Below are positions 1-64,000 of a stretch of DNA of 64,000 nucleotides, piece after piece. Position 1 is the stretch's first letter, and each line of letters starts with the position of its first letter. The notes beneath the pieces were generated by a model. That model made no database searches. It was given only the letters and a program-made list of their open reading frames with translations, and was not told where the DNA came from. Source of the DNA: Planosporangium mesophilum (GTDB lineage: Bacteria > Actinomycetota > Actinomycetes > Mycobacteriales > Micromonosporaceae); assembly GCF_016863255.1 (NCBI RefSeq), contig NZ_BOON01000054.1:1-64000 (forward strand), written 5' to 3'. The position numbers and the translations under genes were made by a program.

Positions 1-2102
<2,102 letters not shown>

Positions 2103-2256
2103 TTTCGCCTGAGAAACCGAGAATGAATGCGAACACGCCTGTCTCGGGTCGGGACCATGAGAGGGGCTAGTTCGTGTGGTCATCGCGGCCGCCGCTGCCT
2201 CACGATCGTCCCGTCGAAGTGGCGGTGGATGACCACGGCGAGGAGTTGGAGTGTGC

Positions 2257-3045
2257 TCAGTCGGTAGCTTTGAGATCGTCAGCTTTGAGATCGTCGCGGG
2301 TGTGGTTCACCTGCCTGGTCAGCGCCGTGACCCGGGCCGCCGATTCGTGCCACGGCGTACCGACCTCGTGCAGGGTCAGTACCACGAGGATCCGGCGGTC
2401 GTCGGCGCCGACCGTACCGCTGGTGTGCATCGCGGGCCGGGTGAGGTCGAGGCCGTCGGCGGACGGACCGCCTGCGGAGCCGGCCGTCGATACCGAGGAC
2501 GGGAAGCGGGACCAACCCTGCTTGACGGCCCACGGCCGGTCGACCGCGCTGGGGATGCCGAACCACTGGTCGTGCCCGTCGGCGGCGCACCGCGTCGACC
2601 GGCGCAGGTCGTTCATGACGACGTCTCGGATCCACGGGTCGGCGCTGTCCAGGACGTACCGGTAGACCTTGACCATGTCGGCGGCGGTGACCGCGGTGTA
2701 GCCCCACCAGCCCGGGTACTCGGCGGGTGGCGGCGCACTCTCCGTCAGGCGCAGCTTGGTGATCATTCGCTTGGCGATCTCCGGCCCGCCGTAGCTGTCC
2801 CAGAACCAGTCGGCCGCGTCGTCGTCGCTCGCCCGCAGCATCGATTCGAGCAGAGCGCGTTCCGGCGCCGGCAGGTGCTGCCCGTCTGCCTCCAGCCGGT
2901 CCAGGGCGATCAGGATCTTCACCAGCGACGCGGCGCGGAAGCGCCGGTGCGAATCGTGGTGAACCGTCTCCGCGCCGAGCGTGCGGTCGAAGACGGCGAA
3001 GCTGGCCGTCACGCCGTCGGGTACGGTCGGCGAACTGTTTCCCAT
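2257..3045 (-). CDS. Serine hydrolase of the beta-lactamase/PBP fold
   Basis: The 262-residue protein carries the three active-site signatures of penicillin-recognising serine enzymes. These are S40-L-V-K43 (SxxK), S73-D-D75 in the place of the usual SDN/YxN, and K175-Q-G177 in the place of KTG. There is no signal peptide or transmembrane segment, so it is probably cytosolic, which is unusual for a true beta-lactamase. Such proteins are common in actinomycetes and are mostly uncharacterised esterases or amidases. The C-terminus ends in a duplicated five-residue unit, DDLKA-DDLKA, encoded by a perfect 15-bp tandem repeat at 2266-2295. A strong palindrome separates it from the cox operon upstream, so it is probably transcribed independently. 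Confidence 0.7.
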   Translation of the reverse strand: MGNSSPTVPDGVTASFAVFDRTLGAETVHHDSHRRFRAASLVKILIALDRLEADGQHLPAPERALLESMLRASDDDAADWFWDSYGGPEIAKRMITKLRLTESAPPPAEYPGWWGYTAVTAADMVKVYRYVLDSADPWIRDVVMNDLRRSTRCAADGHDQWFGIPSAVDRPWAVKQGWSRFPSSVSTAGSAGGPSADGLDLTRPAMHTSGTVGADDRRILVVLTLHEVGTPWHESAARVTALTRQVNHTRDDLKADDLKATD

Positions 3046-3070
3046 GCGACGTTCCTTCCCCCGTAGAACA

Positions 3071-3100
3071 CAGGAGGGCGCCCCCGGGGGCGCCCTCCTG
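3071..3100. terminator. Perfect 30-bp palindrome ending the cox operon
   Basis: Two 15-base arms, beginning CAGGAGGGCGCCCCC, form a perfect palindrome with no spacer. It lies 12 bases beyond the coxG stop and just upstream of the serine hydrolase start. There is no T-tract, as is common for actinomycete terminators. It most likely stops cox transcription. Confidence 0.7.
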
Positions 3101-3112
3101 GACCATGAACGG

Positions 3113-3892
3113 TCAGTGGCGTAGCCAACGGACGACCAGCCAGGCCAGCGTCGCCAGTGCTACCACCCCCACGGCATAGAGTCCCAGCCGGCGAGCCGTC
3201 GCGGTGCTCCCGGTGAGCTTGAGCAGATCGATCGGCTCGGCCTCGGCGGAGGCCGGTACCGATGCCGCAGCCGGTGCCACAGCCTGTGGCGGTGTCGCAG
3301 CCTGTGTCGCAGCCGGTGGCGCGGTCGGTGGCGCGGTCGGGGACGAGGCCGGGGACGAGGCCGGTCCGGTAGTGGGGGCCGGCGGCGACGGCCCAGCCCC
3401 GCCCGCAGGCGACTCCGACGACGCTGCAGGAGCAGCAGCAACCGGGGCCGACTCCGTCAGCTTGCCGGCGACGCAGTCGGCGAACTGTCCGATCAGCTTC
3501 GCCCCGACATCAGCGATCATCCCCCTGCCGAACTGCGCCGGTCGCCCCGTCACCGAAAGGTCGGTACCGACGTCGACGCGGGTGGAGTCGCCCTCGCTCG
3601 ACAGCGTCGCGGTCACCGTCGCAGCCGCGGTACCGGCCGACCGGGTGTCCTTGCCGCTGGCGGAGATGACCACCCGGCGGGCCGCCTCGTCGCGCTCGAC
3701 GAAGCGGCCCTTGCCCTGGTACGTGAGCGAGATCGGCCCCAGCTTGACCTTGACCGTACCGGTGAACGCGTCACCGTCGACCCCGGTCAGCGTCGCCCCC
3801 GGCATACAGGGCGCGATCCGGGGCAGGTCGAGCAGGACCTCCCAGGCCTGCTCGACCGGCACCGGAACCGTGAAGCTGTGGTCAAGCCGCAT
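3113..3892 (-). CDS. coxG: CoxG-like SRPBCC protein with C-terminal membrane anchor
   Basis: The first 150 residues match the CO dehydrogenase subunit G family (SRPBCC/START-like fold): PVEQAWEVLLDLPRIAPCMPG near residues 10-30, then GTVKVKLGPI, then the GRGMIADVGAKLIGQF helix. CoxG proteins are not catalytic. In CO dehydrogenase systems CoxG helps recruit the enzyme to the membrane. A low-complexity Ala/Pro/Thr linker of about 70 residues follows, then a single hydrophobic segment, LYAVGVVALATLAWLVVRWL, at the C-terminus, consistent with membrane attachment. The start ATG at 3892 overlaps the end of coxM by 11 bases, so it is translationally coupled as the last gene of the operon. Confidence 0.85.
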   Translation of the reverse strand: MRLDHSFTVPVPVEQAWEVLLDLPRIAPCMPGATLTGVDGDAFTGTVKVKLGPISLTYQGKGRFVERDEAARRVVISASGKDTRSAGTAAATVTATLSSEGDSTRVDVGTDLSVTGRPAQFGRGMIADVGAKLIGQFADCVAGKLTESAPVAAAPAASSESPAGGAGPSPPAPTTGPASSPASSPTAPPTAPPAATQAATPPQAVAPAAASVPASAEAEPIDLLKLTGSTATARRLGLYAVGVVALATLAWLVVRWLRH

Positions 3893-4745
3893 GGGCCTGC
3901 CCCAGCGCCGCCAGGATCGCGCGTTCGGTGAGCACCCTGGCCAGGTGGCTGCGGTACTCCGCCGAGGCGGACAGGTCACCGGTCGGTTCGGCGCCCTCGG
4001 CGGCGTGCCCGGCTGCCGCCCGTACCGTTTCCGCGTCGGCCGAAGCGCCGGTGAGGGCCGACTCGACGGCGGCGGCCCGGACCGGTCTCGTACCCATGTT
4101 GGTCAGCGCCACCCGGGCCTCGGCGATGCCGCCGTTCTCGCGGCGTACCGCGGCGGCGACGCCGACGATGGCCCAGCCCTGCGCCGTCCGGTTGAACTTC
4201 TCGTAGCGCGTCGACCAGCCCTCGCCCCGCTTCGGTAGCCGGATCGAGGTCAGCACCTCACCGGGCTCCAGCGCCGTGGTGAGGTAGTCGACGAAGAAGT
4301 CCGCCGCCGGGACGCCGCGCCGCCCGCCCGCACCGGCGATCTCCAGCGTCGCGTCCAGCGCGACCGCCACCGCGGGCAGGTCACCGGCCGGGTCGGCGTG
4401 GGCGAGCGAGCCGCCCAGGGTGCCCCGGTGGCGTACCTGCCGGTCCGCGACGGTGCCGGTCGCCTGCGCCAGCAGTGGCGCGTACCGGTTGACCAGCGGG
4501 TCGGCCAGGACCGACGCGTGCGTGGTCATCGCACCGATCACCAGGTCGTCGCCGTCGGAGTGGACGCCGCGCAGGGCGTCGAGGCCGGCGAGGTCGACCA
4601 GTACGGTGGGCGCGGCCAGTCGCAACCGCAGCAGCGGGATCAGGCTCTGGCCGCCGGCCAGCACCTTGGCGTCCTCGTCGGCGAGGGCCGCCACTGCTTC
4701 CTCTACTGTGGATGGACGAGCATAGTCGAACGGCGCCGGGATCAT
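3882..4745 (-). CDS. coxM: CO dehydrogenase-type medium (FAD) subunit
   Basis: The 287-residue FAD-binding subunit of a molybdenum hydroxylase starts [11 protein letters not shown], as is typical of CoxM. It carries the FAD motifs AGGQSLIPLL (about 30-39) and TLGGSLAHADPAGD (about 110-123), followed by the CO_deh_flav_C domain with LTSIRLPKRGEG. In this enzyme class it passes electrons from the iron-sulfur subunit to the electron acceptor. Its ATG overlaps the coxL stop as ATGA (4742-4745), so the two are coupled. Length and domain order are normal. Confidence 0.92.
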   Translation of the reverse strand: MIPAPFDYARPSTVEEAVAALADEDAKVLAGGQSLIPLLRLRLAAPTVLVDLAGLDALRGVHSDGDDLVIGAMTTHASVLADPLVNRYAPLLAQATGTVADRQVRHRGTLGGSLAHADPAGDLPAVAVALDATLEIAGAGGRRGVPAADFFVDYLTTALEPGEVLTSIRLPKRGEGWSTRYEKFNRTAQGWAIVGVAAAVRRENGGIAEARVALTNMGTRPVRAAAVESALTGASADAETVRAAAGHAAEGAEPTGDLSASAEYRSHLARVLTERAILAALGQAHAA

Positions 4746-7111
4746 GCTCCACCTCCTTGGGCCGCCCGCCATACCCGCTCCGGCGTGCACGGCATCTGGA
4801 TGTCGTTGACGCCGTACGGGCGCAGCGCGTCGACGATCGCGTTGACCACGGCCGGCGTGGAGGCGATGGTGCCCGCCTCGCCGACGCCCTTGGTGCCCAG
4901 CGGGTGGTCGGGCGCCGGGCTCTCGGTACGGTCGGTGACGATGTCGACCAGGTCGGCCGGGCTGGGCAGGGTGTAGTCGACGAACGTGCCCGACAGCAGG
5001 TTGCCGTCGGCGTCGTAGACCGCGTCCTCGAACAGCGCCTGGGCGACGCCCTGCGCCACACCGCCGTGTACCTGGCCCTCGACGATCAGCGGGTTGATCA
5101 CCCGGCCGATGTCGTCGACCGCCACGTACTTGCGGATCGCCACCCGCCCGGTCTGGGTGTCCACCTCGGCCGCGCACAGGTGGGTGCCGTGCGGGAACGA
5201 GAAGTTGACCGGGTCGTAGACGGCGTCGGCGTCCAGCGTCGGCTCGACCCCGTCCGGCAGATCGTGCGCGGCGAAGACCGCCAGCGCGCAGTCGGCGAGG
5301 CTCTTGCCGTTGTCGGGGTTGCCGCGTACCCGGAACTGGCCGCCGGTGAACTCCAGGTCGGCCGGGTCGCACTCGAGCATGTGCGCGGCGATCGGCTTGG
5401 CCTTGTCGACGACCTTCTGGCAGGCGTTGTACAGCGCGATGCCGCCCACCGCCAGGGACCGGGACCCGTACGTGTCCAGACCCTTGTACGAGGTACGCGT
5501 GTCGCCGTGCAGCACCTCGACGTCGTCGAACGCCACCCCCAGCTGGTCGGCCACGATCTGGCTCCACGCCGTCTCGTGGCCCTGTCCGTGCGGCGACGTA
5601 CCGGTGACGACCTCGACCTTGCCGGTGGGCAGCATCCGGATGCTCGCCGTCTCCCAGCCACCGGCGCCGTAGCGCAGGCTGCCCAGCACCCGCGACGGGG
5701 CCAGGCCGCACATCTCGGTGTAGGTGGACACCCCGATGCCCAACTGCACCGTGTCCCCGGAGTCGCGCCGCTGCGCCTGTTCGCGCCGGAGTTCGTCGTA
5801 CCCGAGGAGCTCCAGCGCCCGGGTGGTCGCCGCCTCGTAGTCGCCGGAGTCGTAGGTCAGCCCGGCGACCGTGGTGTACGGGAACTCGTCGGCGTTGATC
5901 CAGTTGCGCCGGCGTACCTCGACCGGGTCGAGCCCGACCTCGACGGCGAGCTCGTCCATGATCCGCTCGATCGCGTACGTGGCCTCGGGCCGGCCGGCGC
6001 CCCGGTACGCGTCGGTGAACGTGGTGTTGGTGAAGACGCCGGTGCACTCGAAGCGGTACGCCGGGATCTTGTAGATGGCGTTGTACATGAAGGCGCCGAG
6101 GATCGGCACGCCGGGTGTGACCAGCCCGAGGTAGGCACCCATGTTGGCCAGCAGCTTCACCCGCAGGCCGGTGATCGTGCCGTCACGGCGGGCCGCCAGC
6201 TCGATGTCCTGGATCATGTCGCGGCCGTGGTGGGCCGAGACCAGGCTGTCGGAGCGGGACTCGGTGTACTTCACCGGCTTGCCCAGCCGCTTCGCCGCCA
6301 CGAAGGCGATCAGCTCCTCCGGTGTGACCTGCAGCTTCCCGCCGAACCCGCCGCCCACATCGGGGGCGACGACGCGCACCTTGTGCTCCGGCGTCCCGGT
6401 GATCGCGGAGACGAGGAAGCGCAGGATGTGCGGGATCTGGGTGGCCGACCAGATCGTGTACTGGTCGCCGGTCGGGTCGACGACCACGCTGCGCGGCTCC
6501 ATGAACGCCGGGATCAGGCGCTGCTGCCGGTACCGTCGCTTGATGACGACCTCGGCGCCGTCGAGGGCGGCGTCGACCGCCTCGCCGGTGCCGGCCTCGC
6601 CGGAGTCGAAGACCCAGGTGTACGAGCGGTTCGTGCCCTTGTCGGCGTGGACCAGGTCGGCACCGTCGGCCAGGGCGGCCTCCAGGTCCAGCACGACCGG
6701 CAGCGCCTCGTAGTCGACCTCGACGGCGGCGAGGGCGTCCAGTGCCGCGGCCCGGGACCGGGCGACGACCACCGCGACCGGCTCGCCGACGTGGCGTACC
6801 TCGTCCACGGCGAGCGGCGGATGGTCCGGATGCACCATGTCCTCGGTCACCGGCCAGGCGCAGGGCAGGCCGCCCTGGATGTCGGCCACGTCGCGGCCGC
6901 TGAACGCGTCCACCACGCCGGACAGTTCGCGTGCGGCGCTGGTATCCACGTGGGTGATCCTGGCGTGGGCCACGGGGGAGCGCAGGATCGCCAGGTGCAG
7001 CATGCCCGGCAGCACCACGTTCTCGGTCCACATGGTACGACCGGTGATCAGCCGGGCGTCCTCCTTGCGGCGCCGGGGCGAGCCGACCTCACGCTCTTCG
7101 GTAACGGTCAT
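4742..7111 (-). CDS. coxL: CO dehydrogenase large subunit, form II (molybdenum hydroxylase)
   Basis: The 789-residue molybdopterin subunit of the xanthine oxidase superfamily has [10 protein letters not shown] near 250 and the active-site loop AYRGAGR at 368-374. That loop is the form II signature; form I enzymes have AYxCSFR. The conserved catalytic glutamate lies in KGVGEAG (E745). Form II enzymes are widespread in actinomycetes. Some oxidise CO slowly and the physiological substrate of others is unproven, so the precise reaction is inferred. It sits between coxS (12-base gap) and coxM (ATGA overlap) in an S-L-M-G operon, whereas many form I operons are ordered M-S-L. Confidence 0.92.
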
Positions 7112-7123
7112 CGTTTCACCACC

Positions 7124-7726
7124 TCACGGCACCGGCTGGGGGACGGCCTCGTCGGGCGTACCCTCGGACGGCAGGCCGCCGTCCGGAGTGGCCGCGTCGA
7201 CGGCTTCGACAGTGGGGGGCTCGGGCTCGGCGGACGTACCCGCCTCCCGGGCGGCGGCGGCCGCGTCGCGTACCGCGCGCACGATGTTCTGGTATCCCGT
7301 GCAGCGGCACAGGTTGCCCTCGAGCCCCTCACGGATCTCGTCGTCGGTGGGGTCGGGGTTCTCGCTGAGCAGGTCGACGGCGGCCATGATCATGCCGGGC
7401 GTGCAGAACCCGCACTGCAGGGCGTGGCGTTCGTGGAAGGCCCGCTGCACCGGGTGCAGCGTGTTGCCGGGGCCGGCCAGCCCCTCGATGGTGGTGATCT
7501 CGCGGCCGTCGGCCTGGACGGCCAGGACCGAACAGCTCTTCACACCGACGAGGCGGCCGTCCGGGTCTGACATGAGGACGGTGCAGGCGCCGCAGTTGCT
7601 GGTGTCGCAACCGACCACCGTGCCGACCTTGCCGAGCTGTTCACGCAGGTGATGGACGAGAAGGGTACGTGGTTCGACGTCGTCGTCGTAACGAACGCCA
7701 TCGACCGTGACGCTGATCCGGGTCAT
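7124..7726 (-). CDS. coxS: CO dehydrogenase small (2Fe-2S) subunit
   Basis: This two-domain iron-sulfur subunit has the plant-ferredoxin-like cluster ligands C40, C45, C48 and C65, then the second cluster pattern C105-G-F-C108 and C140-R-C142. All eight cysteines expected of CoxS/XdhA-type subunits are present. It is longer than usual (200 against about 160 residues) because of an acidic, Pro/Ala-rich tail after residue 160 that is probably disordered. It is the first gene of the structural operon, so the cox promoter should lie just upstream. Confidence 0.92.
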
Positions 7727-8114
7727 CAGGCCTCCCCACTTTCGGGGTTCGGTGCCCGCCGGACCGAGCCGGGATCGGCCGAGTTCGATATCGCTGATTG
7801 CGGCGTTCCGAACTCCGTGATCAAGGCGTAGGCCGTACGGGCGGAAGGGGCGCGTCCACCCCCGGCGCCATCGCCACGTGCGCGCCCCTCCTCTCGCTGC
7901 CGGCTCAGACGTCGAAGGTCATCTTTGCGCGCTGCCCAATAGACAATCTCGTCGCGCGGCTCGCCGCAAGACCTTGGACGAAACCTCGTGGAAATCAACC
8001 CGTAGCGGGTGCGCAGCGAGTCGGCGACTCGGGCCGTCCACCGTGGCATGAGTTGCTCCTCGCCGGGTACGCACGCGCAGCCTGCCCGTCACCCCAGCGA
8101 GGAGAAGTTCCCCG
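7727..8114. promoter_or_regulatory. Intergenic region, divergent promoters for coxS and the SGNH gene
   Basis: This 388-base gap separates the minus-strand cox operon from a plus-strand secreted hydrolase. A minus-strand open frame of 107 codons reaches to 7726 and overlaps the coxS start. Its composition does not look like a real protein and no family is recognised, so I do not call it. The stretch near 7780-7830 and 7915-7960 is less GC-rich, as expected of promoters, but I cannot assign boxes. Confidence 0.45.
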
Positions 8115-8903
8115 GTGTCGATGCGAAACCCCGTGCCGCGGCGCGCACTCCTGGCCAGTGCGGTGTTGACGGCGATGATCGCGACCGGCGCGGCGATCGC
8201 GTCGACCGGCGGCGCGCCCGACCAGCCCGATCCGGCCCCCCGGTTCGACCCGGGCCACCCGACCGACCTCGCGGCCCCGGACCACCGGGCGGCGCCGGAT
8301 CACAGGGCGGAGCCGGCCAGCCGGATCCTCGTGATCGGCGACAGCATCATGGCACTCCAGGGCCGGATGCCGAGGCTGCGCGAACTGCTCGACGCGGCCG
8401 GCGTGGGCTACGAACTGCGCAACGCCGGTACCGGCGGCATCGGTACCGGCGACGTCATTGCGGCGGTGCCGCAGCTCGTGAACGCCTTCCTGCCGGACCT
8501 CATCGTGCACGCGATCGGGACCAACGACGAGATCAACGGGTTCGAGGAGCGCTACCGCCGGTGCCTCGACACCATCTTCAAGTGGAAGCCGGACGTCGTG
8601 GTCGTTCCCGCGTTCCTGCAGTACGCGGTGAGCCCGCCGGCCCCGCCGTGGCTGTCCGTACGGGAGAAGAACGACGCCATCTACCGCCAGACGTTCCCCG
8701 ACGGCGCGTTCCGGCCGGGGGTCGTGGGGTTCGCGAGGTTCGACCAGATCCCGCAGCGCTACCTCGACCCGAGCGGCTTCCACCCCTCACCGGCGGGCTG
8801 CGTCAAGTACCAGGAGCAGATCTACCGGGGGCTGGAGGAGTCGGGCAAGCTCAAGCTGCCCCCGCTGCCCGCCGACGCGGCGCTCGGCGTCAGCCGACCC
8901 TGA
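8115..8903 (+). CDS. Secreted SGNH/GDSL-type hydrolase
   Basis: An N-terminal signal sequence (ALLASAVLTAMIATGAAIAS) precedes a Pro/Asp-rich linker and an SGNH domain. Block I is GDSIM with the nucleophile S77, and block III is GTND with N137. The block V histidine is H223 in SGFHPS, but the position three before it, usually Asp, is Ser. A nearby D218 might serve instead. These enzymes act as esterases, lipases or carbohydrate deacetylases and the substrate cannot be read here. The GTG at 8115 follows GAGGAGAAG with good spacing; an ATG lies at 8121. The gene interrupts the cox region on the opposite strand. Confidence 0.75.
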   Translation: MSMRNPVPRRALLASAVLTAMIATGAAIASTGGAPDQPDPAPRFDPGHPTDLAAPDHRAAPDHRAEPASRILVIGDSIMALQGRMPRLRELLDAAGVGYELRNAGTGGIGTGDVIAAVPQLVNAFLPDLIVHAIGTNDEINGFEERYRRCLDTIFKWKPDVVVVPAFLQYAVSPPAPPWLSVREKNDAIYRQTFPDGAFRPGVVGFARFDQIPQRYLDPSGFHPSPAGCVKYQEQIYRGLEESGKLKLPPLPADAALGVSRP

Positions 8904-9000
8904 CTGACGCGATCGTGGACACGTGGCGGGGGTTGTGGCACCGCCACGTGCCCGAGATCGCGGGAGCGGGACGGTGCGGTGCGGGCAGGGCAGGGGCGGC

Positions 9001-10140
9001 TCAGCCGTGGTGGATGCGGCCGTCCAGTTCGGTCAGCCGCTCGCCGCTGCCGCCCCAGCGGGCCGCGATGATCTCCGCGGCGACGCTCACCGCGGTCTCC
9101 TCGGGGGTACGCGCGCCCAGGTCCAGGCCGACCGGCGAGGACAGCTTCGCCAGTTCGGCCTCGGTGAGCCCGGCCTCGCGCAACCGGGCCATCCGGTCGT
9201 CGTGGGTACGCCGCGAGCCCATCGCGCCGACGTAGGCCAGGGGCAGCCGCAGCGCCACCTCCAGCACCGGCCCGTCGAACTTCGGGTCGTGGGTGAGGAC
9301 GCAGACGACCGTACGCTCGTCGATGCGACCCCCGTCGACCTCCGCCCGCAGGTACCGGTGCGGCCAGTCGACCACCACCTCGTCGGCTTCGGGGAAGCGG
9401 CGGCTGGTGGCGAAGACCGGCCGGGCGTCGCAGACGGTGACGTGGTAGCCGAGGAACCCGCCGATCCGGGCCACCGCGGCGGCGAAGTCGATGGCTCCGA
9501 AGACGATCATGCGTGGCTTCGGGGCGTAGCTCGCGACGAAGACGGTCAGCTCGTCGCCGCGGCGCTGCCCGTCGTACCCGTAGTGCAGCGTCCCGCTGCG
9601 CCCGGCGGCGAGCATGCCCCGCGCGTCGTCGGTCGCGGCGTCGTCGAGTCGCGCCGTGCCGAGCGTGCCCTCGGTCCGGTCGGTCCAGACCACCAGCCGC
9701 CCGCCCAGCCGCTTCTCCGGATCCGCGCCGGCCGAGTCGGCCGAGCCGGCGGCCACACACGTCACCACCGCGACCGGGACGCCGGCGCGGATCGCCTCGG
9801 CCACCGCGCCCAGTTGCGGGAAGCTCTCCCGGTCGACGCGCTCGACGAAGATGTCGATGATGCCGCCGCAGGTCAACCCGACCGCGAACGCGTCGTCGTC
9901 GGACACCCCGTAGCGCTGCAGCACCGGGGCGCCGGTCGCGGTCACGTCGCTGGCCAGGTCGTACACGGCGCCCTCGACGCAGCCGCCGGAGACGCTGCCC
10001 ACCGCGGAACCGTCCGGGCCGACCAGCATCACCGCGCCGGCGGGCCGGGGAGACGAGCGCCAGGTGGCGACGACGGTACCCATTCCCACCGGTTCGCCGG
10101 CGTCCCACCAGCGCGCCAGGTCGTCCAATACGTCACGCAC
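9001..10140 (-). CDS. XdhC/CoxI-family molybdenum-cofactor maturation protein
   Basis: The 379-residue protein has the XdhC N-terminal domain, with SVSGGCVEGAVYDLA near 48-62 and the conserved LTCGGIIDIFVE near 89-100. After residue 200 comes a Rossmann-like XdhC C-terminal domain, with VTVCDARPVFATSRRFPEAD and YVGAMGSRRTHDDR. Relatives bind the molybdenum cofactor and help sulfurate or insert it into CO or xanthine dehydrogenases. The GTG start overlaps the coxE stop by 8 bases. It is the last gene of the maturation operon and presumably serves coxL nearby. Confidence 0.88.
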   Translation of the reverse strand: MRDVLDDLARWWDAGEPVGMGTVVATWRSSPRPAGAVMLVGPDGSAVGSVSGGCVEGAVYDLASDVTATGAPVLQRYGVSDDDAFAVGLTCGGIIDIFVERVDRESFPQLGAVAEAIRAGVPVAVVTCVAAGSADSAGADPEKRLGGRLVVWTDRTEGTLGTARLDDAATDDARGMLAAGRSGTLHYGYDGQRRGDELTVFVASYAPKPRMIVFGAIDFAAAVARIGGFLGYHVTVCDARPVFATSRRFPEADEVVVDWPHRYLRAEVDGGRIDERTVVCVLTHDPKFDGPVLEVALRLPLAYVGAMGSRRTHDDRMARLREAGLTEAELAKLSSPVGLDLGARTPEETAVSVAAEIIAARWGGSGERLTELDGRIHHG

Positions 10141-11251
10141 GTGAGATCACCACAACCAACTCCTCAAGGGCGCCGATACTGTGCCCGGCCACGAAATCGT
10201 CAAGGTACGGCAGCGCGGCCGCCATGCCGCCGGCGAGTGGCGCGTAGCCGGGCTTGCCGCGGTGCGGGTTGACCCAGACCAGCCGGTACGCCAGGCGCGA
10301 CAGCCGTTGCAGTTGGGCGGCGAGCGCCGCCGGGTCACCGCGTTCCCACCCGTCGCTGCACACCACCACGACCGCACCGCGCGCGGTACCGCGCTGCCCC
10401 CACCGGGTGAGGAAGGCGGCCAGCGAGTCCGCGAGACGGGTACCCCCGTGCCAGTCAGGGATGGCGGAACCGGCGGCGCGCAGCGCGGCGTCCGGATCGC
10501 GGTGGCGCAGTGCCCGGGTCACCCGGGTCAGCCGGGTACCGATGGTGAACACCTCGCAGACCGCCGGCCGCCGGCGTACCGCGGCGTGCCCGAACCGCAG
10601 CAGGGCGTCGGCGTACGGAGTCATCGAGCCGGACACGTCGAGCAGGATGACCAGCCTGCGGGGCTTGGTACGGCGCCGGCGTCGCCGCAGCCGGGCCGGC
10701 TCGCCGGCCTGGGTCAGGGTGTGGCGTACGGTCCGGCGCGGATCCACCTCGCCGCGCCGCGCCGGCCGGTGCCGCCGGCTGCGCCGGGGCGCGGTGGCCG
10801 GTGCGAGCAGGCCGATCAGCCGTCGTACCTCGTCCCGCTCCCCGCTCGACAGCGCCGCCACGTCGCGGTGCCGCAGTACCTCGGTGGTACTGGCCGACAG
10901 CGCCACCACCTGCTCGGGCTCCTCCTGCTCCACGGCGTCGGCGGGGGGACCGGACGTGAACGGCGCGAAGACCCGGGGGAGCCGCGGCCGCGCCGGCAAC
11001 CACGCGTCCCGGGCCGGCTTCCCACCCCCGAAGTAGGCCGCGAAGGCCGCGTCGTAGATCGGCAGGTCGTCGGGCTGGCCGCAGAGGGTGAGGCGGCCGG
11101 CCCAGTACACGGCCTCGGGTCCGAGCGCCTCGACGGCGGTGACCATCGCCTGTACCCGGTCCGGGGTGGCGGCCACCCCGGCGTGCCGCAGCGTGCGGGC
11201 AAAACCGACCAGCGCTCCGGTCACCTCGGTGCTCACGGCTCCGCTGTTCAT
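10133..11251 (-). CDS. coxE: CoxE-like von Willebrand A domain protein
   Basis: This is a CoxE/VWA-containing protein of 372 residues. The N-terminal half is the CoxE helical region, with FARTLRHAGVAATPDRV near 16-32. The C-terminal half carries a VWA fold with the metal-ion-dependent adhesion motif DVSGSM near 213-218 and a highly basic linker before it. In CO dehydrogenase systems CoxD (AAA ATPase) and CoxE form a chaperone pair that matures the copper/molybdenum site. The ATG overlaps the coxD stop as ATGA, showing translational coupling with its partner ATPase. Confidence 0.88.
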   Translation of the reverse strand: MNSGAVSTEVTGALVGFARTLRHAGVAATPDRVQAMVTAVEALGPEAVYWAGRLTLCGQPDDLPIYDAAFAAYFGGGKPARDAWLPARPRLPRVFAPFTSGPPADAVEQEEPEQVVALSASTTEVLRHRDVAALSSGERDEVRRLIGLLAPATAPRRSRRHRPARRGEVDPRRTVRHTLTQAGEPARLRRRRRRTKPRRLVILLDVSGSMTPYADALLRFGHAAVRRRPAVCEVFTIGTRLTRVTRALRHRDPDAALRAAGSAIPDWHGGTRLADSLAAFLTRWGQRGTARGAVVVVCSDGWERGDPAALAAQLQRLSRLAYRLVWVNPHRGKPGYAPLAGGMAAALPYLDDFVAGHSIGALEELVVVISRA

Positions 11252-12174
11252 GGCCGAGGGTCCAGAAGCGGCGCGTCCAGCAGGGCGGCGAGCCCGGTCG
11301 CGCGTACCCGGTCGACGTCCTCGCGGTACTTCAACACCGCCCCGAGCGTCGCGGCCGCGGCCTCCGGGTCGAGCGAGCGGGCGCCCAGCGCCGACAGCGC
11401 CGCGGCCCAGTCGATCGACTCCGCGACCCCCGGCGGCTTGATGAGGTCCAGGCCGCGCATCCTTCCGGTGGCGGTGGCGACCTGCGTGGCGAGCCGGTCG
11501 GTGACGTCGGGCAGCCGGGCACGCAGGATCGTCACCTCCCGCTCGAAGTCGGGGTGCTCGACCCAGTGGTACAGGCAGCGCCGCTTCAGCGCGTCGTGCA
11601 CCTCGCGGGTGCGGTTGCTGGTGAGTACCGCGAGTGGCGGCGTCGGCGCGGCGATGCGCCCGAGTTCGGGGATGGTGATGGCGGCGTCGGCCAGCACTTC
11701 CAGCAGGAACGCCTCGAACTCGTCGTCGGCCCGGTCGACCTCGTCGACGAGCAGGACGCACGGGGTGTGTTCGAGGGCCTGCAGCAGGGGCCGGGCGATG
11801 AGGAAACGCCGGTCGTACAGGCTGGCTTCGAGGGTTTCCTGGTCGAGGCGTTTGCCGGTCGCCTGCCCGGCGGCTTCGGCCGCCCGAAGGTGCAGGATCT
11901 GGCGGGGGAAGTCCCAGTCGTACAGGGCCTGGGCCACGTCCAGACCCTCGTAGCACTGTAACCGGACGAAGTGGGCGCCAGTCACCTCGGCGAGCGCCTG
12001 CGCGAACGCGGTCTTGCCGACGCCGGCCTCGCCCTCCAGGAACAGCGGCCGGCCCAGCCGCATCGCAAGGTATCCGGCGGTGGCGAGCCCCTCGTCGGCC
12101 AGGTAACCGGTGGCGGCGAGATCGCGGGCCAGCTCCACCGGGGAGGCGGGCTGTCGTCCGGTGATCGTGGTCAC
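11248..12174 (-). CDS. coxD: CoxD-like MoxR-family AAA+ ATPase
   Basis: The protein is a 308-residue MoxR/CoxD-type AAA+ ATPase. Walker A is EGEAGVGKTAFA near 47-58 and Walker B is VLLVDEVDRADDEFE near 142-156. The sensor region LAVLTSNRTREVHDALKRRC contains an arginine-finger candidate. CoxD proteins use ATP hydrolysis with CoxE to remodel the CO dehydrogenase active site. The likely start is GTG at 12174. It is the gene after the cytidylyltransferase-like gene and couples directly to coxE. Confidence 0.9.
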   Translation of the reverse strand: MTTITGRQPASPVELARDLAATGYLADEGLATAGYLAMRLGRPLFLEGEAGVGKTAFAQALAEVTGAHFVRLQCYEGLDVAQALYDWDFPRQILHLRAAEAAGQATGKRLDQETLEASLYDRRFLIARPLLQALEHTPCVLLVDEVDRADDEFEAFLLEVLADAAITIPELGRIAAPTPPLAVLTSNRTREVHDALKRRCLYHWVEHPDFEREVTILRARLPDVTDRLATQVATATGRMRGLDLIKPPGVAESIDWAAALSALGARSLDPEAAAATLGAVLKYREDVDRVRATGLAALLDAPLLDPRP

Positions 12175-12242
12175 CTCGCAACTATGCGCTTCTTTGCATG
12201 CGCATGGCTAGGTCCTCCACCGGTCGCCGGACTGTGGCCGAG

Positions 12243-12803
12243 TCAGCTGGCGGGGCGGTCGAGGTCGGTACCGTCGGCGACGTCCTCGCACGCCACGGTC
12301 ACCACCCGGTGACGGTGAGCCCGCAGGTACGGCCGGGCCCCGACGTCACCCACGGCGAGCTCCGTCACGCCGGCCCAGTGGTCACGGCCCAGCAGTACGG
12401 GGTGGCCGCGTTCGCCGTGGTAGGTGGCGACCACCAGTGCGCCCGCCGAGGCGTGGTTCGACACCCGCCGTACCGCCTCCGCCGTGACTCCCGGCGTGTC
12501 GACCAGCAGCACGATCGCGGCCGTCGCGCCGGTACCGGAGAGGGCGTCGAGCCCGGCCCGCAGCGAGGTACCCATGCCGTCGGCCCAGTCGGGGTTGGTC
12601 ACCACGAGCGCGCCGGCCAGGTCGGCCCGTTCCCGTACCGTCTCGGCGGCGGCGCCGAGCACCACCGTGATCGGCCCGCACCCGGCCGCCCGCAGGGTCG
12701 CCAGACCGTGCTCGACCAGCAGCCGACCGTCCCGCTCGACGAGCGCCTTGGGCATGCCGTACCGCCGCCCACCACCCGCCGCGAGCAGCAGGCCGGCAGT
12801 CAT
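12243..12803 (-). CDS. MocA-like molybdenum cofactor nucleotidyltransferase
   Basis: The protein starts MTAGLLLAAGGGRRYGMPKAL, the nucleotide-binding signature of the MobA/MocA/IspD superfamily (LAAGxxxRxGxPK). It also has VTNPDWADGMGTSLRAGLDAL and a metal-binding LLVDTPGVTAE in place of the usual DMP-type motif. MocA-type enzymes add CMP to molybdopterin, giving the cofactor used by CO and xanthine dehydrogenases, which fits the neighbours. The ATG at 12803 has GAGGAG just upstream. The 68-base gap to coxD contains an ATGCGC...GCGCAT inverted repeat, but the genes probably form one unit. Confidence 0.8.
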   Translation of the reverse strand: MTAGLLLAAGGGRRYGMPKALVERDGRLLVEHGLATLRAAGCGPITVVLGAAAETVRERADLAGALVVTNPDWADGMGTSLRAGLDALSGTGATAAIVLLVDTPGVTAEAVRRVSNHASAGALVVATYHGERGHPVLLGRDHWAGVTELAVGDVGARPYLRAHRHRVVTVACEDVADGTDLDRPAS

Positions 12804-12939
12804 CGCGGGTCTCCTCGGCGGTGAACGGGTTTGGTCGGACGCCCTGAGGTTAGTCCTGAGACCGGCCGGTGCGGTGTCCTCCAGCCGGACGCGCCTCACG
12901 TCACGGACCCAGTGTCACGATCCCACCACTGGAGCGCGT

Positions 12940-14070
12940 ATGCCCACGGTTCGGTCCGTCGCGCGGCACCGGACCCGGGCTCCACTGTGGGCGCGACTGA
13001 TGGTGATCCTCGGCGTGGTACTCATGGCGTTCAGCGCGGCGACCCTCCTGAGCGGCCGGTACCTGCTGATCCGGTACGCGAAGAGCCTGCACCTGGAGAA
13101 CCTGCTGGGTGACGCCCGCGCCCGCGGGTCGTCCATCGACGGACCGGTCAACGTGCTGCTGGTGGGCCTGGACGAACGGCCCGGCGAGAACGCCGACGGG
13201 GTCCGCGCGGACTCGGTCGTCATCGTGCACCTGCCCGCCGGCCACCAGCAGGCCTACCTCGTGCCGGTGCCGCGCGACACGCTGGCGACCATCCCGGCGT
13301 TCCCGAAGAGCGGCTACCCGGGTGGCCGCGACAAGGTGAACGCCGCCTTCGAGTACGGCTCCCAGGGCGGGGGTGGACGCGCCGGCGGCTTCGCGCTACT
13401 GGCGATGACGGTCCGGCAGCTGACCGGGGTCTCCTTCAACGGTGCAGCGATCGTCAACTTCGGCGGGTTCCAGTCGCTCGTCACCGCGCTGGGCGGGGTG
13501 GACCTGTGTGTCGACGAGACGGTCGTCTCGATCCACGTCGGTACCGACGCGAGCGGGCGGTTCCATCCGCCGTACCAGATGACCGACGACGGGCCGGTGC
13601 CGATCCCCGGTACGACACCTCAGGTCTACCGGCCGGGCTGTCAGCACATGAGGGCGTGGCAGGCGCTGGACTACGTCCGCCAGCGCGAACTGCTCCCGGA
13701 CGGCGACTACGGCCGGCAGCGCCACCAGCTCCAGTTCCTGCGGGCGGTGTTGACGCAGGCCAGCCGGTCGCGGGTACTGTCCGATCCGGTCAGGCTCGAC
13801 GCGGTGCTGCGAGCGGCGGGTCCGGCGCTGACCTTCGACGGCGGCGGGGCTCCGATCGGCAGCTGGCTGTTCACGTTCCGCAACATCCGGGCGGACCGGA
13901 GCGTCCTACTCAAGACCAATGGCGGCGCGTTCAACACCGCCGAGCTCGACGGGCAGCAGGTGGAGCTCCTGACCGACCTGAGCCTGACCCTGTTCCAGCA
14001 GTTGCGCCGGGACGCGCTCGACGAGTTCGTCGCGGCCCACCGCGACTGGGTCGTCAGCCCCTTCTCATGA
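12940..14070 (+). CDS. LytR-CpsA-Psr (LCP) family cell-wall ligase
   Basis: A membrane protein with one N-terminal transmembrane helix (about residues 15-40) and an extracellular LCP domain. VNVLLVGLDERPGENADGVRADS (about 70-92) carries the conserved Asp/Arg residues that bind the polyprenyl diphosphate. PVPRDTLATIP, NAAFEYG and GGVDLCV are also typical, and the C-terminal catalytic core includes YVRQRELLPDGDYGRQRHQ. LCP proteins attach teichoic acids, arabinogalactan or capsular glycans to peptidoglycan. The start is ATG 12940 with GGAG at 931-934 of that kilobase. It ends head-to-head with the next gene without a single spacer base. Confidence 0.88.
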   Translation: MPTVRSVARHRTRAPLWARLMVILGVVLMAFSAATLLSGRYLLIRYAKSLHLENLLGDARARGSSIDGPVNVLLVGLDERPGENADGVRADSVVIVHLPAGHQQAYLVPVPRDTLATIPAFPKSGYPGGRDKVNAAFEYGSQGGGGRAGGFALLAMTVRQLTGVSFNGAAIVNFGGFQSLVTALGGVDLCVDETVVSIHVGTDASGRFHPPYQMTDDGPVPIPGTTPQVYRPGCQHMRAWQALDYVRQRELLPDGDYGRQRHQLQFLRAVLTQASRSRVLSDPVRLDAVLRAAGPALTFDGGGAPIGSWLFTFRNIRADRSVLLKTNGGAFNTAELDGQQVELLTDLSLTLFQQLRRDALDEFVAAHRDWVVSPFS

Positions 14071-15261
14071 TCATGAAAAGTGGGGCGCGGCGTCCAGCGG
14101 GTCGTCCAGCAGCGGCTCGAACGCGACCTCGGCGGCGCCGAGCAGCGCGGCGTCGTCACCCAGGACGGGGGTACGCAGCCGCACGTGCTCCCGGCACGCG
14201 TGCAGCCCGTTGCGGTTGAGCCGGCTACGCACCTGGGCCGCGGCGGCCAGGTACACCTCGCGCAGCCCGCCGCCGAAAATGACCATCTCCGGGTTGAAGA
14301 TGTTGACCAGGTTGGCGACGCCGAACCCGAGCCAGTCGCCGACCTCGCGGATCGCGTTCTGCGCCACGGCGTCCCCCCGGGCGGCCGCGTCGACGACGGC
14401 GCTCACCACGTCGCGGCCGTACCCGTCGCGCCCGGCCGCCCGCAGCAGGGCGACCTCGCCCACCTCGGTCTCCCAGCAGCCGCGCGCACCGCAGCCGCAC
14501 AGCTTGCCGCCCGGGTTGACGACCATGTGGCCGACCTCGCCGCCGTACCCGCCGTGCCCGGTCACCGGCCGGCCCCCGGCGATGATGCCGCCGCCGATAC
14601 CGGCGTCGCCGTGCAGGTACACCACGTTGTCGCAGCCCACCGCGGCGCCCCTGCTGTGCTCTGCGAGGGCCCGCAGGTCGGCCCCGTTGCGGATGGTCAC
14701 CGGGCGCTCCGGCCCCAGTACCTTGGCCAGGGCCTCGCCCAGCGGCTCGTCCACCCATCCGACGTGCGGGGCGAGGCGCACCAGCCCGTCCTCGCGGCGC
14801 ACCATCGCCGAGACGGCCGCGCCGCTGCCTACGTAACGGGCGCCGGGCGGGACCGACGTCTGCATGGTGCGGACGGCGTCCGCCAGCGGCGCCACGACCT
14901 CGGCCGGGGGAACTTCGCCACGCGGGCGGAGTGCCTCGCGGCGGTCGAGCACGACCCCGCCCAGCCCGACCCGGGCCGCGGTGACCCGGTCGGCCTCGAT
15001 CGAGAACGCGAACACGTACGCGTGCGGCTCGGGCCGGACGACCAGCGACGGTCGTCCGGCCCGCCCGTGGCCGCGGGGCAGGTCCTCGCGCACCAGGCCG
15101 GTGGCCACCAGGTCCGCGGTGAGCGCGCCGATGGTGCTGCGGTTGAGGCCGAGGTTAGCGGTGAGCTCGGCCCGCGAGGTCGGCCCCCGCAGGTGGACGT
15201 AGCGCAGGAGCGCGCCGAGGTTGAGCCGGCGGATCTCGTCCTGGCTCGGTCCGGCGCGCAT
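14071..15261 (-). CDS. ROK-family transcriptional regulator
   Basis: A NagC/XylR-type regulator of 396 residues. It has an N-terminal winged helix-turn-helix (TSRAELTANLGLNRSTIGAL near 28-47) and a C-terminal ROK sugar-kinase fold. The zinc motif is intact (GEVGHM then CGCGARGCWE). The position usually holding the kinase catalytic Asp (ENDAN) reads RNGAD, so kinase activity is unlikely. It lies 37 bases downstream of xylH on the same strand and may be the last gene of the xyl operon and a second sugar sensor. Its stop abuts that of the LCP gene. Confidence 0.85.
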   Translation of the reverse strand: MRAGPSQDEIRRLNLGALLRYVHLRGPTSRAELTANLGLNRSTIGALTADLVATGLVREDLPRGHGRAGRPSLVVRPEPHAYVFAFSIEADRVTAARVGLGGVVLDRREALRPRGEVPPAEVVAPLADAVRTMQTSVPPGARYVGSGAAVSAMVRREDGLVRLAPHVGWVDEPLGEALAKVLGPERPVTIRNGADLRALAEHSRGAAVGCDNVVYLHGDAGIGGGIIAGGRPVTGHGGYGGEVGHMVVNPGGKLCGCGARGCWETEVGEVALLRAAGRDGYGRDVVSAVVDAAARGDAVAQNAIREVGDWLGFGVANLVNIFNPEMVIFGGGLREVYLAAAAQVRSRLNRNGLHACREHVRLRTPVLGDDAALLGAAEVAFEPLLDDPLDAAPHFS

Positions 15262-15298
15262 CCTCAGCTCTCAGTGTCCACAGTAGTCTGACGACGGC

Positions 15299-16564
15299 TC
15301 ACCGTAGTCCGGTGGCGGCGGCCCGTCGGCGTGAGAGGGCGTCGACACCGGCGGCGATCAGGAGCACCCCGCCCGTGAAGAGGTACTTGATGCCGGAGCT
15401 GACCCCCATCAAGCCCATGCCGTTCTCGATGACGGCCATCAGCGCACCGCCGAGAACGGCGTCGAGGACCCGGCCCTTGCCGCCGAAGAGGCTGGTACCG
15501 CCGATGACCGCCGCGCCCACCGCGTACAGCAGGACCGTGCTGCCGCCCGTGTTCGGGTCGACCGAGTTGGCCCGTGACGCGGCGATGACGCCGCCGATCG
15601 CCGCCATCGTGGAGCCGATCACGAACACCGAGATGCGGATCCGGTCGACGTTGATGCCCGCGCGGCGGGCCGCTTCCCGGTTTCCACCGACGGCGTAGAT
15701 GTGCCGCCCGTACGCGGTGCGGCTCAGCACGAACGTCAGCGCCACCGCGATGACGCCGAGGATGAGCACGACGAGCGGTACCCCCCGGACCGAGTTCACG
15801 ATGGCGTTACGGCTGCGCTCGAGGTTGAGCACGTAGACGGCGGCACCGGCGATGACCGCGAGCGCGCCGACCCGCAGTGCGATCACCGACAGCGGCTCGG
15901 CGGCGAGCCCTCGCGCGGCCCGTTTCCGCCGGCGCATCAGCTGTACCCCGGCGAAGCCGACGACCGCGACGACCAGGAGCACCCAGCCGACGACCGGCGG
16001 GACCAAACCGTCGAAGTCGATGGCCTTGATGACCGGGTCGGTGACCGCGATGTTGGTGCCGTTCTTGACGAGTACCAGGAGGAGACCCTGGAAGGCGAGG
16101 AACCCGGCGAGGGTGACGACGAACGACGGGATGCCGACCTTGGCGACCAGGAGCCCGATGAGGGTACCGATCACCGCGCCGGTGACCAGGGCGGCCAGGA
16201 CCGCGACGTACCACGGCTGGTGCTGATTGGTGACCAGCACCGCGAGGACCGCGGCGCACACGCCGCTGGCGAACCCGGCGGACAGGTCGATCTCGCCCAG
16301 CAGCAGGACGAAGATCAGGCCCATCGCGATCGCGGTGACCTGCGCGCCCTGGGTGAACAGGTTGGCGAAGTTGATCGCGCTGAAGAAGACCGGCTTCGCG
16401 ATGCCGAACCCGACGCAGAGCACGATCAGCCCGAGCACGGCCGGCAGCGCGCCGATGTCGCCCCCGCGTACCCGAGCGACGTAGTTGCGCGCGTACGCCG
16501 GGAGGCTCGCCCGCTCCTCGCCGGCTTCCACCGGTGGCTGGGCGGCGGACGTGACGACGGTCAT
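15299..16564 (-). CDS. xylH: Xylose-type ABC transporter permease
   Basis: A 421-residue BPD_transp_2 family permease with about ten or more hydrophobic segments. It has the family signature LLGEIDLSAGFASG near 105-118, and GRHIYAVGGNREAARRAGINV followed by AVIGGTSLFGGKGRVLDAVLGG near the C-terminus. The extra length compared with ribose permeases (about 320) comes from additional central segments and is typical of XylH. ATG at 16564 overlaps the ATPase stop. Together with the binding protein and xylA, this supports xylose import, although related pentoses cannot be excluded. Confidence 0.88.
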   Translation of the reverse strand: MTVVTSAAQPPVEAGEERASLPAYARNYVARVRGGDIGALPAVLGLIVLCVGFGIAKPVFFSAINFANLFTQGAQVTAIAMGLIFVLLLGEIDLSAGFASGVCAAVLAVLVTNQHQPWYVAVLAALVTGAVIGTLIGLLVAKVGIPSFVVTLAGFLAFQGLLLVLVKNGTNIAVTDPVIKAIDFDGLVPPVVGWVLLVVAVVGFAGVQLMRRRKRAARGLAAEPLSVIALRVGALAVIAGAAVYVLNLERSRNAIVNSVRGVPLVVLILGVIAVALTFVLSRTAYGRHIYAVGGNREAARRAGINVDRIRISVFVIGSTMAAIGGVIAASRANSVDPNTGGSTVLLYAVGAAVIGGTSLFGGKGRVLDAVLGGALMAVIENGMGLMGVSSGIKYLFTGGVLLIAAGVDALSRRRAAATGLR

Positions 16565-17352
16565 GACTGCGCTCCGTTCGTGATGTCGGCGACGGCCGGC
16601 GTCAGCCCCAGATCTCCGCTGCGGCCCGCGGTGATCAGCTCCACGATCTGGGCGTAGGTGACGTCGCTCGCCTTCACCTGGGCGGCCATCCGGCCGAGGT
16701 AGAGCGCGGCGATGCGGTCGGAGACCGCGAAGACGTCGTTCATGTTGTGCGAGATCAGGACGACCGCGTGACCGGTATCGGCCAGGCGGCGGACCAGTTC
16801 GAGTACCTGGGCCGTCTGCGCGACGCCGAGCGCGGCGGTGGGCTCGTCGAGGATGACGACCTTGCTGTTCCAGAGCACGGCCTTGGCGATCGCCACAGTC
16901 TGGCGCTGCCCACCGGAGAGGCTGGCCACCAGTTGGCGTACCGACTTGACGGTGCGCACGGACAGGCCGGCGAGGGTCTCGGTCGCCAGTTGCTCCATGG
17001 TGACCTCGTCGAGGACGAGACCGTTGCGGCGCTCCCGGCCGAGGAACATGTTCTGGACGATGTCGAGGTTGTCGCACAGGGCGAGGTCCTGGTACACGAT
17101 CTCGACGCCGAGGCCCGAGGCATCCCGCGGGCTGTGCACCGAGACCGGCGTGCCCTCGAAGTGGTACTCGCCCGAGTCGATCGGGTGGATCCCGCCGATG
17201 CACTTGACCAATGTGGACTTACCGGCGCCGTTGTCGCCGACGAGCGCGGTTACCTCGCCGGGGTAGATGGCGAAGTCGACGTCGCGCAGGACCTGTACGG
17301 GACCGAAACTCTTGTTGATCCCGCGCACTTCCAGCAGGGGGGTGGCGGTCAC
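16561..17352 (-). CDS. xylG: Xylose-type ABC transporter ATP-binding protein
   Basis: A single-ABC-domain ATPase of 263 residues. Walker A is GDNGAGKSTLVKC, the Q-loop YQDLALC, the signature LSGGQRQTVAIAKA and Walker B VVILDEPTAALGV, with the H-loop in LISHNMNDVF. E. coli XylG has two fused ABC modules, so this is the half-size form common in actinomycetes and presumably dimerises. GTG at 17352 follows GGAAGGG and removes an implausible N-terminal extension. A 15-bp-arm hairpin lies between it and xylF. Confidence 0.88.
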   Translation of the reverse strand: MTATPLLEVRGINKSFGPVQVLRDVDFAIYPGEVTALVGDNGAGKSTLVKCIGGIHPIDSGEYHFEGTPVSVHSPRDASGLGVEIVYQDLALCDNLDIVQNMFLGRERRNGLVLDEVTMEQLATETLAGLSVRTVKSVRQLVASLSGGQRQTVAIAKAVLWNSKVVILDEPTAALGVAQTAQVLELVRRLADTGHAVVLISHNMNDVFAVSDRIAALYLGRMAAQVKASDVTYAQIVELITAGRSGDLGLTPAVADITNGAQS

Positions 17353-17374
17353 GGCGTTCCCTTCCGTGATTCGG

Positions 17375-17410
17375 CGCAGTGGCGGCGCCCGGTGCGGCGC
17401 CGCCACTGCG
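17375..17410. terminator. Hairpin between xylF and xylG
   Basis: Perfect 15-base arms (CGCAGTGGCGGCGCC and its complement) enclose a 6-base loop. The hairpin is placed after the binding-protein stop and before the ATPase start in the same transcript. It is most likely a partial terminator or mRNA stabiliser that yields more binding protein than membrane components. There is no T-tract. Confidence 0.65.
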
Positions 17411-17445
17411 GTCTGCGTGCTGACCTGACTAGAGCCGGAGTCCGG

Positions 17446-18537
17446 CTACTTGATGCCTGCCTCGGCGCACTTGGCGGCGAACTCACCCGTGCACAGGTCG
17501 GCCGCGGTCACGTAGCCGTCGGTGACGACGTCCTTGACGTTGTCCTTGGTGATGGCGACCGGGTCCAGCAGCACGGACGGAACGTCCTTCTTGGTGGTGG
17601 GGTCGGTTACCTTGCCCGGCACGCTCTTCTTGGTGCCCTTGGCCAGTGAGATGGCCAGGTCGGCCGCCGCGTCGGCCTCCTTCTTGACGGCCTTGTAGAC
17701 GGTCATGCACTGGTCGCCGGCGAGGATGTTCTGCAGACCCTGGACGGTGGCGTCCTGGCCGGTGACCGGTACCTTGCCGTTGAGCTTCTGCTTCTTGAGC
17801 ACCGTGATCGCCGCGTTGCCGAGGCCGTCGTTGGCGGCGAGCACGCCCGCGATGTCGGGCTTCTGGGTCAGCATCTGCTCGAAGATCGTGCCGGCCTGGG
17901 TGTTGTCCCACTCGGGCACGTCGCGGTCCGGGCCCTTGACGTACTCGTTGGCGTCGTACTTGGGCTTGAGCACCGAGTCGTAGCCGCTCTTGAACAGCGT
18001 GGCGTTGTTGTCGGTCGGCGAGCCGTTGAGCTCGGCGACGACCGGCTTCTGCGCGCCCTTGTCGGTCAGGCACTTCACCAGGCCCTGGCCCTGGAGCTGG
18101 CCGACCTTGGTGTTGTCGAAGCTGACGTAGTAGTCGGCGCCGCCGCCGAGGGTCAGCCGGTCGTAGTCGACCGTGGCCACGCCCTGCGACCGGGCCTTGT
18201 CGATGACGGCCTTGCCGGTGCCGCTGTCCAGGTTGACGATCATCAGCACGGTCGCGCCGTTGGTGATCATCTGGTCGGCGATCGTCTGGAAGGCGTTCTT
18301 GTCGTTCTGCGCGTTCTGGATGTCGGAGTCCACGCCGGCGGCGTCGAACGCGGCCTTCAGGTACTTGCGGTCCGCGGTCTCCCACCGGGCCGACGACTTG
18401 CTGTCCGGCAGGATCACGCCGATCTTCGGCTTCTTCGCCGAGGTGCCCGAGTTGTTGGATGACGAGTTGTTGCCACAGGCGGCCACCCCGCCGGCCGCGG
18501 CGACCGCGACGGCGAGGACAAGAATCCCTCTGCGCAT
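17446..18537 (-). CDS. xylF: Xylose-type substrate-binding lipoprotein
   Basis: A periplasmic-binding-protein type 1 (Peripla_BP_4) lipoprotein. The signal peptide ends in a lipobox GVAAC with lipidated C21, followed by a Ser/Asn-rich spacer. The mature part begins KIGVILPDSKSSARWETADR, very like XylF, and contains VDYDRLTLGGGADYYVSFDN. The ATG at 18537 follows AAAGGA and gives a proper signal peptide; an upstream extension of 62 codons is rejected for lack of one. First gene of the xylFGH operon, with candidate repressor sites upstream. Confidence 0.9.
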   Translation of the reverse strand: MRRGILVLAVAVAAAGGVAACGNNSSSNNSGTSAKKPKIGVILPDSKSSARWETADRKYLKAAFDAAGVDSDIQNAQNDKNAFQTIADQMITNGATVLMIVNLDSGTGKAVIDKARSQGVATVDYDRLTLGGGADYYVSFDNTKVGQLQGQGLVKCLTDKGAQKPVVAELNGSPTDNNATLFKSGYDSVLKPKYDANEYVKGPDRDVPEWDNTQAGTIFEQMLTQKPDIAGVLAANDGLGNAAITVLKKQKLNGKVPVTGQDATVQGLQNILAGDQCMTVYKAVKKEADAAADLAISLAKGTKKSVPGKVTDPTTKKDVPSVLLDPVAITKDNVKDVVTDGYVTAADLCTGEFAAKCAEAGIK

Positions 18538-18640
18538 GGGCACAGGTCCTTTCGAGCGGACTGCCGCGGGAAGCGGCGCTGGGGGGGTGCGGGTACGGGG
18601 AATCCGACCGGCCATGGCCGGCGAAACCGCCCGCTGATGG

Positions 18641-18723
18641 TTTGTTGTGCCCGGCAACGTATTTCCATACGGCACTGCCGCGCAATGGTCCGAGGGGCGC
18701 GAGTTTGTTGCCGGCGATAACAA
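18641..18723. promoter_or_regulatory. Candidate ROK operators and promoter for xylF
   Basis: Two related words flank a plausible minus-strand promoter. TTTGTTGTGCCCGGCAACG lies at 18641-18659, and the clearer dyad TTGTT-N9-AACAA at 18705-18723. Between them, read on the minus strand, TTGCGC and TACGTT are 18 bases apart. XylR-type ROK repressors bind AT-rich dyads of this kind, and an ROK gene lies immediately upstream. The assignment is inference from position and symmetry. The rest of the 282-base gap holds no gene. Confidence 0.5.
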
Positions 18724-18819
18724 TTCGGAAACCTTACTGACGCCGGCGGGTCATCCGCGGTCATGAAAACGCCACGACCCCGGCATACGTGGCTCAACGG
18801 GCGGCGCCGGGCTGCGGGT

Positions 18820-20001
18820 TCAGTGGACGGCGCCCGCCCAGGCGGCCGGCGCGGTCCGGATGTCGCGTACCACCGCACCCGCCGCCCCGATGACCGTCGC
18901 GGCCGGGCCCAGGGCGCAGGCGCGTACCTCGACCGGTGACCAGCGCGCGGTGAGCACCCGGCTGCGCAGCTCACGCTCCACATCCGAGTGCAGCCACCCG
19001 GCGAGGGCGGCGAAGGTGCCGCCCAGGACGACGGCGTCGACGTCGAGCAGGTTGACCACGCCGGCGGCGGCGATGCCCAGCGCCGTGCCCGCTGCGCGCA
19101 GAGCGTCGCGTACGGTCGGGTCGCCGGCCTCGGCCAGGTCGACCAGTCGCCCCAGCGCCACGGGCTCCCGGCCACCGTCCAGGCCCGCGGCCCGCATGAT
19201 CGCCTCCTGTCCGGCGTACCGCTCCAGGCAGCCGCGCGCACCGCACCGGCACACCGGGCCGTCCGGTGTGACCGTGACGTGGCCGATCTCGCCGCTCCAG
19301 CCGTGGGCGCCGCGGAACAGGGTGCCGTCGAGCACCAGGCCGGCGCCGACCCCGACCTCGCCGGAGATGTACAGGAAGCTGGCCGACGGCGCTGCGGCCA
19401 GTTCGCCGAGCGCGCCCAGGTTGGCCTCGTTGTCGACGCTGACCGGCAGGCCCGGCCAGTGCTCGGCCGCCGCCAGCGGGCCCGCCACGTCGACGTCGCG
19501 CCAGCCGAGGTTCGGCGCCACCCGTACCAGGCCGTCGCCGTCCACCAGGCCGGGTACGGCGAGCCGGGCGGCCGCCACGGTGAGGTCGACGCCGCCGACG
19601 GTCTCGGCGGCCAGTCGGGCCACGTCGGCCAGTACGGCGGAGGGCTGCCGGTCACGCTGGTCGACCCGGTGCACGACGTGGTGGCGGACCGCGCCGGTCA
19701 GGTCGACGACGGCCGCGGCCAGGTAGTCCACATTGATCTCCAGCCCCAGCCCGGCCGGCCCGCCGGCTGACAGGACCAGACCGGTGGCCGGGCGACCGGC
19801 TCCGGCGCGTGGTGCGGGCTCGACCTCGGCGACCAGGTCGGCGCGCAGCAGGTCCTCGACGAGGCTGGACACCGTGGCGCGGGTCAGGCCGGTCGCGGCC
19901 GCGACCTCGGCGCGCGAGACGGGCGCCGAGGTGGCCACGTGCCGCAGCACCAGGGCGAGGTTGTGCTGCCAGAGGCTGCGCTGGCGTACCGGTCCGTCCA
20001 C
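18820..20001 (-). CDS. ROK-family transcriptional regulator, probable xylose repressor
   Basis: A 393-residue XylR/NagC-type repressor. It has a helix-turn-helix at about 28-50 (VSRAEVAAATGLTRATVSSL) and a ROK domain with the zinc motif CRCGARGCLERY. The kinase catalytic Asp position reads DNEAN, again pointing to a sensor rather than an enzyme. It sits between xylF (same strand) and xylA (divergent), the classical place for the xylose repressor. The start is GTG 20001. Confidence 0.85.
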   Translation of the reverse strand: MDGPVRQRSLWQHNLALVLRHVATSAPVSRAEVAAATGLTRATVSSLVEDLLRADLVAEVEPAPRAGAGRPATGLVLSAGGPAGLGLEINVDYLAAAVVDLTGAVRHHVVHRVDQRDRQPSAVLADVARLAAETVGGVDLTVAAARLAVPGLVDGDGLVRVAPNLGWRDVDVAGPLAAAEHWPGLPVSVDNEANLGALGELAAAPSASFLYISGEVGVGAGLVLDGTLFRGAHGWSGEIGHVTVTPDGPVCRCGARGCLERYAGQEAIMRAAGLDGGREPVALGRLVDLAEAGDPTVRDALRAAGTALGIAAAGVVNLLDVDAVVLGGTFAALAGWLHSDVERELRSRVLTARWSPVEVRACALGPAATVIGAAGAVVRDIRTAPAAWAGAVH

Positions 20002-20006
20002 GGGCC

Positions 20007-20035
20007 TTGACGGTAGTGCCGCGCATCAATAAGTT
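20007..20035 (+). promoter_or_regulatory. Probable xylA promoter
   Basis: TTGACG (20007-20012) and TAAGTT (20030-20035) are separated by 17 bases, a good sigma-70-like pair for an actinomycete, 34 bases before the xylA ATG. The AT-rich word TTCAATGGATAAACAA just after it could bind the adjacent ROK repressor. The 67-base divergent gap also must hold the promoter of the repressor. Confidence 0.55.
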
Positions 20036-20068
20036 CAATGGATAAACAAAAGATCACAGGGAGACGCC

Positions 20069-21268
20069 ATGACCGCGAGCCCCAGCAGTGCCCGTCCAAG
20101 CAAGGAAGACAAGTTCTCGTTCGGCCTGTGGACCGTCGGTTGGCAGGCGCGGGACCCGTTCGGCGACGCGACCCGGCCGGCGCTGGACCCGGTCGAGTCG
20201 GTGCACCGGCTCGCCGAGCTCGGCGCGTACGGGCTCACCTTCCACGACGACGACCTGATCCCGTTCGGGAGCGACGACGCGGCGCGGGACAAGCAGATCG
20301 CCCGCTTCTCCGAGGCCCTCGCGGAGACCGGCCTGGTCGTCCCCATGGTCACCACCAACCTGTTCACCCACCCGGTCTTCAAGGACGGCGCGTTCACCAG
20401 CAACGACCGCGACATCCGCCGGTACGCGCTGCGCAAGGTCATGCGCAACCTCGACCTGGCCGCCCAGCTCGGCGCGGAGACGTACGTGTTCTGGGGCGGC
20501 CGGGAGGGCGCCGAGTCCGACGCCGCCAAGGACATCCGCGCCGCGCTCGACCGGTACCGCGAGGGGATCGACCTGCTCGCGCAGTACGTCGTCGACCGCG
20601 GGTACGGCATCCGGTTCGCGATCGAGCCCAAGCCCAACGAGCCGCGCGGCGACATCCTGCTGCCCACGGTCGGCCACGCGCTCGCCTTCATCTCGGAGCT
20701 GGAACACTCCGAGATGGTGGGCGTGAACCCGGAGGTCGGCCACGAGCAGATGGCCGGGCTGAACTTCGCCGCCGGCATCGCCCAGGCGCTGTGGCAGGGC
20801 AAGCTGTTCCACATCGACCTCAACGGGCAGCGCGGCATCAAGTTCGACCAGGACCTCGTCTTCGGCCACGGCGACCTGCTCAACGCGTTCTTCCTGGTCG
20901 ACCTGCTGGAGAACGGCCCCGACGGCGGCCCGGCGTACACCGGCCCCCGGCACTTCGACTACAAGCCCGCCCGTACCGAGGACATCACCGGCGTGTGGGC
21001 CTCGGCGGCCGCCAACATGCGCACGTACCTGCTGCTCAAGGAGCGCGCGGCGGCGTTCCGGGCCGATCCCGACGTGCAGGCCGCGCTGACCGCGAGCCGG
21101 GTGGGTGAGCTGTCGAAGCCCACCCTGGCAGAGGGGGAGTCCTACGCCGACCTGCTGGCCGACCGCAGCGCGTACGAGGAGTTCGACGCCGACGCCGCCG
21201 GGGCCCGCGGGCTCGGGGCGGTACACCTGACCCAACTCGCGGTGGAGCACCTACTAGGCGCCCGTTGA
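20069..21268 (+). CDS. xylA: Xylose isomerase
   Basis: A class I (actinomycete-type) xylose isomerase of 399 residues that converts D-xylose to D-xylulose. Catalytic and metal-site motifs are complete: the [11 protein letters not shown] histidine near 54, [54 protein letters not shown] and [11 protein letters not shown] at 20069 has AGGGAGA upstream. No xylulokinase gene is adjacent, so the next step must be encoded elsewhere. A strong hairpin follows. Confidence 0.97.
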
Positions 21269-21306
21269 GTGAGCGCCCGCTGAGGCTGCGGTACCGGGCG
21301 ACCGGT

Positions 21307-21335
21307 GGCGGTGTCGGGCGATGCCCGACACCGCC
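21307..21335. terminator. Hairpin terminator after xylA
   Basis: GGCGGTGTCGGGC and its exact complement form a 13-bp stem with a 3-base loop, 38 bases beyond the xylA stop and 56 bases before the P450 start. No T-tract follows, but stem strength and position support a terminator. Confidence 0.75.
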
Positions 21336-21390
21336 CTCCTTCGCGGGTAGCGTGGAAGGATCCGCACTGTCGTCACCAGGGGGCGTCGAC

Positions 21391-22602
21391 ATGGCAGGGA
21401 CCGTCACCGACTTTCCGCTGTTCCCGTTCAGCGACTCCGACCGCGCTGCCTTCGACCCGCCGGACTACCACGGGCGGACGGAAGCGCCGGTCAGCCGGGT
21501 GGTGCTGCCCACCGGCGGCTGGGCCTGGCTGGTCACCCGCCTGGCAGACGTACGCGAGGTGCTGCGGCATCCGGGGTTCAGCGCGGACATCTCCCGGCCC
21601 GGCTTCCCGCTGCTGCGGCCGCTGCCGCCGGCGCGCGACCGGGACCGGGCCGGTTTCTTCATCCGGATGGACGAGCCCGAGCACGGACGGTACCGCCGGA
21701 TGCTCACGCCCGAGTTCATGCTCAAGAGCGTCCGGCGGCTGGAGCCGCTGATCGGGCGGACCGTCGACGGGTTCCTGGACGACATGATCGGGTACGGGCC
21801 ACCGGCCGACCTGGTCGCGCGTTTCGCCCTGCCGGTCCCTTCGATGGTGATCTGCCACCTGCTCGGCGTGCCGTACGACGACCACGCCTTCTTCCAGAGC
21901 CGGACCCGGGTGCTGCTCAGCAGCGGCAGCACGGTGGAGCAGGCCCAGGCGGCCGCCGACGACCTGCGCGACTACCTGAGCCGGCTGGTGGCGGCCAAGC
22001 GCCGCGACGGCGGTGACGATGTGCTCGGGCGGCTGGCCGCCGGGCGGACGCGCGGCGGCCCGCTCGACCACGACGAGATCGTCGGCATGGCGCTGCTGCT
22101 GCTCGTCGCGGGCCACGAGACCACCGCGAACATGATCGGTCTCAGTACCCTCGTGCTGCTGCACCACCCCGGGCAGTTCGCCGCCCTCGCCGACGACCCC
22201 GACCGGGCCCCGGCGCTGGTGGAAGAGCTGCTGCGGTACCTGACGATCGTACGCACCGGGCTGCCCCGGCTGGCCGTCGCCGACATCGAGATCGGCGGCC
22301 AGCACATCCGGGCCGGGGAGGGCGTGATCGCGCTGCTGTCGGCGGCCAACCGCGACGAGGAGGCCTTCACCGAGCCCGACCGGTTCGACGCCGACCGCGA
22401 CGCCCAGCAGCACATCGCGTTCGGGTACGGGGCGCACCAGTGCATCGGCCAGCCGCTGGCCCGTACCGAACTGCGCATCGCGCTGGTCGCGCTGGCGCAG
22501 CGGCTGCCCACCCTGCGGCTGGCGGTACCGGAGGAGGAGGTCGCCGTGCGGCGCGACTCGTTCATCCACGGTCTGCAACGGTTGCCGGTGACCTGGAACT
22601 GA
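21391..22602 (+). CDS. Cytochrome P450
   Basis: A soluble bacterial P450 of 403 residues. The I-helix oxygen-activation motif is AGHETT (240-245), the K-helix ExxR is E279-L-L-R282, and the heme-binding loop FGYGAHQCIGQPLA has the cysteine ligand at C351. It resembles CYP105/CYP107-type enzymes of actinomycetes. The substrate is unknown and no ferredoxin gene is adjacent, so electrons must come from partners elsewhere. ATG 21391 is preceded by AGGGGG; an upstream in-frame extension runs through the terminator and is rejected. Confidence 0.93.
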   Translation: MAGTVTDFPLFPFSDSDRAAFDPPDYHGRTEAPVSRVVLPTGGWAWLVTRLADVREVLRHPGFSADISRPGFPLLRPLPPARDRDRAGFFIRMDEPEHGRYRRMLTPEFMLKSVRRLEPLIGRTVDGFLDDMIGYGPPADLVARFALPVPSMVICHLLGVPYDDHAFFQSRTRVLLSSGSTVEQAQAAADDLRDYLSRLVAAKRRDGGDDVLGRLAAGRTRGGPLDHDEIVGMALLLLVAGHETTANMIGLSTLVLLHHPGQFAALADDPDRAPALVEELLRYLTIVRTGLPRLAVADIEIGGQHIRAGEGVIALLSAANRDEEAFTEPDRFDADRDAQQHIAFGYGAHQCIGQPLARTELRIALVALAQRLPTLRLAVPEEEVAVRRDSFIHGLQRLPVTWN

Positions 22603-22649
22603 TCCGAGCGCCGGCCCGGCCGTGCCGACCGGTGAGCAGTACCCGGCCG

Positions 22650-22925
22650 TTATGAAGCAGCCCCCAACTCCCTGAACACGTACTCGGTCCCCGCCGGAAT
22701 CCAGATGAGCGCTCGCGCGAACATGAGCGCTGCCTCCACCTCGGCCTCGCTGAAGCCGTTGAGTAGCGCGCACTGGTCGTTCACGTCGTCGTCGACAATC
22801 CAGGTGGTGTCGTCCACCCGCCACACCACAATGGGCGGATCGTCGGGCGCGCGCGTAATGGTCCACTGCCAGACCTTGCCGCTCGGATTGCGGCCGTAGG
22901 TGAACCATCCGTAATTCCCGCTCAT
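22650..22925 (-). CDS. Small hypothetical protein, 91 residues
   Basis: A small acidic, tryptophan-rich protein, MSGNYGWFTYGRNPSG... with PPIVVWRVDDTTWIVDDD, and a helical C-terminus. I recognise no family. The ATG at 22925 has AAGGAG a few bases upstream. The protein reads as soluble and well folded, so a real gene is likely. It converges on the P450 gene, which ends 48 bases away. A possible longer N-terminal extension runs into the scar region and lacks a start signal. Confidence 0.65.
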   Translation of the reverse strand: MSGNYGWFTYGRNPSGKVWQWTITRAPDDPPIVVWRVDDTTWIVDDDVNDQCALLNGFSEAEVEAALMFARALIWIPAGTEYVFRELGAAS

Positions 22926-23144
22926 ACTGCTGCTCCTTACCGACAGCCACCCACCGAGCGCGGCGAGACGGTGGCACCCGGATATGCGTCGGACCCGGCG
23001 ACCACGCCAAGACCCGAGCCACGGCAGCCTGCACATCCGCGCTCCGGTGCGCGACGGGAACCGCCACGGCATCCACCCGGCAGGCTTCCATACCGGACGC
23101 CCACAAAACCGTACCGACCCGTCACGAAAAGGAGCAGGGGCGCG

Positions 23145-23209
23145 ACGCATGTCTTGCATGACCTGTGCCTTGCCGGTGCTGACGAGCTGCGCGGCGGTCG
23201 GGTCGGTCG
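23145..23209 (-). pseudogene. 65-bp fragment of an ABC substrate-binding gene
   Basis: This stretch matches 24581-24645, inside the neighbouring transporter binding-protein gene, with only three mismatches in 65 bases, then diverges on both sides. Read on the minus strand it encodes the same segment, about DPTAAQLVSTGKAQVM, but with flanking frame disruption and no start or stop. It is therefore a duplicated fragment or the last remnant of a second copy. With the degenerate sequence around it, it marks the 22926-23463 gap as a recombination scar. Confidence 0.75.
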
Positions 23210-23254
23210 GGCATCGGATCTTGGTCGATCGGTTCGACGTATCGGCAGCCTGCC

Positions 23255-23371
23255 GTGATCGAGGTGCCGCGCGAGGTGGTCACGCGGCCCGAGATGCGGC
23301 GGGCGCTGAGGTCCGGAGACTGGTCGACCGCCCTCCAGGTGGTCGCCCGGGAGACCGCGTACCGGGATTGA
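23255..23371 (+). pseudogene. Possible remnant of an XRE-type regulator N-terminus
   Basis: Read in one frame, this stretch gives VPREVVTRPEMRRALRSGDW and then STALQVVARETAYRD before TGA. It resembles the beginning of actinomycete XRE/tetratricopeptide regulators (RPEMRxALxxRDxGxxxRLVRRxxG) but stops just where the helix-turn-helix would begin. It has only a GTG start and no ribosome binding site. It is best read as a truncated relic. The family resemblance is from memory and short. Confidence 0.35.
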
Positions 23372-23463
23372 ACCCGGGCATACGAGAACCTCCTGATCGT
23401 GGAAACCTCGTGCAGCCAGAACGACGCGGACTTTCCGCGATTACGGAAGGGGGCGGGATCGGC

Positions 23464-24108
23464 ATGGGAGCACGAAACGCCTTCCACGCCATGCTCGACA
23501 AGCGGATCGATCCGGTACTGCGCAGCGCCGGGTTCAGAAGGTCCTCCGGTACCTGGCGCCTGACGGCCGCCCACGGCGACATCGCGGTGGTCAACGTCCA
23601 GAAGTCGCAGTGGACCTCCACCGATGAGGTGCCCTTCTTCGTCAACCTGGCGGTCCTGCCGGCGGCCTGGTGGGAGTACTGTTCCCAGATCTTCCTGCAA
23701 GGCTGCCGCGTGGCCCCGTTGGAGAGTGACGGGCTGCTACGCCGCCGGCTCGACCCGCCCGAGGATCGTCCCACGCCGGTACGGGGCGGCTGGCAGGTCC
23801 ACGACGCCACCTCTGCCGGTGCCTGCGGCCTCGTGCTGAGCGAGCAGCTCGACCGGGTGGCCATCCCCGAACTGAGGGCGATGTTGGACCGTGACCACCT
23901 GTTCGAGTTCATCCGCTCCGGCGCCGAGGGCTGGTGGGTGACCGGGAAGCCACAGCTCGCGATGGCCTATGTCATCGTCGACCGGGGCCTGCGCGCTCAG
24001 CTGGGGGAGATTCTCGACGCGTTCGACAGCGCGCCGAACAGCTCGTACGACGTAGCGCAGTCGGCGTGGCTGCGCCGTCGGGCGTCCCTATTGTCCAGAA
24101 ACGGCTGA
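23464..24108 (+). CDS. DUF4304-like protein
   Basis: A 214-residue soluble protein. The opening ARNAFHAMLDKRIDPVLRSAGFRRSSGTW, then DIAVVNVQKSQWTSTDEVPFFVNLAV, matches the pattern of DUF4304 proteins, whose function is unknown. The start is taken as ATG 23464, which begins the conserved region; a GGAAGGGGG tract lies somewhat far upstream. A longer upstream frame runs through the duplicated fragment at 23145-23209 and is rejected. A large inverted repeat follows the stop. Confidence 0.7.
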   Translation: MGARNAFHAMLDKRIDPVLRSAGFRRSSGTWRLTAAHGDIAVVNVQKSQWTSTDEVPFFVNLAVLPAAWWEYCSQIFLQGCRVAPLESDGLLRRRLDPPEDRPTPVRGGWQVHDATSAGACGLVLSEQLDRVAIPELRAMLDRDHLFEFIRSGAEGWWVTGKPQLAMAYVIVDRGLRAQLGEILDAFDSAPNSSYDVAQSAWLRRRASLLSRNG

Positions 24109-24131
24109 GACCACGAACGGCTGATCGAGCG

Positions 24132-24181
24132 CGATCTTGGACAGTTGTGCCACCCATAGGTCGCACAACTGTCCAAGATCG
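24132..24181. terminator. Bidirectional terminator, 19-bp perfect stem
   Basis: CGATCTTGGACAGTTGTGC (24132-24150) and its exact complement (24163-24181) flank a 12-base loop, between the convergent DUF4304 gene and the transporter binding-protein gene. It is unusually long and less GC-rich than other hairpins here. It ends 6 bases before the stop codon of the minus-strand gene. Confidence 0.75.
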
Positions 24182-24187
24182 AGGAGA

Positions 24188-25243
24188 TCAGGCGGCCGGC
24201 GCCTTGCTCACGAACTGCGTCGTGTACGTCTTCGACAGGTCGATCGTGTCCTTCTTGCCCTGCACGTTCGGCGAGAACTGGCTGAGCACCTCGAGGACGT
24301 TCTTCGCGCCTTCGGGCTTCATCACGCCGTCGCCGTTGAACATGCCAATCGTGTCGTGGACCGCCTTGACGTACAGGTCCTTGCCGCCGGCGGCGTAGTC
24401 GGCCGGCATCTTCGCGGCGATCTCCTCGGCGCTGTGTCCCTTGATCCAGCGCAGCGTCTTGACGAACGCGTTCGCCAGCTTCTGGACCACCTGCGGATGA
24501 GCCTTCACCCAGGCGCAGTCCATGTACAGCGAGCTGGCCGGGTACAGGCCGCCGAGCGCCGCCTTCGTGCCCTCCTCGGTACGCATGTCGAGCATGACCT
24601 GCGCCTTGCCGGTGCTGACGAGCTGCGCGGCGGTCGGGTCGGTCGTCATGCCGGCGTCGATGCCGCCGTTGGTGATCGCGGCGATGAACGTCTGTCCGGC
24701 ACCGGCCTTGACGGTGGTGTAGTCGGACTTGCCCAGGCCGCCCTTGGTCGCCAGGTACTGGGTGAGGAAGTCGGTCGACGAGCCGGGGCTGGTGACGCCC
24801 AGCTTGCGGCCCTTGAAGTCGGCCGGGCTCTTGATCTCCTGCGCCTTGTCGGTGGCGACCATCTCGACCTCGCCGGGCACGTCGGCGAACTGGACGACGC
24901 TCTCGATGCACTTGCCCTTGGTCTGCAGGTCGATGGTGTGGTCGTAGAACCCGACGACGCCCTGGACGTCGCCGGAGATGAGGACGTTCTCGGCGATCGC
25001 GCCGGCCGGCTCGGTCAGCAGTTGGACGTCGAGGCCCTCGGCCTTGAAGTAGCCGAGCTGCTCGGTGAGCTTGGCCGGCAGGTAGATGACCTTGTCGATA
25101 CCGCCGACCATGATTTTGGCCTGGGTCGTGGTGTCGGCGGCGCCGCTCCTGTCGGCGCTGGGGGCCGTGCCGCGACACGCGGTGAGACCGACGGCGGTGG
25201 TCAGGGCGAGGGCGGCGGCCAGTGCGGTACGCGTTCTTCTCAT
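24188..25243 (-). CDS. NitT/TauT-family ABC substrate-binding lipoprotein
   Basis: An SsuA/ThiY-like (NMT1) binding protein of 351 residues. The signal peptide ends in the lipobox GLTAC with lipidated C23. The mature part has VIYLPAKLTEQLGYFKAEGLDV, then GRKLGVTSPGSSTDFLTQYL and the central AGMTTDPTAAQLVSTGKAQVM. Such proteins bind sulfonates, nitrate or bicarbonate, or pyrimidine precursors of thiamine. The ligand here is unknown. It is the last gene of a three-gene ATPase-permease-binding protein operon. Confidence 0.88.
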   Translation of the reverse strand: MRRTRTALAAALALTTAVGLTACRGTAPSADRSGAADTTTQAKIMVGGIDKVIYLPAKLTEQLGYFKAEGLDVQLLTEPAGAIAENVLISGDVQGVVGFYDHTIDLQTKGKCIESVVQFADVPGEVEMVATDKAQEIKSPADFKGRKLGVTSPGSSTDFLTQYLATKGGLGKSDYTTVKAGAGQTFIAAITNGGIDAGMTTDPTAAQLVSTGKAQVMLDMRTEEGTKAALGGLYPASSLYMDCAWVKAHPQVVQKLANAFVKTLRWIKGHSAEEIAAKMPADYAAGGKDLYVKAVHDTIGMFNGDGVMKPEGAKNVLEVLSQFSPNVQGKKDTIDLSKTYTTQFVSKAPAA

Positions 25244-25265
25244 GGGGGTGTCCTTTCGTGACGGT

Positions 25266-26177
25266 TCAGATCTGCGCTTCGGCGCCGGCCACCGGCGGCC
25301 GCCAGCGCAGGAGCCGGTTCTCCAGGCCGCCGAGCAGCCACTCGGCCAGCAGCGCGATGACGGTGGTGATGATCATTCCGGCGTAGATGCCGGCGGCGTC
25401 GAAAGAGCCTTGTGCGGTGGCGATGAGCAGGCCCAGGCCCCTGTCGGCGCCGGTGTACTCGCCGACGACCGCGCCGATGAGCGCGAAGCCGAACGCCGCG
25501 TGCAGCGACGCGAGGATCCACGAGGTCGCGCTGGGTACGACGATCGAGGTGAGCACCTGGGTGCGGCTCGCGCCGAGGATCCGGGCGTTGTTGATCAGGT
25601 TGCGGTCGACCTCGCGGGCGCCCTGGAAGGCGTTGAAGAAGACCGCGAAGAACACCAGGACCAGCGCCGTGGCGATCTTCGATGACATGCCCAGCCCGAA
25701 CCAGATCACGAACAGCGACGCGAGCACGATGCGCGGTACCGCGTTGGCGGCCTTGATGAACGGCGCGCACACGTCCGACAGGAACCGGCTGCGGCCGAGC
25801 AGGATGCCCAGCACGACGCCGAGGATCGCACCCAGGACGAAGCCGATCACCGCCTCTTCGAGGGTGGCCGCGATCTGCGTCCAGATCGAGCCCTGGGCGG
25901 TCCCCTTGGTGAACCAGTCGACCAGCCGGTGCCAGATCGCCGACGGCTTGGAGTAGTAGAACGGGTCGATCCAGTACGTGGCCGACACTTCCCAGCTGAC
26001 CAGCCAGGCGACGATCGCGGCCACCCGTACCGTCCAGACCACGGCGCGCCGGCGCCGGCTGGCGGTGCCGGCCGCGGCGATCGCGGCGGCGTTGTCGAGA
26101 TCGGACGGGGTACGCAGCGCGGTCATCTGAGCGGCCGCCGCCATCGCGGCGCCCGCGTCGGGAGCGTCATGCGACAC
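25266..26177 (-). CDS. SsuC/TauC-type ABC permease
   Basis: A 303-residue permease with a long cytoplasmic N-terminus and about six transmembrane segments. The EAA loop reads EVDRNLINNARILGASRTQVL, with the conserved A-x-x-x-G-A-S pattern. TLEEAVIGFVLGAILGVVLGILLG near 105-128 is typical of the family. The start overlaps the ATPase gene by 11 bases and the binding-protein gene follows after 22 bases. Confidence 0.9.
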   Translation of the reverse strand: MSHDAPDAGAAMAAAAQMTALRTPSDLDNAAAIAAAGTASRRRRAVVWTVRVAAIVAWLVSWEVSATYWIDPFYYSKPSAIWHRLVDWFTKGTAQGSIWTQIAATLEEAVIGFVLGAILGVVLGILLGRSRFLSDVCAPFIKAANAVPRIVLASLFVIWFGLGMSSKIATALVLVFFAVFFNAFQGAREVDRNLINNARILGASRTQVLTSIVVPSATSWILASLHAAFGFALIGAVVGEYTGADRGLGLLIATAQGSFDAAGIYAGMIITTVIALLAEWLLGGLENRLLRWRPPVAGAEAQI

Positions 26178-26988
26178 GACGGCCTCCCTCCGCCTTGACC
26201 GCCTGCTCGCGGGAGCGGGCGACCTCTTCGCGCAGCGAGTCCCACACCTCGCGGTAGATGTCGAGGAACTCGGCCGTCAGCCTGACCTCCTCGACGTCGC
26301 GGGGCCGGGCCAGCGGTACGTCGAAGGAGGCCTTGACGGTGGCCGGGGCGGCGGTCATCACGACGACCCGGTCGGCGAGCGCGATCGCCTCTTCCAGGTC
26401 GTGGGTGACGAAGATGACCGCGGCGCCGCTACCGGCCCACAGCCGCAGCAGCTCGTCCTGCATCAGACCGCGGGTCTGCACGTCGAGCGCGCTGAACGGC
26501 TCGTCCATCAGCAGGATCTCCGGCTCGTTGACCAGCGTCTGGGCCAGCGCGACGCGCTTGCGCATGCCGCCGGAGAGCTGGTGCGGGTAGTACCCCTCGA
26601 ACCCGCCGAGGCCGACCCGCTCGACCCAGCCGCGGGCCAGCTCCCGGGCCTGCGCCTTGGGCGTACCCCGCCAGCGGGGGCCGGCGGCGACGTTGTCGAG
26701 TACCGAGCGCCAGGGCTGGATCGCGTCCTGCTGGAACATGTACCCGACGCCGGCGGGGATGCCGCGCACCGGCTCGCCGCGGACCAGGACCTCACCGGCG
26801 GAGGCCGGTTCCAGTCCCGACACCAGCGACAGCGTGGTCGACTTGCCGCAGCCGGTCGGCCCGACTACCGCGACGAACTCGCCGGGTCTCACGTCCATCG
26901 TCAGGTCGTGCACGGCGGTGTGCACGCCGCTGGCGCCCCGGAAGCGCTTCGTCGCTCCCCGTAGGCGGATCACGGGGTCGTCGGTCAT
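26167..26988 (-). CDS. SsuB/TauB-type ABC ATPase
   Basis: A 273-residue ATPase with Walker A GPTGCGKSTTL, Q-loop FQQDAIQPWRS, signature LSGGMRKRVALAQ, Walker B ILLMDEPFSALD and H-loop VTHDLEEA. It energises the adjacent NitT/TauT-type permease. First gene of the operon, divergent from a two-component system whose sensor resembles ligand-binding CitA/DcuS kinases, so the pair may regulate it. Confidence 0.92.
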   Translation of the reverse strand: MTDDPVIRLRGATKRFRGASGVHTAVHDLTMDVRPGEFVAVVGPTGCGKSTTLSLVSGLEPASAGEVLVRGEPVRGIPAGVGYMFQQDAIQPWRSVLDNVAAGPRWRGTPKAQARELARGWVERVGLGGFEGYYPHQLSGGMRKRVALAQTLVNEPEILLMDEPFSALDVQTRGLMQDELLRLWAGSGAAVIFVTHDLEEAIALADRVVVMTAAPATVKASFDVPLARPRDVEEVRLTAEFLDIYREVWDSLREEVARSREQAVKAEGGRRVA

Positions 26989-27002
26989 CGCCCGTTTCCT
27001 CC

Positions 27003-27128
27003 GTCCAATGTGTCCAATTCATTACCGTCTGGTTAAGGCGATGACCGTAGGCTGCGGATCGACGCTGGTGAACCCTTGTGGAGCTTGCTCACCCAACTCG
27101 CGTTAACGCCGTTTTGCTCGTTTTGCTC
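27003..27128. promoter_or_regulatory. Divergent promoter region with two direct-repeat pairs
   Basis: The gap between the transporter and the sensor kinase holds two 7-base direct repeats with a 9-base period, GTCCAAT at 27003-27009 and 27012-27018, close to the ATPase start. It also holds a tandem 9-base repeat, GTTTTGCTC at 27111-27119 and 27120-27128, before the kinase. Tandem sites with a near-helical period are typical of response-regulator binding. The function is inferred from position only. Confidence 0.4.
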
Positions 27129-27169
27129 GCGGCGCTGGGCCCCGCAGGGTGGGGCAGTATCGTCCGGAC

Positions 27170-28789
27170 ATGGCAGCGCCCCGGATCCCCTTCGCCCGCC
27201 AGGTCCTGCTGCTGCAGATCGGCGTGGTCGCGCTGGTCGTCGGGGTGGGGTTCGCGCTGGTCGGCTGGCTGCTCGACGACGAACTGGTCAAGCAGTACCA
27301 GCAGCGCGCCCTGGTGGTGGCCCGCAGCGTCGCCGCCGACCCCGGCATCGGCGACGAGGCGGCCCGCGACGACCCGAACGGCGTCGTGGCCGCCCGGGCC
27401 GACGCCGTCCACAACGAGACCCACGCGCTGTACGTCGTCGTCACCAACCGCGACGGAATCCGGCTGTCCCATCCGAACGCGGAGCTCATCGGTCAGCGGG
27501 TGAGTACCGACGCGTCCGAAGCGTTGGCCGGTCACGACGTCCTCACCGTCCAGCAGGGCACCCTCGGCTGGTCCAGCCGGGCCAAGGTGCCGTTGCGCAA
27601 CAGCGCCGGCGCGATCGTCGGCGAGGTCAGCGTCGGCTTCAGGATCGAGGACATCCGGGCGCACCTGTGGTACCTGCTCGGCCTGGCGGCCCCGTACGCG
27701 GTGGGCGCCCTGCTGCTCGGCGCCGCCGGGTCGGCCCTGCTCACCCGCCGCCTCAAACGCCAGACCCTCGGGCTCGAACCGCACGAACTCGCCGAACTGG
27801 TCCAGGAGCGGGAGGCCGTCCTGCACGGGATCGGCGAGGGCGTCCTCGCCGTCGACAGCGCCGGCCGGGTCTCGGTCTGCAACGACGAGGCGCGGCGGCT
27901 GCTGGGGATCGAGGTGGTGCCCGGCACGCCGGTGGCAGACCTGGAGCTGCCGTCCCGGGTACGGGCGGCGTTCGACGGCGCCGGGCCGGCCGACAACCTC
28001 ATCACCGTCGCCGGCGACCGGGTACTGGTCGTGGGCCGCCGCCCGGTCGACCGCGACGGCCGCAGCCTCGGGCTCGTCCTGACCCTGCGCGACCGCACCG
28101 ACCTGGAGACCCTCACCCGCGAGCTGGACTCGGTCCGTAACCTCACCGACGCGCTGCGCGCCCAGCGTCACGAGTTCGCCAACCGGCTGCACACCATCGC
28201 CGGCCTGTTGCAGACCAACCATCACGCCGAGGCGGTGGAGTACCTGCACGCGCTGTCCGGTCCGGGCATCGCGGTCGGGCCCGGTGCCGAGTCGCTCACC
28301 GACCCGTACCTCCAGGCCTTCCTCGCGGCCAAGACCACCGAGGCGCGCGAGAAGGACGTGACGCTGCGGCTGGGCCACGACACCTGGGTACAGGGCCGCG
28401 TGGTCAAGCCGGTCGAGGTCACGACCGTGCTGGGCAACCTGGTCGACAACGCTCTCGAAGCCGCCCGGCTCGGCGCGCGCCGCCCCGCCTGGGTGGAGGT
28501 CGACCTGCTCGCCGACGGCGACACCCTGCACGTCTCGGTCGCCGACTCCGGCGACGGGGTACCCGAACGGCTGCGGAACACCATTTTCACCGAGGGGGTG
28601 AGCAGCCGGGACGGCGCCGGTCGCGGATTGGGGCTGGCCCTGGCCCGCAGCGCCGCCCGCGGCGGCGGGGGAGACGTGCGGCTGGCCGACCCCGGCGGTA
28701 CCGATCCCGGGGCCACGGATCCTGCCGACACCGCGGACGGCGCCGTCTTCACCGCTCAGATGCCCGGCGTGCTGGAGGTACGTCCATGA
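27170..28789 (+). CDS. CitA/DcuS-type sensor histidine kinase
   Basis: A membrane sensor kinase of about 539 residues. It has TM1 near 10-30 (VLLLQIGVVALVVGVGFALVG), an extracytoplasmic sensor with the dicarboxylate-kinase motif VVTNRDGIRLSHPN and IVGEVSVGF, TM2 near 168-190, a PAS domain (ILHGIGEGVLAV-like), the phospho-acceptor helix LRAQRHEFANRLHTIAGLLQ, and HATPase boxes NLVDNALEA, DSGDGVP and GRGLGLAL. The ATG at 27170 is preferred; an in-frame GTG at 27149 is possible. Its stop overlaps the response regulator ATG. Confidence 0.9.
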   Translation: MAAPRIPFARQVLLLQIGVVALVVGVGFALVGWLLDDELVKQYQQRALVVARSVAADPGIGDEAARDDPNGVVAARADAVHNETHALYVVVTNRDGIRLSHPNAELIGQRVSTDASEALAGHDVLTVQQGTLGWSSRAKVPLRNSAGAIVGEVSVGFRIEDIRAHLWYLLGLAAPYAVGALLLGAAGSALLTRRLKRQTLGLEPHELAELVQEREAVLHGIGEGVLAVDSAGRVSVCNDEARRLLGIEVVPGTPVADLELPSRVRAAFDGAGPADNLITVAGDRVLVVGRRPVDRDGRSLGLVLTLRDRTDLETLTRELDSVRNLTDALRAQRHEFANRLHTIAGLLQTNHHAEAVEYLHALSGPGIAVGPGAESLTDPYLQAFLAAKTTEAREKDVTLRLGHDTWVQGRVVKPVEVTTVLGNLVDNALEAARLGARRPAWVEVDLLADGDTLHVSVADSGDGVPERLRNTIFTEGVSSRDGAGRGLGLALARSAARGGGGDVRLADPGGTDPGATDPADTADGAVFTAQMPGVLEVRP

Positions 28790-29442
28790 TTCAGGTACTG
28801 ATCGTCGAGGACGACTTCCGGGTGGCGCAGATCCACCGGGCGTTCACCGAGCGGGTCTCCGGCTTCCGGGTGGTCGGCACGGCGCGTACCGGTCAGGAGG
28901 CGCGCGACCTGGTCGGGGCCGAGCGCCCCGACCTGCTGCTGCTCGACACGTACCTGCCCGACGAGTCCGGGCTCGACCTGCTGCGCGACCTCGACACTGA
29001 CGCGATCATGCTGACCGCCGCGTCCGACGCGGTGTCGGTGCGCACCGCGTTCACCCGGGGTGCGCTCAACTACCTGGTCAAGCCGTTCACCGCCGAGCAG
29101 CTGACCGACCGGCTCACCGCATACCGGCATTACCGCTCGCAGCTGGCGCGCGACCGTGGCCTGGCGCAGGACGACATCGACCGGGCCCTGCGCGTGCTGC
29201 ACGACGGCGACCACCCGGTCGCTCGGAAGGGCCAGTCGGCGGTGACGTTCCGGCTGGTGGCGGACGCACTGCGGGAAGCGGGCGAACCACGGTCGGCCGC
29301 CGACATCGCCGCCCGGCTCGGCATCGCCCGTGCCACCGCCCAGCGGTACCTCGCCGCACTGGCGCAGGCCGGCTCGGCCCGGATGAACCTGCGGTACGGG
29401 ATGAGCGGCCGGCCGGAGCACCTGTACACGTGGTCCGATTAG
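28786..29442 (+). CDS. CitB-type response regulator
   Basis: A 218-residue regulator with an N-terminal receiver: acidic pocket VEDD, phospho-acceptor Asp in LLLLDTYLPDESG near 50, Thr in MLTAAS and Lys in LVKPF. The C-terminal helix-turn-helix of the CitB/DcuR class is SAADIAARLGIARATAQRYL near 170-189. ATGA overlap with the kinase indicates a cognate pair. Likely targets are the divergent transporter operon or carboxylate-transport genes elsewhere. Confidence 0.92.
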   Translation: MIQVLIVEDDFRVAQIHRAFTERVSGFRVVGTARTGQEARDLVGAERPDLLLLDTYLPDESGLDLLRDLDTDAIMLTAASDAVSVRTAFTRGALNYLVKPFTAEQLTDRLTAYRHYRSQLARDRGLAQDDIDRALRVLHDGDHPVARKGQSAVTFRLVADALREAGEPRSAADIAARLGIARATAQRYLAALAQAGSARMNLRYGMSGRPEHLYTWSD

Positions 29443-29465
29443 GACCCTCCGGCCGGCCCGGTCCG

Positions 29466-29747
29466 TTACCGGTGCTGGCCGGCGCTGGCCAGGCCGGGAG
29501 GCGCGCTGGCGAGCGCCGCCCGGATCGCGTCGATCAACGCCAGCGCCGACTCCTCGGTCAGCTCGACCGCCACCCGCGCCGCCGGGCCGGCAGCCGGATT
29601 GATGAAGTCGATGTTGAGGGTGTGCTCCTGCGGAGCGTGTACCGGGTGGTCGACGTACACGGTGGCGTGGCTGAGCGGGAACCAACCCTGCGGTCCCTTG
29701 CCGCTGCTGCCGTCGACCTCGATCTTCTCGGTGACGTAGGTGCACAT
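29466..29747 (-). CDS. DUF6295-like small protein
   Basis: A 93-residue conserved protein, MCTYVTEKIEVDGSSGKGPQG, with ATVYVDHPVHAPQEHTLNIDF and a helical end EESALALIDAIRAAL. I know this as a widespread actinobacterial domain of unknown function (DUF6295), often next to dienelactone hydrolase genes as here. It starts 15 bases after the dienelactone hydrolase stop, so the two are co-transcribed. C2, H36 and H40 could bind a metal, but that is speculation. Confidence 0.75.
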   Translation of the reverse strand: MCTYVTEKIEVDGSSGKGPQGWFPLSHATVYVDHPVHAPQEHTLNIDFINPAAGPAARVAVELTEESALALIDAIRAALASAPPGLASAGQHR

Positions 29748-29762
29748 GGTCGCTCGCTCCCC

Positions 29763-30542
29763 TCAGGCGCTCAGGTTGCGGCCGAAGAAGTCGAAGACCC
29801 GGTTCCAGCCGTCGACGGCGGCCTGCGGCCGGTAGCTCGGCCGGTCGACGGCGAAGAACGCGTGCCCGGCGTCGTCGTACGTGTGGAACTCGTGCTCCTT
29901 GCCGAGCCTGGTGAGGATCTCATCGAGCTCGGCGACCTGCTCCGGCGACGGGTACCTGTCCTCGGCCCCGAACAGGCCCAGCAGCGGGCAGGACAGCCGG
30001 TCGGCGATGTCGACCAGCGGCGTGACCGCGAGCGGGAAGCCCTCGGGCGGGTCGCCGACCACGAACGCGCCGTAGCAGTCCACAGCGGCGTCGAGCTGCA
30101 GGTTGCACGCGGCCAGGAAGGCGTGGCGGCCACCGGAGCAGTACCCGATCACGCCGACCTTGCCGTTGGAAGCAGCCGAGCCGTCGGACGAGGTCAGCGA
30201 GCGCAGGTACGCGGCCGCTCCGGCCACGTCGCCGACCAGGCGCTCGTCGGGTACGCCGCCGGCGGCCCGGGCTGCCGCGGCCGCGTCGTCGGGGCTGGCG
30301 CCCGGCGCCTCGCGGGTGTACAGGTTCGGGCAGATCGCCAGGTATCCATGGGCGGCGAACTTGCGGGTGATCTCCTTTGTCGCCTCGTCGTAGCCGGGCA
30401 TATGGTGGATCACCACCACGCCGCCGCGCGGCTCGGAGTCGAGCGGCCGGGCGAGGTAGGCCTCCAGTTCGTCCCCGCCGTGGCCGGTGAAGGCGACGGT
30501 CTCGGCCAGCATCGCGTCGTACGGTCCGGTGCGTGTATCCAT
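29763..30542 (-). CDS. Dienelactone hydrolase family protein
   Basis: A 259-residue alpha/beta hydrolase with the Cys-Asp-His triad of dienelactone hydrolases: C135 in IGYCSGG, D195 in GAEDRYPS and H227 in DDAGHAFF. Family members cleave dienelactones in chloroaromatic degradation, but many have other small esters as substrates and no aromatic-pathway genes are nearby. ATG at 30542. It forms a two-gene operon with the DUF6295-like protein. Confidence 0.9.
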   Translation of the reverse strand: MDTRTGPYDAMLAETVAFTGHGGDELEAYLARPLDSEPRGGVVVIHHMPGYDEATKEITRKFAAHGYLAICPNLYTREAPGASPDDAAAAARAAGGVPDERLVGDVAGAAAYLRSLTSSDGSAASNGKVGVIGYCSGGRHAFLAACNLQLDAAVDCYGAFVVGDPPEGFPLAVTPLVDIADRLSCPLLGLFGAEDRYPSPEQVAELDEILTRLGKEHEFHTYDDAGHAFFAVDRPSYRPQAAVDGWNRVFDFFGRNLSA

Positions 30543-30585
30543 GAGGTGAGATCCTACTTAGCCCGCGTCAACGAATCGGCGCGCA

Positions 30586-31818
30586 CTAGCGGGGCCCGAA
30601 CACCCAGACGCCGTCCGGGGTCGTCCGCTGGAGGGCGGCGGCGCGGTGGGTGCCGTCCCGGGACAGCAGGGCCGCGGCCAGCGGCGGGGTGGTCGGGCTG
30701 ACGCCGACAGCGCCGGGGGAGGTCGGCCAGGCCGGGAAGGCGCGGGCCGCGGTCGCCTGCGACATCGACCACGGCCACAGGTCCGACCACCTCCACCGCT
30801 TCCTGGACGTACCGTCGTCCGTACCGCCGTCCGTGCCGCCGAAGATCGTCGCCTCCCGCGCGTTCGCCCGCAGCCCGTTGACGCCGGTCAGGAACCTGAC
30901 CCCCCAGGGGGTACGGCGGGTGGGGTTGAAGTTGCGCACCATGTCGAGGTAGGCCGCCTCGGTGTTGCCGCTCCACGACCAGCCCAGAAACCCGAGCCGG
31001 TACTGCTGGGCGTACGCCATGACGGCGTCGTCGGCGGGTTTGCCGTACGGGTGGTTGTCCGAGAACTCGCCGACCACGAGCGGCAGCCGCCGGTCGACGA
31101 ACGAGCGCATGTACGCGCGTACCCTCGCGGCGGTGTTGAACACCCCGTACATGTGTACGTCGAAGACGAGGTTGCCGGTCGGGTCCGCGGCCAGCACCTT
31201 CGCCGCGTTGTCCCGCATGGTGAAGGACTGGTCCTGACCCCAGTCCGGCGCGTCGACCATGAGCGTGTGCTGGAAGCCGGCGGCGCGCAGCCGCCGGACC
31301 GCCTTGATCGTGTCCTCGGTCCAGGTCCTGTAGTGGTTGTAGCCGAACGGCTCGTCGGCGATGTTGAGGATGACGTAGTTCTCCTGCCCGACGAGCGCGT
31401 CGCGGACGCTGATCCAGTACTCGACGGCCTGGTCCATCGTGGCGGCCCCCGTCTGCTGGCCGGACCCCATCGTGTCGTGCGCGTCGACGACGCAGATGAG
31501 CCGGTTCTGTTTGCACAGCGCGATGACGCCGACGATGTCGGCGGCGGTGTTGGCCGGTTTCCAGCGTTGCCCGATGGCCAGCGACAGCCGTACCGTGTTC
31601 GCTCCGGCCGCCTTGATGGCCGCGAACGAGCCGTTCTGGTGCGAGTACCAGGTGTACGCGTGGTTGATGCCGCGCAGGACCAGCTCGCGACCGTTGGCCT
31701 CGACGAGCCGGCCGTTCTTGACCCGCATTCCGGCCGCTGCGTGCGCGGGCGGCGCGACGACGAGACTGGCGATGAGCGCGAGGAGGAGGGCGCCCACCGC
31801 CGGCAATCCTCTTCTCAT
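30586..31818 (-). CDS. Secreted GH5-type glycoside hydrolase
   Basis: A 410-residue secreted enzyme. The signal peptide is MRRGLPAVGALLLALIASLV...AHAA. The catalytic domain resembles GH5 mannanases and cellulases: LRGINHAYTWYSHQ, then VDAHDT, acid/base candidate E156 in NIADEPFG, and nucleophile candidate E251 in VVGEFSDNHP. The last 85 residues, after a GGTDGGTDDGT linker, do not look like a carbohydrate-binding module and may be a degraded or unknown domain. The start at 31818 follows GAGGTG. A LacI-type dyad lies upstream. Confidence 0.82.
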   Translation of the reverse strand: MRRGLPAVGALLLALIASLVVAPPAHAAAGMRVKNGRLVEANGRELVLRGINHAYTWYSHQNGSFAAIKAAGANTVRLSLAIGQRWKPANTAADIVGVIALCKQNRLICVVDAHDTMGSGQQTGAATMDQAVEYWISVRDALVGQENYVILNIADEPFGYNHYRTWTEDTIKAVRRLRAAGFQHTLMVDAPDWGQDQSFTMRDNAAKVLAADPTGNLVFDVHMYGVFNTAARVRAYMRSFVDRRLPLVVGEFSDNHPYGKPADDAVMAYAQQYRLGFLGWSWSGNTEAAYLDMVRNFNPTRRTPWGVRFLTGVNGLRANAREATIFGGTDGGTDDGTSRKRWRWSDLWPWSMSQATAARAFPAWPTSPGAVGVSPTTPPLAAALLSRDGTHRAAALQRTTPDGVWVFGPR

Positions 31819-31875
31819 GATCACCTCGGGCTGGAGTGTCACGGGGCGAACCTGCCCCGGCAGCTACCCGGAGGC

Positions 31876-31887
31876 GGAAACGTTACC
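31876..31887. promoter_or_regulatory. Candidate LacI-type operator before the GH5 gene
   Basis: GGAAACGTTACC is a 12-base dyad with a central CG and one mismatch, 58 bases upstream of the glycosidase start. LacI-family sugar repressors bind sites of this shape. No LacI-family gene is in the window, so this is tentative. Confidence 0.35.
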
Positions 31888-31922
31888 CGCGTACGGCTTT
31901 CGCCGCCCCACGGCCCGGCGTG

Positions 31923-32237
31923 CTATTCGACGTCCGGGGCGCCGAGGTAGCGCTCCACGGACTCCACCTTGCCGGTCATCGCGTCGGTCACAGCCGGCCG
32001 CCAGTCCACCTTCACCACCGTGCTCACCCGCGGCGCATGGCGGGCGACCGCCTCCACCGCGCGCTTCACCACGTCCATCACCTCGTCCCAGCTGTCGCCC
32101 TCGACCAGGGTGAACATCGCGTCGGTGCGGTTGGCCAGGCCGGATTCCCGGACAACCCGTACCGCCTCGGCCACGATCTCGCCGACGTTCTCCCCGACGC
32201 CCAGCGGGGTGACGGAGAACGCGACCAGAACCGACAT
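31923..32237 (-). CDS. Thiamine-binding (UPF0045/MTH1187) family protein
   Basis: A 104-residue ferredoxin-like-fold protein, [20 protein letters not shown], with [21 protein letters not shown] and [11 protein letters not shown], matching the MTH1187/YkoF-like thiamine-binding family. Relatives bind thiamine or hydroxymethylpyrimidine in the cytoplasm. It follows the cupin gene by 51 bases on the same strand and has GAAGGGAAGG before ATG 32237. Confidence 0.88.
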
Positions 32238-32288
32238 GAGCCTTCCCTTCTCACCCGAGGACGCCGGGCGGGACTCGGTGAGCCATGA

Positions 32289-32648
32289 CTAGACGTGACG
32301 ACGCTCGGCCGTCAGCTCACTCGGGGTGTCACCAGTGTTCACGGTCTCGCTCGGTTCGATCAGAAGGACCTCGGCTCCGTCGGCGGACACGGGCTGGTGG
32401 GGCACACCGCGAGGTACCACATACAGCTGTCCGGGACCCAGCATGACATCGCCGGCCTCCATCCGGATGGTCAACGATCCGCGCAGGACGAGGAAGAACT
32501 CGTCGGTCTCCGGGTGGCTGTGCCGGGTGAACTCCCCCGTGGTCTTGACCACCCGGACGTCGTAGTCGTTCAACACGGCAATCGTACGAGGCGCCCATGG
32601 CTCGTCGAAGCTCGAGAGGGCATCGGCGAGGTCGACTGCATCGTTCAT
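32289..32648 (-). CDS. Cupin-domain protein
   Basis: A single-domain cupin of 119 residues. Motif 1 is FTRHSHPETDEFFLVLRG, with metal ligands H, H and E. Motif 2 is GPGQLYVVPRGVPHQPV, with the last histidine. It may be a small dioxygenase, isomerase or sensor; the substrate is unknown. ATG at 32648 starts the conserved region. Divergent from the secreted carboxylesterase and probably co-transcribed with the thiamine-binding protein. Confidence 0.85.
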   Translation of the reverse strand: MNDAVDLADALSSFDEPWAPRTIAVLNDYDVRVVKTTGEFTRHSHPETDEFFLVLRGSLTIRMEAGDVMLGPGQLYVVPRGVPHQPVSADGAEVLLIEPSETVNTGDTPSELTAERRHV

Positions 32649-32827
32649 ACCCTGATCATGCTGAGGCGATCCCACCCACGCAACGGCCGACTGATACACC
32701 GGTATTTCAGCCCCCGCCTCGACGCATCGACAACTATGATGCGGTGAGGCGGGGGCCGGGTCGCGGTTGTATCGGCCCCGGCGCACACCGGCACAGCTCC
32801 GCACCGCACGCAGCCTTGGAGAAACCG

Positions 32828-34426
32828 ATGCCGCGACCGCGACTGGCCCTGATCGGCGCCCTGCTGGGTGCCCTGGTCACCCCGCTCAGCCTGAGCACGC
32901 CGGCGATCGCCGCCGCCGACCGGTCGGTGGTGGTCACCGACAAGGGCGCGGTACGGGGCAGCGTCACCGACGCTGGCCGCGCGTTCCACCGCATCCCGTT
33001 CGCCGCGCCCCCGGTCGGGGAGCTGCGCTGGCGGGCGCCCCGGCCGGCCGCGCCGTGGACGGGGGCGCGCGACGCGACCGTACCCGGTCCGGAGTGCGCC
33101 CAGGCCGGGTCCCCGGAGCTGCACCAGCCTCGGGTGACCAACGAGGACTGCCTGTACCTCAACGTGTACACCCCTGCCAGCAGGCTCCCGGACCGCCCGG
33201 TGATGGTCTGGTTCCACGGCGGCGGCTTCACGGCCGGCTCGGCGAACCCGTACGACGGGTCGGCCCTGGCCAGCCGAGGCGTCGTGGTGGTGACCGTCAA
33301 CTACCGGCTCGGCGCGTTCGGCTTCCTCGCCCACCCGGCGCTGTCCGGAGAGGACCGGCGGCTGGGCTCGGGCAACTACGGCACGCTCGACCAGCAGGCC
33401 GCGCTGCGCTGGGTACGGGCGAACGCGGCGGCCTTCGGCGGTGACCCGCGCCGGGTCACGATCTTCGGCGAGTCCGCCGGCGGGGTCAGCGTCTGCGCGC
33501 ACCTCGCCTCGCCGCTGACCGGCGGGCTGTTCTCCCGCGCGATCGTGCAGAGCGGACCCTGCAACCTGCTGCCCCGTACGCTGCCCGACGCCGAGGCGGC
33601 CGGTGAGCGGTTCGCCACGGCGACCGGTTGCCAGGGCCGGCCGGACGTACCGGCCTGCCTACGCACCCGCCCGGCGGGCGCCGTCCTCGACGCGACGGGC
33701 GACTCCGAGACCTGGGCGCCCACCACCGGGACCCCGGTACTGCCGGTCGATCCCGCAAGCGCGATCGCGTCCGGGGCGTACCACCGGGTGCCCACCATGG
33801 CCGGTTCCAACCTGGACGAGGGCACCATCTTCGCCGCGCTCACGGAGGCCGGGGGAGTCCCGCTCAACGCCGCGACCTACCCGGCCGTCCTGACGGGGCT
33901 GTACGGCGCCGACGCGCCGCGGGTCCAGGCCCGGTACCCGGGCTCGGCGTACGGTGAGGACTACCGGCTGGCGCTGGGCGCCGTCCTCACCGACTCCCTG
34001 TTCGCCTGCCCGACGTGGGATCTCAACCGGTCCCTGGCGCGGTCCACGCGCACGTACGGCTACGAGTTCGCCGACCGCACCGCGCCCAACCTGTACGGCG
34101 TCACGCCCGGCTTCCCGCTCGGGGCCTACCACGCCGCCGAGCTTCCGTACCTGTTCCGGTTCCAGGGGCTGCCGCTCGACCCGGCCCAGCTGCGCCTGTC
34201 CGACCAGATGCTGTCGTACTGGACCCGCTTCGCCGCGGGTGGTGACCCCAACGGCGGGCCCGCGCCGCGCTGGCAGCCGTTCCGCCCCGCCCATCCGACC
34301 GTGCTGACCTTGGATCTCGGGCGGCGCGTGAACGGGTACGACTTCGACGCCCGCCACCAGTGCGCCTTCTGGGCCACCGTGTCCTCGGGCACCATGGGCG
34401 CCGCGAACATCCGATCGCTGGCCTGA
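32828..34426 (+). CDS. Secreted type-B carboxylesterase
   Basis: A 532-residue extracellular esterase with signal peptide LALIGALLGALVTPLSL...AIAAA. The catalytic triad is S216 in TIFGESAGGV, E331 in NLDEGT and H435 in GAYHAAELPY. The oxyanion loop is WFHGGGFTAG, and NEDCLYLNVYTP is the type-B signature 2. Such enzymes hydrolyse varied carboxylic esters, including some drugs and pesticides. ATG 32828 has GGAG at a good distance; a longer frame upstream lacks a signal peptide. Confidence 0.93.
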   Translation: MPRPRLALIGALLGALVTPLSLSTPAIAAADRSVVVTDKGAVRGSVTDAGRAFHRIPFAAPPVGELRWRAPRPAAPWTGARDATVPGPECAQAGSPELHQPRVTNEDCLYLNVYTPASRLPDRPVMVWFHGGGFTAGSANPYDGSALASRGVVVVTVNYRLGAFGFLAHPALSGEDRRLGSGNYGTLDQQAALRWVRANAAAFGGDPRRVTIFGESAGGVSVCAHLASPLTGGLFSRAIVQSGPCNLLPRTLPDAEAAGERFATATGCQGRPDVPACLRTRPAGAVLDATGDSETWAPTTGTPVLPVDPASAIASGAYHRVPTMAGSNLDEGTIFAALTEAGGVPLNAATYPAVLTGLYGADAPRVQARYPGSAYGEDYRLALGAVLTDSLFACPTWDLNRSLARSTRTYGYEFADRTAPNLYGVTPGFPLGAYHAAELPYLFRFQGLPLDPAQLRLSDQMLSYWTRFAAGGDPNGGPAPRWQPFRPAHPTVLTLDLGRRVNGYDFDARHQCAFWATVSSGTMGAANIRSLA

Positions 34427-34511
34427 GCGGTCGCCAGGCGATAACGCTCCCGGCCGCTGGTGCCCGGGGCGTAGTCTGGCGGGCCGGTGACCAGTTTCGG
34501 TGAGGAGATCC

Positions 34512-35696
34512 ATGGGCCTGCGAGAGGACGCGAAGGAGCTTCAGGACGAGCTCGCGGTACTGCGGCGTGAGCTGCACCAGATTCCGGAGATCGGCCTGGA
34601 CCTGCCGCGTACCCAGGAAATGGTCCTCGCGGCCCTGGAGCCCCTGCCGCTGGAGGTGAGCACCGGCGCCAGCCTGTCCTCGGTCACCGCCGTGCTGCGC
34701 GGTGCCCGGCCGGGGCCGGTGGTGCTGCTGCGCGGTGACATGGACGCGCTGCCGGTCACCGAACGTACAGGCGTGCCGTTCACCTCGCGCCACGAGGGCG
34801 TCATGCACGCCTGCGGTCACGACCTGCACACGGCCGGACTGGTCGGCGCGGCCCGGCTGCTGGCGGGCCGCCGTGACGAGTTGGCCGGCGACGTGGTCTT
34901 CATGTTCCAACCCGGCGAGGAGGGCATGGACGGTGCCGGCCACATGATCGCCGAGGGCGTGCTCTCGGCCGCCGGTCGCCCGGTCGACGCGGCGTACGGG
35001 CTGCACGTACTCTCCTCGCAGTTCGCCCGGGGCGTGTTCGCGTCCCGTCCCGGCCCGCTGATGGCCGCCTCCGCCGGGCTGTTCGTCCGGGTGGTCGGCG
35101 CCGGCGGGCACGGTTCGAAGCCGCAGTCCACGCTCGACCCGATCCCGGTGGCGTGCGAGATGGTCAGCGCCCTGCAGACGATGGTGACCCGGCGGTTCGA
35201 CGTGTTCGACCCCGTCGTGCTCACCGTCGGCCAGTTCCACGCCGGTACCAAACGCAACATCATCCCCGACGACGCGACGTTCGAGGCGACCGTCCGGACG
35301 TTCACGCCGTCCACCAGCGAGCAGGTACGCGAGCACGCCATCCAGCTCTGCCAGAGCATCGCGGCCGCCCACGGCCTGCAGGTCGAGGTGCGGTACGAGA
35401 CCGAGTACCCGGCGACGGTCAACCACGCGGCCGAGCACGAATTCGTCGCCGACACCGTGCGGGAGGTGTTCGGGGAGGAGCGGTTCGAGGAGATGGCCTT
35501 CCCGATGACCGGCTCGGAGGACTTCTCCCGGGTGCTGGACCGGGTTCCCGGGGCGTACCTGTTCCTCGGCGCCTGCGTCACCGACGACCCGGACGCCGCG
35601 CCGTCGAACCACTCGCCGCTCGCGGCCTTCGACGACAGCGTGCTCTCCGACGGCTCCGCCCTGCTCGCCGAGCTGGCGCTGCGCCGGCTCCGGTAG
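34512..35696 (+). CDS. M20-family amidohydrolase
   Basis: A 394-residue M20D peptidase/IAA-amino-acid-hydrolase-type enzyme. The binuclear metal site motifs are LLRGDMDALPVTE, HACGHDLHTAGLVGAA and FMFQPGEEGMDGAGHMI. The dimerisation domain includes GAGGHGSKPQSTLDPI. The C-terminal metal histidine is probably in SNHSPLAAFDD. It hydrolyses N-acyl or hippurate-like amides; the exact substrate is unknown. ATG 34512 follows GAGGAG. Solitary gene. Confidence 0.92.
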   Translation: MGLREDAKELQDELAVLRRELHQIPEIGLDLPRTQEMVLAALEPLPLEVSTGASLSSVTAVLRGARPGPVVLLRGDMDALPVTERTGVPFTSRHEGVMHACGHDLHTAGLVGAARLLAGRRDELAGDVVFMFQPGEEGMDGAGHMIAEGVLSAAGRPVDAAYGLHVLSSQFARGVFASRPGPLMAASAGLFVRVVGAGGHGSKPQSTLDPIPVACEMVSALQTMVTRRFDVFDPVVLTVGQFHAGTKRNIIPDDATFEATVRTFTPSTSEQVREHAIQLCQSIAAAHGLQVEVRYETEYPATVNHAAEHEFVADTVREVFGEERFEEMAFPMTGSEDFSRVLDRVPGAYLFLGACVTDDPDAAPSNHSPLAAFDDSVLSDGSALLAELALRRLR

Positions 35697-36081
35697 GTGC
35701 TCAGGGCTCCGGTACGCCGCGGTCGGGAGAGTGCCGGCCGCGGCGTCGCCGTACCCATCCATAGTGGAGCAGTTTCCGTCCGGCAGAAGGTTTACCAAGG
35801 ACGGCGTCCGAGGGCGACAATGCCATTCTTCGCGAGCTACCTGGACGGGGTTGCGTCGAGGTAATAGCCCCGTGCATGATCTCCGCTCGGAGCGTCGAGA
35901 TTATTCACGCCCAACCGACTGCGTCACGAACCCCGGGCCACGGATGGGATGGGAAAGTGCGTCAGACGCATGCGCAATTGAGATCTATTGATCACGATTC
36001 GCCTTTCCGTCTTCCGGACGGTGCGACGGCGTGGCGGCAACGGTAGTCAGCGGCATCAACCTGAAGTAGGAGAGCTTCCGG
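35697..36081. other. Non-coding gap of 385 bases
   Basis: I see no convincing gene. The sequence is noticeably less GC-rich than its surroundings, especially 35780-36000. It contains short inverted words such as GATCTCCGCTCGGAGC near 35880, and probably holds the promoter of the GPP34 gene. A short plus-strand open frame lacks coding character. Confidence 0.5.
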
Positions 36082-36708
36082 ATGCTGCTCGCTGACGACT
36101 TCTTCCTACTCGCCCACGACGAACGCGACGCGAGGCCGCGGCTGTCACCCAGAGCCGTCGAGTTGGGCCTCGCCGGCGCGATGCTCGGTGAGTTGGTGCT
36201 CGAGCGGCGCGTGACGGTCGAGGGGGCGCTGCTGTCGGTGGTCCGGTGGGACCCGCCGGCGGATGCCCTCGCGCACACCACCCTCGCCACGGTGACCTCC
36301 GAGCCGGAGCACCGTGAGGTACGCACCTGGCTCAGCTATCTGGGGCGGACCGCGGTCGAGTCGGTCGGACAGCGACTGGTCCGCGCCGGCGTGATGCGGC
36401 AGACCCAGAGCAGGCGGTTGCTGAAGACGGTGAACCGGTACCTGGTGAACGATCTGAACCTGCCGGCGGCGCGGGTCCTGCGGCTGCGGCGGGTGCTCAC
36501 GGGTGCGGAACCGATGTACGTCGCCGACGCCACGGTCATCGGGCTGGCCGCGGCGACCGGACTGACCAGGCACGTGCTGTGGGACGGCGCCCCGGCGAGC
36601 GTCAAGCAGGTGCACGCCGCGGTCAGGTCGCTGCCGCCGCCGTTCCGGGACCTCGTGGCAACCGTGGAGGAGGCCGTCGGCGATGCCGTACTGGCGCAGC
36701 GCCTCTAG
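36082..36708 (+). CDS. GPP34 (GOLPH3/Vps74-like) family protein
   Basis: A 208-residue member of the GPP34 family, MLLADDFFLLAHDE... with ELGLAGAMLGELVLERRV. Eukaryotic members bind phosphatidylinositol-4-phosphate on Golgi membranes. The actinomycete proteins are abundant but poorly characterised, possibly lipid-associated. ATG 36082 opens the conserved domain. The stop TAG lies inside the first unit of a 17-bp tandem repeat that fills the gap to the permease gene, an unusual junction. Confidence 0.88.
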   Translation: MLLADDFFLLAHDERDARPRLSPRAVELGLAGAMLGELVLERRVTVEGALLSVVRWDPPADALAHTTLATVTSEPEHREVRTWLSYLGRTAVESVGQRLVRAGVMRQTQSRRLLKTVNRYLVNDLNLPAARVLRLRRVLTGAEPMYVADATVIGLAAATGLTRHVLWDGAPASVKQVHAAVRSLPPPFRDLVATVEEAVGDAVLAQRL

Positions 36709-36782
36709 AACAGCACCGCCTCTGGAACAGCACCGCCTCTGGAACAGCACCGCCTCTGGAACAGCACCGCCTCTGGAACAGC
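36703..36782. repeat. 17-bp tandem repeat, about 4.7 copies
   Basis: The unit CTCTGGAACAGCACCGC is repeated at 36703, 36720, 36737, 36754 and, incompletely, 36771. Copies 2-4 are identical. The first has TAG where the others have TGG, and this TAG is the GPP34 stop codon. Because 17 is not a multiple of three, copy-number change would alter any read-through frame and the spacing to the permease gene. It is a simple-sequence locus likely to vary between strains. Confidence 0.9.
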
Positions 36783-36821
36783 GAGAACCGAGCGTCGGAC
36801 CCCCGTACCCCTGGAGGAACC

Positions 36822-38333
36822 ATGTCCGCGACATCATCCGTGCGACCGAGCGCGGTGTCCCAGGCACTAGCCCGTGACAGGCTGGGCGTGCTGTCCGTCA
36901 TCATGTTCGCCTTGACCGCAGCCGCGCCGCTCATGGTGGTCGGCGCGCTGGTCACCACGGCGTGGGGCGCCATCGGCGTCACGGGCTTCCCCCTCGGCTT
37001 CGTGCTGATGGCGGCCGTCCTGGCCCTGTTCAGCTTCGGCTACGTCGCGATGTCGCGGCAGTTGACCAACGCCGGCGCCTTCTACAGCTACATCGCGCAG
37101 GGGCTGGGCAAGCCGTTCGGCGTCGCCGGGTCGTTCGTCGCGCTGCTGGCGTACAACATGATGCAGGTCGGCCTGTACGGCGTCTTCGGTGCGGCGCTGT
37201 CGGACCTGCTGAAGGCGAAGTTCGACCTGGGCGTCGAGTGGTGGGTCCTCGCGCTGGCGCTGTGGCTGTTCGTGGCGATCATGGGACTGCTGCGCGTCGA
37301 GGTCAACAGCCGCGTCCTCGCGGTCCTGCTCGCCGCCGAGATCGTCGTCGTGGTCGTCTTCGACGTCGTGTTCCTGGCGAACCCGAACGGCGGGTCGATC
37401 ACTGTGGACACCTTCACGCCGAGCAGTCTGAGCGGGCCGGCGGTCGGCGCGGTCCTGGTCACCTGCATCACCGCCTTCGTCGGTTTCGAGGCGGCGCCGG
37501 TCTTCTCCGAGGAGGCCAAGCGCGCGGGGACAACGGTGGCCGCGGCCACCTTCCTGGGCCTGGCTGTCATGACCGTGCTCTACGCCCTCACCTCCTGGGC
37601 GGCGTCGGTGACGATCGGGCCGGCCAACCTGGTGGACGCCGCGAAGCAGCAGGGCCCAGACCTGATCTTCAACACCGCCGCGGGGCACCTCAACAGTGCC
37701 TGGATCGTCGACGTCGCCCACGCCCTGCTGCTGACCAGCATCGCGGCCGGCGCGCTGAGCTACCACAACACCGTGACGCGCTACACCTTCGCGCTCGGCC
37801 GGGAACGGGTACTGCCGGCGGTCTTCGGCCGTACCCGGGCGCGCTCCGGGGCGCCGCAGGCCGCCTCGCTGGCCCAGAGCGTCGTCGGCCTGGTCGTCAT
37901 CGTGGCCTACGCGGTCGCCGGCTGGGATCCGCTGGTGCGGCTGTTCTTCTGGATGGGTACCACGGGCGGCCTGGGCATCCTGTTCCTGATCACGGCCACC
38001 TCGCTCGCGGTGGTCTGCTACTTCGGCCGCGACCGCCGCGGTGAGAACCCGTGGACCTGGCTGCTCTCACCGGTCCTCGCGCTGCTGGGCCTCGGTTACG
38101 TGATCTACCAGGCGCTGGCCAACTACGCCAACCTGCTCGGTGTCGAGCCGACGTCCGGGCTGCGCTGGCAACTGCCGCTGGCGTACGGCGTCGTCGCGGT
38201 CGCGGGTCTGCTCTGGGCGCTCGCCATGAGGGCGTCCAGGCCGCATGCGTACCGGGTGGTCGGCCTGGGCGCCAAGGCCGCCGGGGTGCTGGCCGGGACC
38301 GACCACGGTTCTCGTGAGGCGGTGAGCCGCTGA
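36822..38333 (+). CDS. APC-superfamily amino acid permease
   Basis: A 503-residue transporter with about 12-14 transmembrane segments. The first segment carries LGVLSVIMFALTAAAPLMVV, followed by the APC-type unwound-helix region, then AGAFYSYIAQGLGKPFGVA and the conserved FVGFEAAPVFSEEAKRAGTTV. It likely exchanges or imports amino acids or polyamines; the substrate is unclear. ATG 36822 has GGAGGAAC upstream. Its stop overlaps the acetyltransferase start as TGATG. Confidence 0.9.
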   Translation: MSATSSVRPSAVSQALARDRLGVLSVIMFALTAAAPLMVVGALVTTAWGAIGVTGFPLGFVLMAAVLALFSFGYVAMSRQLTNAGAFYSYIAQGLGKPFGVAGSFVALLAYNMMQVGLYGVFGAALSDLLKAKFDLGVEWWVLALALWLFVAIMGLLRVEVNSRVLAVLLAAEIVVVVVFDVVFLANPNGGSITVDTFTPSSLSGPAVGAVLVTCITAFVGFEAAPVFSEEAKRAGTTVAAATFLGLAVMTVLYALTSWAASVTIGPANLVDAAKQQGPDLIFNTAAGHLNSAWIVDVAHALLLTSIAAGALSYHNTVTRYTFALGRERVLPAVFGRTRARSGAPQAASLAQSVVGLVVIVAYAVAGWDPLVRLFFWMGTTGGLGILFLITATSLAVVCYFGRDRRGENPWTWLLSPVLALLGLGYVIYQALANYANLLGVEPTSGLRWQLPLAYGVVAVAGLLWALAMRASRPHAYRVVGLGAKAAGVLAGTDHGSREAVSR

Positions 38334-38950
38334 TGGCCGTGACGACGATCCGCCGCGCCCGCCCGGGCGAGGCGAAGGCGCTCGCACAGGTGATCGCCGA
38401 CGCCTTCCACGACCTCGCGGTCTGCCGCTGGATGGTGCCCGATCCGGCCGAGCGCAGGCGGGTGCTGCCACCGGACTTCCAGATCTTCGTCGAGCACGGC
38501 ATCGAGCACGGCACGGTGCACACCACCGACCGGCTGGACGCGGTGGCGGTGTGGTTCTCCGACGCCCCGGAGGGCGTGCCGGACATCCCCGACTACGACG
38601 CCCGGGTCGCTGCGGCCTGCGACCCGTACACCGAGCGGTTCCGGCTCCTCGACGAGGCGATGCACCGGGCCCACCCGACCGGCCGGTCGCACGAGCATCT
38701 CGCGCTGCTCGCGGTCGCCCCCGCCGGTCAGGGCGCCGGACTCGGCACCGCGCTGCTCGACGCGCGCCACGCCTACCTGGACCGGGAGGGGATCCCGGCC
38801 TACCTGGAGGCGAGCAGCCTGCGCAGCCGCGACCTGTACCTGAGAAACGGGTACGTCGACCTGGGCGAACCGTTCGCGGTACCGGGCGGCCCGGACCCGG
38901 CCATGTGGCCGCTGTGGCGCGACCCGGCCCAGCCCGCTAAGCGGGCTTAG
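38333..38950 (+). CDS. GNAT-family N-acetyltransferase
   Basis: A 205-residue GNAT enzyme. The acetyl-CoA-binding signature is LLAVAPAGQGAGLGTALL near 125-142, followed by AYLEASSLRSRDLYLRNGYVDLGEPF, the usual motif B region. The substrate is unknown. Translational coupling with the amino acid permease suggests an amine or amino-acid-derived substrate, but that is inference only. Confidence 0.9.
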   Translation: MAVTTIRRARPGEAKALAQVIADAFHDLAVCRWMVPDPAERRRVLPPDFQIFVEHGIEHGTVHTTDRLDAVAVWFSDAPEGVPDIPDYDARVAAACDPYTERFRLLDEAMHRAHPTGRSHEHLALLAVAPAGQGAGLGTALLDARHAYLDREGIPAYLEASSLRSRDLYLRNGYVDLGEPFAVPGGPDPAMWPLWRDPAQPAKRA

Positions 38951-38990
38951 CGGACTGGGCCGGCCCAGCCGGCCTGACCCGTCGGGAGAA

Positions 38991-39018
38991 GGGGCACCCT
39001 CCGGGATGAAGGTGCCCC
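38991..39018. terminator. Hairpin terminator after the acetyltransferase
   Basis: GGGGCACC and GGTGCCCC form an 8-bp stem with a 12-base loop, 40 bases after the stop. A shorter dyad, CTAAGCGGGCTTAG, spans the end of the gene itself. Together they probably end the permease-acetyltransferase transcript. Confidence 0.6.
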
Positions 39019-39048
39019 GAACCGGCCGGGGCGCGCCACAATCGTCTT

Positions 39049-39807
39049 GTGCCCTCGGTACGCGCGGGATCCGTGTCCGCCTCGGTGCGCGCGAGGCTCG
39101 GGCCCGTCTCGGCCCGCGCGAGGAAGGCGTCGTGGTCCGTCCAGCGCGTGCCGGTGCGCTGGCGGGTGGCGTACTTCGTCGGGGTCGCGATCCTGCTGGT
39201 CTTTCTCGCCAGCCGCAGCCTCACCAGCGGTAGCCCTTCCGACCACGGCCGCAGCTGCCCGCACGCCACGGACCTGTCGGGGCGGGCGGTGGCCGGGGTC
39301 GACCTGAGCCAGCAGCAGTTGCCGTGCCTCAATCTCGAGCGCTCGACGCTGAGCGGTTCCATCCAGGAATCCGACCTGAGCCGGGCGAACCTCCACCGTG
39401 CCCAGCTACAGACGCTCTGGCTCAACCACGTCAACCTGTCGGGCTCCGACCTGACCGACGCGGTCGGCGAGTCGGCCAACCTGACCGGGGTCAAGCTGGA
39501 GGGTGCCGACCTGCGCCGGGCGAACCTGAGGGGCGCTCGCCTGGAGGACGTGGGCCTGCAACGGTCCAAGCTGGGAGCGGCGAACCTGCGCGCGGCGGGC
39601 TTCACCCGGTCCGACCTGGGCGGCGCCGACGTCCGCGGCGCCGAACTGGCCGGCGCGTCGTTCTACGACTCCAACCTGCGCGGGGCCAGGCTGGACAGGG
39701 CGAAGCTCAAGAGCGTCGTGTGGAGCAACGTCGTCTGCCCGGACGGCACCAAGTCGACCGCGGACGAGCAGGGGACCTGCGACCGGCACCTCACCCCGGC
39801 GCGCTGA
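39049..39807 (+). CDS. Membrane-anchored pentapeptide-repeat protein
   Basis: A 252-residue protein with a basic N-terminus, one transmembrane helix (about 38-57, VAYFVGVAILLVFLASRSL) and then about 30 pentapeptide repeats of the A(D/N)LXX type, as in ANLHRAQLQTLWLNHVNLSG and ADLRRANLRGARLEDVGL. These form a right-handed quadrilateral beta-helix, here presumably outside the membrane. The function is unknown; some relatives mimic DNA, but those are soluble. The start is GTG 39049 and no clear ribosome binding site is visible. Confidence 0.82.
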   Translation: MPSVRAGSVSASVRARLGPVSARARKASWSVQRVPVRWRVAYFVGVAILLVFLASRSLTSGSPSDHGRSCPHATDLSGRAVAGVDLSQQQLPCLNLERSTLSGSIQESDLSRANLHRAQLQTLWLNHVNLSGSDLTDAVGESANLTGVKLEGADLRRANLRGARLEDVGLQRSKLGAANLRAAGFTRSDLGGADVRGAELAGASFYDSNLRGARLDRAKLKSVVWSNVVCPDGTKSTADEQGTCDRHLTPAR

Positions 39808-39868
39808 GCGCCGTCCTCGACTCGGGCGTCCGTACCCTGAGCGGACGCTGGAGAGAGGGGTCGTACCG

Positions 39869-40651
39869 GTGCTCATCCTGTTGCCGCCGTCGGAGGGCAA
39901 AGCCACGCCCGGGTCGGGGAGCCCGCTGGACCCGGGTGCGCTGTCCCTGCCCGACCTGACGCCCGTGCGCGAACGCGTGCTGGAGTCGCTGGTGGCGCTG
40001 TGCGCCGGGGGTGACGACGAGCACGCCCGCCAGGTCCTCGGGCTGAGCGTCGGCCAGGCCGGCGAGGTCGGGCGCAACGCCCGGCTGCGCGAGGCCGCCG
40101 CGGCGCCGGCCGGGGAGATCTACACCGGCGTCCTGTACGACGCGCTGGACCTGGCCGCGCTGAGCCCGAGCGGGTACGACCTGCTGGAGCGCTCGGTCCT
40201 GGTCTTCTCCGGGCTTTGGGGCGCGGTGCGGCTCAGCGACCGGATCCCGCCGTACCGGTGCTCCATCGGGGTGAAGCTGCCGGAGGTGGGCCCGCTGGGC
40301 ACGTACTGGCGGCGCGCCATGGCGGCGGAGCTTACGGCGGCCGCCGGTGACCGGCTCGTGCTCGACCTGCGCTCGGGCGCGTACGCCGCGATGTGGACGC
40401 CGCGGGGTGGCACGGCCGAGCGGGCCGTCACGGTCCGGGTCATCCACGAGCGGGTGGTGGACGGGGTCGCCAAGCGTTCCGTGGTGAGCCACTTCAACAA
40501 GGCCACCAAGGGTCGGCTGGTGCGGGACCTCGCCGTGGCCGGCGCCGAGCCGGCAAGCCCGGCCGAGTTGCTGACGGCGCTGCGCGACCTCAAGTACACC
40601 GTGGAGGAGCGCGGGCCCGGACAGCTGGACGTGGTCGTCGCCGAGCTGTGA
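39869..40651 (+). CDS. yaaA: YaaA-family peroxide stress protein
   Basis: A 260-residue YaaA (DUF328) protein: LILLPPSEGKA at the start, IYTGVLYDALDLAALS, LVFSGLWGAVRLSDRIPPYR and the hallmark VSHFNKATKGRLVRDL. E. coli YaaA limits intracellular free iron during peroxide stress and has a DNA-binding fold. The start is GTG 39869. It is encoded just before the pilus operon but is not functionally linked to it in an obvious way. Confidence 0.93.
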   Translation: MLILLPPSEGKATPGSGSPLDPGALSLPDLTPVRERVLESLVALCAGGDDEHARQVLGLSVGQAGEVGRNARLREAAAAPAGEIYTGVLYDALDLAALSPSGYDLLERSVLVFSGLWGAVRLSDRIPPYRCSIGVKLPEVGPLGTYWRRAMAAELTAAAGDRLVLDLRSGAYAAMWTPRGGTAERAVTVRVIHERVVDGVAKRSVVSHFNKATKGRLVRDLAVAGAEPASPAELLTALRDLKYTVEERGPGQLDVVVAEL

Positions 40652-40810
40652 CCCACGCACGGTGCGCCTCGGGTGTCGGTCGGTCGGGGGACGTGTCAGC
40701 CGGCTGGCGGAGCGAAACGCACCCTACCTGCCTACGGCGTGACCCCTACCACTAACGCATTGTGGTTACAGGGCCACCGAGCGTGGCGAACCGATGACCC
40801 GGAGGTCTTG

Positions 40811-40984
40811 ATGAACAAGCTTATGACCAAGGCGCTGGCGGTACGGGCCACCCGCGACGAGGGTGCGACGGCCGTCGAGTACGGCCTGATGGTCGCCCTG
40901 ATCGCGGTCGCCATCATCACCATGGTGGCCCTCGTCGGCACGAACCTGTCCGGCCTGTTCGAGAAGATCGCCGGCAAGCTGTGA
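40811..40984 (+). CDS. flp: Flp-family type IVc pilin
   Basis: A 57-residue prepilin, the major subunit of the tight-adherence (Tad) pilus. The leader ends at G18 with the class III cleavage pattern RDEG/ATAVEYG, giving E at +5 and Y at +6 of the mature pilin. The hydrophobic helix GLMVALIAVAIITMVALVG follows. ATG 40811 has GGAGGT four bases upstream, consistent with strong expression. The stop overlaps the GTG of the next gene. Confidence 0.95.
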   Translation: MNKLMTKALAVRATRDEGATAVEYGLMVALIAVAIITMVALVGTNLSGLFEKIAGKL

Positions 40985-41463
40985 CGCGTACGGGCGGGCC
41001 GGTCGTCGCGCGCCGCGCGGTGGCCGGCCCTGCCCGTACCCACCAGACGGAGCACGACCGGGCAGGCCGGCACCCTGCCCACCGCGACCGGGGTGCCGCG
41101 GCCGTGGAGATGGCGCTGGTCCTACCCCTGCTGCTGTTCGTCGTGTTCGGCGTCATCGACTTCGGTCGGATGCTCAACACGCAGATCACTCTCACCGAGG
41201 CCGCCCGGGAGGGTGCCCGCGCCGTCGCGCTCCATCAGAGCGCCGACGCCCGGGTACAGGCCGCCACGACGAACCTCCGCGGGGTCACCCACACCGACGT
41301 CGCCTGCCCGGCGACCGGTTCGGCCTCGGCCGACGCGGTCGTGACCACCAGGGTTCAGTTCACCTTCGCCACGCCGCTCGCCGCCCTCGCCCCGATGTTC
41401 GGCGGCGCCGTCGGCAGCTCCGTGACGCTCACCGGGAAGGGGATCATGCCGTGCGTCGGCTGA
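40981..41463 (+). CDS. tadE: TadE-like pseudopilin
   Basis: A 160-residue TadE-family protein. DRGAAAVEMALVLPLLLFVV carries a prepilin-like G/AAAVE site followed by a transmembrane helix, and FGVIDFGRMLNTQITLTEAAREGARA is the family hallmark. TadE and TadF are minor pseudopilins needed for Flp pilus assembly. The GTG at 40981 overlaps the pilin stop, and its end overlaps the next gene by 13 bases. Confidence 0.92.
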   Translation: MTRTGGPVVARRAVAGPARTHQTEHDRAGRHPAHRDRGAAAVEMALVLPLLLFVVFGVIDFGRMLNTQITLTEAAREGARAVALHQSADARVQAATTNLRGVTHTDVACPATGSASADAVVTTRVQFTFATPLAALAPMFGGAVGSSVTLTGKGIMPCVG

Positions 41464-42593
41464 GCGCCGCCTTCCGGTCCCACGTCTCCCGGCTGTGCGG
41501 GGCCGGACTCCGCGATCCCCGCTCCCGCGACCGGGGGAACGTGGCCGTCCTGGTCGCCGTCGTCCTGAGCGGCGGCGTGCTGCTGGGTGCGGGCGCGATC
41601 GCGATCGACGTCGGCCAGTTCTACGCCGAGCGCGAGCAGTTGCAGAGCGGGGCCGACGCGGCGGCGATGGCGGTCGCGCAGAACTGTGTGCGCAACCCGT
41701 CAGCCTGCGGCGACCAGGCCGTCGCCGCGTCGGCGTACGCCAACGGCAACGCCAAGGACGGCGTCAGTGCGGTGACCGCCGTTTGTGGGCGGGCCAACGG
41801 GCTGCCCGTCTGCCCGCCACCGGTGGGCACCCGGGCCGACTGCATGGGCGGCCCGCCGACCGCGGGCAACTACGCCGAGGTGCGGACCGCGACCCAGCAG
41901 GCCGACGGGTCGACCCTGCTGCCGCCCACGTTCGCCCGGGCGCTGCCGGGCCACGAGGGGTACCAGGGCAAGCGCCTCGCCGCGTGTGCCCGGGTCGCGT
42001 GGGGGCCGCCGCTCAACGCGACCGGCCTCGCCGTCACGGTCTCGACCTGCGAGTGGAACGAGATGACCGGTGGCGCGCCGACCTACTGGCGCCCCGGTAC
42101 GGTGCCGCCGACCAGCGCCGAGGGGGTCATCTACCTGCACGACCCGAAGGACGGCAGCACCTGTCCGGCCGGGCCGTCCGGCTGGGACGCTCCCGGCGGC
42201 TTCGGCTGGCTCGACGAAACCGGCGGCGACTGCGCCGCCACGGTCTCGGCGTCGGGCAGCTACGGCGGAAACACCGGCGTCTCCGCCTCGAAGACGTGCA
42301 AGGTGGTGCTCCAGGATCTTCACACCACGCACCGCCCGGTGCTCATCCCCATCTACGACGGGATCAAGGGCAACGGTTCGAATACGACCTACCACCTGTC
42401 GGGGTTCTCGTCGTTCGTGCTGACCGGTTACGCCCTGCCCGGCACGTCCGAGCCCTCCTGGTTGACCGGCCGCACCCTGTGCAGCGGCTCGGAGAAGTGC
42501 CTGTACGGCTACTTCACCACGGCCATCCTGCCGGACGTCGGCAGCTTCGGAACGGTCAACTACGGCACCAACATCCTCAAGCTCGTGGGCTGA
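41451..42593 (+). CDS. TadG-like pilus assembly protein
   Basis: A 380-residue protein with an N-terminal RDRGNVAVLVAVVLSGGVLL segment and IDVGQFYAEREQLQSGADAAAMAVAQNC, the TadG-like N-terminal (Flp-pilus) signature. The rest is a secreted, Cys- and Gly-rich region unlike the C-terminal von Willebrand domain of many TadG proteins. The vWA domain of this operon is instead fused to TadB. Even-numbered, widely spaced cysteines suggest disulfides. Start GTG 41451. Confidence 0.8.
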   Translation: MRRLSAAFRSHVSRLCGAGLRDPRSRDRGNVAVLVAVVLSGGVLLGAGAIAIDVGQFYAEREQLQSGADAAAMAVAQNCVRNPSACGDQAVAASAYANGNAKDGVSAVTAVCGRANGLPVCPPPVGTRADCMGGPPTAGNYAEVRTATQQADGSTLLPPTFARALPGHEGYQGKRLAACARVAWGPPLNATGLAVTVSTCEWNEMTGGAPTYWRPGTVPPTSAEGVIYLHDPKDGSTCPAGPSGWDAPGGFGWLDETGGDCAATVSASGSYGGNTGVSASKTCKVVLQDLHTTHRPVLIPIYDGIKGNGSNTTYHLSGFSSFVLTGYALPGTSEPSWLTGRTLCSGSEKCLYGYFTTAILPDVGSFGTVNYGTNILKLVG

Positions 42594-42776
42594 GCAACCC
42601 GCTGGAGGGCCGACCCGCTATCCGGACAATCTTGACGTTTGCATACAGCCGACCCGTTGCCCGCCGATGAGGTAACCGTGGACCGCGCTCAGCCGGCCAC
42701 CCACGACATGACCACGAAGGGAGGGAGCGGCGATCGCGCCCACGGCCTGTGCCGGGGGTCCGATGTCGCGAATCCG

Positions 42777-43607
42777 ATGAAACGCAGCATCCTCGCCGCC
42801 TCCGTCGCGCTCGTTCTGGCCGCGGTCGGCTGCGTCGCGGTCCTGGTGTACGTGGGCGCCGCCGACGAGCGGGCGCTGTCCGGTCAAAAGGCGGTGCGGG
42901 TACTGGTCGCGCGCAAGCAGATCCCGGCCGGTACGACCGGCCAGGCGATCAAGTCGGGCGGGTACACCGAGGTGGTCACCGTGCCGGCGGCCACCGTGCC
43001 GGCCGACGCGCTCGGCGACATCGACGCGTCGCTCGCCGCGCTCGCCGTCACCGCCGACCTGCAGCCCCGCCAACTGTTGCTCCGTGGCGCCTTCGACGTA
43101 CCGTCCGTCCACAACGGAGGGTTACCGATCCCGGACGGGATGCTGGCGGTGAGCGTGTCCGTGCGGACGCCGGCTCAGGTCGCCGGCTACGTGCGGCCCG
43201 GCTCGACGGTGGCCGTGTTCGACACGTACGCCGTGGCCGAGGGCAAGGGCAGCGGCGGCCCGGTGCCGTCCGGCGACGGGCTGGCCACCGCGCACGACTA
43301 CAACCAGGCGACCCGCCTGCTGCTGCCCAAGGTGCAGATCCTCGCGATCGGCGGCCGGGGTACGCCCGGCGCCCAGGTCGGGCCGCAGCCGGCCCCGAGC
43401 GCCAGCGCGACCAGCGGTAGCGGTGCGACCAGCGGCGGCCAGTCCGGCGACACCACCACGGTGCTGGTCACCGTCGCGGTCACGCAGGACCAGGCGCAGC
43501 GCCTGGTGCACGTCGCCCAGACCGGCGCGCTGTACATGGCGTTGCTGGGCAACGGCACCGAGGCGAAGCCGGGGCCGGGCGTCGACAACTACTCGCTCTT
43601 CCAGTGA
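42777..43607 (+). CDS. cpaB: CpaB/RcpC-like pilus assembly protein
   Basis: A 276-residue protein with an N-terminal transmembrane helix (ILAASVALVLAAVGCVAVLVYV) and a SAF domain (RVLVARKQIPAGTTGQAI) as in CpaB/RcpC. In Gram-negative tad systems these are periplasmic partners of the secretin; here, with no outer-membrane secretin, the protein likely acts across the cell wall. A Ser/Gly/Thr-rich loop near 210-230 is variable. The ATG at 42777 lacks a clear ribosome site; GTG 42678, preceded by GAGG, would add 33 residues. Confidence 0.85.
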   Translation: MKRSILAASVALVLAAVGCVAVLVYVGAADERALSGQKAVRVLVARKQIPAGTTGQAIKSGGYTEVVTVPAATVPADALGDIDASLAALAVTADLQPRQLLLRGAFDVPSVHNGGLPIPDGMLAVSVSVRTPAQVAGYVRPGSTVAVFDTYAVAEGKGSGGPVPSGDGLATAHDYNQATRLLLPKVQILAIGGRGTPGAQVGPQPAPSASATSGSGATSGGQSGDTTTVLVTVAVTQDQAQRLVHVAQTGALYMALLGNGTEAKPGPGVDNYSLFQ

Positions 43608-43621
43608 CGGGGGGACGTGCC

Positions 43622-44806
43622 ATGGTGCTGTACTACGAGCCGCAGGCGGAGCGGGCCCGCCTCCTCGACGCACTCCTCGGCGAGCAGGCGCACGCCGCAC
43701 AGGATCTCGCGGAGCTGGCCGGGCTGGTAACCGCCGACCCGGACACGCTGCTGGTGGTTCTCGGCGCCGGCGTCGGCCTGGCGGACGCGGTGGCGTTCGC
43801 CGCCCAGCACCGGCTGACCCGGCCGTCACTCGGCGTGGTCCTGCTACGTGAACACGTCGACGTCGCCGTCCTCGCCGAGGCGATCCGGTCCGGTATCCGC
43901 GAGGTGATCACCGCTTCGGACGCCGACGGCATCCAGGCCGCCTGCAGCCGCTCGCTGGAGGTGTCCCGCCAGCTTGCCGTCGGCGGTACACCGACGACCG
44001 CGCCGTCGGCCAGGGAGGGGCGCGTCGTCACCGTCTTCGCGGGCAAGGGCGGCTGCGGCAAGAGTACGGTCGCCACCAACCTGGCGGTTGCCCTCGCCGA
44101 CGGCGGCGCCTCCCGCGTCTGCCTGGTCGACCTCGACCTGACCTTCGGCGACGTCGCGATCATGTTGCAGCTCGTACCGAAGCGCAGCCTCGCCGACGCC
44201 GTGCCGATGGCCGGGCGGTTGGACGACACCGCGGTCCGCTCGCTGGTCACCCCGTACGCCCCCGGCCTGGACACGCTGCTGGCCCCGCCCGGGCCGGCCG
44301 AGGGCGAGCGGGTGGGCCGGGAACTGGTCAGCGAGATCCTCAAGATCGTCAAGCGGATGTACGACTACGTCGTGGTCGACACCCCGCCGTTCTTCTCCGA
44401 CCAGGTACTGGCCGCACTCGACCTGTCGCAGTGGTACATCCTGCTGGCCACTCCGGACATCCCGTCGCTGAAGAATCTCCGGCTCACCCTGGACATGTTC
44501 GACCTGCTGGAGTACCCGGAGAGCCAGCGCATCATCGTGCTCAACCGCTCCGACTCGCAGGTCGGGCTGACCCAGGCCGACATCGACCGGGTGGTACGGG
44601 CGCCGATCGCCGGGCGGGTGCCGTCCACCCGGGACGTGCCGGTCTCCATCAACCGGGGTGTACCGCTGATGGTGGACAGCCCGAACAACCCGGTCAGCCG
44701 CTACATCCGCGAGGTTCGCACCCGGATCGTCGGCGCGGCCGGGGGGACCGGGGACGCGCCCGTGACCCACCGGCGCCGGCCGTTCTCCCTGCGCCGGGGG
44801 CGGTGA
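43622..44806 (+). CDS. cpaE: TadZ/CpaE-like pilus localisation ATPase
   Basis: A 394-residue protein. The N-terminal receiver-like domain lacks a complete phosphorylation site. A ParA/MinD-type ATPase follows, with the deviant Walker A GKGGCGKSTVATNLA near 136-150, LVDLDLTFGD and VVVDTPPFFSDQ. TadZ/CpaE proteins place the pilus machinery at the pole. ATG 43622 after GGGGGA is preferred over an upstream in-frame GTG at 43604 that overlaps the cpaB stop. Confidence 0.9.
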   Translation: MVLYYEPQAERARLLDALLGEQAHAAQDLAELAGLVTADPDTLLVVLGAGVGLADAVAFAAQHRLTRPSLGVVLLREHVDVAVLAEAIRSGIREVITASDADGIQAACSRSLEVSRQLAVGGTPTTAPSAREGRVVTVFAGKGGCGKSTVATNLAVALADGGASRVCLVDLDLTFGDVAIMLQLVPKRSLADAVPMAGRLDDTAVRSLVTPYAPGLDTLLAPPGPAEGERVGRELVSEILKIVKRMYDYVVVDTPPFFSDQVLAALDLSQWYILLATPDIPSLKNLRLTLDMFDLLEYPESQRIIVLNRSDSQVGLTQADIDRVVRAPIAGRVPSTRDVPVSINRGVPLMVDSPNNPVSRYIREVRTRIVGAAGGTGDAPVTHRRRPFSLRRGR

Positions 44807-44810
44807 CGGG

Positions 44811-46346
44811 ATGGGGCTGTACGACCGGATCGAGGAGCGCCGGGCGGCGGCTGGAGCCGCGGCCTCATCGCCCGGGCTTCAGCCCGTGGCGATCCGGCCG
44901 GCGACACCGGCGCCGGACGGGACACCCGTCACCGCGACCGGATACGCCGGGGGCTCCGGCGGCGGGTCTGTCGTCGAGGCGGGCTCGCCGGCCGGGGAGC
45001 GCCCGCCCGGCTCGCCGGCCGGCGAGCGCGCGGCAGGGGAGCGGCAACGGCCCACGCCGCCCCAGGTGGACCCGGTCGTCGCGGTACGCCGGCGGATCCA
45101 GCAGGCCCTCGTCGAGACGCTCGGCCCGCAGCTCTCCGACGAGATCACGGGCGAGGACGACCTGGCCGTACGGGTCCGGGAGACCATCACGACCCTGCTG
45201 GCCCGCGAGGAGACGCCGCTCGCCGGCGCGGACCGGATGCGGATCACCCAGGAGGTCACCGACGAGATCCTCGGCCACGGGCCGATCGAGCCGCTGCTGC
45301 GCGACCCGAGCGTCAGCGAGATCATGGTCAACGGCCCGCACCGCATCTTCGTCGAGCGATCAGGCCGGCTCAGTCAGGTGGAGGCGGAGTTCGCCGACGA
45401 GTCACACCTGCGCCGGGTCATCGACCGCATCGTCTCGCGGATCGGCCGGCGGGTGGACGAGGCGAGCCCCATGGTCGACGCCCGACTGCCCGACGGCAGC
45501 CGGGTCAACGCGGTGGTACCCCCGATCGCGCTGGACGGCTCCACCCTGACGATCCGCAAGTTCTCCACCGACCCGCTGACCGTCGCCGACCTGATCAGCT
45601 TCGGCACGTTCACCCCGCCGGTGGCGCAACTGCTGTCGGCCTGCGTACGGGGGCGTCTGGACATCGTGGTCAGTGGCGGTACCGGCTCGGGCAAGACGAC
45701 GACGCTCAACGTGCTCTCCGGCTTCATCCCGCCCGACGAGCGCGTCGTCACCGTCGAGGACGCCGCCGAGCTGCAACTGCACCAGGCGCACGTGGTACGC
45801 CTCGAATCCCGACCGGCCAATGTGGAGGGACGTGGCGAGGTGAACATCCGCGACCTGGTCCGCAACGCGCTGCGGATGCGCCCGGACCGCATCGTCGTCG
45901 GTGAGGTCCGCGACGGCGCCGCGCTGGACATGCTCCAGGCGATGAACACCGGCCACGACGGCTCGCTGACCACCGTGCACGCCAACACGCCGCGTGACAG
46001 CGTGGCCCGGCTGGAGACGATGGTGATGATGGCCGGCATGGACCTGCCGATCCGCGCGATCCGCGAGCAGATCGCGTCCGCCGTGGACCTCATCGTGCAG
46101 GTCGCCCGGCTCAAGGACGGTTCCCGGCGGGTCACGCACGTCACCGAGGTGGTCGGCATGGAGGGCGACGTGGTCACCCTCCAGGATCTTTTCGTGTACG
46201 ACCACCGCGCCGGCCGGGACGAGCAGGGCAGGCAGTGCGGTGCCCTGGTACCGACCGGGCTGCGCCCGCGGTTCCTGGAGGAGCTGGCCGCCCACGGCGT
46301 CACGCTGCCGATGGAGTTCTTCGCCACGACGGGTGCCCCGCGATGA
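44811..46346 (+). CDS. tadA: TadA/CpaF secretion ATPase
   Basis: A 511-residue hexameric ATPase of the type II/IV secretion family that drives Flp pilus assembly. Walker A is SGGTGSGKTTTLNVLSG near 283-299, followed by VVTVEDAAELQL, the Asp box, Walker B RIVVGEVRDG and the His box TGHDGSLTTVHANTP. About 90 disordered N-terminal residues precede the conserved core and include a repeated SPAGER unit. Its stop overlaps the next ATG (ATGA). Confidence 0.95.
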   Translation: MGLYDRIEERRAAAGAAASSPGLQPVAIRPATPAPDGTPVTATGYAGGSGGGSVVEAGSPAGERPPGSPAGERAAGERQRPTPPQVDPVVAVRRRIQQALVETLGPQLSDEITGEDDLAVRVRETITTLLAREETPLAGADRMRITQEVTDEILGHGPIEPLLRDPSVSEIMVNGPHRIFVERSGRLSQVEAEFADESHLRRVIDRIVSRIGRRVDEASPMVDARLPDGSRVNAVVPPIALDGSTLTIRKFSTDPLTVADLISFGTFTPPVAQLLSACVRGRLDIVVSGGTGSGKTTTLNVLSGFIPPDERVVTVEDAAELQLHQAHVVRLESRPANVEGRGEVNIRDLVRNALRMRPDRIVVGEVRDGAALDMLQAMNTGHDGSLTTVHANTPRDSVARLETMVMMAGMDLPIRAIREQIASAVDLIVQVARLKDGSRRVTHVTEVVGMEGDVVTLQDLFVYDHRAGRDEQGRQCGALVPTGLRPRFLEELAAHGVTLPMEFFATTGAPR

Positions 46347-48253
46347 CCCGATGGCCCCGCTGGCTCGTCGCCGGTCTGCTGGTCGGCGCCGGTCTCCTGG
46401 GCGCCGCACCCGCAGCCGCCGAGCCGGACAGCCCGCTGGCCGTCTCCGACGTACGCACGAGCGACGGCGAGCTGTCGTTCACCCTGACCGCGCACGGGTT
46501 GCCGCCCGGCGCCGAGCTGGATGGCAGCGGCCTCACCGTCGACCTGGACGGCACGCCGGTACGCGCGACGGTGGTACCGGCACCGGAGCCGAGCCCGACC
46601 GCCGCGCCGGAGCGCACCGTGGTCCTCGTCCTCGACACCAGCGGGTCGATGGAGGGGGCCAGGCTGACCGCGGCCAAGGCGGCCGCCGGCGGCTACGCCG
46701 ACGCGCTCCCCGCCGACGTGCGGCTCGGCCTGGTGTCCGTGTCGGACCGGCCGGCCACCGTCCTGGAGCCGAGCGCCGACCGGACGGCCTTCCGCGCCGC
46801 CGTCGCCGGGCTGAAGGCCCGCGGCGGCACCGCCCTCTACGACGGCGTCCGCCAGGCCGCCGGCCTGCTGACCGGCGGGGGACAGCGGCGGATCGTGGTG
46901 CTCTCCGACGGCGTAGACACCAACTCGACCGCCCCACCCGCGGCCGTCGGTGCGCAACTCGCCGGAGCCGGGATCACCCTCGACGGCATCGCGTACGGGC
47001 CGGACGCGTCCAGCCCGGCGATGACCGCCCTCGCCACCGGTACCGGCGGGCGGATGGTCACGGCCGGGGACGCCGCGTCGCTACGGACGGCCTTCGCCGG
47101 GATCGCAGCCGCCCTCCGGCCCCCGGTGGCCGCCGTGACCGTCACCGTGCCGGGTCGGCTGGCCGGTGCCGACGCGACCCTGCACGTCGCGCTGACCGCG
47201 GGCGGCACCACCCTGACCTCGGCCGCCACGTCGGTGAGCCTGCCGGCCGGCCCCGGCCCGGTCGCCGTCTCCGTCCCGCGCTCACCCCGCTGGCCGCTGT
47301 ACCTGGGCCTGGCCGCCACCGTGGTGGCCGTGCCGCTGGCCGCGTTCGCCGGGATGTACCTGCTCGTGCGGCGGTCGACGGTGCGCACCCGCCTTCGCCA
47401 GCTGGACAGCTTCGGCTCGGCCGCCGGGCCGGCGCTGCGGGCGCGGGAGGAGAGTTCGGTGCTGCGGGCGGCGCTGTCGGCCTCCGAGTACGCCATCACC
47501 CGACGCGGCCTGGGCGGACGGATCCAGGCCGACCTCGACCGGGCCGGCATCAACCTGCGCCCGGCCGAGTGGATGCTGGCCCGGGCCGGTGGCGCGGCGC
47601 TGTCCGGGGTGCTGTTCGCGGTCCTGCTGCCGTGGCTGCTCGGCCTGCTGCTGGGCGCCGCGGTCGGTTGGCTCGGCACCGGCCTGTACCGCCGGCTGCG
47701 CGCGGCCCGGAGGGCCCGCCGGTTCAACGACGAACTGCCCGACGCGCTCCAGTTGGTGGTCAGCGCGCTGCGCTCGGGCTTCTCCTTCCCGCAGGCGATC
47801 GCCGCGCTGGTGGCCGAGGGGGACGAGGCGGTGTCCGGCGAGTTCGGCCGGGCCCTGGCCGAGACCCGGCTCGGCGGCGAACTGGAGGAGGCGCTGCTGC
47901 GCGTCGCCGAGCGCAACAGCAGCGATGACCTGGCGTGGCTGGTCATGGCGATCCGGGTGCAGCGCGAGGTCGGCGGCGGCCTGTCGGAGGTACTGGAGAC
48001 GGCGGTGGAGACCATGCGCGAGCGCGGGCGGCTGCGCCGGCACGTCCGGGCGCTGTCGGCCGAGGGGCGCCTGTCGGCGTGGGTACTGGTCGCCATGCCG
48101 GTCGTGCTCGCCGCGTTCATGTTCGCCACCCGCCGCGAGTACCTGCGGCCGCTGTACACCACGCCGCTGGGGCTGATGATGCTGGTCGGATCCGTCCTGA
48201 TGATGGGGTTCGGCACGTTCTGGATGACCCGGGTCATCAAGGTGGAGGTGTGA
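46343..48253 (+). CDS. tadB: TadB-like protein fused to a secreted vWA domain
   Basis: A 636-residue fusion. An N-terminal signal peptide (LVAGLLVGAGLLGAAPAAA) is followed by a von Willebrand A domain with the metal motif DTSGSM (98-103) and GGTALYDGVRQAAGLL. A transmembrane helix lies near 312-336. A TadB-type T2SSF platform domain (FNDELPDALQLVVSALRSGFSFPQAIAALV) with further membrane helices makes up the C-terminal half. A classical TadB is only about 300 residues and lacks the first part. The vWA part would be extracellular, tethered to the inner-membrane platform. ATGA coupling with tadA. Confidence 0.92.
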   Translation: MTRWPRWLVAGLLVGAGLLGAAPAAAEPDSPLAVSDVRTSDGELSFTLTAHGLPPGAELDGSGLTVDLDGTPVRATVVPAPEPSPTAAPERTVVLVLDTSGSMEGARLTAAKAAAGGYADALPADVRLGLVSVSDRPATVLEPSADRTAFRAAVAGLKARGGTALYDGVRQAAGLLTGGGQRRIVVLSDGVDTNSTAPPAAVGAQLAGAGITLDGIAYGPDASSPAMTALATGTGGRMVTAGDAASLRTAFAGIAAALRPPVAAVTVTVPGRLAGADATLHVALTAGGTTLTSAATSVSLPAGPGPVAVSVPRSPRWPLYLGLAATVVAVPLAAFAGMYLLVRRSTVRTRLRQLDSFGSAAGPALRAREESSVLRAALSASEYAITRRGLGGRIQADLDRAGINLRPAEWMLARAGGAALSGVLFAVLLPWLLGLLLGAAVGWLGTGLYRRLRAARRARRFNDELPDALQLVVSALRSGFSFPQAIAALVAEGDEAVSGEFGRALAETRLGGELEEALLRVAERNSSDDLAWLVMAIRVQREVGGGLSEVLETAVETMRERGRLRRHVRALSAEGRLSAWVLVAMPVVLAAFMFATRREYLRPLYTTPLGLMMLVGSVLMMGFGTFWMTRVIKVEV

Positions 48254-48256
48254 CGG

Positions 48257-49174
48257 ATGCGGTGGCAGACCTCCCTCGTCGTCGCGCTGGTCGCGGTCGG
48301 GCTCGTACCGGTGTTCGGCATCCTCGCGCTGCTGCTGCGCGACCCGGACCGGGCGAACGTCGTCCGCACCCTGGCCACGATCGGCCGCGGCTACGTCGAC
48401 CCCAACCGGCGGCCGTCCTTCGGTGAGCGGGTGGGCCGGCCGCTGGCCGGACGGCTCGGCCGGCTCGGCCGGGCACTGACCGTCGGCGACGCGGTCGCCC
48501 GGCTGCAGCGCCTGCTCGACCGGGCCGGCAACCCGCCGGCCTGGCCGGTGGAGCGGGTCATCGCGGCCAAGGGGATCGGCCTGATCCTCGGCCTGGCCGG
48601 CGGTGTGCTGTTCGGCCTGGTGCTGGGCGGCGCCGCCACGGTCCTGCTGTGCACGGTCGGCGGCGCGGCGTTCGGGTTCTTCGCACCCGACCTGGCCATT
48701 TACAACACCGGCGTCAAGCGGCAGGAGGAGCTACGCCGGTCGCTGCCCGATGTGCTCGACACCCTGACCATCTGCGTGGAGGCCGGGCAGGGTTTCGACG
48801 CCGCGCTGGCCCAGGTGGCGCGCAACGGCAAGGGGCCGATGGCCGGCGAGGCGGCGCGGGTGCTCCAGGAGATGCGCATCGGCAAGTCGCGCGTGGAGGC
48901 GCTGCGGTCCATGGCCGCCCGTACCACCGTGACGGAGCTGCGCGGCTTCGCCTCGGCTGTGGTCAACGCCAGCACCCTCGGCGTACCGGTGGCTCAGGTG
49001 CTGCGCGAGCAGTCCCGCGAGATGCGGACCCGGCGGCGTCAGCGGGCCGAGGAACTCGCTCAGAAGGTACCGATCAAGATCTTGTTCCCGACGTTGTTCT
49101 GCCTGTTCCCGGCGTTGTTCGTGGTGATCCTCGGCCCCGGCGTCATCAACATCATCCACAGCTTCTCGAACTGA
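48257..49174 (+). CDS. tadC: TadC-like platform protein
   Basis: A 305-residue integral membrane protein with a T2SSF domain, [29 protein letters not shown], plus C-terminal helices ([23 protein letters not shown]). It forms the inner-membrane platform with TadB. It starts 3 bases after tadB and is the last recognised tad gene. No prepilin peptidase (TadV) is seen in the window, so it must be encoded elsewhere. Confidence 0.93.
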
Positions 49175-49194
49175 CGGCTCTGCGAACCGACGCC

Positions 49195-49908
49195 CTACTC
49201 CTCGATGCGGATGCCGAGCGCGGAGGCCAGCTCGTACGACAGCGCGATCAGGTCGTGGCCGCTGAGCACGGCACCGTCCCAACTGGTCAGCCCGCCGATG
49301 CCGGCCAGCACGCAGCCGGCGAACCGGGTACCGGCCATCTTCGCGTGCGAGAACTGCGCTCCGGTGAGGTCGCAGTTGACGAACCGCGCACCGGTGAGGT
49401 CGGAGTGGGAGAAGTCGGCGCGGGTCAGGTTGCAGTTGGTGAAGGCCGCCGCGCTGAAGCCGGTGTACCGCCAGTTGGACAGGTCGAGCCGGCACTCGTC
49501 GAAGGTGACGTCCCGGACCCGGCCGTCGGCCCAGGTGAAGCCCGTCATCCGGGAGGTCGCCAGCCGTACCCGGGTCAGCGACGACCCGGTGGCACGCAGG
49601 TTGGCCAGGTTGGCCCGCTCGAACACGCAGTCGGTGACCCTCGACCGGTCGAGGGTCACCGTGGACAGGTCCGTACCGCCGAACCGGCACTGCTCCACCT
49701 CGACCGACTCCACCTCGACCGACTCCACCTCGACCGACCATGCCGCGCCGGCGGACAGGTCGAGGTCGGAGTAGTCGAGCCGGCGGTAGCTTCCCTCGCT
49801 GACGAACAGGTGGTCGGGCAGTCGCGCGGTGTCCAGCACGGACGGCTGCCTCGGCTGCGCCGGTACCGTTTTCCCGGCCCCGCCGCGTCCCCGTCGGTGA
49901 TCCACCAC
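49195..49908 (-). CDS. Soluble pentapeptide-repeat protein
   Basis: A 237-residue protein built largely of pentapeptide repeats ([20 protein letters not shown] and related, about 25 units), forming a quadrilateral beta-helix. There is no signal peptide or transmembrane segment, in contrast to the anchored protein at 39049. It converges on tadC with a 20-base gap. The exact start is uncertain: GTG 49908 or 49905 follow GGAGGTGG by a long spacer. Near residue 60 the unit SVEVE is repeated three times by a 15-bp tandem DNA repeat. Confidence 0.8.
49693..49737. repeat. In-frame 15-bp tandem repeat, three copies
   Basis: CTCCACCTCGACCGA is repeated perfectly three times inside the pentapeptide gene and encodes SVEVE three times. 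Fifteen bases equals one pentapeptide coil step, so copy changes would preserve both frame and fold. Confidence 0.9.
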
Positions 49909-50082
49909 CGGCCCACTGTAGGGCCACCTCCGCCCGGACCGCCTGCGACACCAGCGCGCCTGCGCGCCGGTGTGGCGAGCGTCGCGGACCTTAACCCACG
50001 CCACACCGGCCGGGCGGCGATCACTACCGTCCGGCACCCGAAGCACACCCATTCCGCTCCGCTGGGACCTCAACCTGATCCC

Positions 50083-52227
50083 ATGACCCGAGCCGACGGC
50101 AACCGATTCGTACCCCAGATGCGGCACAAGCTGTTGGCCTTCGGCCTCGGCGGCGTGGTGCTGACAGCGACCGCGCTGGTCGCCGTCGGCGCCTGGCAGA
50201 GCGACCGGTTCGCCTCGCGTACCGCGGACGGGATCGCCCAGCTCCACCACGCCGACCTGCAGCACGTCACGGAGGGCATGAGCCGGCTCGTCACCGCGAT
50301 CGGCGGCGACGTCCAGGCGGCGGTCGACCAGAACATGACGGTGGCCAACAGCGAGCTGGCCCAGGTCGGTGGCCTCCAGCTCGCGTCGACGCCGGTGACG
50401 TGGAACGCCGTCAACCAGGTCACCCAGCAGACGCAGCAGATCAGCCTGCCCCGCGCCACCGTCGGCGGCCGGTGGCTGGGCCAGAACCGCGACCAGAACG
50501 TGCCCACCCCGGTGGTCGACGACATCCGCGCCATGGTGGGGGCCACTGTCACGGTCTTCCAGCGCATGAACGACGCCGGCGATCTGCTCCGGGTGGCCAC
50601 GAACGTGCCGACCAAGTCCGGCGAGCGCGCCATCGGCACGTACATCCCGGTCGTCGGCGCGGACGGCAAGCCCAACGCGGTCGCCTCCGCCATCCGCGAC
50701 GGCAAGTCCTACCGCGGCGTCGCCATCGTGGTCGACACGCCGTACATCGCCGCCTACGACCCGATCCGGGACGCGTCCGGCCGTGTGATCGGCGCACTGT
50801 ACGTCGGCGTACCGCAGGCCAAGGCGATCAAGCAGTTCACCGACGCGCTCGCCACCACCACGGTCGGCACGAACGGGTGGGTGACCGTGTACAGCACGGC
50901 GGCCGCCGACCGCGGTCGCGTGGTCGGCAGCAGCGTCAAGGATCTGGCTGGCCGTAACGAGATGCAGGCCGCGGACGGGCAGGGCCGCAAGTACGTCGAG
51001 GAGATCCTCGGCCGGGCCGTCAAGCTCGACGCCGGAAAGAGCTGGAGTACCACCTACAAGATGGCCGGCGCCGGCGGGGGCGGCGTCGCCGACACCACGG
51101 TGAACGTCTCGTACTTCGCGCCGTACGGCTGGGCGATCGCCGTCGGCGGGTACGGCCCGGACTCGGCGGCGGCCATCAACGCCGTCAACAGTGGCCGGCG
51201 CACCATGCTGGTGAGCTTCCTGGTGGTCGCCGCGGTCGTGTTGCTCGTCGGCCTGCTGGCGGCGGTCGCCTGGGCACGCAGCATCGGCGGCCGGCTGGGA
51301 CGGTTGACCGACGCGCTCACCCGCGTGGCCGACCGCGACCTCACGGTCACGGTCGCGGACTCCGGCGGCGATGAGATCGGACAGATGGGTCGGGCGTTGA
51401 ACACGGCCGTCGGCGAGCTGCGGGGCCTGCTGGGCGACATCACCGACGCCTCGCACCAGGTCGTCAGCGCTGCCGGTCAGGTGTCGACGGTCGGCGGCCA
51501 GCTCGCGGACACGGCGTCCACCGCGTCCCGCGAGGTCGACGCGGCGTCGACGGTGGTGGACGAGGTGGTCCGCCACGTCGGTACCGTCGCGGCGGGCGCC
51601 GAGGAGATGGGCGCCTCCATCAAGGAGATCTCCAGCAACGCCCACGAGGCGGCCCGGGTGGCCGGCAACAGCGTGACGCTGGCCTCGCGGGCCAGCGAGG
51701 TGATCGGCAAGCTGAGCGACTCGACCGCGGGAATCGCCGACATGGCGCGCGTGATCCACAGCATCGCCGAGCAGACCAACCTGCTCGCCCTCAACGCGAC
51801 GATCGAGGCGGCCCGTGCGGGCGAGGCCGGCAAGGGCTTCGCGGTCGTGGCCAGCGAGGTCAAGGACCTGTCCCAGGAGACCGCGCGGGCCACGAACGAC
51901 GTCTCCAGCCGGGTCGCCGCGATCCAACACGACACCACCGGAGCCATTGAGGCGATCAACGCGATCACGGCGGCGATCGGACGGGTGAACGACTTCCAGG
52001 CGGCCATCGCCACCGCGGTCGAGGAGCAGACCGCGACGGCGGGGGAGATGGCCCGCAACGTCGGCGAGGCGGCCGACGGCGGCGGCAAGATCGCGCGCCG
52101 CGTCGCCGCGGTGAGCGAGGCGGTCGACAGTACCGGTGAGGTCGTACGGGTGTCCCAGGTCGCCGCGGCGGACCTGACCGCGACCGCCGAGCGCATGACC
52201 GGGCTGGTGGGCCGGTTCCGGCTGTAA
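50083..52227 (+). CDS. Methyl-accepting chemotaxis-type receptor
   Basis: A 714-residue transmembrane receptor. TM1 lies near 17-38. A large extracellular Cache-type double sensor follows ([60 protein letters not shown]). TM2 is near 376-400, and a HAMP domain precedes the signalling domain. The hairpin tip is the highly conserved [20 protein letters not shown]. No che or flagellar genes are nearby. It may signal to pili or an unlinked array. ATG 50083 starts the protein; no typical ribosome site is clear. Confidence 0.93.
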
Positions 52228-52312
52228 TCCGTCGCGTTAATCCGTCGCGTTCGCGTGCCCCTGCCACGCCCGGGGCGTCGACGCGCTGCGGTCCGGGCGG
52301 GTCGGTGTCACC

Positions 52313-53299
52313 ATGGCCGGCATGACGAGTGCGACGGGTACCCGCATCGGCTGGGCCGACCTGCCGTGCCAGGTCCGCGCCGGTGTCGAGGCGATCGTCG
52401 GGGACACGGTGGTGAGAGCCGTTTCCCAGCCCGGGGGCTTCTCCCCGGGTACCGCCGACCGGATCCGGACGGCCGCCGGTCGGCGGGCGTTCGTCAAGGC
52501 GGTCAGTCCGACGCAGAATGAGGTCAGCACCGACCTGCACCGGCGGGAGGCGCATGTGACCGCGGCACTGCCGGAGTACGCGCCGACGCCCCGCCTGCTG
52601 GGCTGCTACGACGACGGCTACTGGGTGGCGCTGGTCCTGCAGGACGTCGAGGGGCGGCACCCCCGTACCCCGTGGCGACCCGACGAGCTGGAGGCCGTCC
52701 TCACCACGCTGGGCGACCTGGCGGTGACGCTGACCCCTTCCCCGCTACCGGGTGTCCCGTCGGCAGTCGACCACCTGTCCGGGAACTTCGCGGGCTGGCG
52801 GCGCGTCGCGGCCGACCCCCCGCCCGACCTCGACCCGTGGACGAGCGCGCACCTGCCGGTACTGTGCGCGTTGGCTGATCAGGCGACCGCGTCGCTCGCC
52901 GGCGACACGCTGGTACACAACGACATCCGCGCCGACAACCTGCTGCTCCGGCCGGACGGGGCCGCGGTCGTGGTCGACTGGCCGTGGGCGTGCGTCGGGC
53001 CGGCATGGCTGGACACCCTCCTGCTCATGGTCAACGTCCGGCTCTTCGGCGGTCACGACACCGACGCCCTCCTCACCGATACCCTTGTCTCCAGGCGCGC
53101 GGCGATGACCGAGCTGAAGCCGGACGACCTCACCGCCGTACTCGCGGGGCTCGCCGGGTTCTTCCTCGACTGCGCCCGGCAGCCACCGCCGCCCGGCATC
53201 CCGACCCTTCGAGCGTTCCAACGGGCGCAGGCCGACGCCGTACTGCCCTGGGTGCGCGACCGCCTCACCACCCCTGGTTCGCGGCGGGCCCGCGCCTGA
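52313..53299 (+). CDS. Aminoglycoside phosphotransferase-fold kinase
   Basis: A 328-residue APH/choline-kinase-family protein. The catalytic loop is LVHNDIRADNLLLRPDG near 203-219 and the metal-binding Asp lies in VVVDWPWAC. The N-lobe has FVKAVSP with the ATP-binding lysine. Members phosphorylate antibiotics, homoserine, sugars or macrolides; most actinomycete copies are uncharacterised, so resistance should not be assumed. ATG 52313 has no obvious ribosome site and ATG 52322 is equally possible. Confidence 0.85.
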   Translation: MAGMTSATGTRIGWADLPCQVRAGVEAIVGDTVVRAVSQPGGFSPGTADRIRTAAGRRAFVKAVSPTQNEVSTDLHRREAHVTAALPEYAPTPRLLGCYDDGYWVALVLQDVEGRHPRTPWRPDELEAVLTTLGDLAVTLTPSPLPGVPSAVDHLSGNFAGWRRVAADPPPDLDPWTSAHLPVLCALADQATASLAGDTLVHNDIRADNLLLRPDGAAVVVDWPWACVGPAWLDTLLLMVNVRLFGGHDTDALLTDTLVSRRAAMTELKPDDLTAVLAGLAGFFLDCARQPPPPGIPTLRAFQRAQADAVLPWVRDRLTTPGSRRARA

Positions 53300-53372
53300 C
53301 GGGTTGATAGTGACGGGCGCCGGTGCCGAGCGTGCCGGGGTGGTGATCTCATGGGCGGTTGCGGCGCCGACG

Positions 53373-54176
53373 TCAGCGCTCGACGGGGAGCGGGTCGTGG
53401 TACGACCCGGACGGTCCCGCGTACTGCGTACCGTCGGGGTACGGCCAGGCGTTGGGCGCGCAGCCGTGCAGGCCGAGGGTCTGCTGCTGCATGACGGGTG
53501 CTGGTTTCCCGGGTCCCGGGCACAGTTGGTGCCCGTGGCCGAGGCGGTGCCCGACCTCGTGGTTGACCATGTACTGCCGGTATGCGTCCAGCGGTGCGCC
53601 GTAGCCGGGCACGCCCGTCGCCCATCGGGCCACATTGAGCACCACGGCGTTGCCGCGTCGGCATGAGGTGTACCGGTCCGGCCCGTCCTGGCACAGCAGG
53701 TCGCGGGTGGCGGGGGTGGCGAGGTGGACGGTGAAGTCGGCGGGACCGCCCGCGCCCACCCGCTGGAGCCGCCATCCGCCGCCGGCGGTCCAGCTGCGCG
53801 GGTCGGCCAACGCCGTGACGACCTCGCCGGCGAACGCGTTCGGGTCAACGTCGATGTCACGCTCGACCACCACCCGGAACCGCAACAGGCGCCCGCTGCG
53901 CCCGAGTACGGGGCTGTCGCCTGAGGCGGTGATCCACTGTCGTGAGCCGGCCTGGGGATAGCTGATCCGGGTGGAGGCCAGGTGTCTCGCCTGCGTCACG
54001 CCTGAGTCGGTGACCGGTGCCGGCGAGGTGCTCGGCGTAGCTGACCCGCCGGGGGCGCCGACCGCCGACGCGTTCCCGGGGTGTGGGCCGCAGCCGGCCA
54101 GGGAGCCCGCCAGTACCAGCGCCAGAGGTACGGTCGACCAACTCCGATGCCGGTATCGCTGCGTGATCCGTGGCAT
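53373..54176 (-). CDS. DUF3152 zinc-metalloprotease-like lipoprotein
   Basis: A 267-residue lipoprotein. The lipobox GSLAGC gives lipidated C29, and a Ser/Thr/Pro linker follows. The DUF3152 domain carries the metzincin-like motif HEVGHRLGHGH (H206, E207, H210, G213, H216), followed by CPGPGKPAPVMQQQT, which could supply the Met-turn. Family members are widespread actinobacterial proteins of unknown substrate. Convergent with the kinase gene, 73 bases apart. Confidence 0.88.
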   Translation of the reverse strand: MPRITQRYRHRSWSTVPLALVLAGSLAGCGPHPGNASAVGAPGGSATPSTSPAPVTDSGVTQARHLASTRISYPQAGSRQWITASGDSPVLGRSGRLLRFRVVVERDIDVDPNAFAGEVVTALADPRSWTAGGGWRLQRVGAGGPADFTVHLATPATRDLLCQDGPDRYTSCRRGNAVVLNVARWATGVPGYGAPLDAYRQYMVNHEVGHRLGHGHQLCPGPGKPAPVMQQQTLGLHGCAPNAWPYPDGTQYAGPSGSYHDPLPVER

Positions 54177-54344
54177 ACCGTCTCCTCGGCCTCGCCGTCG
54201 TGCGTCCGGGGTGGAGCGTTCCGTCGGACCGCCCGGGTGATGCGGTCCTGTCTGCTCTTTTCGGCTGGAACGTCACTTTCACAAGGCGTCGTCGGGTGTC
54301 TTGGATCACACAACACGTCTCGGCTCGGGCCGCAGACTCTGACG

Positions 54345-55556
54345 TCAGTGGTCGGCGTGCGGTGCGAAGCCGGCCAGTGCCTCGCGGTGCGGTACGTGGG
54401 CCAGGTGAAGCTCGTCCAGGCCCAGCCTGCGGTACGTCGTGTGCAGGGCCGCCACCACCGCGCCGAACGCTCCGGCCAGGTCGCCCAGTTCGGTGCTCTG
54501 CACCGTGGCGGTGGTCGGCACGATCTCGCGCAGCCGCTGATTGATTCGTTCGAGGCCGGGTTCGAGCCCGCGCGAGATCCCGCCGCCGAGGATGATCACG
54601 TCTGGCTCGTAGGCGACCACGGCGGCCGTGAGGATGATCAGCAGGGCCTGTTCGATCTGCTGCTTCACCGGTGCGAGGCGGGGATCGGACGAGTGGAACA
54701 CGTCGGCCGGGTTGTCGAACGGCAGTCGCAGCTCACGGGCGCGCGCGAGGATGCCGGGGCCACTGACGAGCTGTTCCAGGGAGGTACCCAGCGGCCCGGC
54801 GGGCAGGTGGCCGAACTCTCCCACCAGACCGGTACGGCCGTGGAAGAGTCGCCGGTCGAGCGCGACGCCGGCGCCGAGGCCGGCCCCGACGGTGAACATG
54901 ACCGCGGTCTGCGCGTCGCGCGCCGCGCCGAATCGCAGCTCGCCGAGCAGGGCGTAGTTGGAGTCGTTGTCGATGTCGACGCCCATCCCGAGCCGCCGCT
55001 CCACCATCCGCAGGAAGTCCGCCTGCTCGACCTGGCGCAGGTTCGGTGCGTTGGACACGGAGCGGTCGTCCTGCCCGACCGCACCGGGTAGCCCGACCGC
55101 CACCGCGTCGAGGAGCGGCCGCTGGTCGCCGACGGTGTCGAGGATGAGGTCGGCCAGCCACCGGCCGAGCTCCTCGGCGTCGCATCCGGTCGGCGTCGGT
55201 ACCGTCGTGGTCATCAACGGCTTGGCGGCGAGGTCGGCCACGACGATCCGGACGTTGGAGCCGCCGAGGTCGACTCCACACACGACGGTACGTTCGGTCT
55301 CGATCGTGACCGGGGTGGCGCGCCGGCCCCGGCCGGACCCGGGTGCTCCGTTGGTCTCGCTGAGCAGCCCTTCCGCGAGCAACTGCTCGACGATGCGCGA
55401 AACCGTGGCGGGGGACAGGCCGGTCTCCCGGCCGAGGACGGTACGGGTGGCCGAGCCCTGGGCCAGTACGTGGGCCAGCACGGCAGACCGGTTGGCACGG
55501 CGGGGCACCTCAGTACGGCGGGGCACCTCAGCACCGCGGGGTACCTCGGCGTCCAC
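54345..55556 (-). CDS. ROK-family repressor without zinc motif
   Basis: A 403-residue ROK regulator with an N-terminal helix-turn-helix (TRTVLGRETGLSPATVSRIV) and a ROK domain (GVDLGGSNVRIVVADL; DNDSNYALLGE). GEFGHLPAGPLG keeps the histidine of the zinc site, but the CxCGxxGC cysteines are absent, so zinc may not be bound. The start is probably GTG 55556 after GGGGAGG; GTG 55565 is too close to it. The N-terminus is a triplicated AEVPRR-like unit. Divergent from the adjacent ABC/PTE operon, which it probably represses. Confidence 0.82.
   Translation of the reverse strand: MDAEVPRGAEVPRRTEVPRRANRSAVLAHVLAQGSATRTVLGRETGLSPATVSRIVEQLLAEGLLSETNGAPGSGRGRRATPVTIETERTVVCGVDLGGSNVRIVVADLAAKPLMTTTVPTPTGCDAEELGRWLADLILDTVGDQRPLLDAVAVGLPGAVGQDDRSVSNAPNLRQVEQADFLRMVERRLGMGVDIDNDSNYALLGELRFGAARDAQTAVMFTVGAGLGAGVALDRRLFHGRTGLVGEFGHLPAGPLGTSLEQLVSGPGILARARELRLPFDNPADVFHSSDPRLAPVKQQIEQALLIILTAAVVAYEPDVIILGGGISRGLEPGLERINQRLREIVPTTATVQSTELGDLAGAFGAVVAALHTTYRRLGLDELHLAHVPHREALAGFAPHADH
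55501..55554. repeat. 18-bp tandem repeat at the ROK gene start
   Basis: Two near-identical units, CGGGGCACCTCAGTACGG and CGGGGCACCTCAGCACCG, and a third diverged unit encode the proline/arginine/glutamate-rich head of the ROK protein. It is in-frame (six residues per unit) and precedes the DNA-binding domain. Confidence 0.75.
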
Positions 55557-55579
55557 GTAACCCACCCCTCCCCAATTTC

Positions 55580-55592
55580 TTTCGGCTCGAAA
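55580..55592. promoter_or_regulatory. Candidate ROK operator A
   Basis: The dyad TTTCG-GCT-CGAAA lies 24 bases upstream of the ROK start. It shares arms with the second site at 55741-55757, with a 3-base rather than 7-base centre. It is consistent with autoregulation. Confidence 0.45.
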
Positions 55593-55712
55593 ATGCTAGG
55601 GGAGTGGTTTGGTGGGGTCAATGGGTAGAAGTATCGATGTTATGCCCCCTAATGCCTGATTTGTAGTAAATACCAACTCTGGTAGGGCCGCGTTTTCCCG
55701 CCGTGGCGCCTC

Positions 55713-55757
55713 TTGACGAGGGCAGATGCGAAGCTAATACTTTCGGCCTGAGCGAAA
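55713..55757 (+). promoter_or_regulatory. Promoter and operator B of the ABC/PTE operon
   Basis: TTGACG (55713-55718) and TAATAC (55735-55740), 16 bases apart, make the best promoter match in the window. The dyad TTTCG-N7-CGAAA (55741-55757) begins at the next base, where a bound repressor would block the start of transcription. The divergent ROK gene is the natural candidate regulator. The rest of the 55566-55923 gap holds no gene and is relatively AT-rich. Confidence 0.6.
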
Positions 55758-55923
55758 TTGGGAAACCGGTTCCGAGCTCGAGCCGCGGCCGGCGGGTGCG
55801 TCCCGCCCGCGTTCGCAGACGGGGTCGGGCGTCGGCACCCGCCTCATCGGGGTCGGTCCGCCGCGCGCGGTACGGCCGGCCACACCGAATTTCATGTGAC
55901 ACATGGTTCGAGAGGGAACTGGT

Positions 55924-57039
55924 ATGAACTTCAGGCCTAGACGGGCAGCCGCTTTAGGTGCCCTGTGCGCGCTGGCGTTGCTCGTCAGCGCTTGCGGCGG
56001 GAACAGCGACAAGGGTGGGGGCGCTCCGAGCGCCAACCGCACCCAGCCGAGCCTCACGTTCGCGGGCCCCAACGGGGAGAGCCCGACGGCGGCCGACCAG
56101 CTGAACCTGACGCCCGAGGAGATCGGCAAGATCAAGGCCGGCACGTACACGGCCGCCTTCGTCTGGCACGAGGACTCGGCGCTGGTGAAGGCCGTCGAGG
56201 CGGGCGCGCGCAAGCAGTTCGAGAAGCTCGGCATCAAGGTCCTGGCGACCACGAGCGCCGACTTCGACGCCGCCAAGCAGGCGAACAACGTGCAGACCGT
56301 CCTGGCGCAGAACCCCAGCGTCATCGTCACGATCGCGGTCGACCCCACCTCCGCCGCCGCCGCGTTCAAGCCGGCCGTGGACAAGGGCACCAAGCTCGTC
56401 GTCATGACGACCCCGCCGAAGGGCTACAAGGCCGGGCAGCAGATCGTCGGCATCGTCACCATGGACCTGACCGCCATGGGCAAGCTGAACGCCGAGATGC
56501 TGGGCAAGGCGATGGGCGGCAAGGGCAAGGTCGGCTACCTGTACCACGACGCCGACTTCTGGTTCACCAACCAGCGGGACAAGGCGTTCAAGAACTGGCT
56601 GGGCTACCTGTACCCGGACATCAAGATCGTTGCGGAGCAGGGCTTCTCGGACCCCGCCCGTACCGAGGACATCGCCAACGCGATGCTGACCCAGAACCCG
56701 GACCTCAACGGCGTCTACGTCGCCTGGGCCACCGCCGCGGACGGCGTGCTCGCCGCGCTGCGCCAGCAGGGCCGCAAGGACGTCAAGGTCGTGACCAACG
56801 ACCTCGAGGCCAACCAGGCCGCCGACCTGGTCAAGGGCGGCAACATGGCCGGCATGGTCAACAACGGCTCGGTCCGGGTCGGCGAGGGCCTCGCCACCAT
56901 GGCCGGGTACGGGCTGATCGGCAAGCAGGCGCCGGCGATGGTGGTCGGTACGCCGAAGGCCGCGACCAAGGACACCGTGGCCGACGCGTGGCGCGACGAC
57001 TACAACCAGGACCCGCCGGCGAGCGTGCTCGGCAAGTAA
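55924..57039 (+). CDS. Sugar-type ABC substrate-binding lipoprotein
   Basis: A 371-residue periplasmic-binding-protein type 1 (Peripla_BP_4) lipoprotein. The signal peptide ends in the lipobox LVSAC, with C24. The mature body has GTYTAAFVWHEDSALVKAVEAGARKQF and VIVTIAVDPTSAAAAFKPAVD, like the ribose/rhizopine/autoinducer-2 cluster. The ligand is unknown but is probably a sugar, polyol or lactone. ATG 55924 follows GAGAGGGAA; earlier in-frame codons are rejected. It is the first gene of a six-gene operon, followed by a strong palindrome. Confidence 0.9.
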   Translation: MNFRPRRAAALGALCALALLVSACGGNSDKGGGAPSANRTQPSLTFAGPNGESPTAADQLNLTPEEIGKIKAGTYTAAFVWHEDSALVKAVEAGARKQFEKLGIKVLATTSADFDAAKQANNVQTVLAQNPSVIVTIAVDPTSAAAAFKPAVDKGTKLVVMTTPPKGYKAGQQIVGIVTMDLTAMGKLNAEMLGKAMGGKGKVGYLYHDADFWFTNQRDKAFKNWLGYLYPDIKIVAEQGFSDPARTEDIANAMLTQNPDLNGVYVAWATAADGVLAALRQQGRKDVKVVTNDLEANQAADLVKGGNMAGMVNNGSVRVGEGLATMAGYGLIGKQAPAMVVGTPKAATKDTVADAWRDDYNQDPPASVLGK

Positions 57040-57046
57040 GGCGTGA

Positions 57047-57078
57047 CCCGGGGCCCCGCGGATCCGCGGGGCCCCGGG
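57047..57078. terminator. Perfect 32-bp palindrome after the binding-protein gene
   Basis: Two 16-base arms starting CCCGGGGCCCCGCGGA are exact complements with no spacer, 7 bases after the stop. As in xylFGH, it probably sets a high ratio of binding protein to the downstream genes by partial termination or 3'-end protection. Confidence 0.7.
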
Positions 57079-57158
57079 ACCCCGGCCGGCAACCTGCGGC
57101 GGACACGGCCAGCAGGAAGCGCGGCCAGCAGGAAGCACACGGGTGCGAGGAGAGCAGG

Positions 57159-58151
57159 ATGGGGTACGTTCAGACAGTCCGAGGGCCGGTCGCCCCGGAG
57201 TCCCTGGGCCGGGTGATGCCGCACGAGCACCTGGGCTCGCTCGTGCCGGGACCGTGGCTGAGTGGCGGCGCCGGCGACCACCGCGCCGACCTGGCGGTCG
57301 ACGCCGTGGCGGGCCTGCCGGGCCTCGGCTTCGGTACCGTCGTCGACCTCTCGCCGTACGAGGTGGTCGGGCACGATGTGACCCTGCTGCGCGACGTGGC
57401 CGAGCGTACCGGCCTGAACGTCGTCGCCGGTTCCTCGATCTACCTGGAGCCGTACTCGCCGCGCTGGGCCCTCGAGGCAGGCGTGGACGAGATGCGCGAG
57501 CGCTTCGTCGCGGACGCGACGGTCGGCATCGGGGACACCGGCATCAAAGCCGGTATCTACGGTGAACAGGCCACCGGCCTGAACGAGATCACCCCCCACG
57601 AGGAGAAGTGCCTGCGCGCGGCCGCCCGCGCGCACCGCGTCACCGGGCTGTCGATCAACACCCACACCACCCACGGCACGATGGCCCTCGAGCAGGTCGA
57701 GATCCTCCGCGAGGAGAAGGTCGACCTGGACCGCGTCGTCATCGGCCACATGGACATCCACCCCGACCCGGCGTACCTGCGCGCGGTTCTCAAGACCGGG
57801 GTGAGCATCGCCTTCGACACCATCGGCAAGCAGTTCTGGGACTTCGTCCTCGCGCCGCCGCCGGAGGACCCGCCGGAGGGCGAGTTCGGCAAGCGCGCCT
57901 ACTACCGGCCGGACCGGTCGCGCCTTTCGAACCTCGCCGCGCTGGTACGCGAGGGCTACGCCGACCGGATCCTGCTGGCGCAGGACATGACCGGTGCGGA
58001 GGCCTACCTCAACCCGCGTACGCACGGCCGGCTCGGTTACTCGTACCTCGGGCAGGAGATCGTGCCCGCGCTGGGCCGGCTCGGCGTGTCCGACGACGAC
58101 CTGGAGCAGATGCTGGTCCGAAACCCGGCACGTCTGTTGACCATCGGCTGA
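57159..58151 (+). CDS. Phosphotriesterase-family metal hydrolase (Php/lactonase-like)
   Basis: A 330-residue amidohydrolase-superfamily protein. The binuclear metal site appears complete: H22 and H24 in MPHEHL, K130 in GIKAGIYGE (candidate carbamylated lysine), H169 in INTHTTHG, H197 in IGHMDIHPD and D276 in LAQDMTGAE. Family members include phosphotriesterases, lactonases and sugar-lactone-phosphate hydrolases. The operon context favours a sugar-derived lactone or ester. ATG 57159 after GAGGAGAG. Its stop overlaps the next start (TGATG). Confidence 0.9.
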   Translation: MGYVQTVRGPVAPESLGRVMPHEHLGSLVPGPWLSGGAGDHRADLAVDAVAGLPGLGFGTVVDLSPYEVVGHDVTLLRDVAERTGLNVVAGSSIYLEPYSPRWALEAGVDEMRERFVADATVGIGDTGIKAGIYGEQATGLNEITPHEEKCLRAAARAHRVTGLSINTHTTHGTMALEQVEILREEKVDLDRVVIGHMDIHPDPAYLRAVLKTGVSIAFDTIGKQFWDFVLAPPPEDPPEGEFGKRAYYRPDRSRLSNLAALVREGYADRILLAQDMTGAEAYLNPRTHGRLGYSYLGQEIVPALGRLGVSDDDLEQMLVRNPARLLTIG

Positions 58152-59158
58152 TGACCGCGTCTGACGTCTCACCGCTTCATCGCTCATCCATGGCGGAAAA
58201 TCGCTACGTCGCCGGCGTCGACCTCGGCGGTACGAAGGTGCGGGCCGCGCTCGCCGACCGAGGCGGTCACATCGTGGCCGAGGACGTGGTGGGTACCGAC
58301 CCGCGCGGCGGAACGGCGGTCGCCGAGCAGATCGCGGCGCTGCTCCGCTCGTTGGCCGAAGGTGCCGGCGTGGCCTGGACCGCCGTCGGCGCCACGGCGG
58401 TGGGCAGCCCGGGCGCGCCCAACCCCGAGACCGGCGCGATCGACCTGTCCCCGAACATCTCCAGCTTCGACTCGCTGGACCTCCAGCACGAGCTGGCGCG
58501 GCGGCTGGGCCACCCGGTCGTCCTCGACAACGACGTGAACATGGCGGCGTTGGGCGAGCAGCGGACGGGCGGTGGACGCGGGTACCGGGACTTCGTTTTC
58601 GTGGCCGTCGGTACCGGGATCGGCATGGGGATCGTCGTCAACGGCTCCCTCTGCCGGGGCGCGCGGGGCGCGGCCGGCGAGATCTCGTACCTGCCGTTGG
58701 GCACCGATCCGTTCGACCCGGCAAACCAGGTCAGAGGCGCCCTCGAAGAGGCGGTCGCCGGCGCGACGATCGCCCGGCGGTACGAGGAGGCGACCGGGGA
58801 GTGCGTGAGCGTACCGGTAGTCTTCGAGCGCGCCGGGGCCGGTGACGAACACGCGCTCGCCGCCATCGACGACGAGGCGAAGTTCATCGCGCTGGCCGTG
58901 GCCGCCGTCGGAGCCGTCCTCGACCCGGAGGCCGTCGTCCTCGGCGGCGGCATCGGCTCCCGGGCCGAGCTGCTCGAACCGGTACGGCGCTGGCTCGGCC
59001 GCCTCGGCGCGCACGCGCCGATCGTCAGGACAAGTCAGCTGGGCCACCGCGCCGCGTTGATCGGTGCCATCGCGGCCGCTCGTCACGAGATGACGCGCGG
59101 GGCGGAGCACCGAATCGAGCCCGAGCACCGAATCATTGAAGGGATCACACATGAGTGA
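58151..59158 (+). CDS. ROK-family sugar kinase
   Basis: A 335-residue ROK protein without a helix-turn-helix, so it is probably a kinase. The ATP motif is AGVDLGGTKVRAAL near 21-34. The catalytic Asp candidate lies in VVLDNDVNMAALGE, and the phosphate loop is VAVGTGIGMGIVV. The usual ExGH...CxCGxxGC zinc segment reads GEISYLPLG with no cysteines, so the sugar pocket is altered. A start at MAENRY (58190) is possible. The tail has a duplicated EHRIEP-EHRI unit, and its end overlaps the permease gene by 8 bases. Confidence 0.85.
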   Translation: MTASDVSPLHRSSMAENRYVAGVDLGGTKVRAALADRGGHIVAEDVVGTDPRGGTAVAEQIAALLRSLAEGAGVAWTAVGATAVGSPGAPNPETGAIDLSPNISSFDSLDLQHELARRLGHPVVLDNDVNMAALGEQRTGGGRGYRDFVFVAVGTGIGMGIVVNGSLCRGARGAAGEISYLPLGTDPFDPANQVRGALEEAVAGATIARRYEEATGECVSVPVVFERAGAGDEHALAAIDDEAKFIALAVAAVGAVLDPEAVVLGGGIGSRAELLEPVRRWLGRLGAHAPIVRTSQLGHRAALIGAIAAARHEMTRGAEHRIEPEHRIIEGITHE

Positions 59159-60128
59159 GGCGGGGACTGCCGCACCGGCAATCAGCCGTCCGCGGTGGCG
59201 CGCCATCGACTGGCGCGAGTACGTGGTGTACATCGGGTTCGTCCTGGTCTTCTTGTTCTTCGCCGTCTTCCTCGGCGAGACGTTCCTGAATCCGACCAAC
59301 CTCTCCAACATCGTCATCCAGACGGCCCCGATCACGGTCATGGCGGTCGGGTTGGTGTTCGTGCTGTCGACCGGCGAGATCGACCTGTCGATCGGTTCGG
59401 TGGTGGCGGTGTCCGCGCTGACCGGCGCGGTGGCGCTGCGCGAGACCGACAGCGCGCTGGTCGGCGTGCTCGCCGGGCTGGCGGTCGGCGCCGTGGTCGG
59501 CCTGGTGAACGGCGTCTTCGTCACCCTGGTGCGGCTGCCGTCCTTCCTGGTGACCCTGGCGACCATGGGCGCGGTGGCCGGCGTGGCCCGGGAGATCAGC
59601 AACCTGCAGTCGGTCCCCGTCGACAACGAGACCTTCCTCGGCCTGTTCGGCTCGGGTGAGCTGTTCGGCGTGCCGGGCCTGATCATCTGGTCGGTGCTGG
59701 CGATCGCGGTCGGCTACGTCCTGCTGAACAAGACCCGGTACGGCGCCCACGTACTCGCGATCGGTGACAACATCGGCGCGGCGCGGGTCAGCGGCATCAA
59801 GACCGCTCGCGTCAAGATCATGGTGCTGATGGGCAGCGCGATGTGCGCCTCGCTGGCCGGGCTGCTGTACGCGGGCCGCCTGCACGGCGCGCGGTACACC
59901 CTGGGCGAAGCCGACCTGATGACGGTCATCGCCGCGGTCATCGTCGGCGGCACCAGCCTCTTCGGAGGCAAGGGCACGGTGGTGGGCGCGCTGATGGGCA
60001 GCCTGCTGATGGGCATGCTCAACAACGGCCTGATCCTGGCCCACCTCTCCGTATCGCAGCAGATGATCGCCCGAGGGCTGATCATCCTGGTCGCGGTGTC
60101 GCTCTCATTGCGCGAGAAGCGCAGCTGA
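59151..60128 (+). CDS. Ribose/sugar-type ABC permease
   Basis: A 325-residue BPD_transp_2 permease with about eight to ten transmembrane segments. LSTGEIDLSIGSVVAVSAL near 80-98 and IVGGTSLFGGKGTVVGALMGSLLMG are the RbsC-family signatures, and GAHVLAIGDNIGAARVSGI is the cytoplasmic loop. It works with the binding protein and the ATPase in the same operon. ATG 59151 follows GAAGGGA. Confidence 0.92.
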   Translation: MSEAGTAAPAISRPRWRAIDWREYVVYIGFVLVFLFFAVFLGETFLNPTNLSNIVIQTAPITVMAVGLVFVLSTGEIDLSIGSVVAVSALTGAVALRETDSALVGVLAGLAVGAVVGLVNGVFVTLVRLPSFLVTLATMGAVAGVAREISNLQSVPVDNETFLGLFGSGELFGVPGLIIWSVLAIAVGYVLLNKTRYGAHVLAIGDNIGAARVSGIKTARVKIMVLMGSAMCASLAGLLYAGRLHGARYTLGEADLMTVIAAVIVGGTSLFGGKGTVVGALMGSLLMGMLNNGLILAHLSVSQQMIARGLIILVAVSLSLREKRS

Positions 60129-60141
60129 TCTAGGAGAACGC

Positions 60142-61365
60142 ATGTTTCTGGACCTGCTCCGGCGCCGCAACCCGGCCTTCCTGCGGGCCGCCGCCCAGCT
60201 GCACCACACCGGCGAGCTGCCGGCCAACACGTACGCCCTCGACCTCGACACGGTGAGCGCGAACGCCACGGCGATCAAGCGGGAGGCCGACCGCCTCGGG
60301 CTGACCCCGTTCGCCATGACCAAGCAGATCGGCCGGAACCCGGACCTCTCCCGGGCCGTCCGCGCCGCCGGTATCACCGAAGCGGTCGGCGTCGACCTCC
60401 AGTGCGCGCTCGCCGCCCGCGCGGGTGGCCTCGCTACCGGTCACATCGGCCACCTGGTCCAGATCCCGCGCCACGAGGCGGCGACCGCCGCCGCGCTGAA
60501 CCCGCGGTACTGGACGGTCTTCAACGACGCCAAGGCCGGCGAGGCCGCGGCCGCCAGCGCGGCGCTCGGCCGCGACCAGGCGCTGCTGGCGCGCATCGTC
60601 GCGCCCGGCGACACGTTCTACCGCGGTCACGAGGGCGGGTTCGACGCCGCCGACGTCGTGGCGGTGGCCGACCGCCTGGACGACCTCGCGGGCGCGCACT
60701 TCGCCGGGATCACCAGCTTCCCGGCCCTGCTGTTCGACAAGGAGACGGGCAAGGTACGCCCGACGCCCAACCTCGGGACGCTCCAGGACGCGGCGGCCCG
60801 CCTGCGCGCCGCCGGCCGGGACCACGTCGAGCTCAACGCCCCGGGTACCACCTCGGTGGCGACCCTGCAGATCCTGGCCGACGCCGGCGCGACGCAGGTC
60901 GAGCCGGGGCACGGCCTGACCGGTACCACGCCGTGGCACGCGGTCGAGGACCTGGTCGAGGAGCCGGCCGTGCTGTACGTCAGCGAGGTGTCCCACCTGC
61001 ACGGCAACCACGCGTACGTGTTCGGCGGTGGCCTGTACGTGGATCCGGTGCTGGGGCTTGGCCGTACCAGGGCGCTGATCGTGCGCGGCGGTGACCTCGA
61101 CGGTGCCCGCCTCGTCGAGGTGGAGATGCCGGCGCCCGAGGCCATCGACTACTACGCCATGGCCGACGTCAGCGACGCGGCCGGGGTGGAGCCCGGCGAC
61201 ACCGTGATCTTCGGGTTCCGGCCGCAGGCGTTCGTCACCAGGGCGCTGACCGCCGGTGTCACCGGGGTCCGGTCGGGCACGCCCGCGGTCACCGGCGTCT
61301 ACGCGGCGGACGGTTCGGTACCGATCGGCCTCGACGGCCACGCCGTGGAATCCGTCGCGAGCTGA
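60142..61365 (+). CDS. YhfX-like PLP-dependent (alanine racemase-fold) protein
   Basis: A 407-residue fold-type III PLP enzyme resembling YhfX of the uncharacterised E. coli yhf operon. The barrel begins YALDLDTVSANATAIKREADR. The probable PLP lysine is K61 in AMTKQIGRNP, in place of the racemase KANAYGHG. EPGHGLTGTTPWHA and YVFGGGLYVDP are shared features. The reaction is unknown; amino acid racemisation or decarboxylation-type chemistry is possible. E. coli yhf likewise includes a phosphotriesterase homologue (php), so the pairing is conserved. Confidence 0.82.
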   Translation: MFLDLLRRRNPAFLRAAAQLHHTGELPANTYALDLDTVSANATAIKREADRLGLTPFAMTKQIGRNPDLSRAVRAAGITEAVGVDLQCALAARAGGLATGHIGHLVQIPRHEAATAAALNPRYWTVFNDAKAGEAAAASAALGRDQALLARIVAPGDTFYRGHEGGFDAADVVAVADRLDDLAGAHFAGITSFPALLFDKETGKVRPTPNLGTLQDAAARLRAAGRDHVELNAPGTTSVATLQILADAGATQVEPGHGLTGTTPWHAVEDLVEEPAVLYVSEVSHLHGNHAYVFGGGLYVDPVLGLGRTRALIVRGGDLDGARLVEVEMPAPEAIDYYAMADVSDAAGVEPGDTVIFGFRPQAFVTRALTAGVTGVRSGTPAVTGVYAADGSVPIGLDGHAVESVAS

Positions 61366-61376
61366 GGGAGTAGATC

Positions 61377-62156
61377 GTGAGCAGTGAGCAGAGCTTGATC
61401 CCGGACGCCGGCGTGGTGGACCGGAGCGTACCCGCGCTCCAGCTGACCAACATCCGCAAGCAGTTCGGCGGCGTCGTCGCGATCGAGCGCTTCGACCTCG
61501 ACGTACAGGCCGGTGAGATCGTCGCCCTCGTCGGCGACAACGGCGCAGGCAAGTCGACGCTGGTCAAGATGGTGTCCGGGGTGTACCAGCCGACGGAGGG
61601 CGAGATCCGGCTCCAGGGCCGGCCCGCCTCCTTCCGCGACGCCTCGGACGCGCGCCGCCAGGGCGTGGAGGTCGTGTACCAGGACCTCGCCCTGGTCGAC
61701 TCGCAGCCCGTGTACATGAACATGTTCCTCGGCCGGGAGCTGACCAAGGGGCCGTTGCGCCTGCTCGACCGGCGCCGGATGGCCAGGGAGACGCAGGAGC
61801 TGGTGGACCGTCTCGACGTGCGCATCCCGAGCGCCAAGGCGACGATCCGGGAGCTGTCCGGCGGCCAGCGGCAGGCGGTGGCGATCTGCCGTGCCACGCA
61901 CTGGGCGAGCAGCCTGGTACTGATGGACGAGCCGACCGCCGCCCTCGGTGTGGCCGAGACCGCGAAGGTGGAGGAGCTGATCATGCGCCTGCGCGAACGC
62001 GGCGCCGGCGTACTGGTCGTCAGCCACAACCTCGACCAGGTCTTCCGGATCGCCGACCGGGTGGCGGTGCTGCGCCGGGGCAGGCAGGTCGGCGTCCGGA
62101 GCATCGCGGCGACCAACCGCAACGAAGTGGTCTCGATGATCACCGGCCTGTCCTGA
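61377..62156 (+). CDS. Sugar-type ABC transporter ATP-binding protein
   Basis: A 259-residue half-size RbsA/XylG-like ATPase with Walker A GDNGAGKSTLVKM, Q-loop YQDLALVD, signature LSGGQRQAVAICRA, Walker B LVLMDEPTAALGV and H-loop VVSHNLDQVF. It is closely similar to XylG at 16561. It is unusual in lying at the end of the operon, separated from its permease by the PLP gene. The start is GTG 61377 after GAGGGAG. Confidence 0.92.
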   Translation: MSSEQSLIPDAGVVDRSVPALQLTNIRKQFGGVVAIERFDLDVQAGEIVALVGDNGAGKSTLVKMVSGVYQPTEGEIRLQGRPASFRDASDARRQGVEVVYQDLALVDSQPVYMNMFLGRELTKGPLRLLDRRRMARETQELVDRLDVRIPSAKATIRELSGGQRQAVAICRATHWASSLVLMDEPTAALGVAETAKVEELIMRLRERGAGVLVVSHNLDQVFRIADRVAVLRRGRQVGVRSIAATNRNEVVSMITGLS

Positions 62157-62233
62157 CCTCAGGACGGGTTAACCGCGACTCATTCACGGGTATGACTTCC
62201 CAGGGCCTTCGTCTCCTGGGGAGGTGACACCGG

Positions 62234-62878
62234 ATGGCCGCTGGTGCGGAGCCTTTCGATGCCCAGCCCTTCGATGCCGGGTCGTTCAATCCGGACGACC
62301 CGGCGGTGCGGCGGCGGATCCGGCAGCGGCGCCGGCGGCGCGTGTGGCTGGCGGTGGCGGTGGTCGTCCTCGGCGCCGTGGGCGGGTTCGTGTTCGGGCT
62401 CGTCTCCGGACCGCCGCACCGGCAGGCCACAGAGCCGCCGCAGTGGGCCGGCACCCTCGGGACCTCCCTGTTGTTGCTGGGCCTCGCCTTTGAGGCAGTC
62501 GGACTCGTCTACGGCTTCCGCAGCGGACAGATCCAGCGTGGCTGGAAATCTCCGGTACGGGCGTTTCCGTTCCGGCAGCGGCGGCGGATGGTGAAGCAGG
62601 TCCGCGGGAAGCTGCCGGTGGCGGCCGAGGAGCTACCGCTGCTGCGCCTGGTGGCGGAGGGCCTGCGCGGGCAGCGCTGGCTGATTTTCCTCATAGCGGC
62701 GCTGATGGTGATAATGGTCGGGAGCGCGCTTTCCCGGTATTCGCCGGGTTGGTTCATCCTCGCTGCGGTGTACGTCGTCGCCATGTCCGCCGGCATAGTC
62801 TCCTACCTACGCGTCGCTCGGGCGGCGGAGCGCTTCCTGCGCGAACACGGAGAGAATGGAACGGACTCAGTGGCCTGA
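62234..62878 (+). CDS. Hypothetical membrane protein
   Basis: A 214-residue protein with an acidic/Phe-rich N-terminus (EPFDAQPFDAGSFNPDD), a basic stretch RRRIRQRRRRR and about four transmembrane helices (near 38-57, 72-92, 150-165 and 172-190). No family is recognised. GAGGTG lies upstream of ATG 62234. Its end overlaps the convergent regulator gene by 12 bases. Confidence 0.75.
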   Translation: MAAGAEPFDAQPFDAGSFNPDDPAVRRRIRQRRRRRVWLAVAVVVLGAVGGFVFGLVSGPPHRQATEPPQWAGTLGTSLLLLGLAFEAVGLVYGFRSGQIQRGWKSPVRAFPFRQRRRMVKQVRGKLPVAAEELPLLRLVAEGLRGQRWLIFLIAALMVIMVGSALSRYSPGWFILAAVYVVAMSAGIVSYLRVARAAERFLREHGENGTDSVA

Positions 62879-63760
62879 CCGGCCGAGCTCGTCGAGGATG
62901 CGGGTGACGATCTCGATCGTACGGTCCGGCGGCTCGGCCTCGATGCTCAGGTTCTCCATGACGGCGGCGTAGTGATCCACGTCGTCGCGCTTGTCCAGGT
63001 ACAGCGCGCTGGTGAGCTGTTCGATGTAGACGACGTCGGGCAGGTCCCGCTCGGGGAAGCGCAGGATGCTGAAGGCTCCGCCGGCGGCGGCGTGCCCTCC
63101 CGCGTCGAACGGAATGACCTGGAGCCGGATGTTGGGTAACTTGGCGGCGTCGATGAGCGCTTCGAGTTGGGCCCTCATCACCTCGTGACCGCCGATCGGC
63201 CGGCGCAGTACCGCCTCGTCCACCACCGCCCACAGCCGGGGCGGATCCTGGCGGCCGAGCAGTTGCTGGCGGGCCATCCGCAGGTTCACCCGCCGTTCGA
63301 TCTCGGCCGAGTCGGCGCCGCGATGGCCCAGCAGGACGACGGCGCGAGCGTACTCTTTGGTCTGCAACAGGCCGGGGATGAACTGAACCTCGTAGGCGCG
63401 GATCAGCGTCGCGGCGGCCTCGAGTCCGAGGTAGGCCTGGAACCAGCTCGGCAGGACGTCGCTGTAGCGGTGCCACCAGCCAGGCGTGTTGGACTGGCGG
63501 GCGAGTGCCAGCAGGCGCTCACGCTCCTGGCCGTCGTCGATCCCGTACAGGCTGAGCAGGTCGGCGACGTCGCGTACCTTGAAGCCGACCCGCCCCAGCT
63601 CCATCCGGCTGATCTTGGATTCCGACCCCCGGATCTCCCATCCGGCATCCTCCCGGCTGACGCCTTTGGCCTCCCGCAGCCTTCGCAGCTGGGCACCGAG
63701 CAGCATGCGCAGCACGGTCGGGCCGCTGGATGACCCGCTCTCCGATCCAGGCCTCGCCAC
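62867..63760 (-). CDS. XRE-family regulator with DUF5753
   Basis: A 297-residue regulator. The N-terminal helix-turn-helix (LRRLREAKGVSREDAGWEIRGSESKISRMELG near 22-54) is followed by a DUF5753 domain (YEVQFIPGLLQTKEYARAVV; VDEAVLRRPIGG; LPNIRLQVIPFDAGGHAA; VYIEQLTSALYLD). Such proteins are hallmark actinomycete regulators of development and antibiotic production, often paired with a DUF397 gene, which is not seen here. GTG 63760 follows GGAGGG at good spacing; the longer frame to 63871 lacks a site. Confidence 0.9.
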   Translation of the reverse strand: MARPGSESGSSSGPTVLRMLLGAQLRRLREAKGVSREDAGWEIRGSESKISRMELGRVGFKVRDVADLLSLYGIDDGQERERLLALARQSNTPGWWHRYSDVLPSWFQAYLGLEAAATLIRAYEVQFIPGLLQTKEYARAVVLLGHRGADSAEIERRVNLRMARQQLLGRQDPPRLWAVVDEAVLRRPIGGHEVMRAQLEALIDAAKLPNIRLQVIPFDAGGHAAAGGAFSILRFPERDLPDVVYIEQLTSALYLDKRDDVDHYAAVMENLSIEAEPPDRTIEIVTRILDELGRSGH

Positions 63761-63871
63761 GTGCCGCCCTCCGCCGTTCGACTTCGCTGACACCGACCGT
63801 CCATTGTGCTGGGCGTCCAGTGTGTCTTGTGGACGCTGTGCCCAGCTTTCATTGTGTTCTGGGATAAGCAT

Positions 63872-64000
63872 GCATCACCGGGGGCGTGGAGGGGTCGACC
63901 AGAAGTCCGAATGGCGTTCGGCTACCGGGATCGTCCGTAGTGCTCCGGCCTTCAGGCCGGGGGTGAAGCCGACCCTGCCGCGTAGCGGGGCAGGGAAAGC
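63872..64000. other. Right-edge region with two hairpins
   Basis: There is no gene within the window. CCGGCCT-TC-AGGCCGG (63947-63962) and a CCCTGCC...GGGGCAGGG hairpin (about 63973-63995) lie close together and are followed by a GAAAGC edge. The first resembles the short hairpins that end IS200/IS605-type elements in actinomycetes, so a transposon may continue beyond the window. Confidence 0.3.

Follow-up and report, generated by a model that had tools for sequence, protein, structure and literature searches.

A conserved ROK-repressed operon with a PTE-family hydrolase and YhfX in Planosporangium mesophilum: an N-acylated amino sugar as candidate substrate

The PTE-family hydrolase Php and the PLP protein YhfX lie in one operon in Escherichia coli (locus L053), as a sequence-only reading of the DNA analysed here had pointed out. 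The genes at this locus are, we take it, yhfZ-Y-X-W-php-yhfU-T-S, and these names agree with an annotated Cetobacterium operon. The structures of Php (1bf6) and YhfX (4kbx, released 2014) have been solved; in titles and the openings of abstracts we found no functional study of YhfX, and among the papers listed for yhfS, yhfT, yhfU, yhfW and yhfZ there was none either. Some PTE-family proteins hydrolyse sugar lactones or their phosphates. Mammalian PTER hydrolyses N-acetyltaurine and N-acetyl-beta-alanine and has E169 at its metal (PMC11374699, PMC13311154), and the ong pathway degrades GlcNAc1A, or oxidised chitin (PMC9537276, PMC12017989).

The window, the whole stretch analysed, is 64,000 nucleotides of DNA from the soil bacterium P. 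mesophilum (NZ_BOON01000054.1, positions 1 to 64,000). Its operon consists of a divergent ROK repressor, then a solute-binding protein (SBP), PTE, ROK kinase, permease, YhfX and a single-domain ABC ATPase. This gene content, order and direction had been read from the sequence and were borne out by ORF and profile annotation. The span given then, 55566-62156, encloses the operon genes, while the ROK repressor counted with them (54345-55565) falls outside it. The features are as follows.

54345..55565, minus strand: ROK-family repressor, winged helix (HTH and ROK domain; profile and motif evidence)
55580..55592, no strand: predicted operator 2, TTTCGGCTCGAAA, at the repressor promoter (sequence match)
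55593..55621, minus strand: sigma-70-like promoter of the repressor (TTGACC/TAGCAT; consensus match only)
55713..55741, plus strand: sigma-70-like operon promoter (TTGACG-17-AATACT; consensus match and alignment)
55741..55757, no strand: predicted operator 1, TTTCGGCCTGAGCGAAA, immediately 3' of the −10 box (sequence match)
55903..57039, plus strand: CUT2-type solute-binding lipoprotein (Peripla_BP_4; PF13407, 7.5e-41)
57047..57078, plus strand: strong RNA hairpin of 14 bp in the gap from SBP to PTE (folding energy)
57159..58151, plus strand: PTE-family hydrolase, predicted N-deacylase (H22, H24, E136, H169, H197, D276; PF02126, 1.1e-57)
58151..59158, plus strand: ROK sugar kinase (DLGGTK, LDNDVN, GTGIG; sugar-site motif GEISYLPLGTDPFD; profile and motifs)
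59151..60128, plus strand: CUT2 permease (PF02653, 2e-38; AraH and ribose-permease profiles)
60142..61365, plus strand: YhfX-family fold-type III PLP enzyme, Schiff-base Lys K61 (PF21279, 1.4e-22; PF01168, 1.5e-12)
61377..62156, plus strand: CUT2 ABC ATPase with a single NBD (PF00005, 8.3e-31)

The CTTGACG and TAATACT of the operon promoter were unchanged in all eight aligned intergenic regions. Operator 1 matched once in the window (0.00 expected). Its CTGA core was kept in 8/8 regions and its TTTC in 7/8; the right half read CGAAA in two, CAAAA in two and CGGAAA in four, and the exact palindrome occurred in the window only. The operator 2 string also matched once (0.03 expected) and was exact in two of eight aligned species (the window and L026), with deviations in the others. 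The segment 57034-57090 folded at −42.3 kcal/mol (z −4.1), and predicted intrinsic terminators were not in excess (2 versus a shuffled mean of 2.5). The kinase more likely starts at ATG 58151, which overlaps the PTE stop in the window and in L030, L031 and L032, than at 58190, also a possible start. For the importer, the top NCBIfam profiles of the ATPase were N-terminal halves of CUT2 ATPases, and comparison of the SBP with its solved relatives returned mixed sugar-binding proteins and no hint of the ligand.

Conservation of the gene set was examined by genome comparison, the check on which the earlier reading had staked its proposed unit. PTE was carried by 9 of 300 family genomes (host included), and YhfX was over cut-off in the same nine, so the association of the two is not due to chance. 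Gene order was identical in all nine cassettes and the ROK regulator was divergent in each. The set is thus conserved as a unit, and the idea of one unit that imports, hydrolyses and phosphorylates its substrate, acts on it through PLP and is governed by a dedicated ROK repressor is supported. Across 396 genomes of the phylum, a search for PTE at E 1e-70 hit the host only. The wider survey used the best 80 of 352 YhfX relatives and is therefore biased to the clade of the window; 77 loci were counted, since YhfX was not called by our home-made gene caller in L070, L080 and L116, and L056 to L059, L061 and L076 repeat genomes G022, G073, G008, G279 and G208.

Permease, YhfX and ATPase genes were contiguous in 66 of the 77 loci. 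The hydrolase was PTE in 30 and an M20 deacylase (ArgE/DapE-type) in 34. A SIS protein was present in 36 runs, NagB in three others that have no SIS, and neither in 19 of 30 proteobacterial M20 cassettes. Another YhfX set (L027) combines Amidohydro_3, SIS and ROK proteins. At L122 a PfkB kinase adjoins a protein with a very weak polysaccharide-deacetylase match (20.5 bits against a Pfam cut-off of 23.1) and no NCBIfam match.

The window PTE is a clear family member (PF02126 domain, 196 bits against a cut-off of 22.4). Its metal site had been read as H22, H24, K130, H169, H197 and D276, and all but K130 stood up to an alignment of 35 rows that includes the window, L043 and E. coli Php. H22 and H24 were present in 33/33 rows reaching that site (two fall short of it), and H169, H197 and D276 in 35/35. 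Column 130 is variable (K in 9, R in 20, otherwise H, V, Q, C or T); E136 is conserved instead, in at least 95% of the rows. E136 aligns with E125 of Php, presumably the residue bridging the metals. In PLL-type hydrolases its counterpart is the second Lys (alignment to 3f4c), which we take to be the carbamylated bridging Lys. Hence the site is not of the assumed Lys type found in phosphotriesterases and PLL lactonases, but has the bridging Glu of the Php/PTER type. The Php orthologue profile NF007373 gave 158.1 bits, below its equivalog cut-off of 486. The window PTE is predicted to be an N-acyl amino-sugar deacylase.

We propose, at a probability of about 0.5, that the operon, under ROK repression, takes up and catabolises an N-acylated amino sugar, though not GlcNAc. 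From the gene set, its conservation, the enzyme swaps and the catalytic residues observed, we infer the reactions below and the order of the second to fourth. SBP, permease and ATPase would bring in the sugar, and PTE would cleave its N-acyl amide, as M20 deacylases would in other cassettes. YhfX, using PLP, would then act on the freed C2 amine and convert the sugar to glucosamine, the simplest possibility being C2 epimerisation of mannosamine, and the ROK kinase would yield glucosamine-6-phosphate. Finally, a SIS-type (NagB-II-like) or NagB deaminase, which many relatives encode within the operon and the host elsewhere in its genome, would release fructose-6-phosphate and ammonia. The exchange of PTE for M20 and the SIS/NagB genes favour amide hydrolysis, phosphorylation and deamination over lactone opening, and support the amino-sugar branch of the earlier substrate guess. 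Its other branch, that a sugar lactone is phosphorylated and then ring-opened by a PTE-family lactonase, is very unlikely: the phospho-furanose lactonase profile does match the window PTE (5.5e-23), but at 81.6 bits (cut-off 630) it is weaker than the Php-type profile, the hydrolase is replaced by M20, deaminase-type genes are frequent and the site is Glu-bridged.

Among known amino sugars, GlcNAc is an unlikely substrate, since NagA was over cut-off in all nine cassette genomes and the cassette is not needed for it. With GlcNAc1A, going by the parts of the ong papers available, SIS and NagB would be without a role, and this substrate is therefore rejected. For ManNAc, NanE was over cut-off in 3/9 and in 6/18 cassette genomes (the 18 exclude that of L102; the non-cassette genomes G003 and G053 split 1/2), and where NanE is present a ManNAc cassette would be redundant.

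The cassette NagB proteins exceeded the curated TIGR00502 cut-off in 3/3 cases (263.7-285.2 versus 236.9). The three SIS proteins tested (L062, L063, L097) matched the NagB-II profile at 2.4e-51 to 1.3e-72, at scores (183.9, 175 and 244.9 bits) under the NF046059 equivalog cut-off of 430. GlmS profiles score on them much as NagB-II does, and best of all for L062. The nearest solved structures were 3fj1, an unassigned phosphosugar isomerase (4.8e-45), and then 8eol (7.9e-38), named a glucosamine-6-phosphate deaminase, and in the rows shown SQSG and a C-terminal Lys align with host GlmS. The SIS protein thus resembles glucosamine-6-phosphate synthase/deaminase, with NagB-II and the isomerase domain of GlmS closest to it. 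Elsewhere in its genome the host encodes a SIS homologue (42% over 1-339 of 340), and it has no canonical NagB over cut-off.

The window kinase has the ROK sugar kinase core (DLGGTK, the catalytic Asp in NDxN, GTGxG). An ExGH sugar motif and a CxCGxxGC zinc motif are typical, not universal, in ROK sugar kinases. The window has GEISY, and relatives GEIGY/GEIGF and similar, rather than ExGH, so the sugar of this kinase may not be plain glucosamine; the zinc motif was absent from all 39 kinase-type ROK rows and the regulators compared. The window repressor has GEFGH at its sugar site and lacks the full kinase signature. Across the 77 loci the kinase role falls either to a gene of its own or to the HTH-ROK protein: the repressor retained kinase motifs in 26/30 loci without a separate kinase and lacked them in 31/31 loci with one. 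As for the four exceptions, the gene call of L093 is incomplete, L126 was missed by the pattern only, L117 has a kinase on the opposite strand and L134 deviates in the first motif. In a quick ROK tree, which gave long-branch warnings, the kinase group includes the HTH-bearing rows K_L076 and K_L133. This trade-off predicts a bifunctional ROK protein; a narrow literature search for such a repressor-kinase found nothing.

YhfX is the least certain step. The window protein has the PF21279 C-terminal domain (80.5 bits versus 27) and the PLP Lys in MTKQ, with K61 invariant in alignments of 22 and of 27 sequences. It is 37% identical to E. coli YhfX, matches 4KBX at 2.8e-68 and was modelled at pLDDT 91. 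By profile it lies nearer D-threonine aldolase than alanine racemase, by fold about equally near both, so that kinship does not favour epimerisation. H-x-C or H-x-D is the C-terminal metal motif of D-threonine aldolase and D-serine dehydratase; the His columns of the 27 YhfX sequences hold no conserved motif of this kind. Most of our confidence lies with the general scheme, and mannosamine to glucosamine C2 epimerisation by itself is a first guess that we hold only tentatively. Still less probable is the full combination of YhfX as C2 epimerase, the Glu-bridged PTE as N-deacylase and an HTH-ROK protein that is both repressor and kinase in Alphaproteobacteria, with the roles split in Actinomycetota.

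If the substrate were an amino-acid conjugate (N-aminoacyl-glucosamine), the hydrolase would split the amide, YhfX would racemise the amino acid, and kinase and deaminase would process glucosamine. The alanine-racemase-like fold of YhfX and the ArgE/DapE-like M20 enzymes would fit, as would Embleya L049, where an APC amino acid permease adjoins YhfX, a ROK protein and a ROK regulator. However, this route needs a hydrolase, and none was identified in L049 between regulator and ROK protein; furthermore, we know of no abundant N-aminoacyl-glucosamine nutrient. We regard it as unlikely.

With a 3-O-substituted amino sugar such as N-acetylmuramic acid, PTE or M20 would deacetylate, and PLP-dependent beta-elimination at C3 by YhfX, followed by rehydration, would remove the lactyl group to give glucosamine. 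The deacylase types found (M20 ArgE/DapE-like, PTER-type PTE and Amidohydro_3) have relatives with known substrates that bear a carboxylate or sulfonate. Next to 4KBX, the folds nearest YhfX include that of D-threo-3-hydroxyaspartate dehydratase, an enzyme with a 2-amino-3-hydroxy compound as its substrate. This route is improbable, however, because MurQ, the known etherase, was found at E 1e-87 or better in 7/9 cassette genomes (not G073 or G279) and is listed over its curated cut-off in five of those seven. Inspection of 18 neighbourhoods by eye noticed no D-lactate dehydrogenase, and in the clusters and neighbourhoods examined no flanking gene for lactate or cell-wall metabolism recurred. 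Single neighbourhoods held two LytR_cpsA_psr genes (L072) or, upstream, an FAD-oxidase-like protein (L120).

A glycated amine (Amadori or Heyns adduct) is likewise given little credence. Here the ROK kinase would phosphorylate the adduct, SIS would be a FrlB/FraB-like deglycase, PTE or M20 would trim the amide and YhfX would racemise the released amino acid. Deglycases do occur among SIS proteins, and frl adjoins yhf at E. coli L053, if the gene names that we assign to this unannotated record are right. The fructoselysine deglycase (FrlB) profile, however, matched only one of three SIS proteins tested (L062, 3.2e-13), far more weakly than GlmS or NagB-II, and three cassettes have NagB where others have SIS.

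Under the preferred reading, catabolism of an N-acylated amino sugar, only a few reactions need testing: those of a kinase, of two hydrolases that stand in for each other and of two deaminase types that do likewise. Php-type hydrolases and YhfX proteins can thus be tried on a defined class of substrates, and the operon suggests a role for both that can be put to experiment.

Compared with known systems, the cassette shares with the nag (GlcNAc) pathway a ROK regulator, a ROK kinase, an amide hydrolase, a GlcN6P-deaminase-type enzyme and, as proposed, the fructose-6-phosphate end point; unlike it, the cassette contains no identified NagA, has PTE or M20, and adds YhfX and a CUT2 importer with one NBD. 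With the E. coli yhf operon it shares the presence of a Glu-bridged PTE and YhfX within one operon, but that run has the phosphopentomutase YhfW, the PLP enzyme YhfS and YhfT/YhfU, and is without the ABC importer, ROK kinase, SIS and ROK regulator. PTER is PTE-related by name and has a Glu at its metal; amide hydrolysis is predicted here too, but its substrates are not sugars and the likeness is drawn from the site residue rather than a sequence comparison. In the ong pathway, as described in the portions of its papers available, deacylation also precedes phosphorylation, an amino-acid-type deacylase has been recruited to an amino sugar and a PLP enzyme follows. By contrast, these portions name no SIS or NagB (PMC9537276, PMC12017989), and the pathway uses a D-aminoacylase-like OngB, the deaminase OngC to reach KDG, the kinase KdgK and an SSS transporter.

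The seven genes named by the sequence-only reading (a divergent ROK repressor, then a substrate-binding protein, a phosphotriesterase-family hydrolase (PTE), a ROK kinase, a permease, YhfX and a single-NBD ABC ATPase) were all borne out by open reading frames, start sites and profiles on the window, contig C54 of the 6.6 Mb host genome. The kinase more likely starts at 58151, overlapping the PTE stop, an overlap also called in three other loci (L030, L031 and L032), and its own stop is overlapped by the permease start. A 14 bp hairpin (z −4.1) lies 3' of the binding-protein gene; hairpins are common 3' of such genes. YhfX (PF21279) is rare, being over the cut-off in 9/300 family genomes including the host, with one further weak match, and in 5/396 phylum genomes, host included. 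The window PTE, at E ≤1e-70, was found in the identical nine family genomes and, among the 396 of the phylum sample, in the host alone. The seven-gene order was identical in all 8 other family cassette genomes, the contig of one (G073) stopping inside the ATPase.

The sequence-only reading had also placed K130 at the PTE metal site and proposed ring opening of a sugar-lactone- or amino-sugar-related compound. The K130 assignment did not hold, and lactone opening was not supported: column 130 is variable, and the conserved residue is E136, equal to Php E125. In PTER, E169 is at the metal, and the reported substrates are N-acetyltaurine and N-acetyl-beta-alanine (PMC11374699, PMC13311154). This Glu metal site and the replacement of PTE by an M20 deacylase-type hydrolase in other cassettes favour amide hydrolysis over lactonase action. 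A second host PTE, 62% identical to that of the window, lies at L043 (G000:C28, 7709-15251) in an operon with an SBP5/Dpp-type ABC importer; the adjoining ROK protein retains most of the kinase motifs, and no YhfX was called there.

The replacement was seen in a wider survey of the best 80 of 352 YhfX loci from 84,980 species genomes. YhfX was called in 77 loci, and permease, YhfX and ATPase were contiguous in 66 of these. Actinomycetota had PTE plus ROK kinase in 30 loci, 20 with a SIS gene in the run, and M20 plus kinase in 3. Pseudomonadota had M20 without a separate kinase in 30 loci (SIS in 8, NagB in 3, neither in 19), and Chloroflexota had M20 in one. The remaining 13, several of them short contigs, had neither hydrolase in the run. 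Altogether 36 runs carried a SIS gene, and 3 different ones carried NagB. All three NagB proteins passed TIGR00502. Three SIS proteins tested matched NagB-II and GlmS profiles, one also matching the solved deaminase 8eol; we term them NagB-II-like, as all three scored far under the NagB-II cut-off. The one M20 tested was ArgE/DapE-like, and H83, D85, D121, E155, E156, D184 and H386 (L097 numbering), the usual M20 set, were kept across 35 sequences. The M20 form was also present on annotated plasmids of Nitratireductor, Ruegeria TM1040, Aminobacter and Rhizobium. In L052 (Rhizobium sp. RCAM05350) the M20, second binding-protein, YhfX and ATPase genes are fragmented or shortened, reflecting either a decaying cassette or sequencing errors.

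The stand-alone ROK protein keeps DLGGTK, LDNDVN and GTGIG; at the sugar site it has GEISYLPLGTDPFD, the place of ExGH in most ROK kinases. A full kinase signature was present in 0/31 ROK regulators from loci with a separate kinase and in 26/30 from loci with none. When 102 ROK domains were placed on a quick tree, 29 regulators from proteobacteria formed one clade (SH-aLRT 99) and, with the actinobacterial kinase group and three extra rows, one side of a branch (100). We read this as a single protein serving as both repressor and kinase in Alphaproteobacteria; because the split tracks phylum, the correlation does not represent many independent events. Elsewhere in the window, a xylose-type cluster (14071-21268) carries a CUT2 transporter, a xylose-isomerase-like TIM-barrel gene and, by eye, two ROK-like regulators sharing a 121-nt stretch at 70%. 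A 65-nt repeat (95% identical) has one copy inside an NMT1-like binding-protein gene (24581-24645) and one where no gene is called (23145-23209), perhaps the remnant of a duplicated gene.

The intergenic region holds one sigma-70-like promoter per side (2 in 53200-62900 against 0.3 expected), and, within the operon promoter, CTTGACG and TAATACT did not vary across 8 aligned intergenic regions. Two ROK operators are predicted:

55741-55757, predicted operator 1, TTTCGGCCTGAGCGAAA, directly 3' of the operon −10 box; 1 match, none in 100 shuffles
55580-55592, predicted operator 2, TTTCGGCTCGAAA, mirrored place at the repressor promoter; 1 match, 0.03 expected

Against these predictions, among the 8 aligned regions the exact TTTCGGCCTGAGCGAAA palindrome occurred in the window only and exact TTTCGGCTCGAAA in 2. 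The CTGA core of operator 1 was kept in 8/8, with CGAAA (2), CAAAA (2) or CGGAAA (4) as right half.

The YhfX step would lie downstream of deacylation, since PLP chemistry requires a free amine. K61 of MTKQ was invariant in YhfX alignments, and no conserved HxC/HxD metal motif was found in YhfX. By profile, D-threonine aldolase (4.4e-7) is a closer relation than alanine racemase (0.027). The predicted model, with a pLDDT of 91, best matched 4KBX (TM 0.89). Next, all close to TM 0.65, came D-threonine aldolases, hydroxyaspartate dehydratase and alanine racemase, and the fold is thus silent on the choice among them. If glucosamine-6-phosphate is the end point, YhfX would produce glucosamine from a C2 epimer or a C3-substituted form; the C2-epimerase role taken by itself is held with low confidence. 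Other arrangements were observed. L027 (G022:C78, 3377-10619) has two tandem YhfX genes with an Amidohydro_3 amidohydrolase, a GlmS-like SIS, a ROK protein and a ribulose-phosphate-3-epimerase (RPE)-like protein. In L049 (Embleya plasmid, 6898-12270) YhfX is flanked by an APC amino acid permease and a ROK protein; a ROK regulator is also present, with no hydrolase identified there. At L038 (G470:C1, 8777-16966), in an actinomycete, the yhf operon of the E. coli type is almost complete (Z, U, T, Php, S, X, W). L029 (G073:C43, 7565-11884) has in a row SIS, YhfX, a YhfW-like phosphopentomutase and an RPE-like epimerase, which ties SIS enzymes to the yhf operon type too.

NagA was present in 9/9 cassette genomes, so ordinary GlcNAc use is already covered, and MurQ in 7/9 at 1e-87 or better. 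NanE had no match in the host; it occurred in 3/9 family cassette genomes and, over the cut-off, in 6/18 other cassette genomes. No NagB was over the cut-off in the host; on a different contig it has a SIS protein that shares 42% identity with the cassette type. We give a probability of roughly 0.5 to the general scheme, in which an imported N-acyl amino sugar would be deacylated by PTE or M20, acted on by YhfX, phosphorylated and deaminated to fructose-6-phosphate. Literature searches found no studies of this operon variant. The operon is best read as a conserved form of amino-sugar catabolic operon rather than as a lactone pathway.
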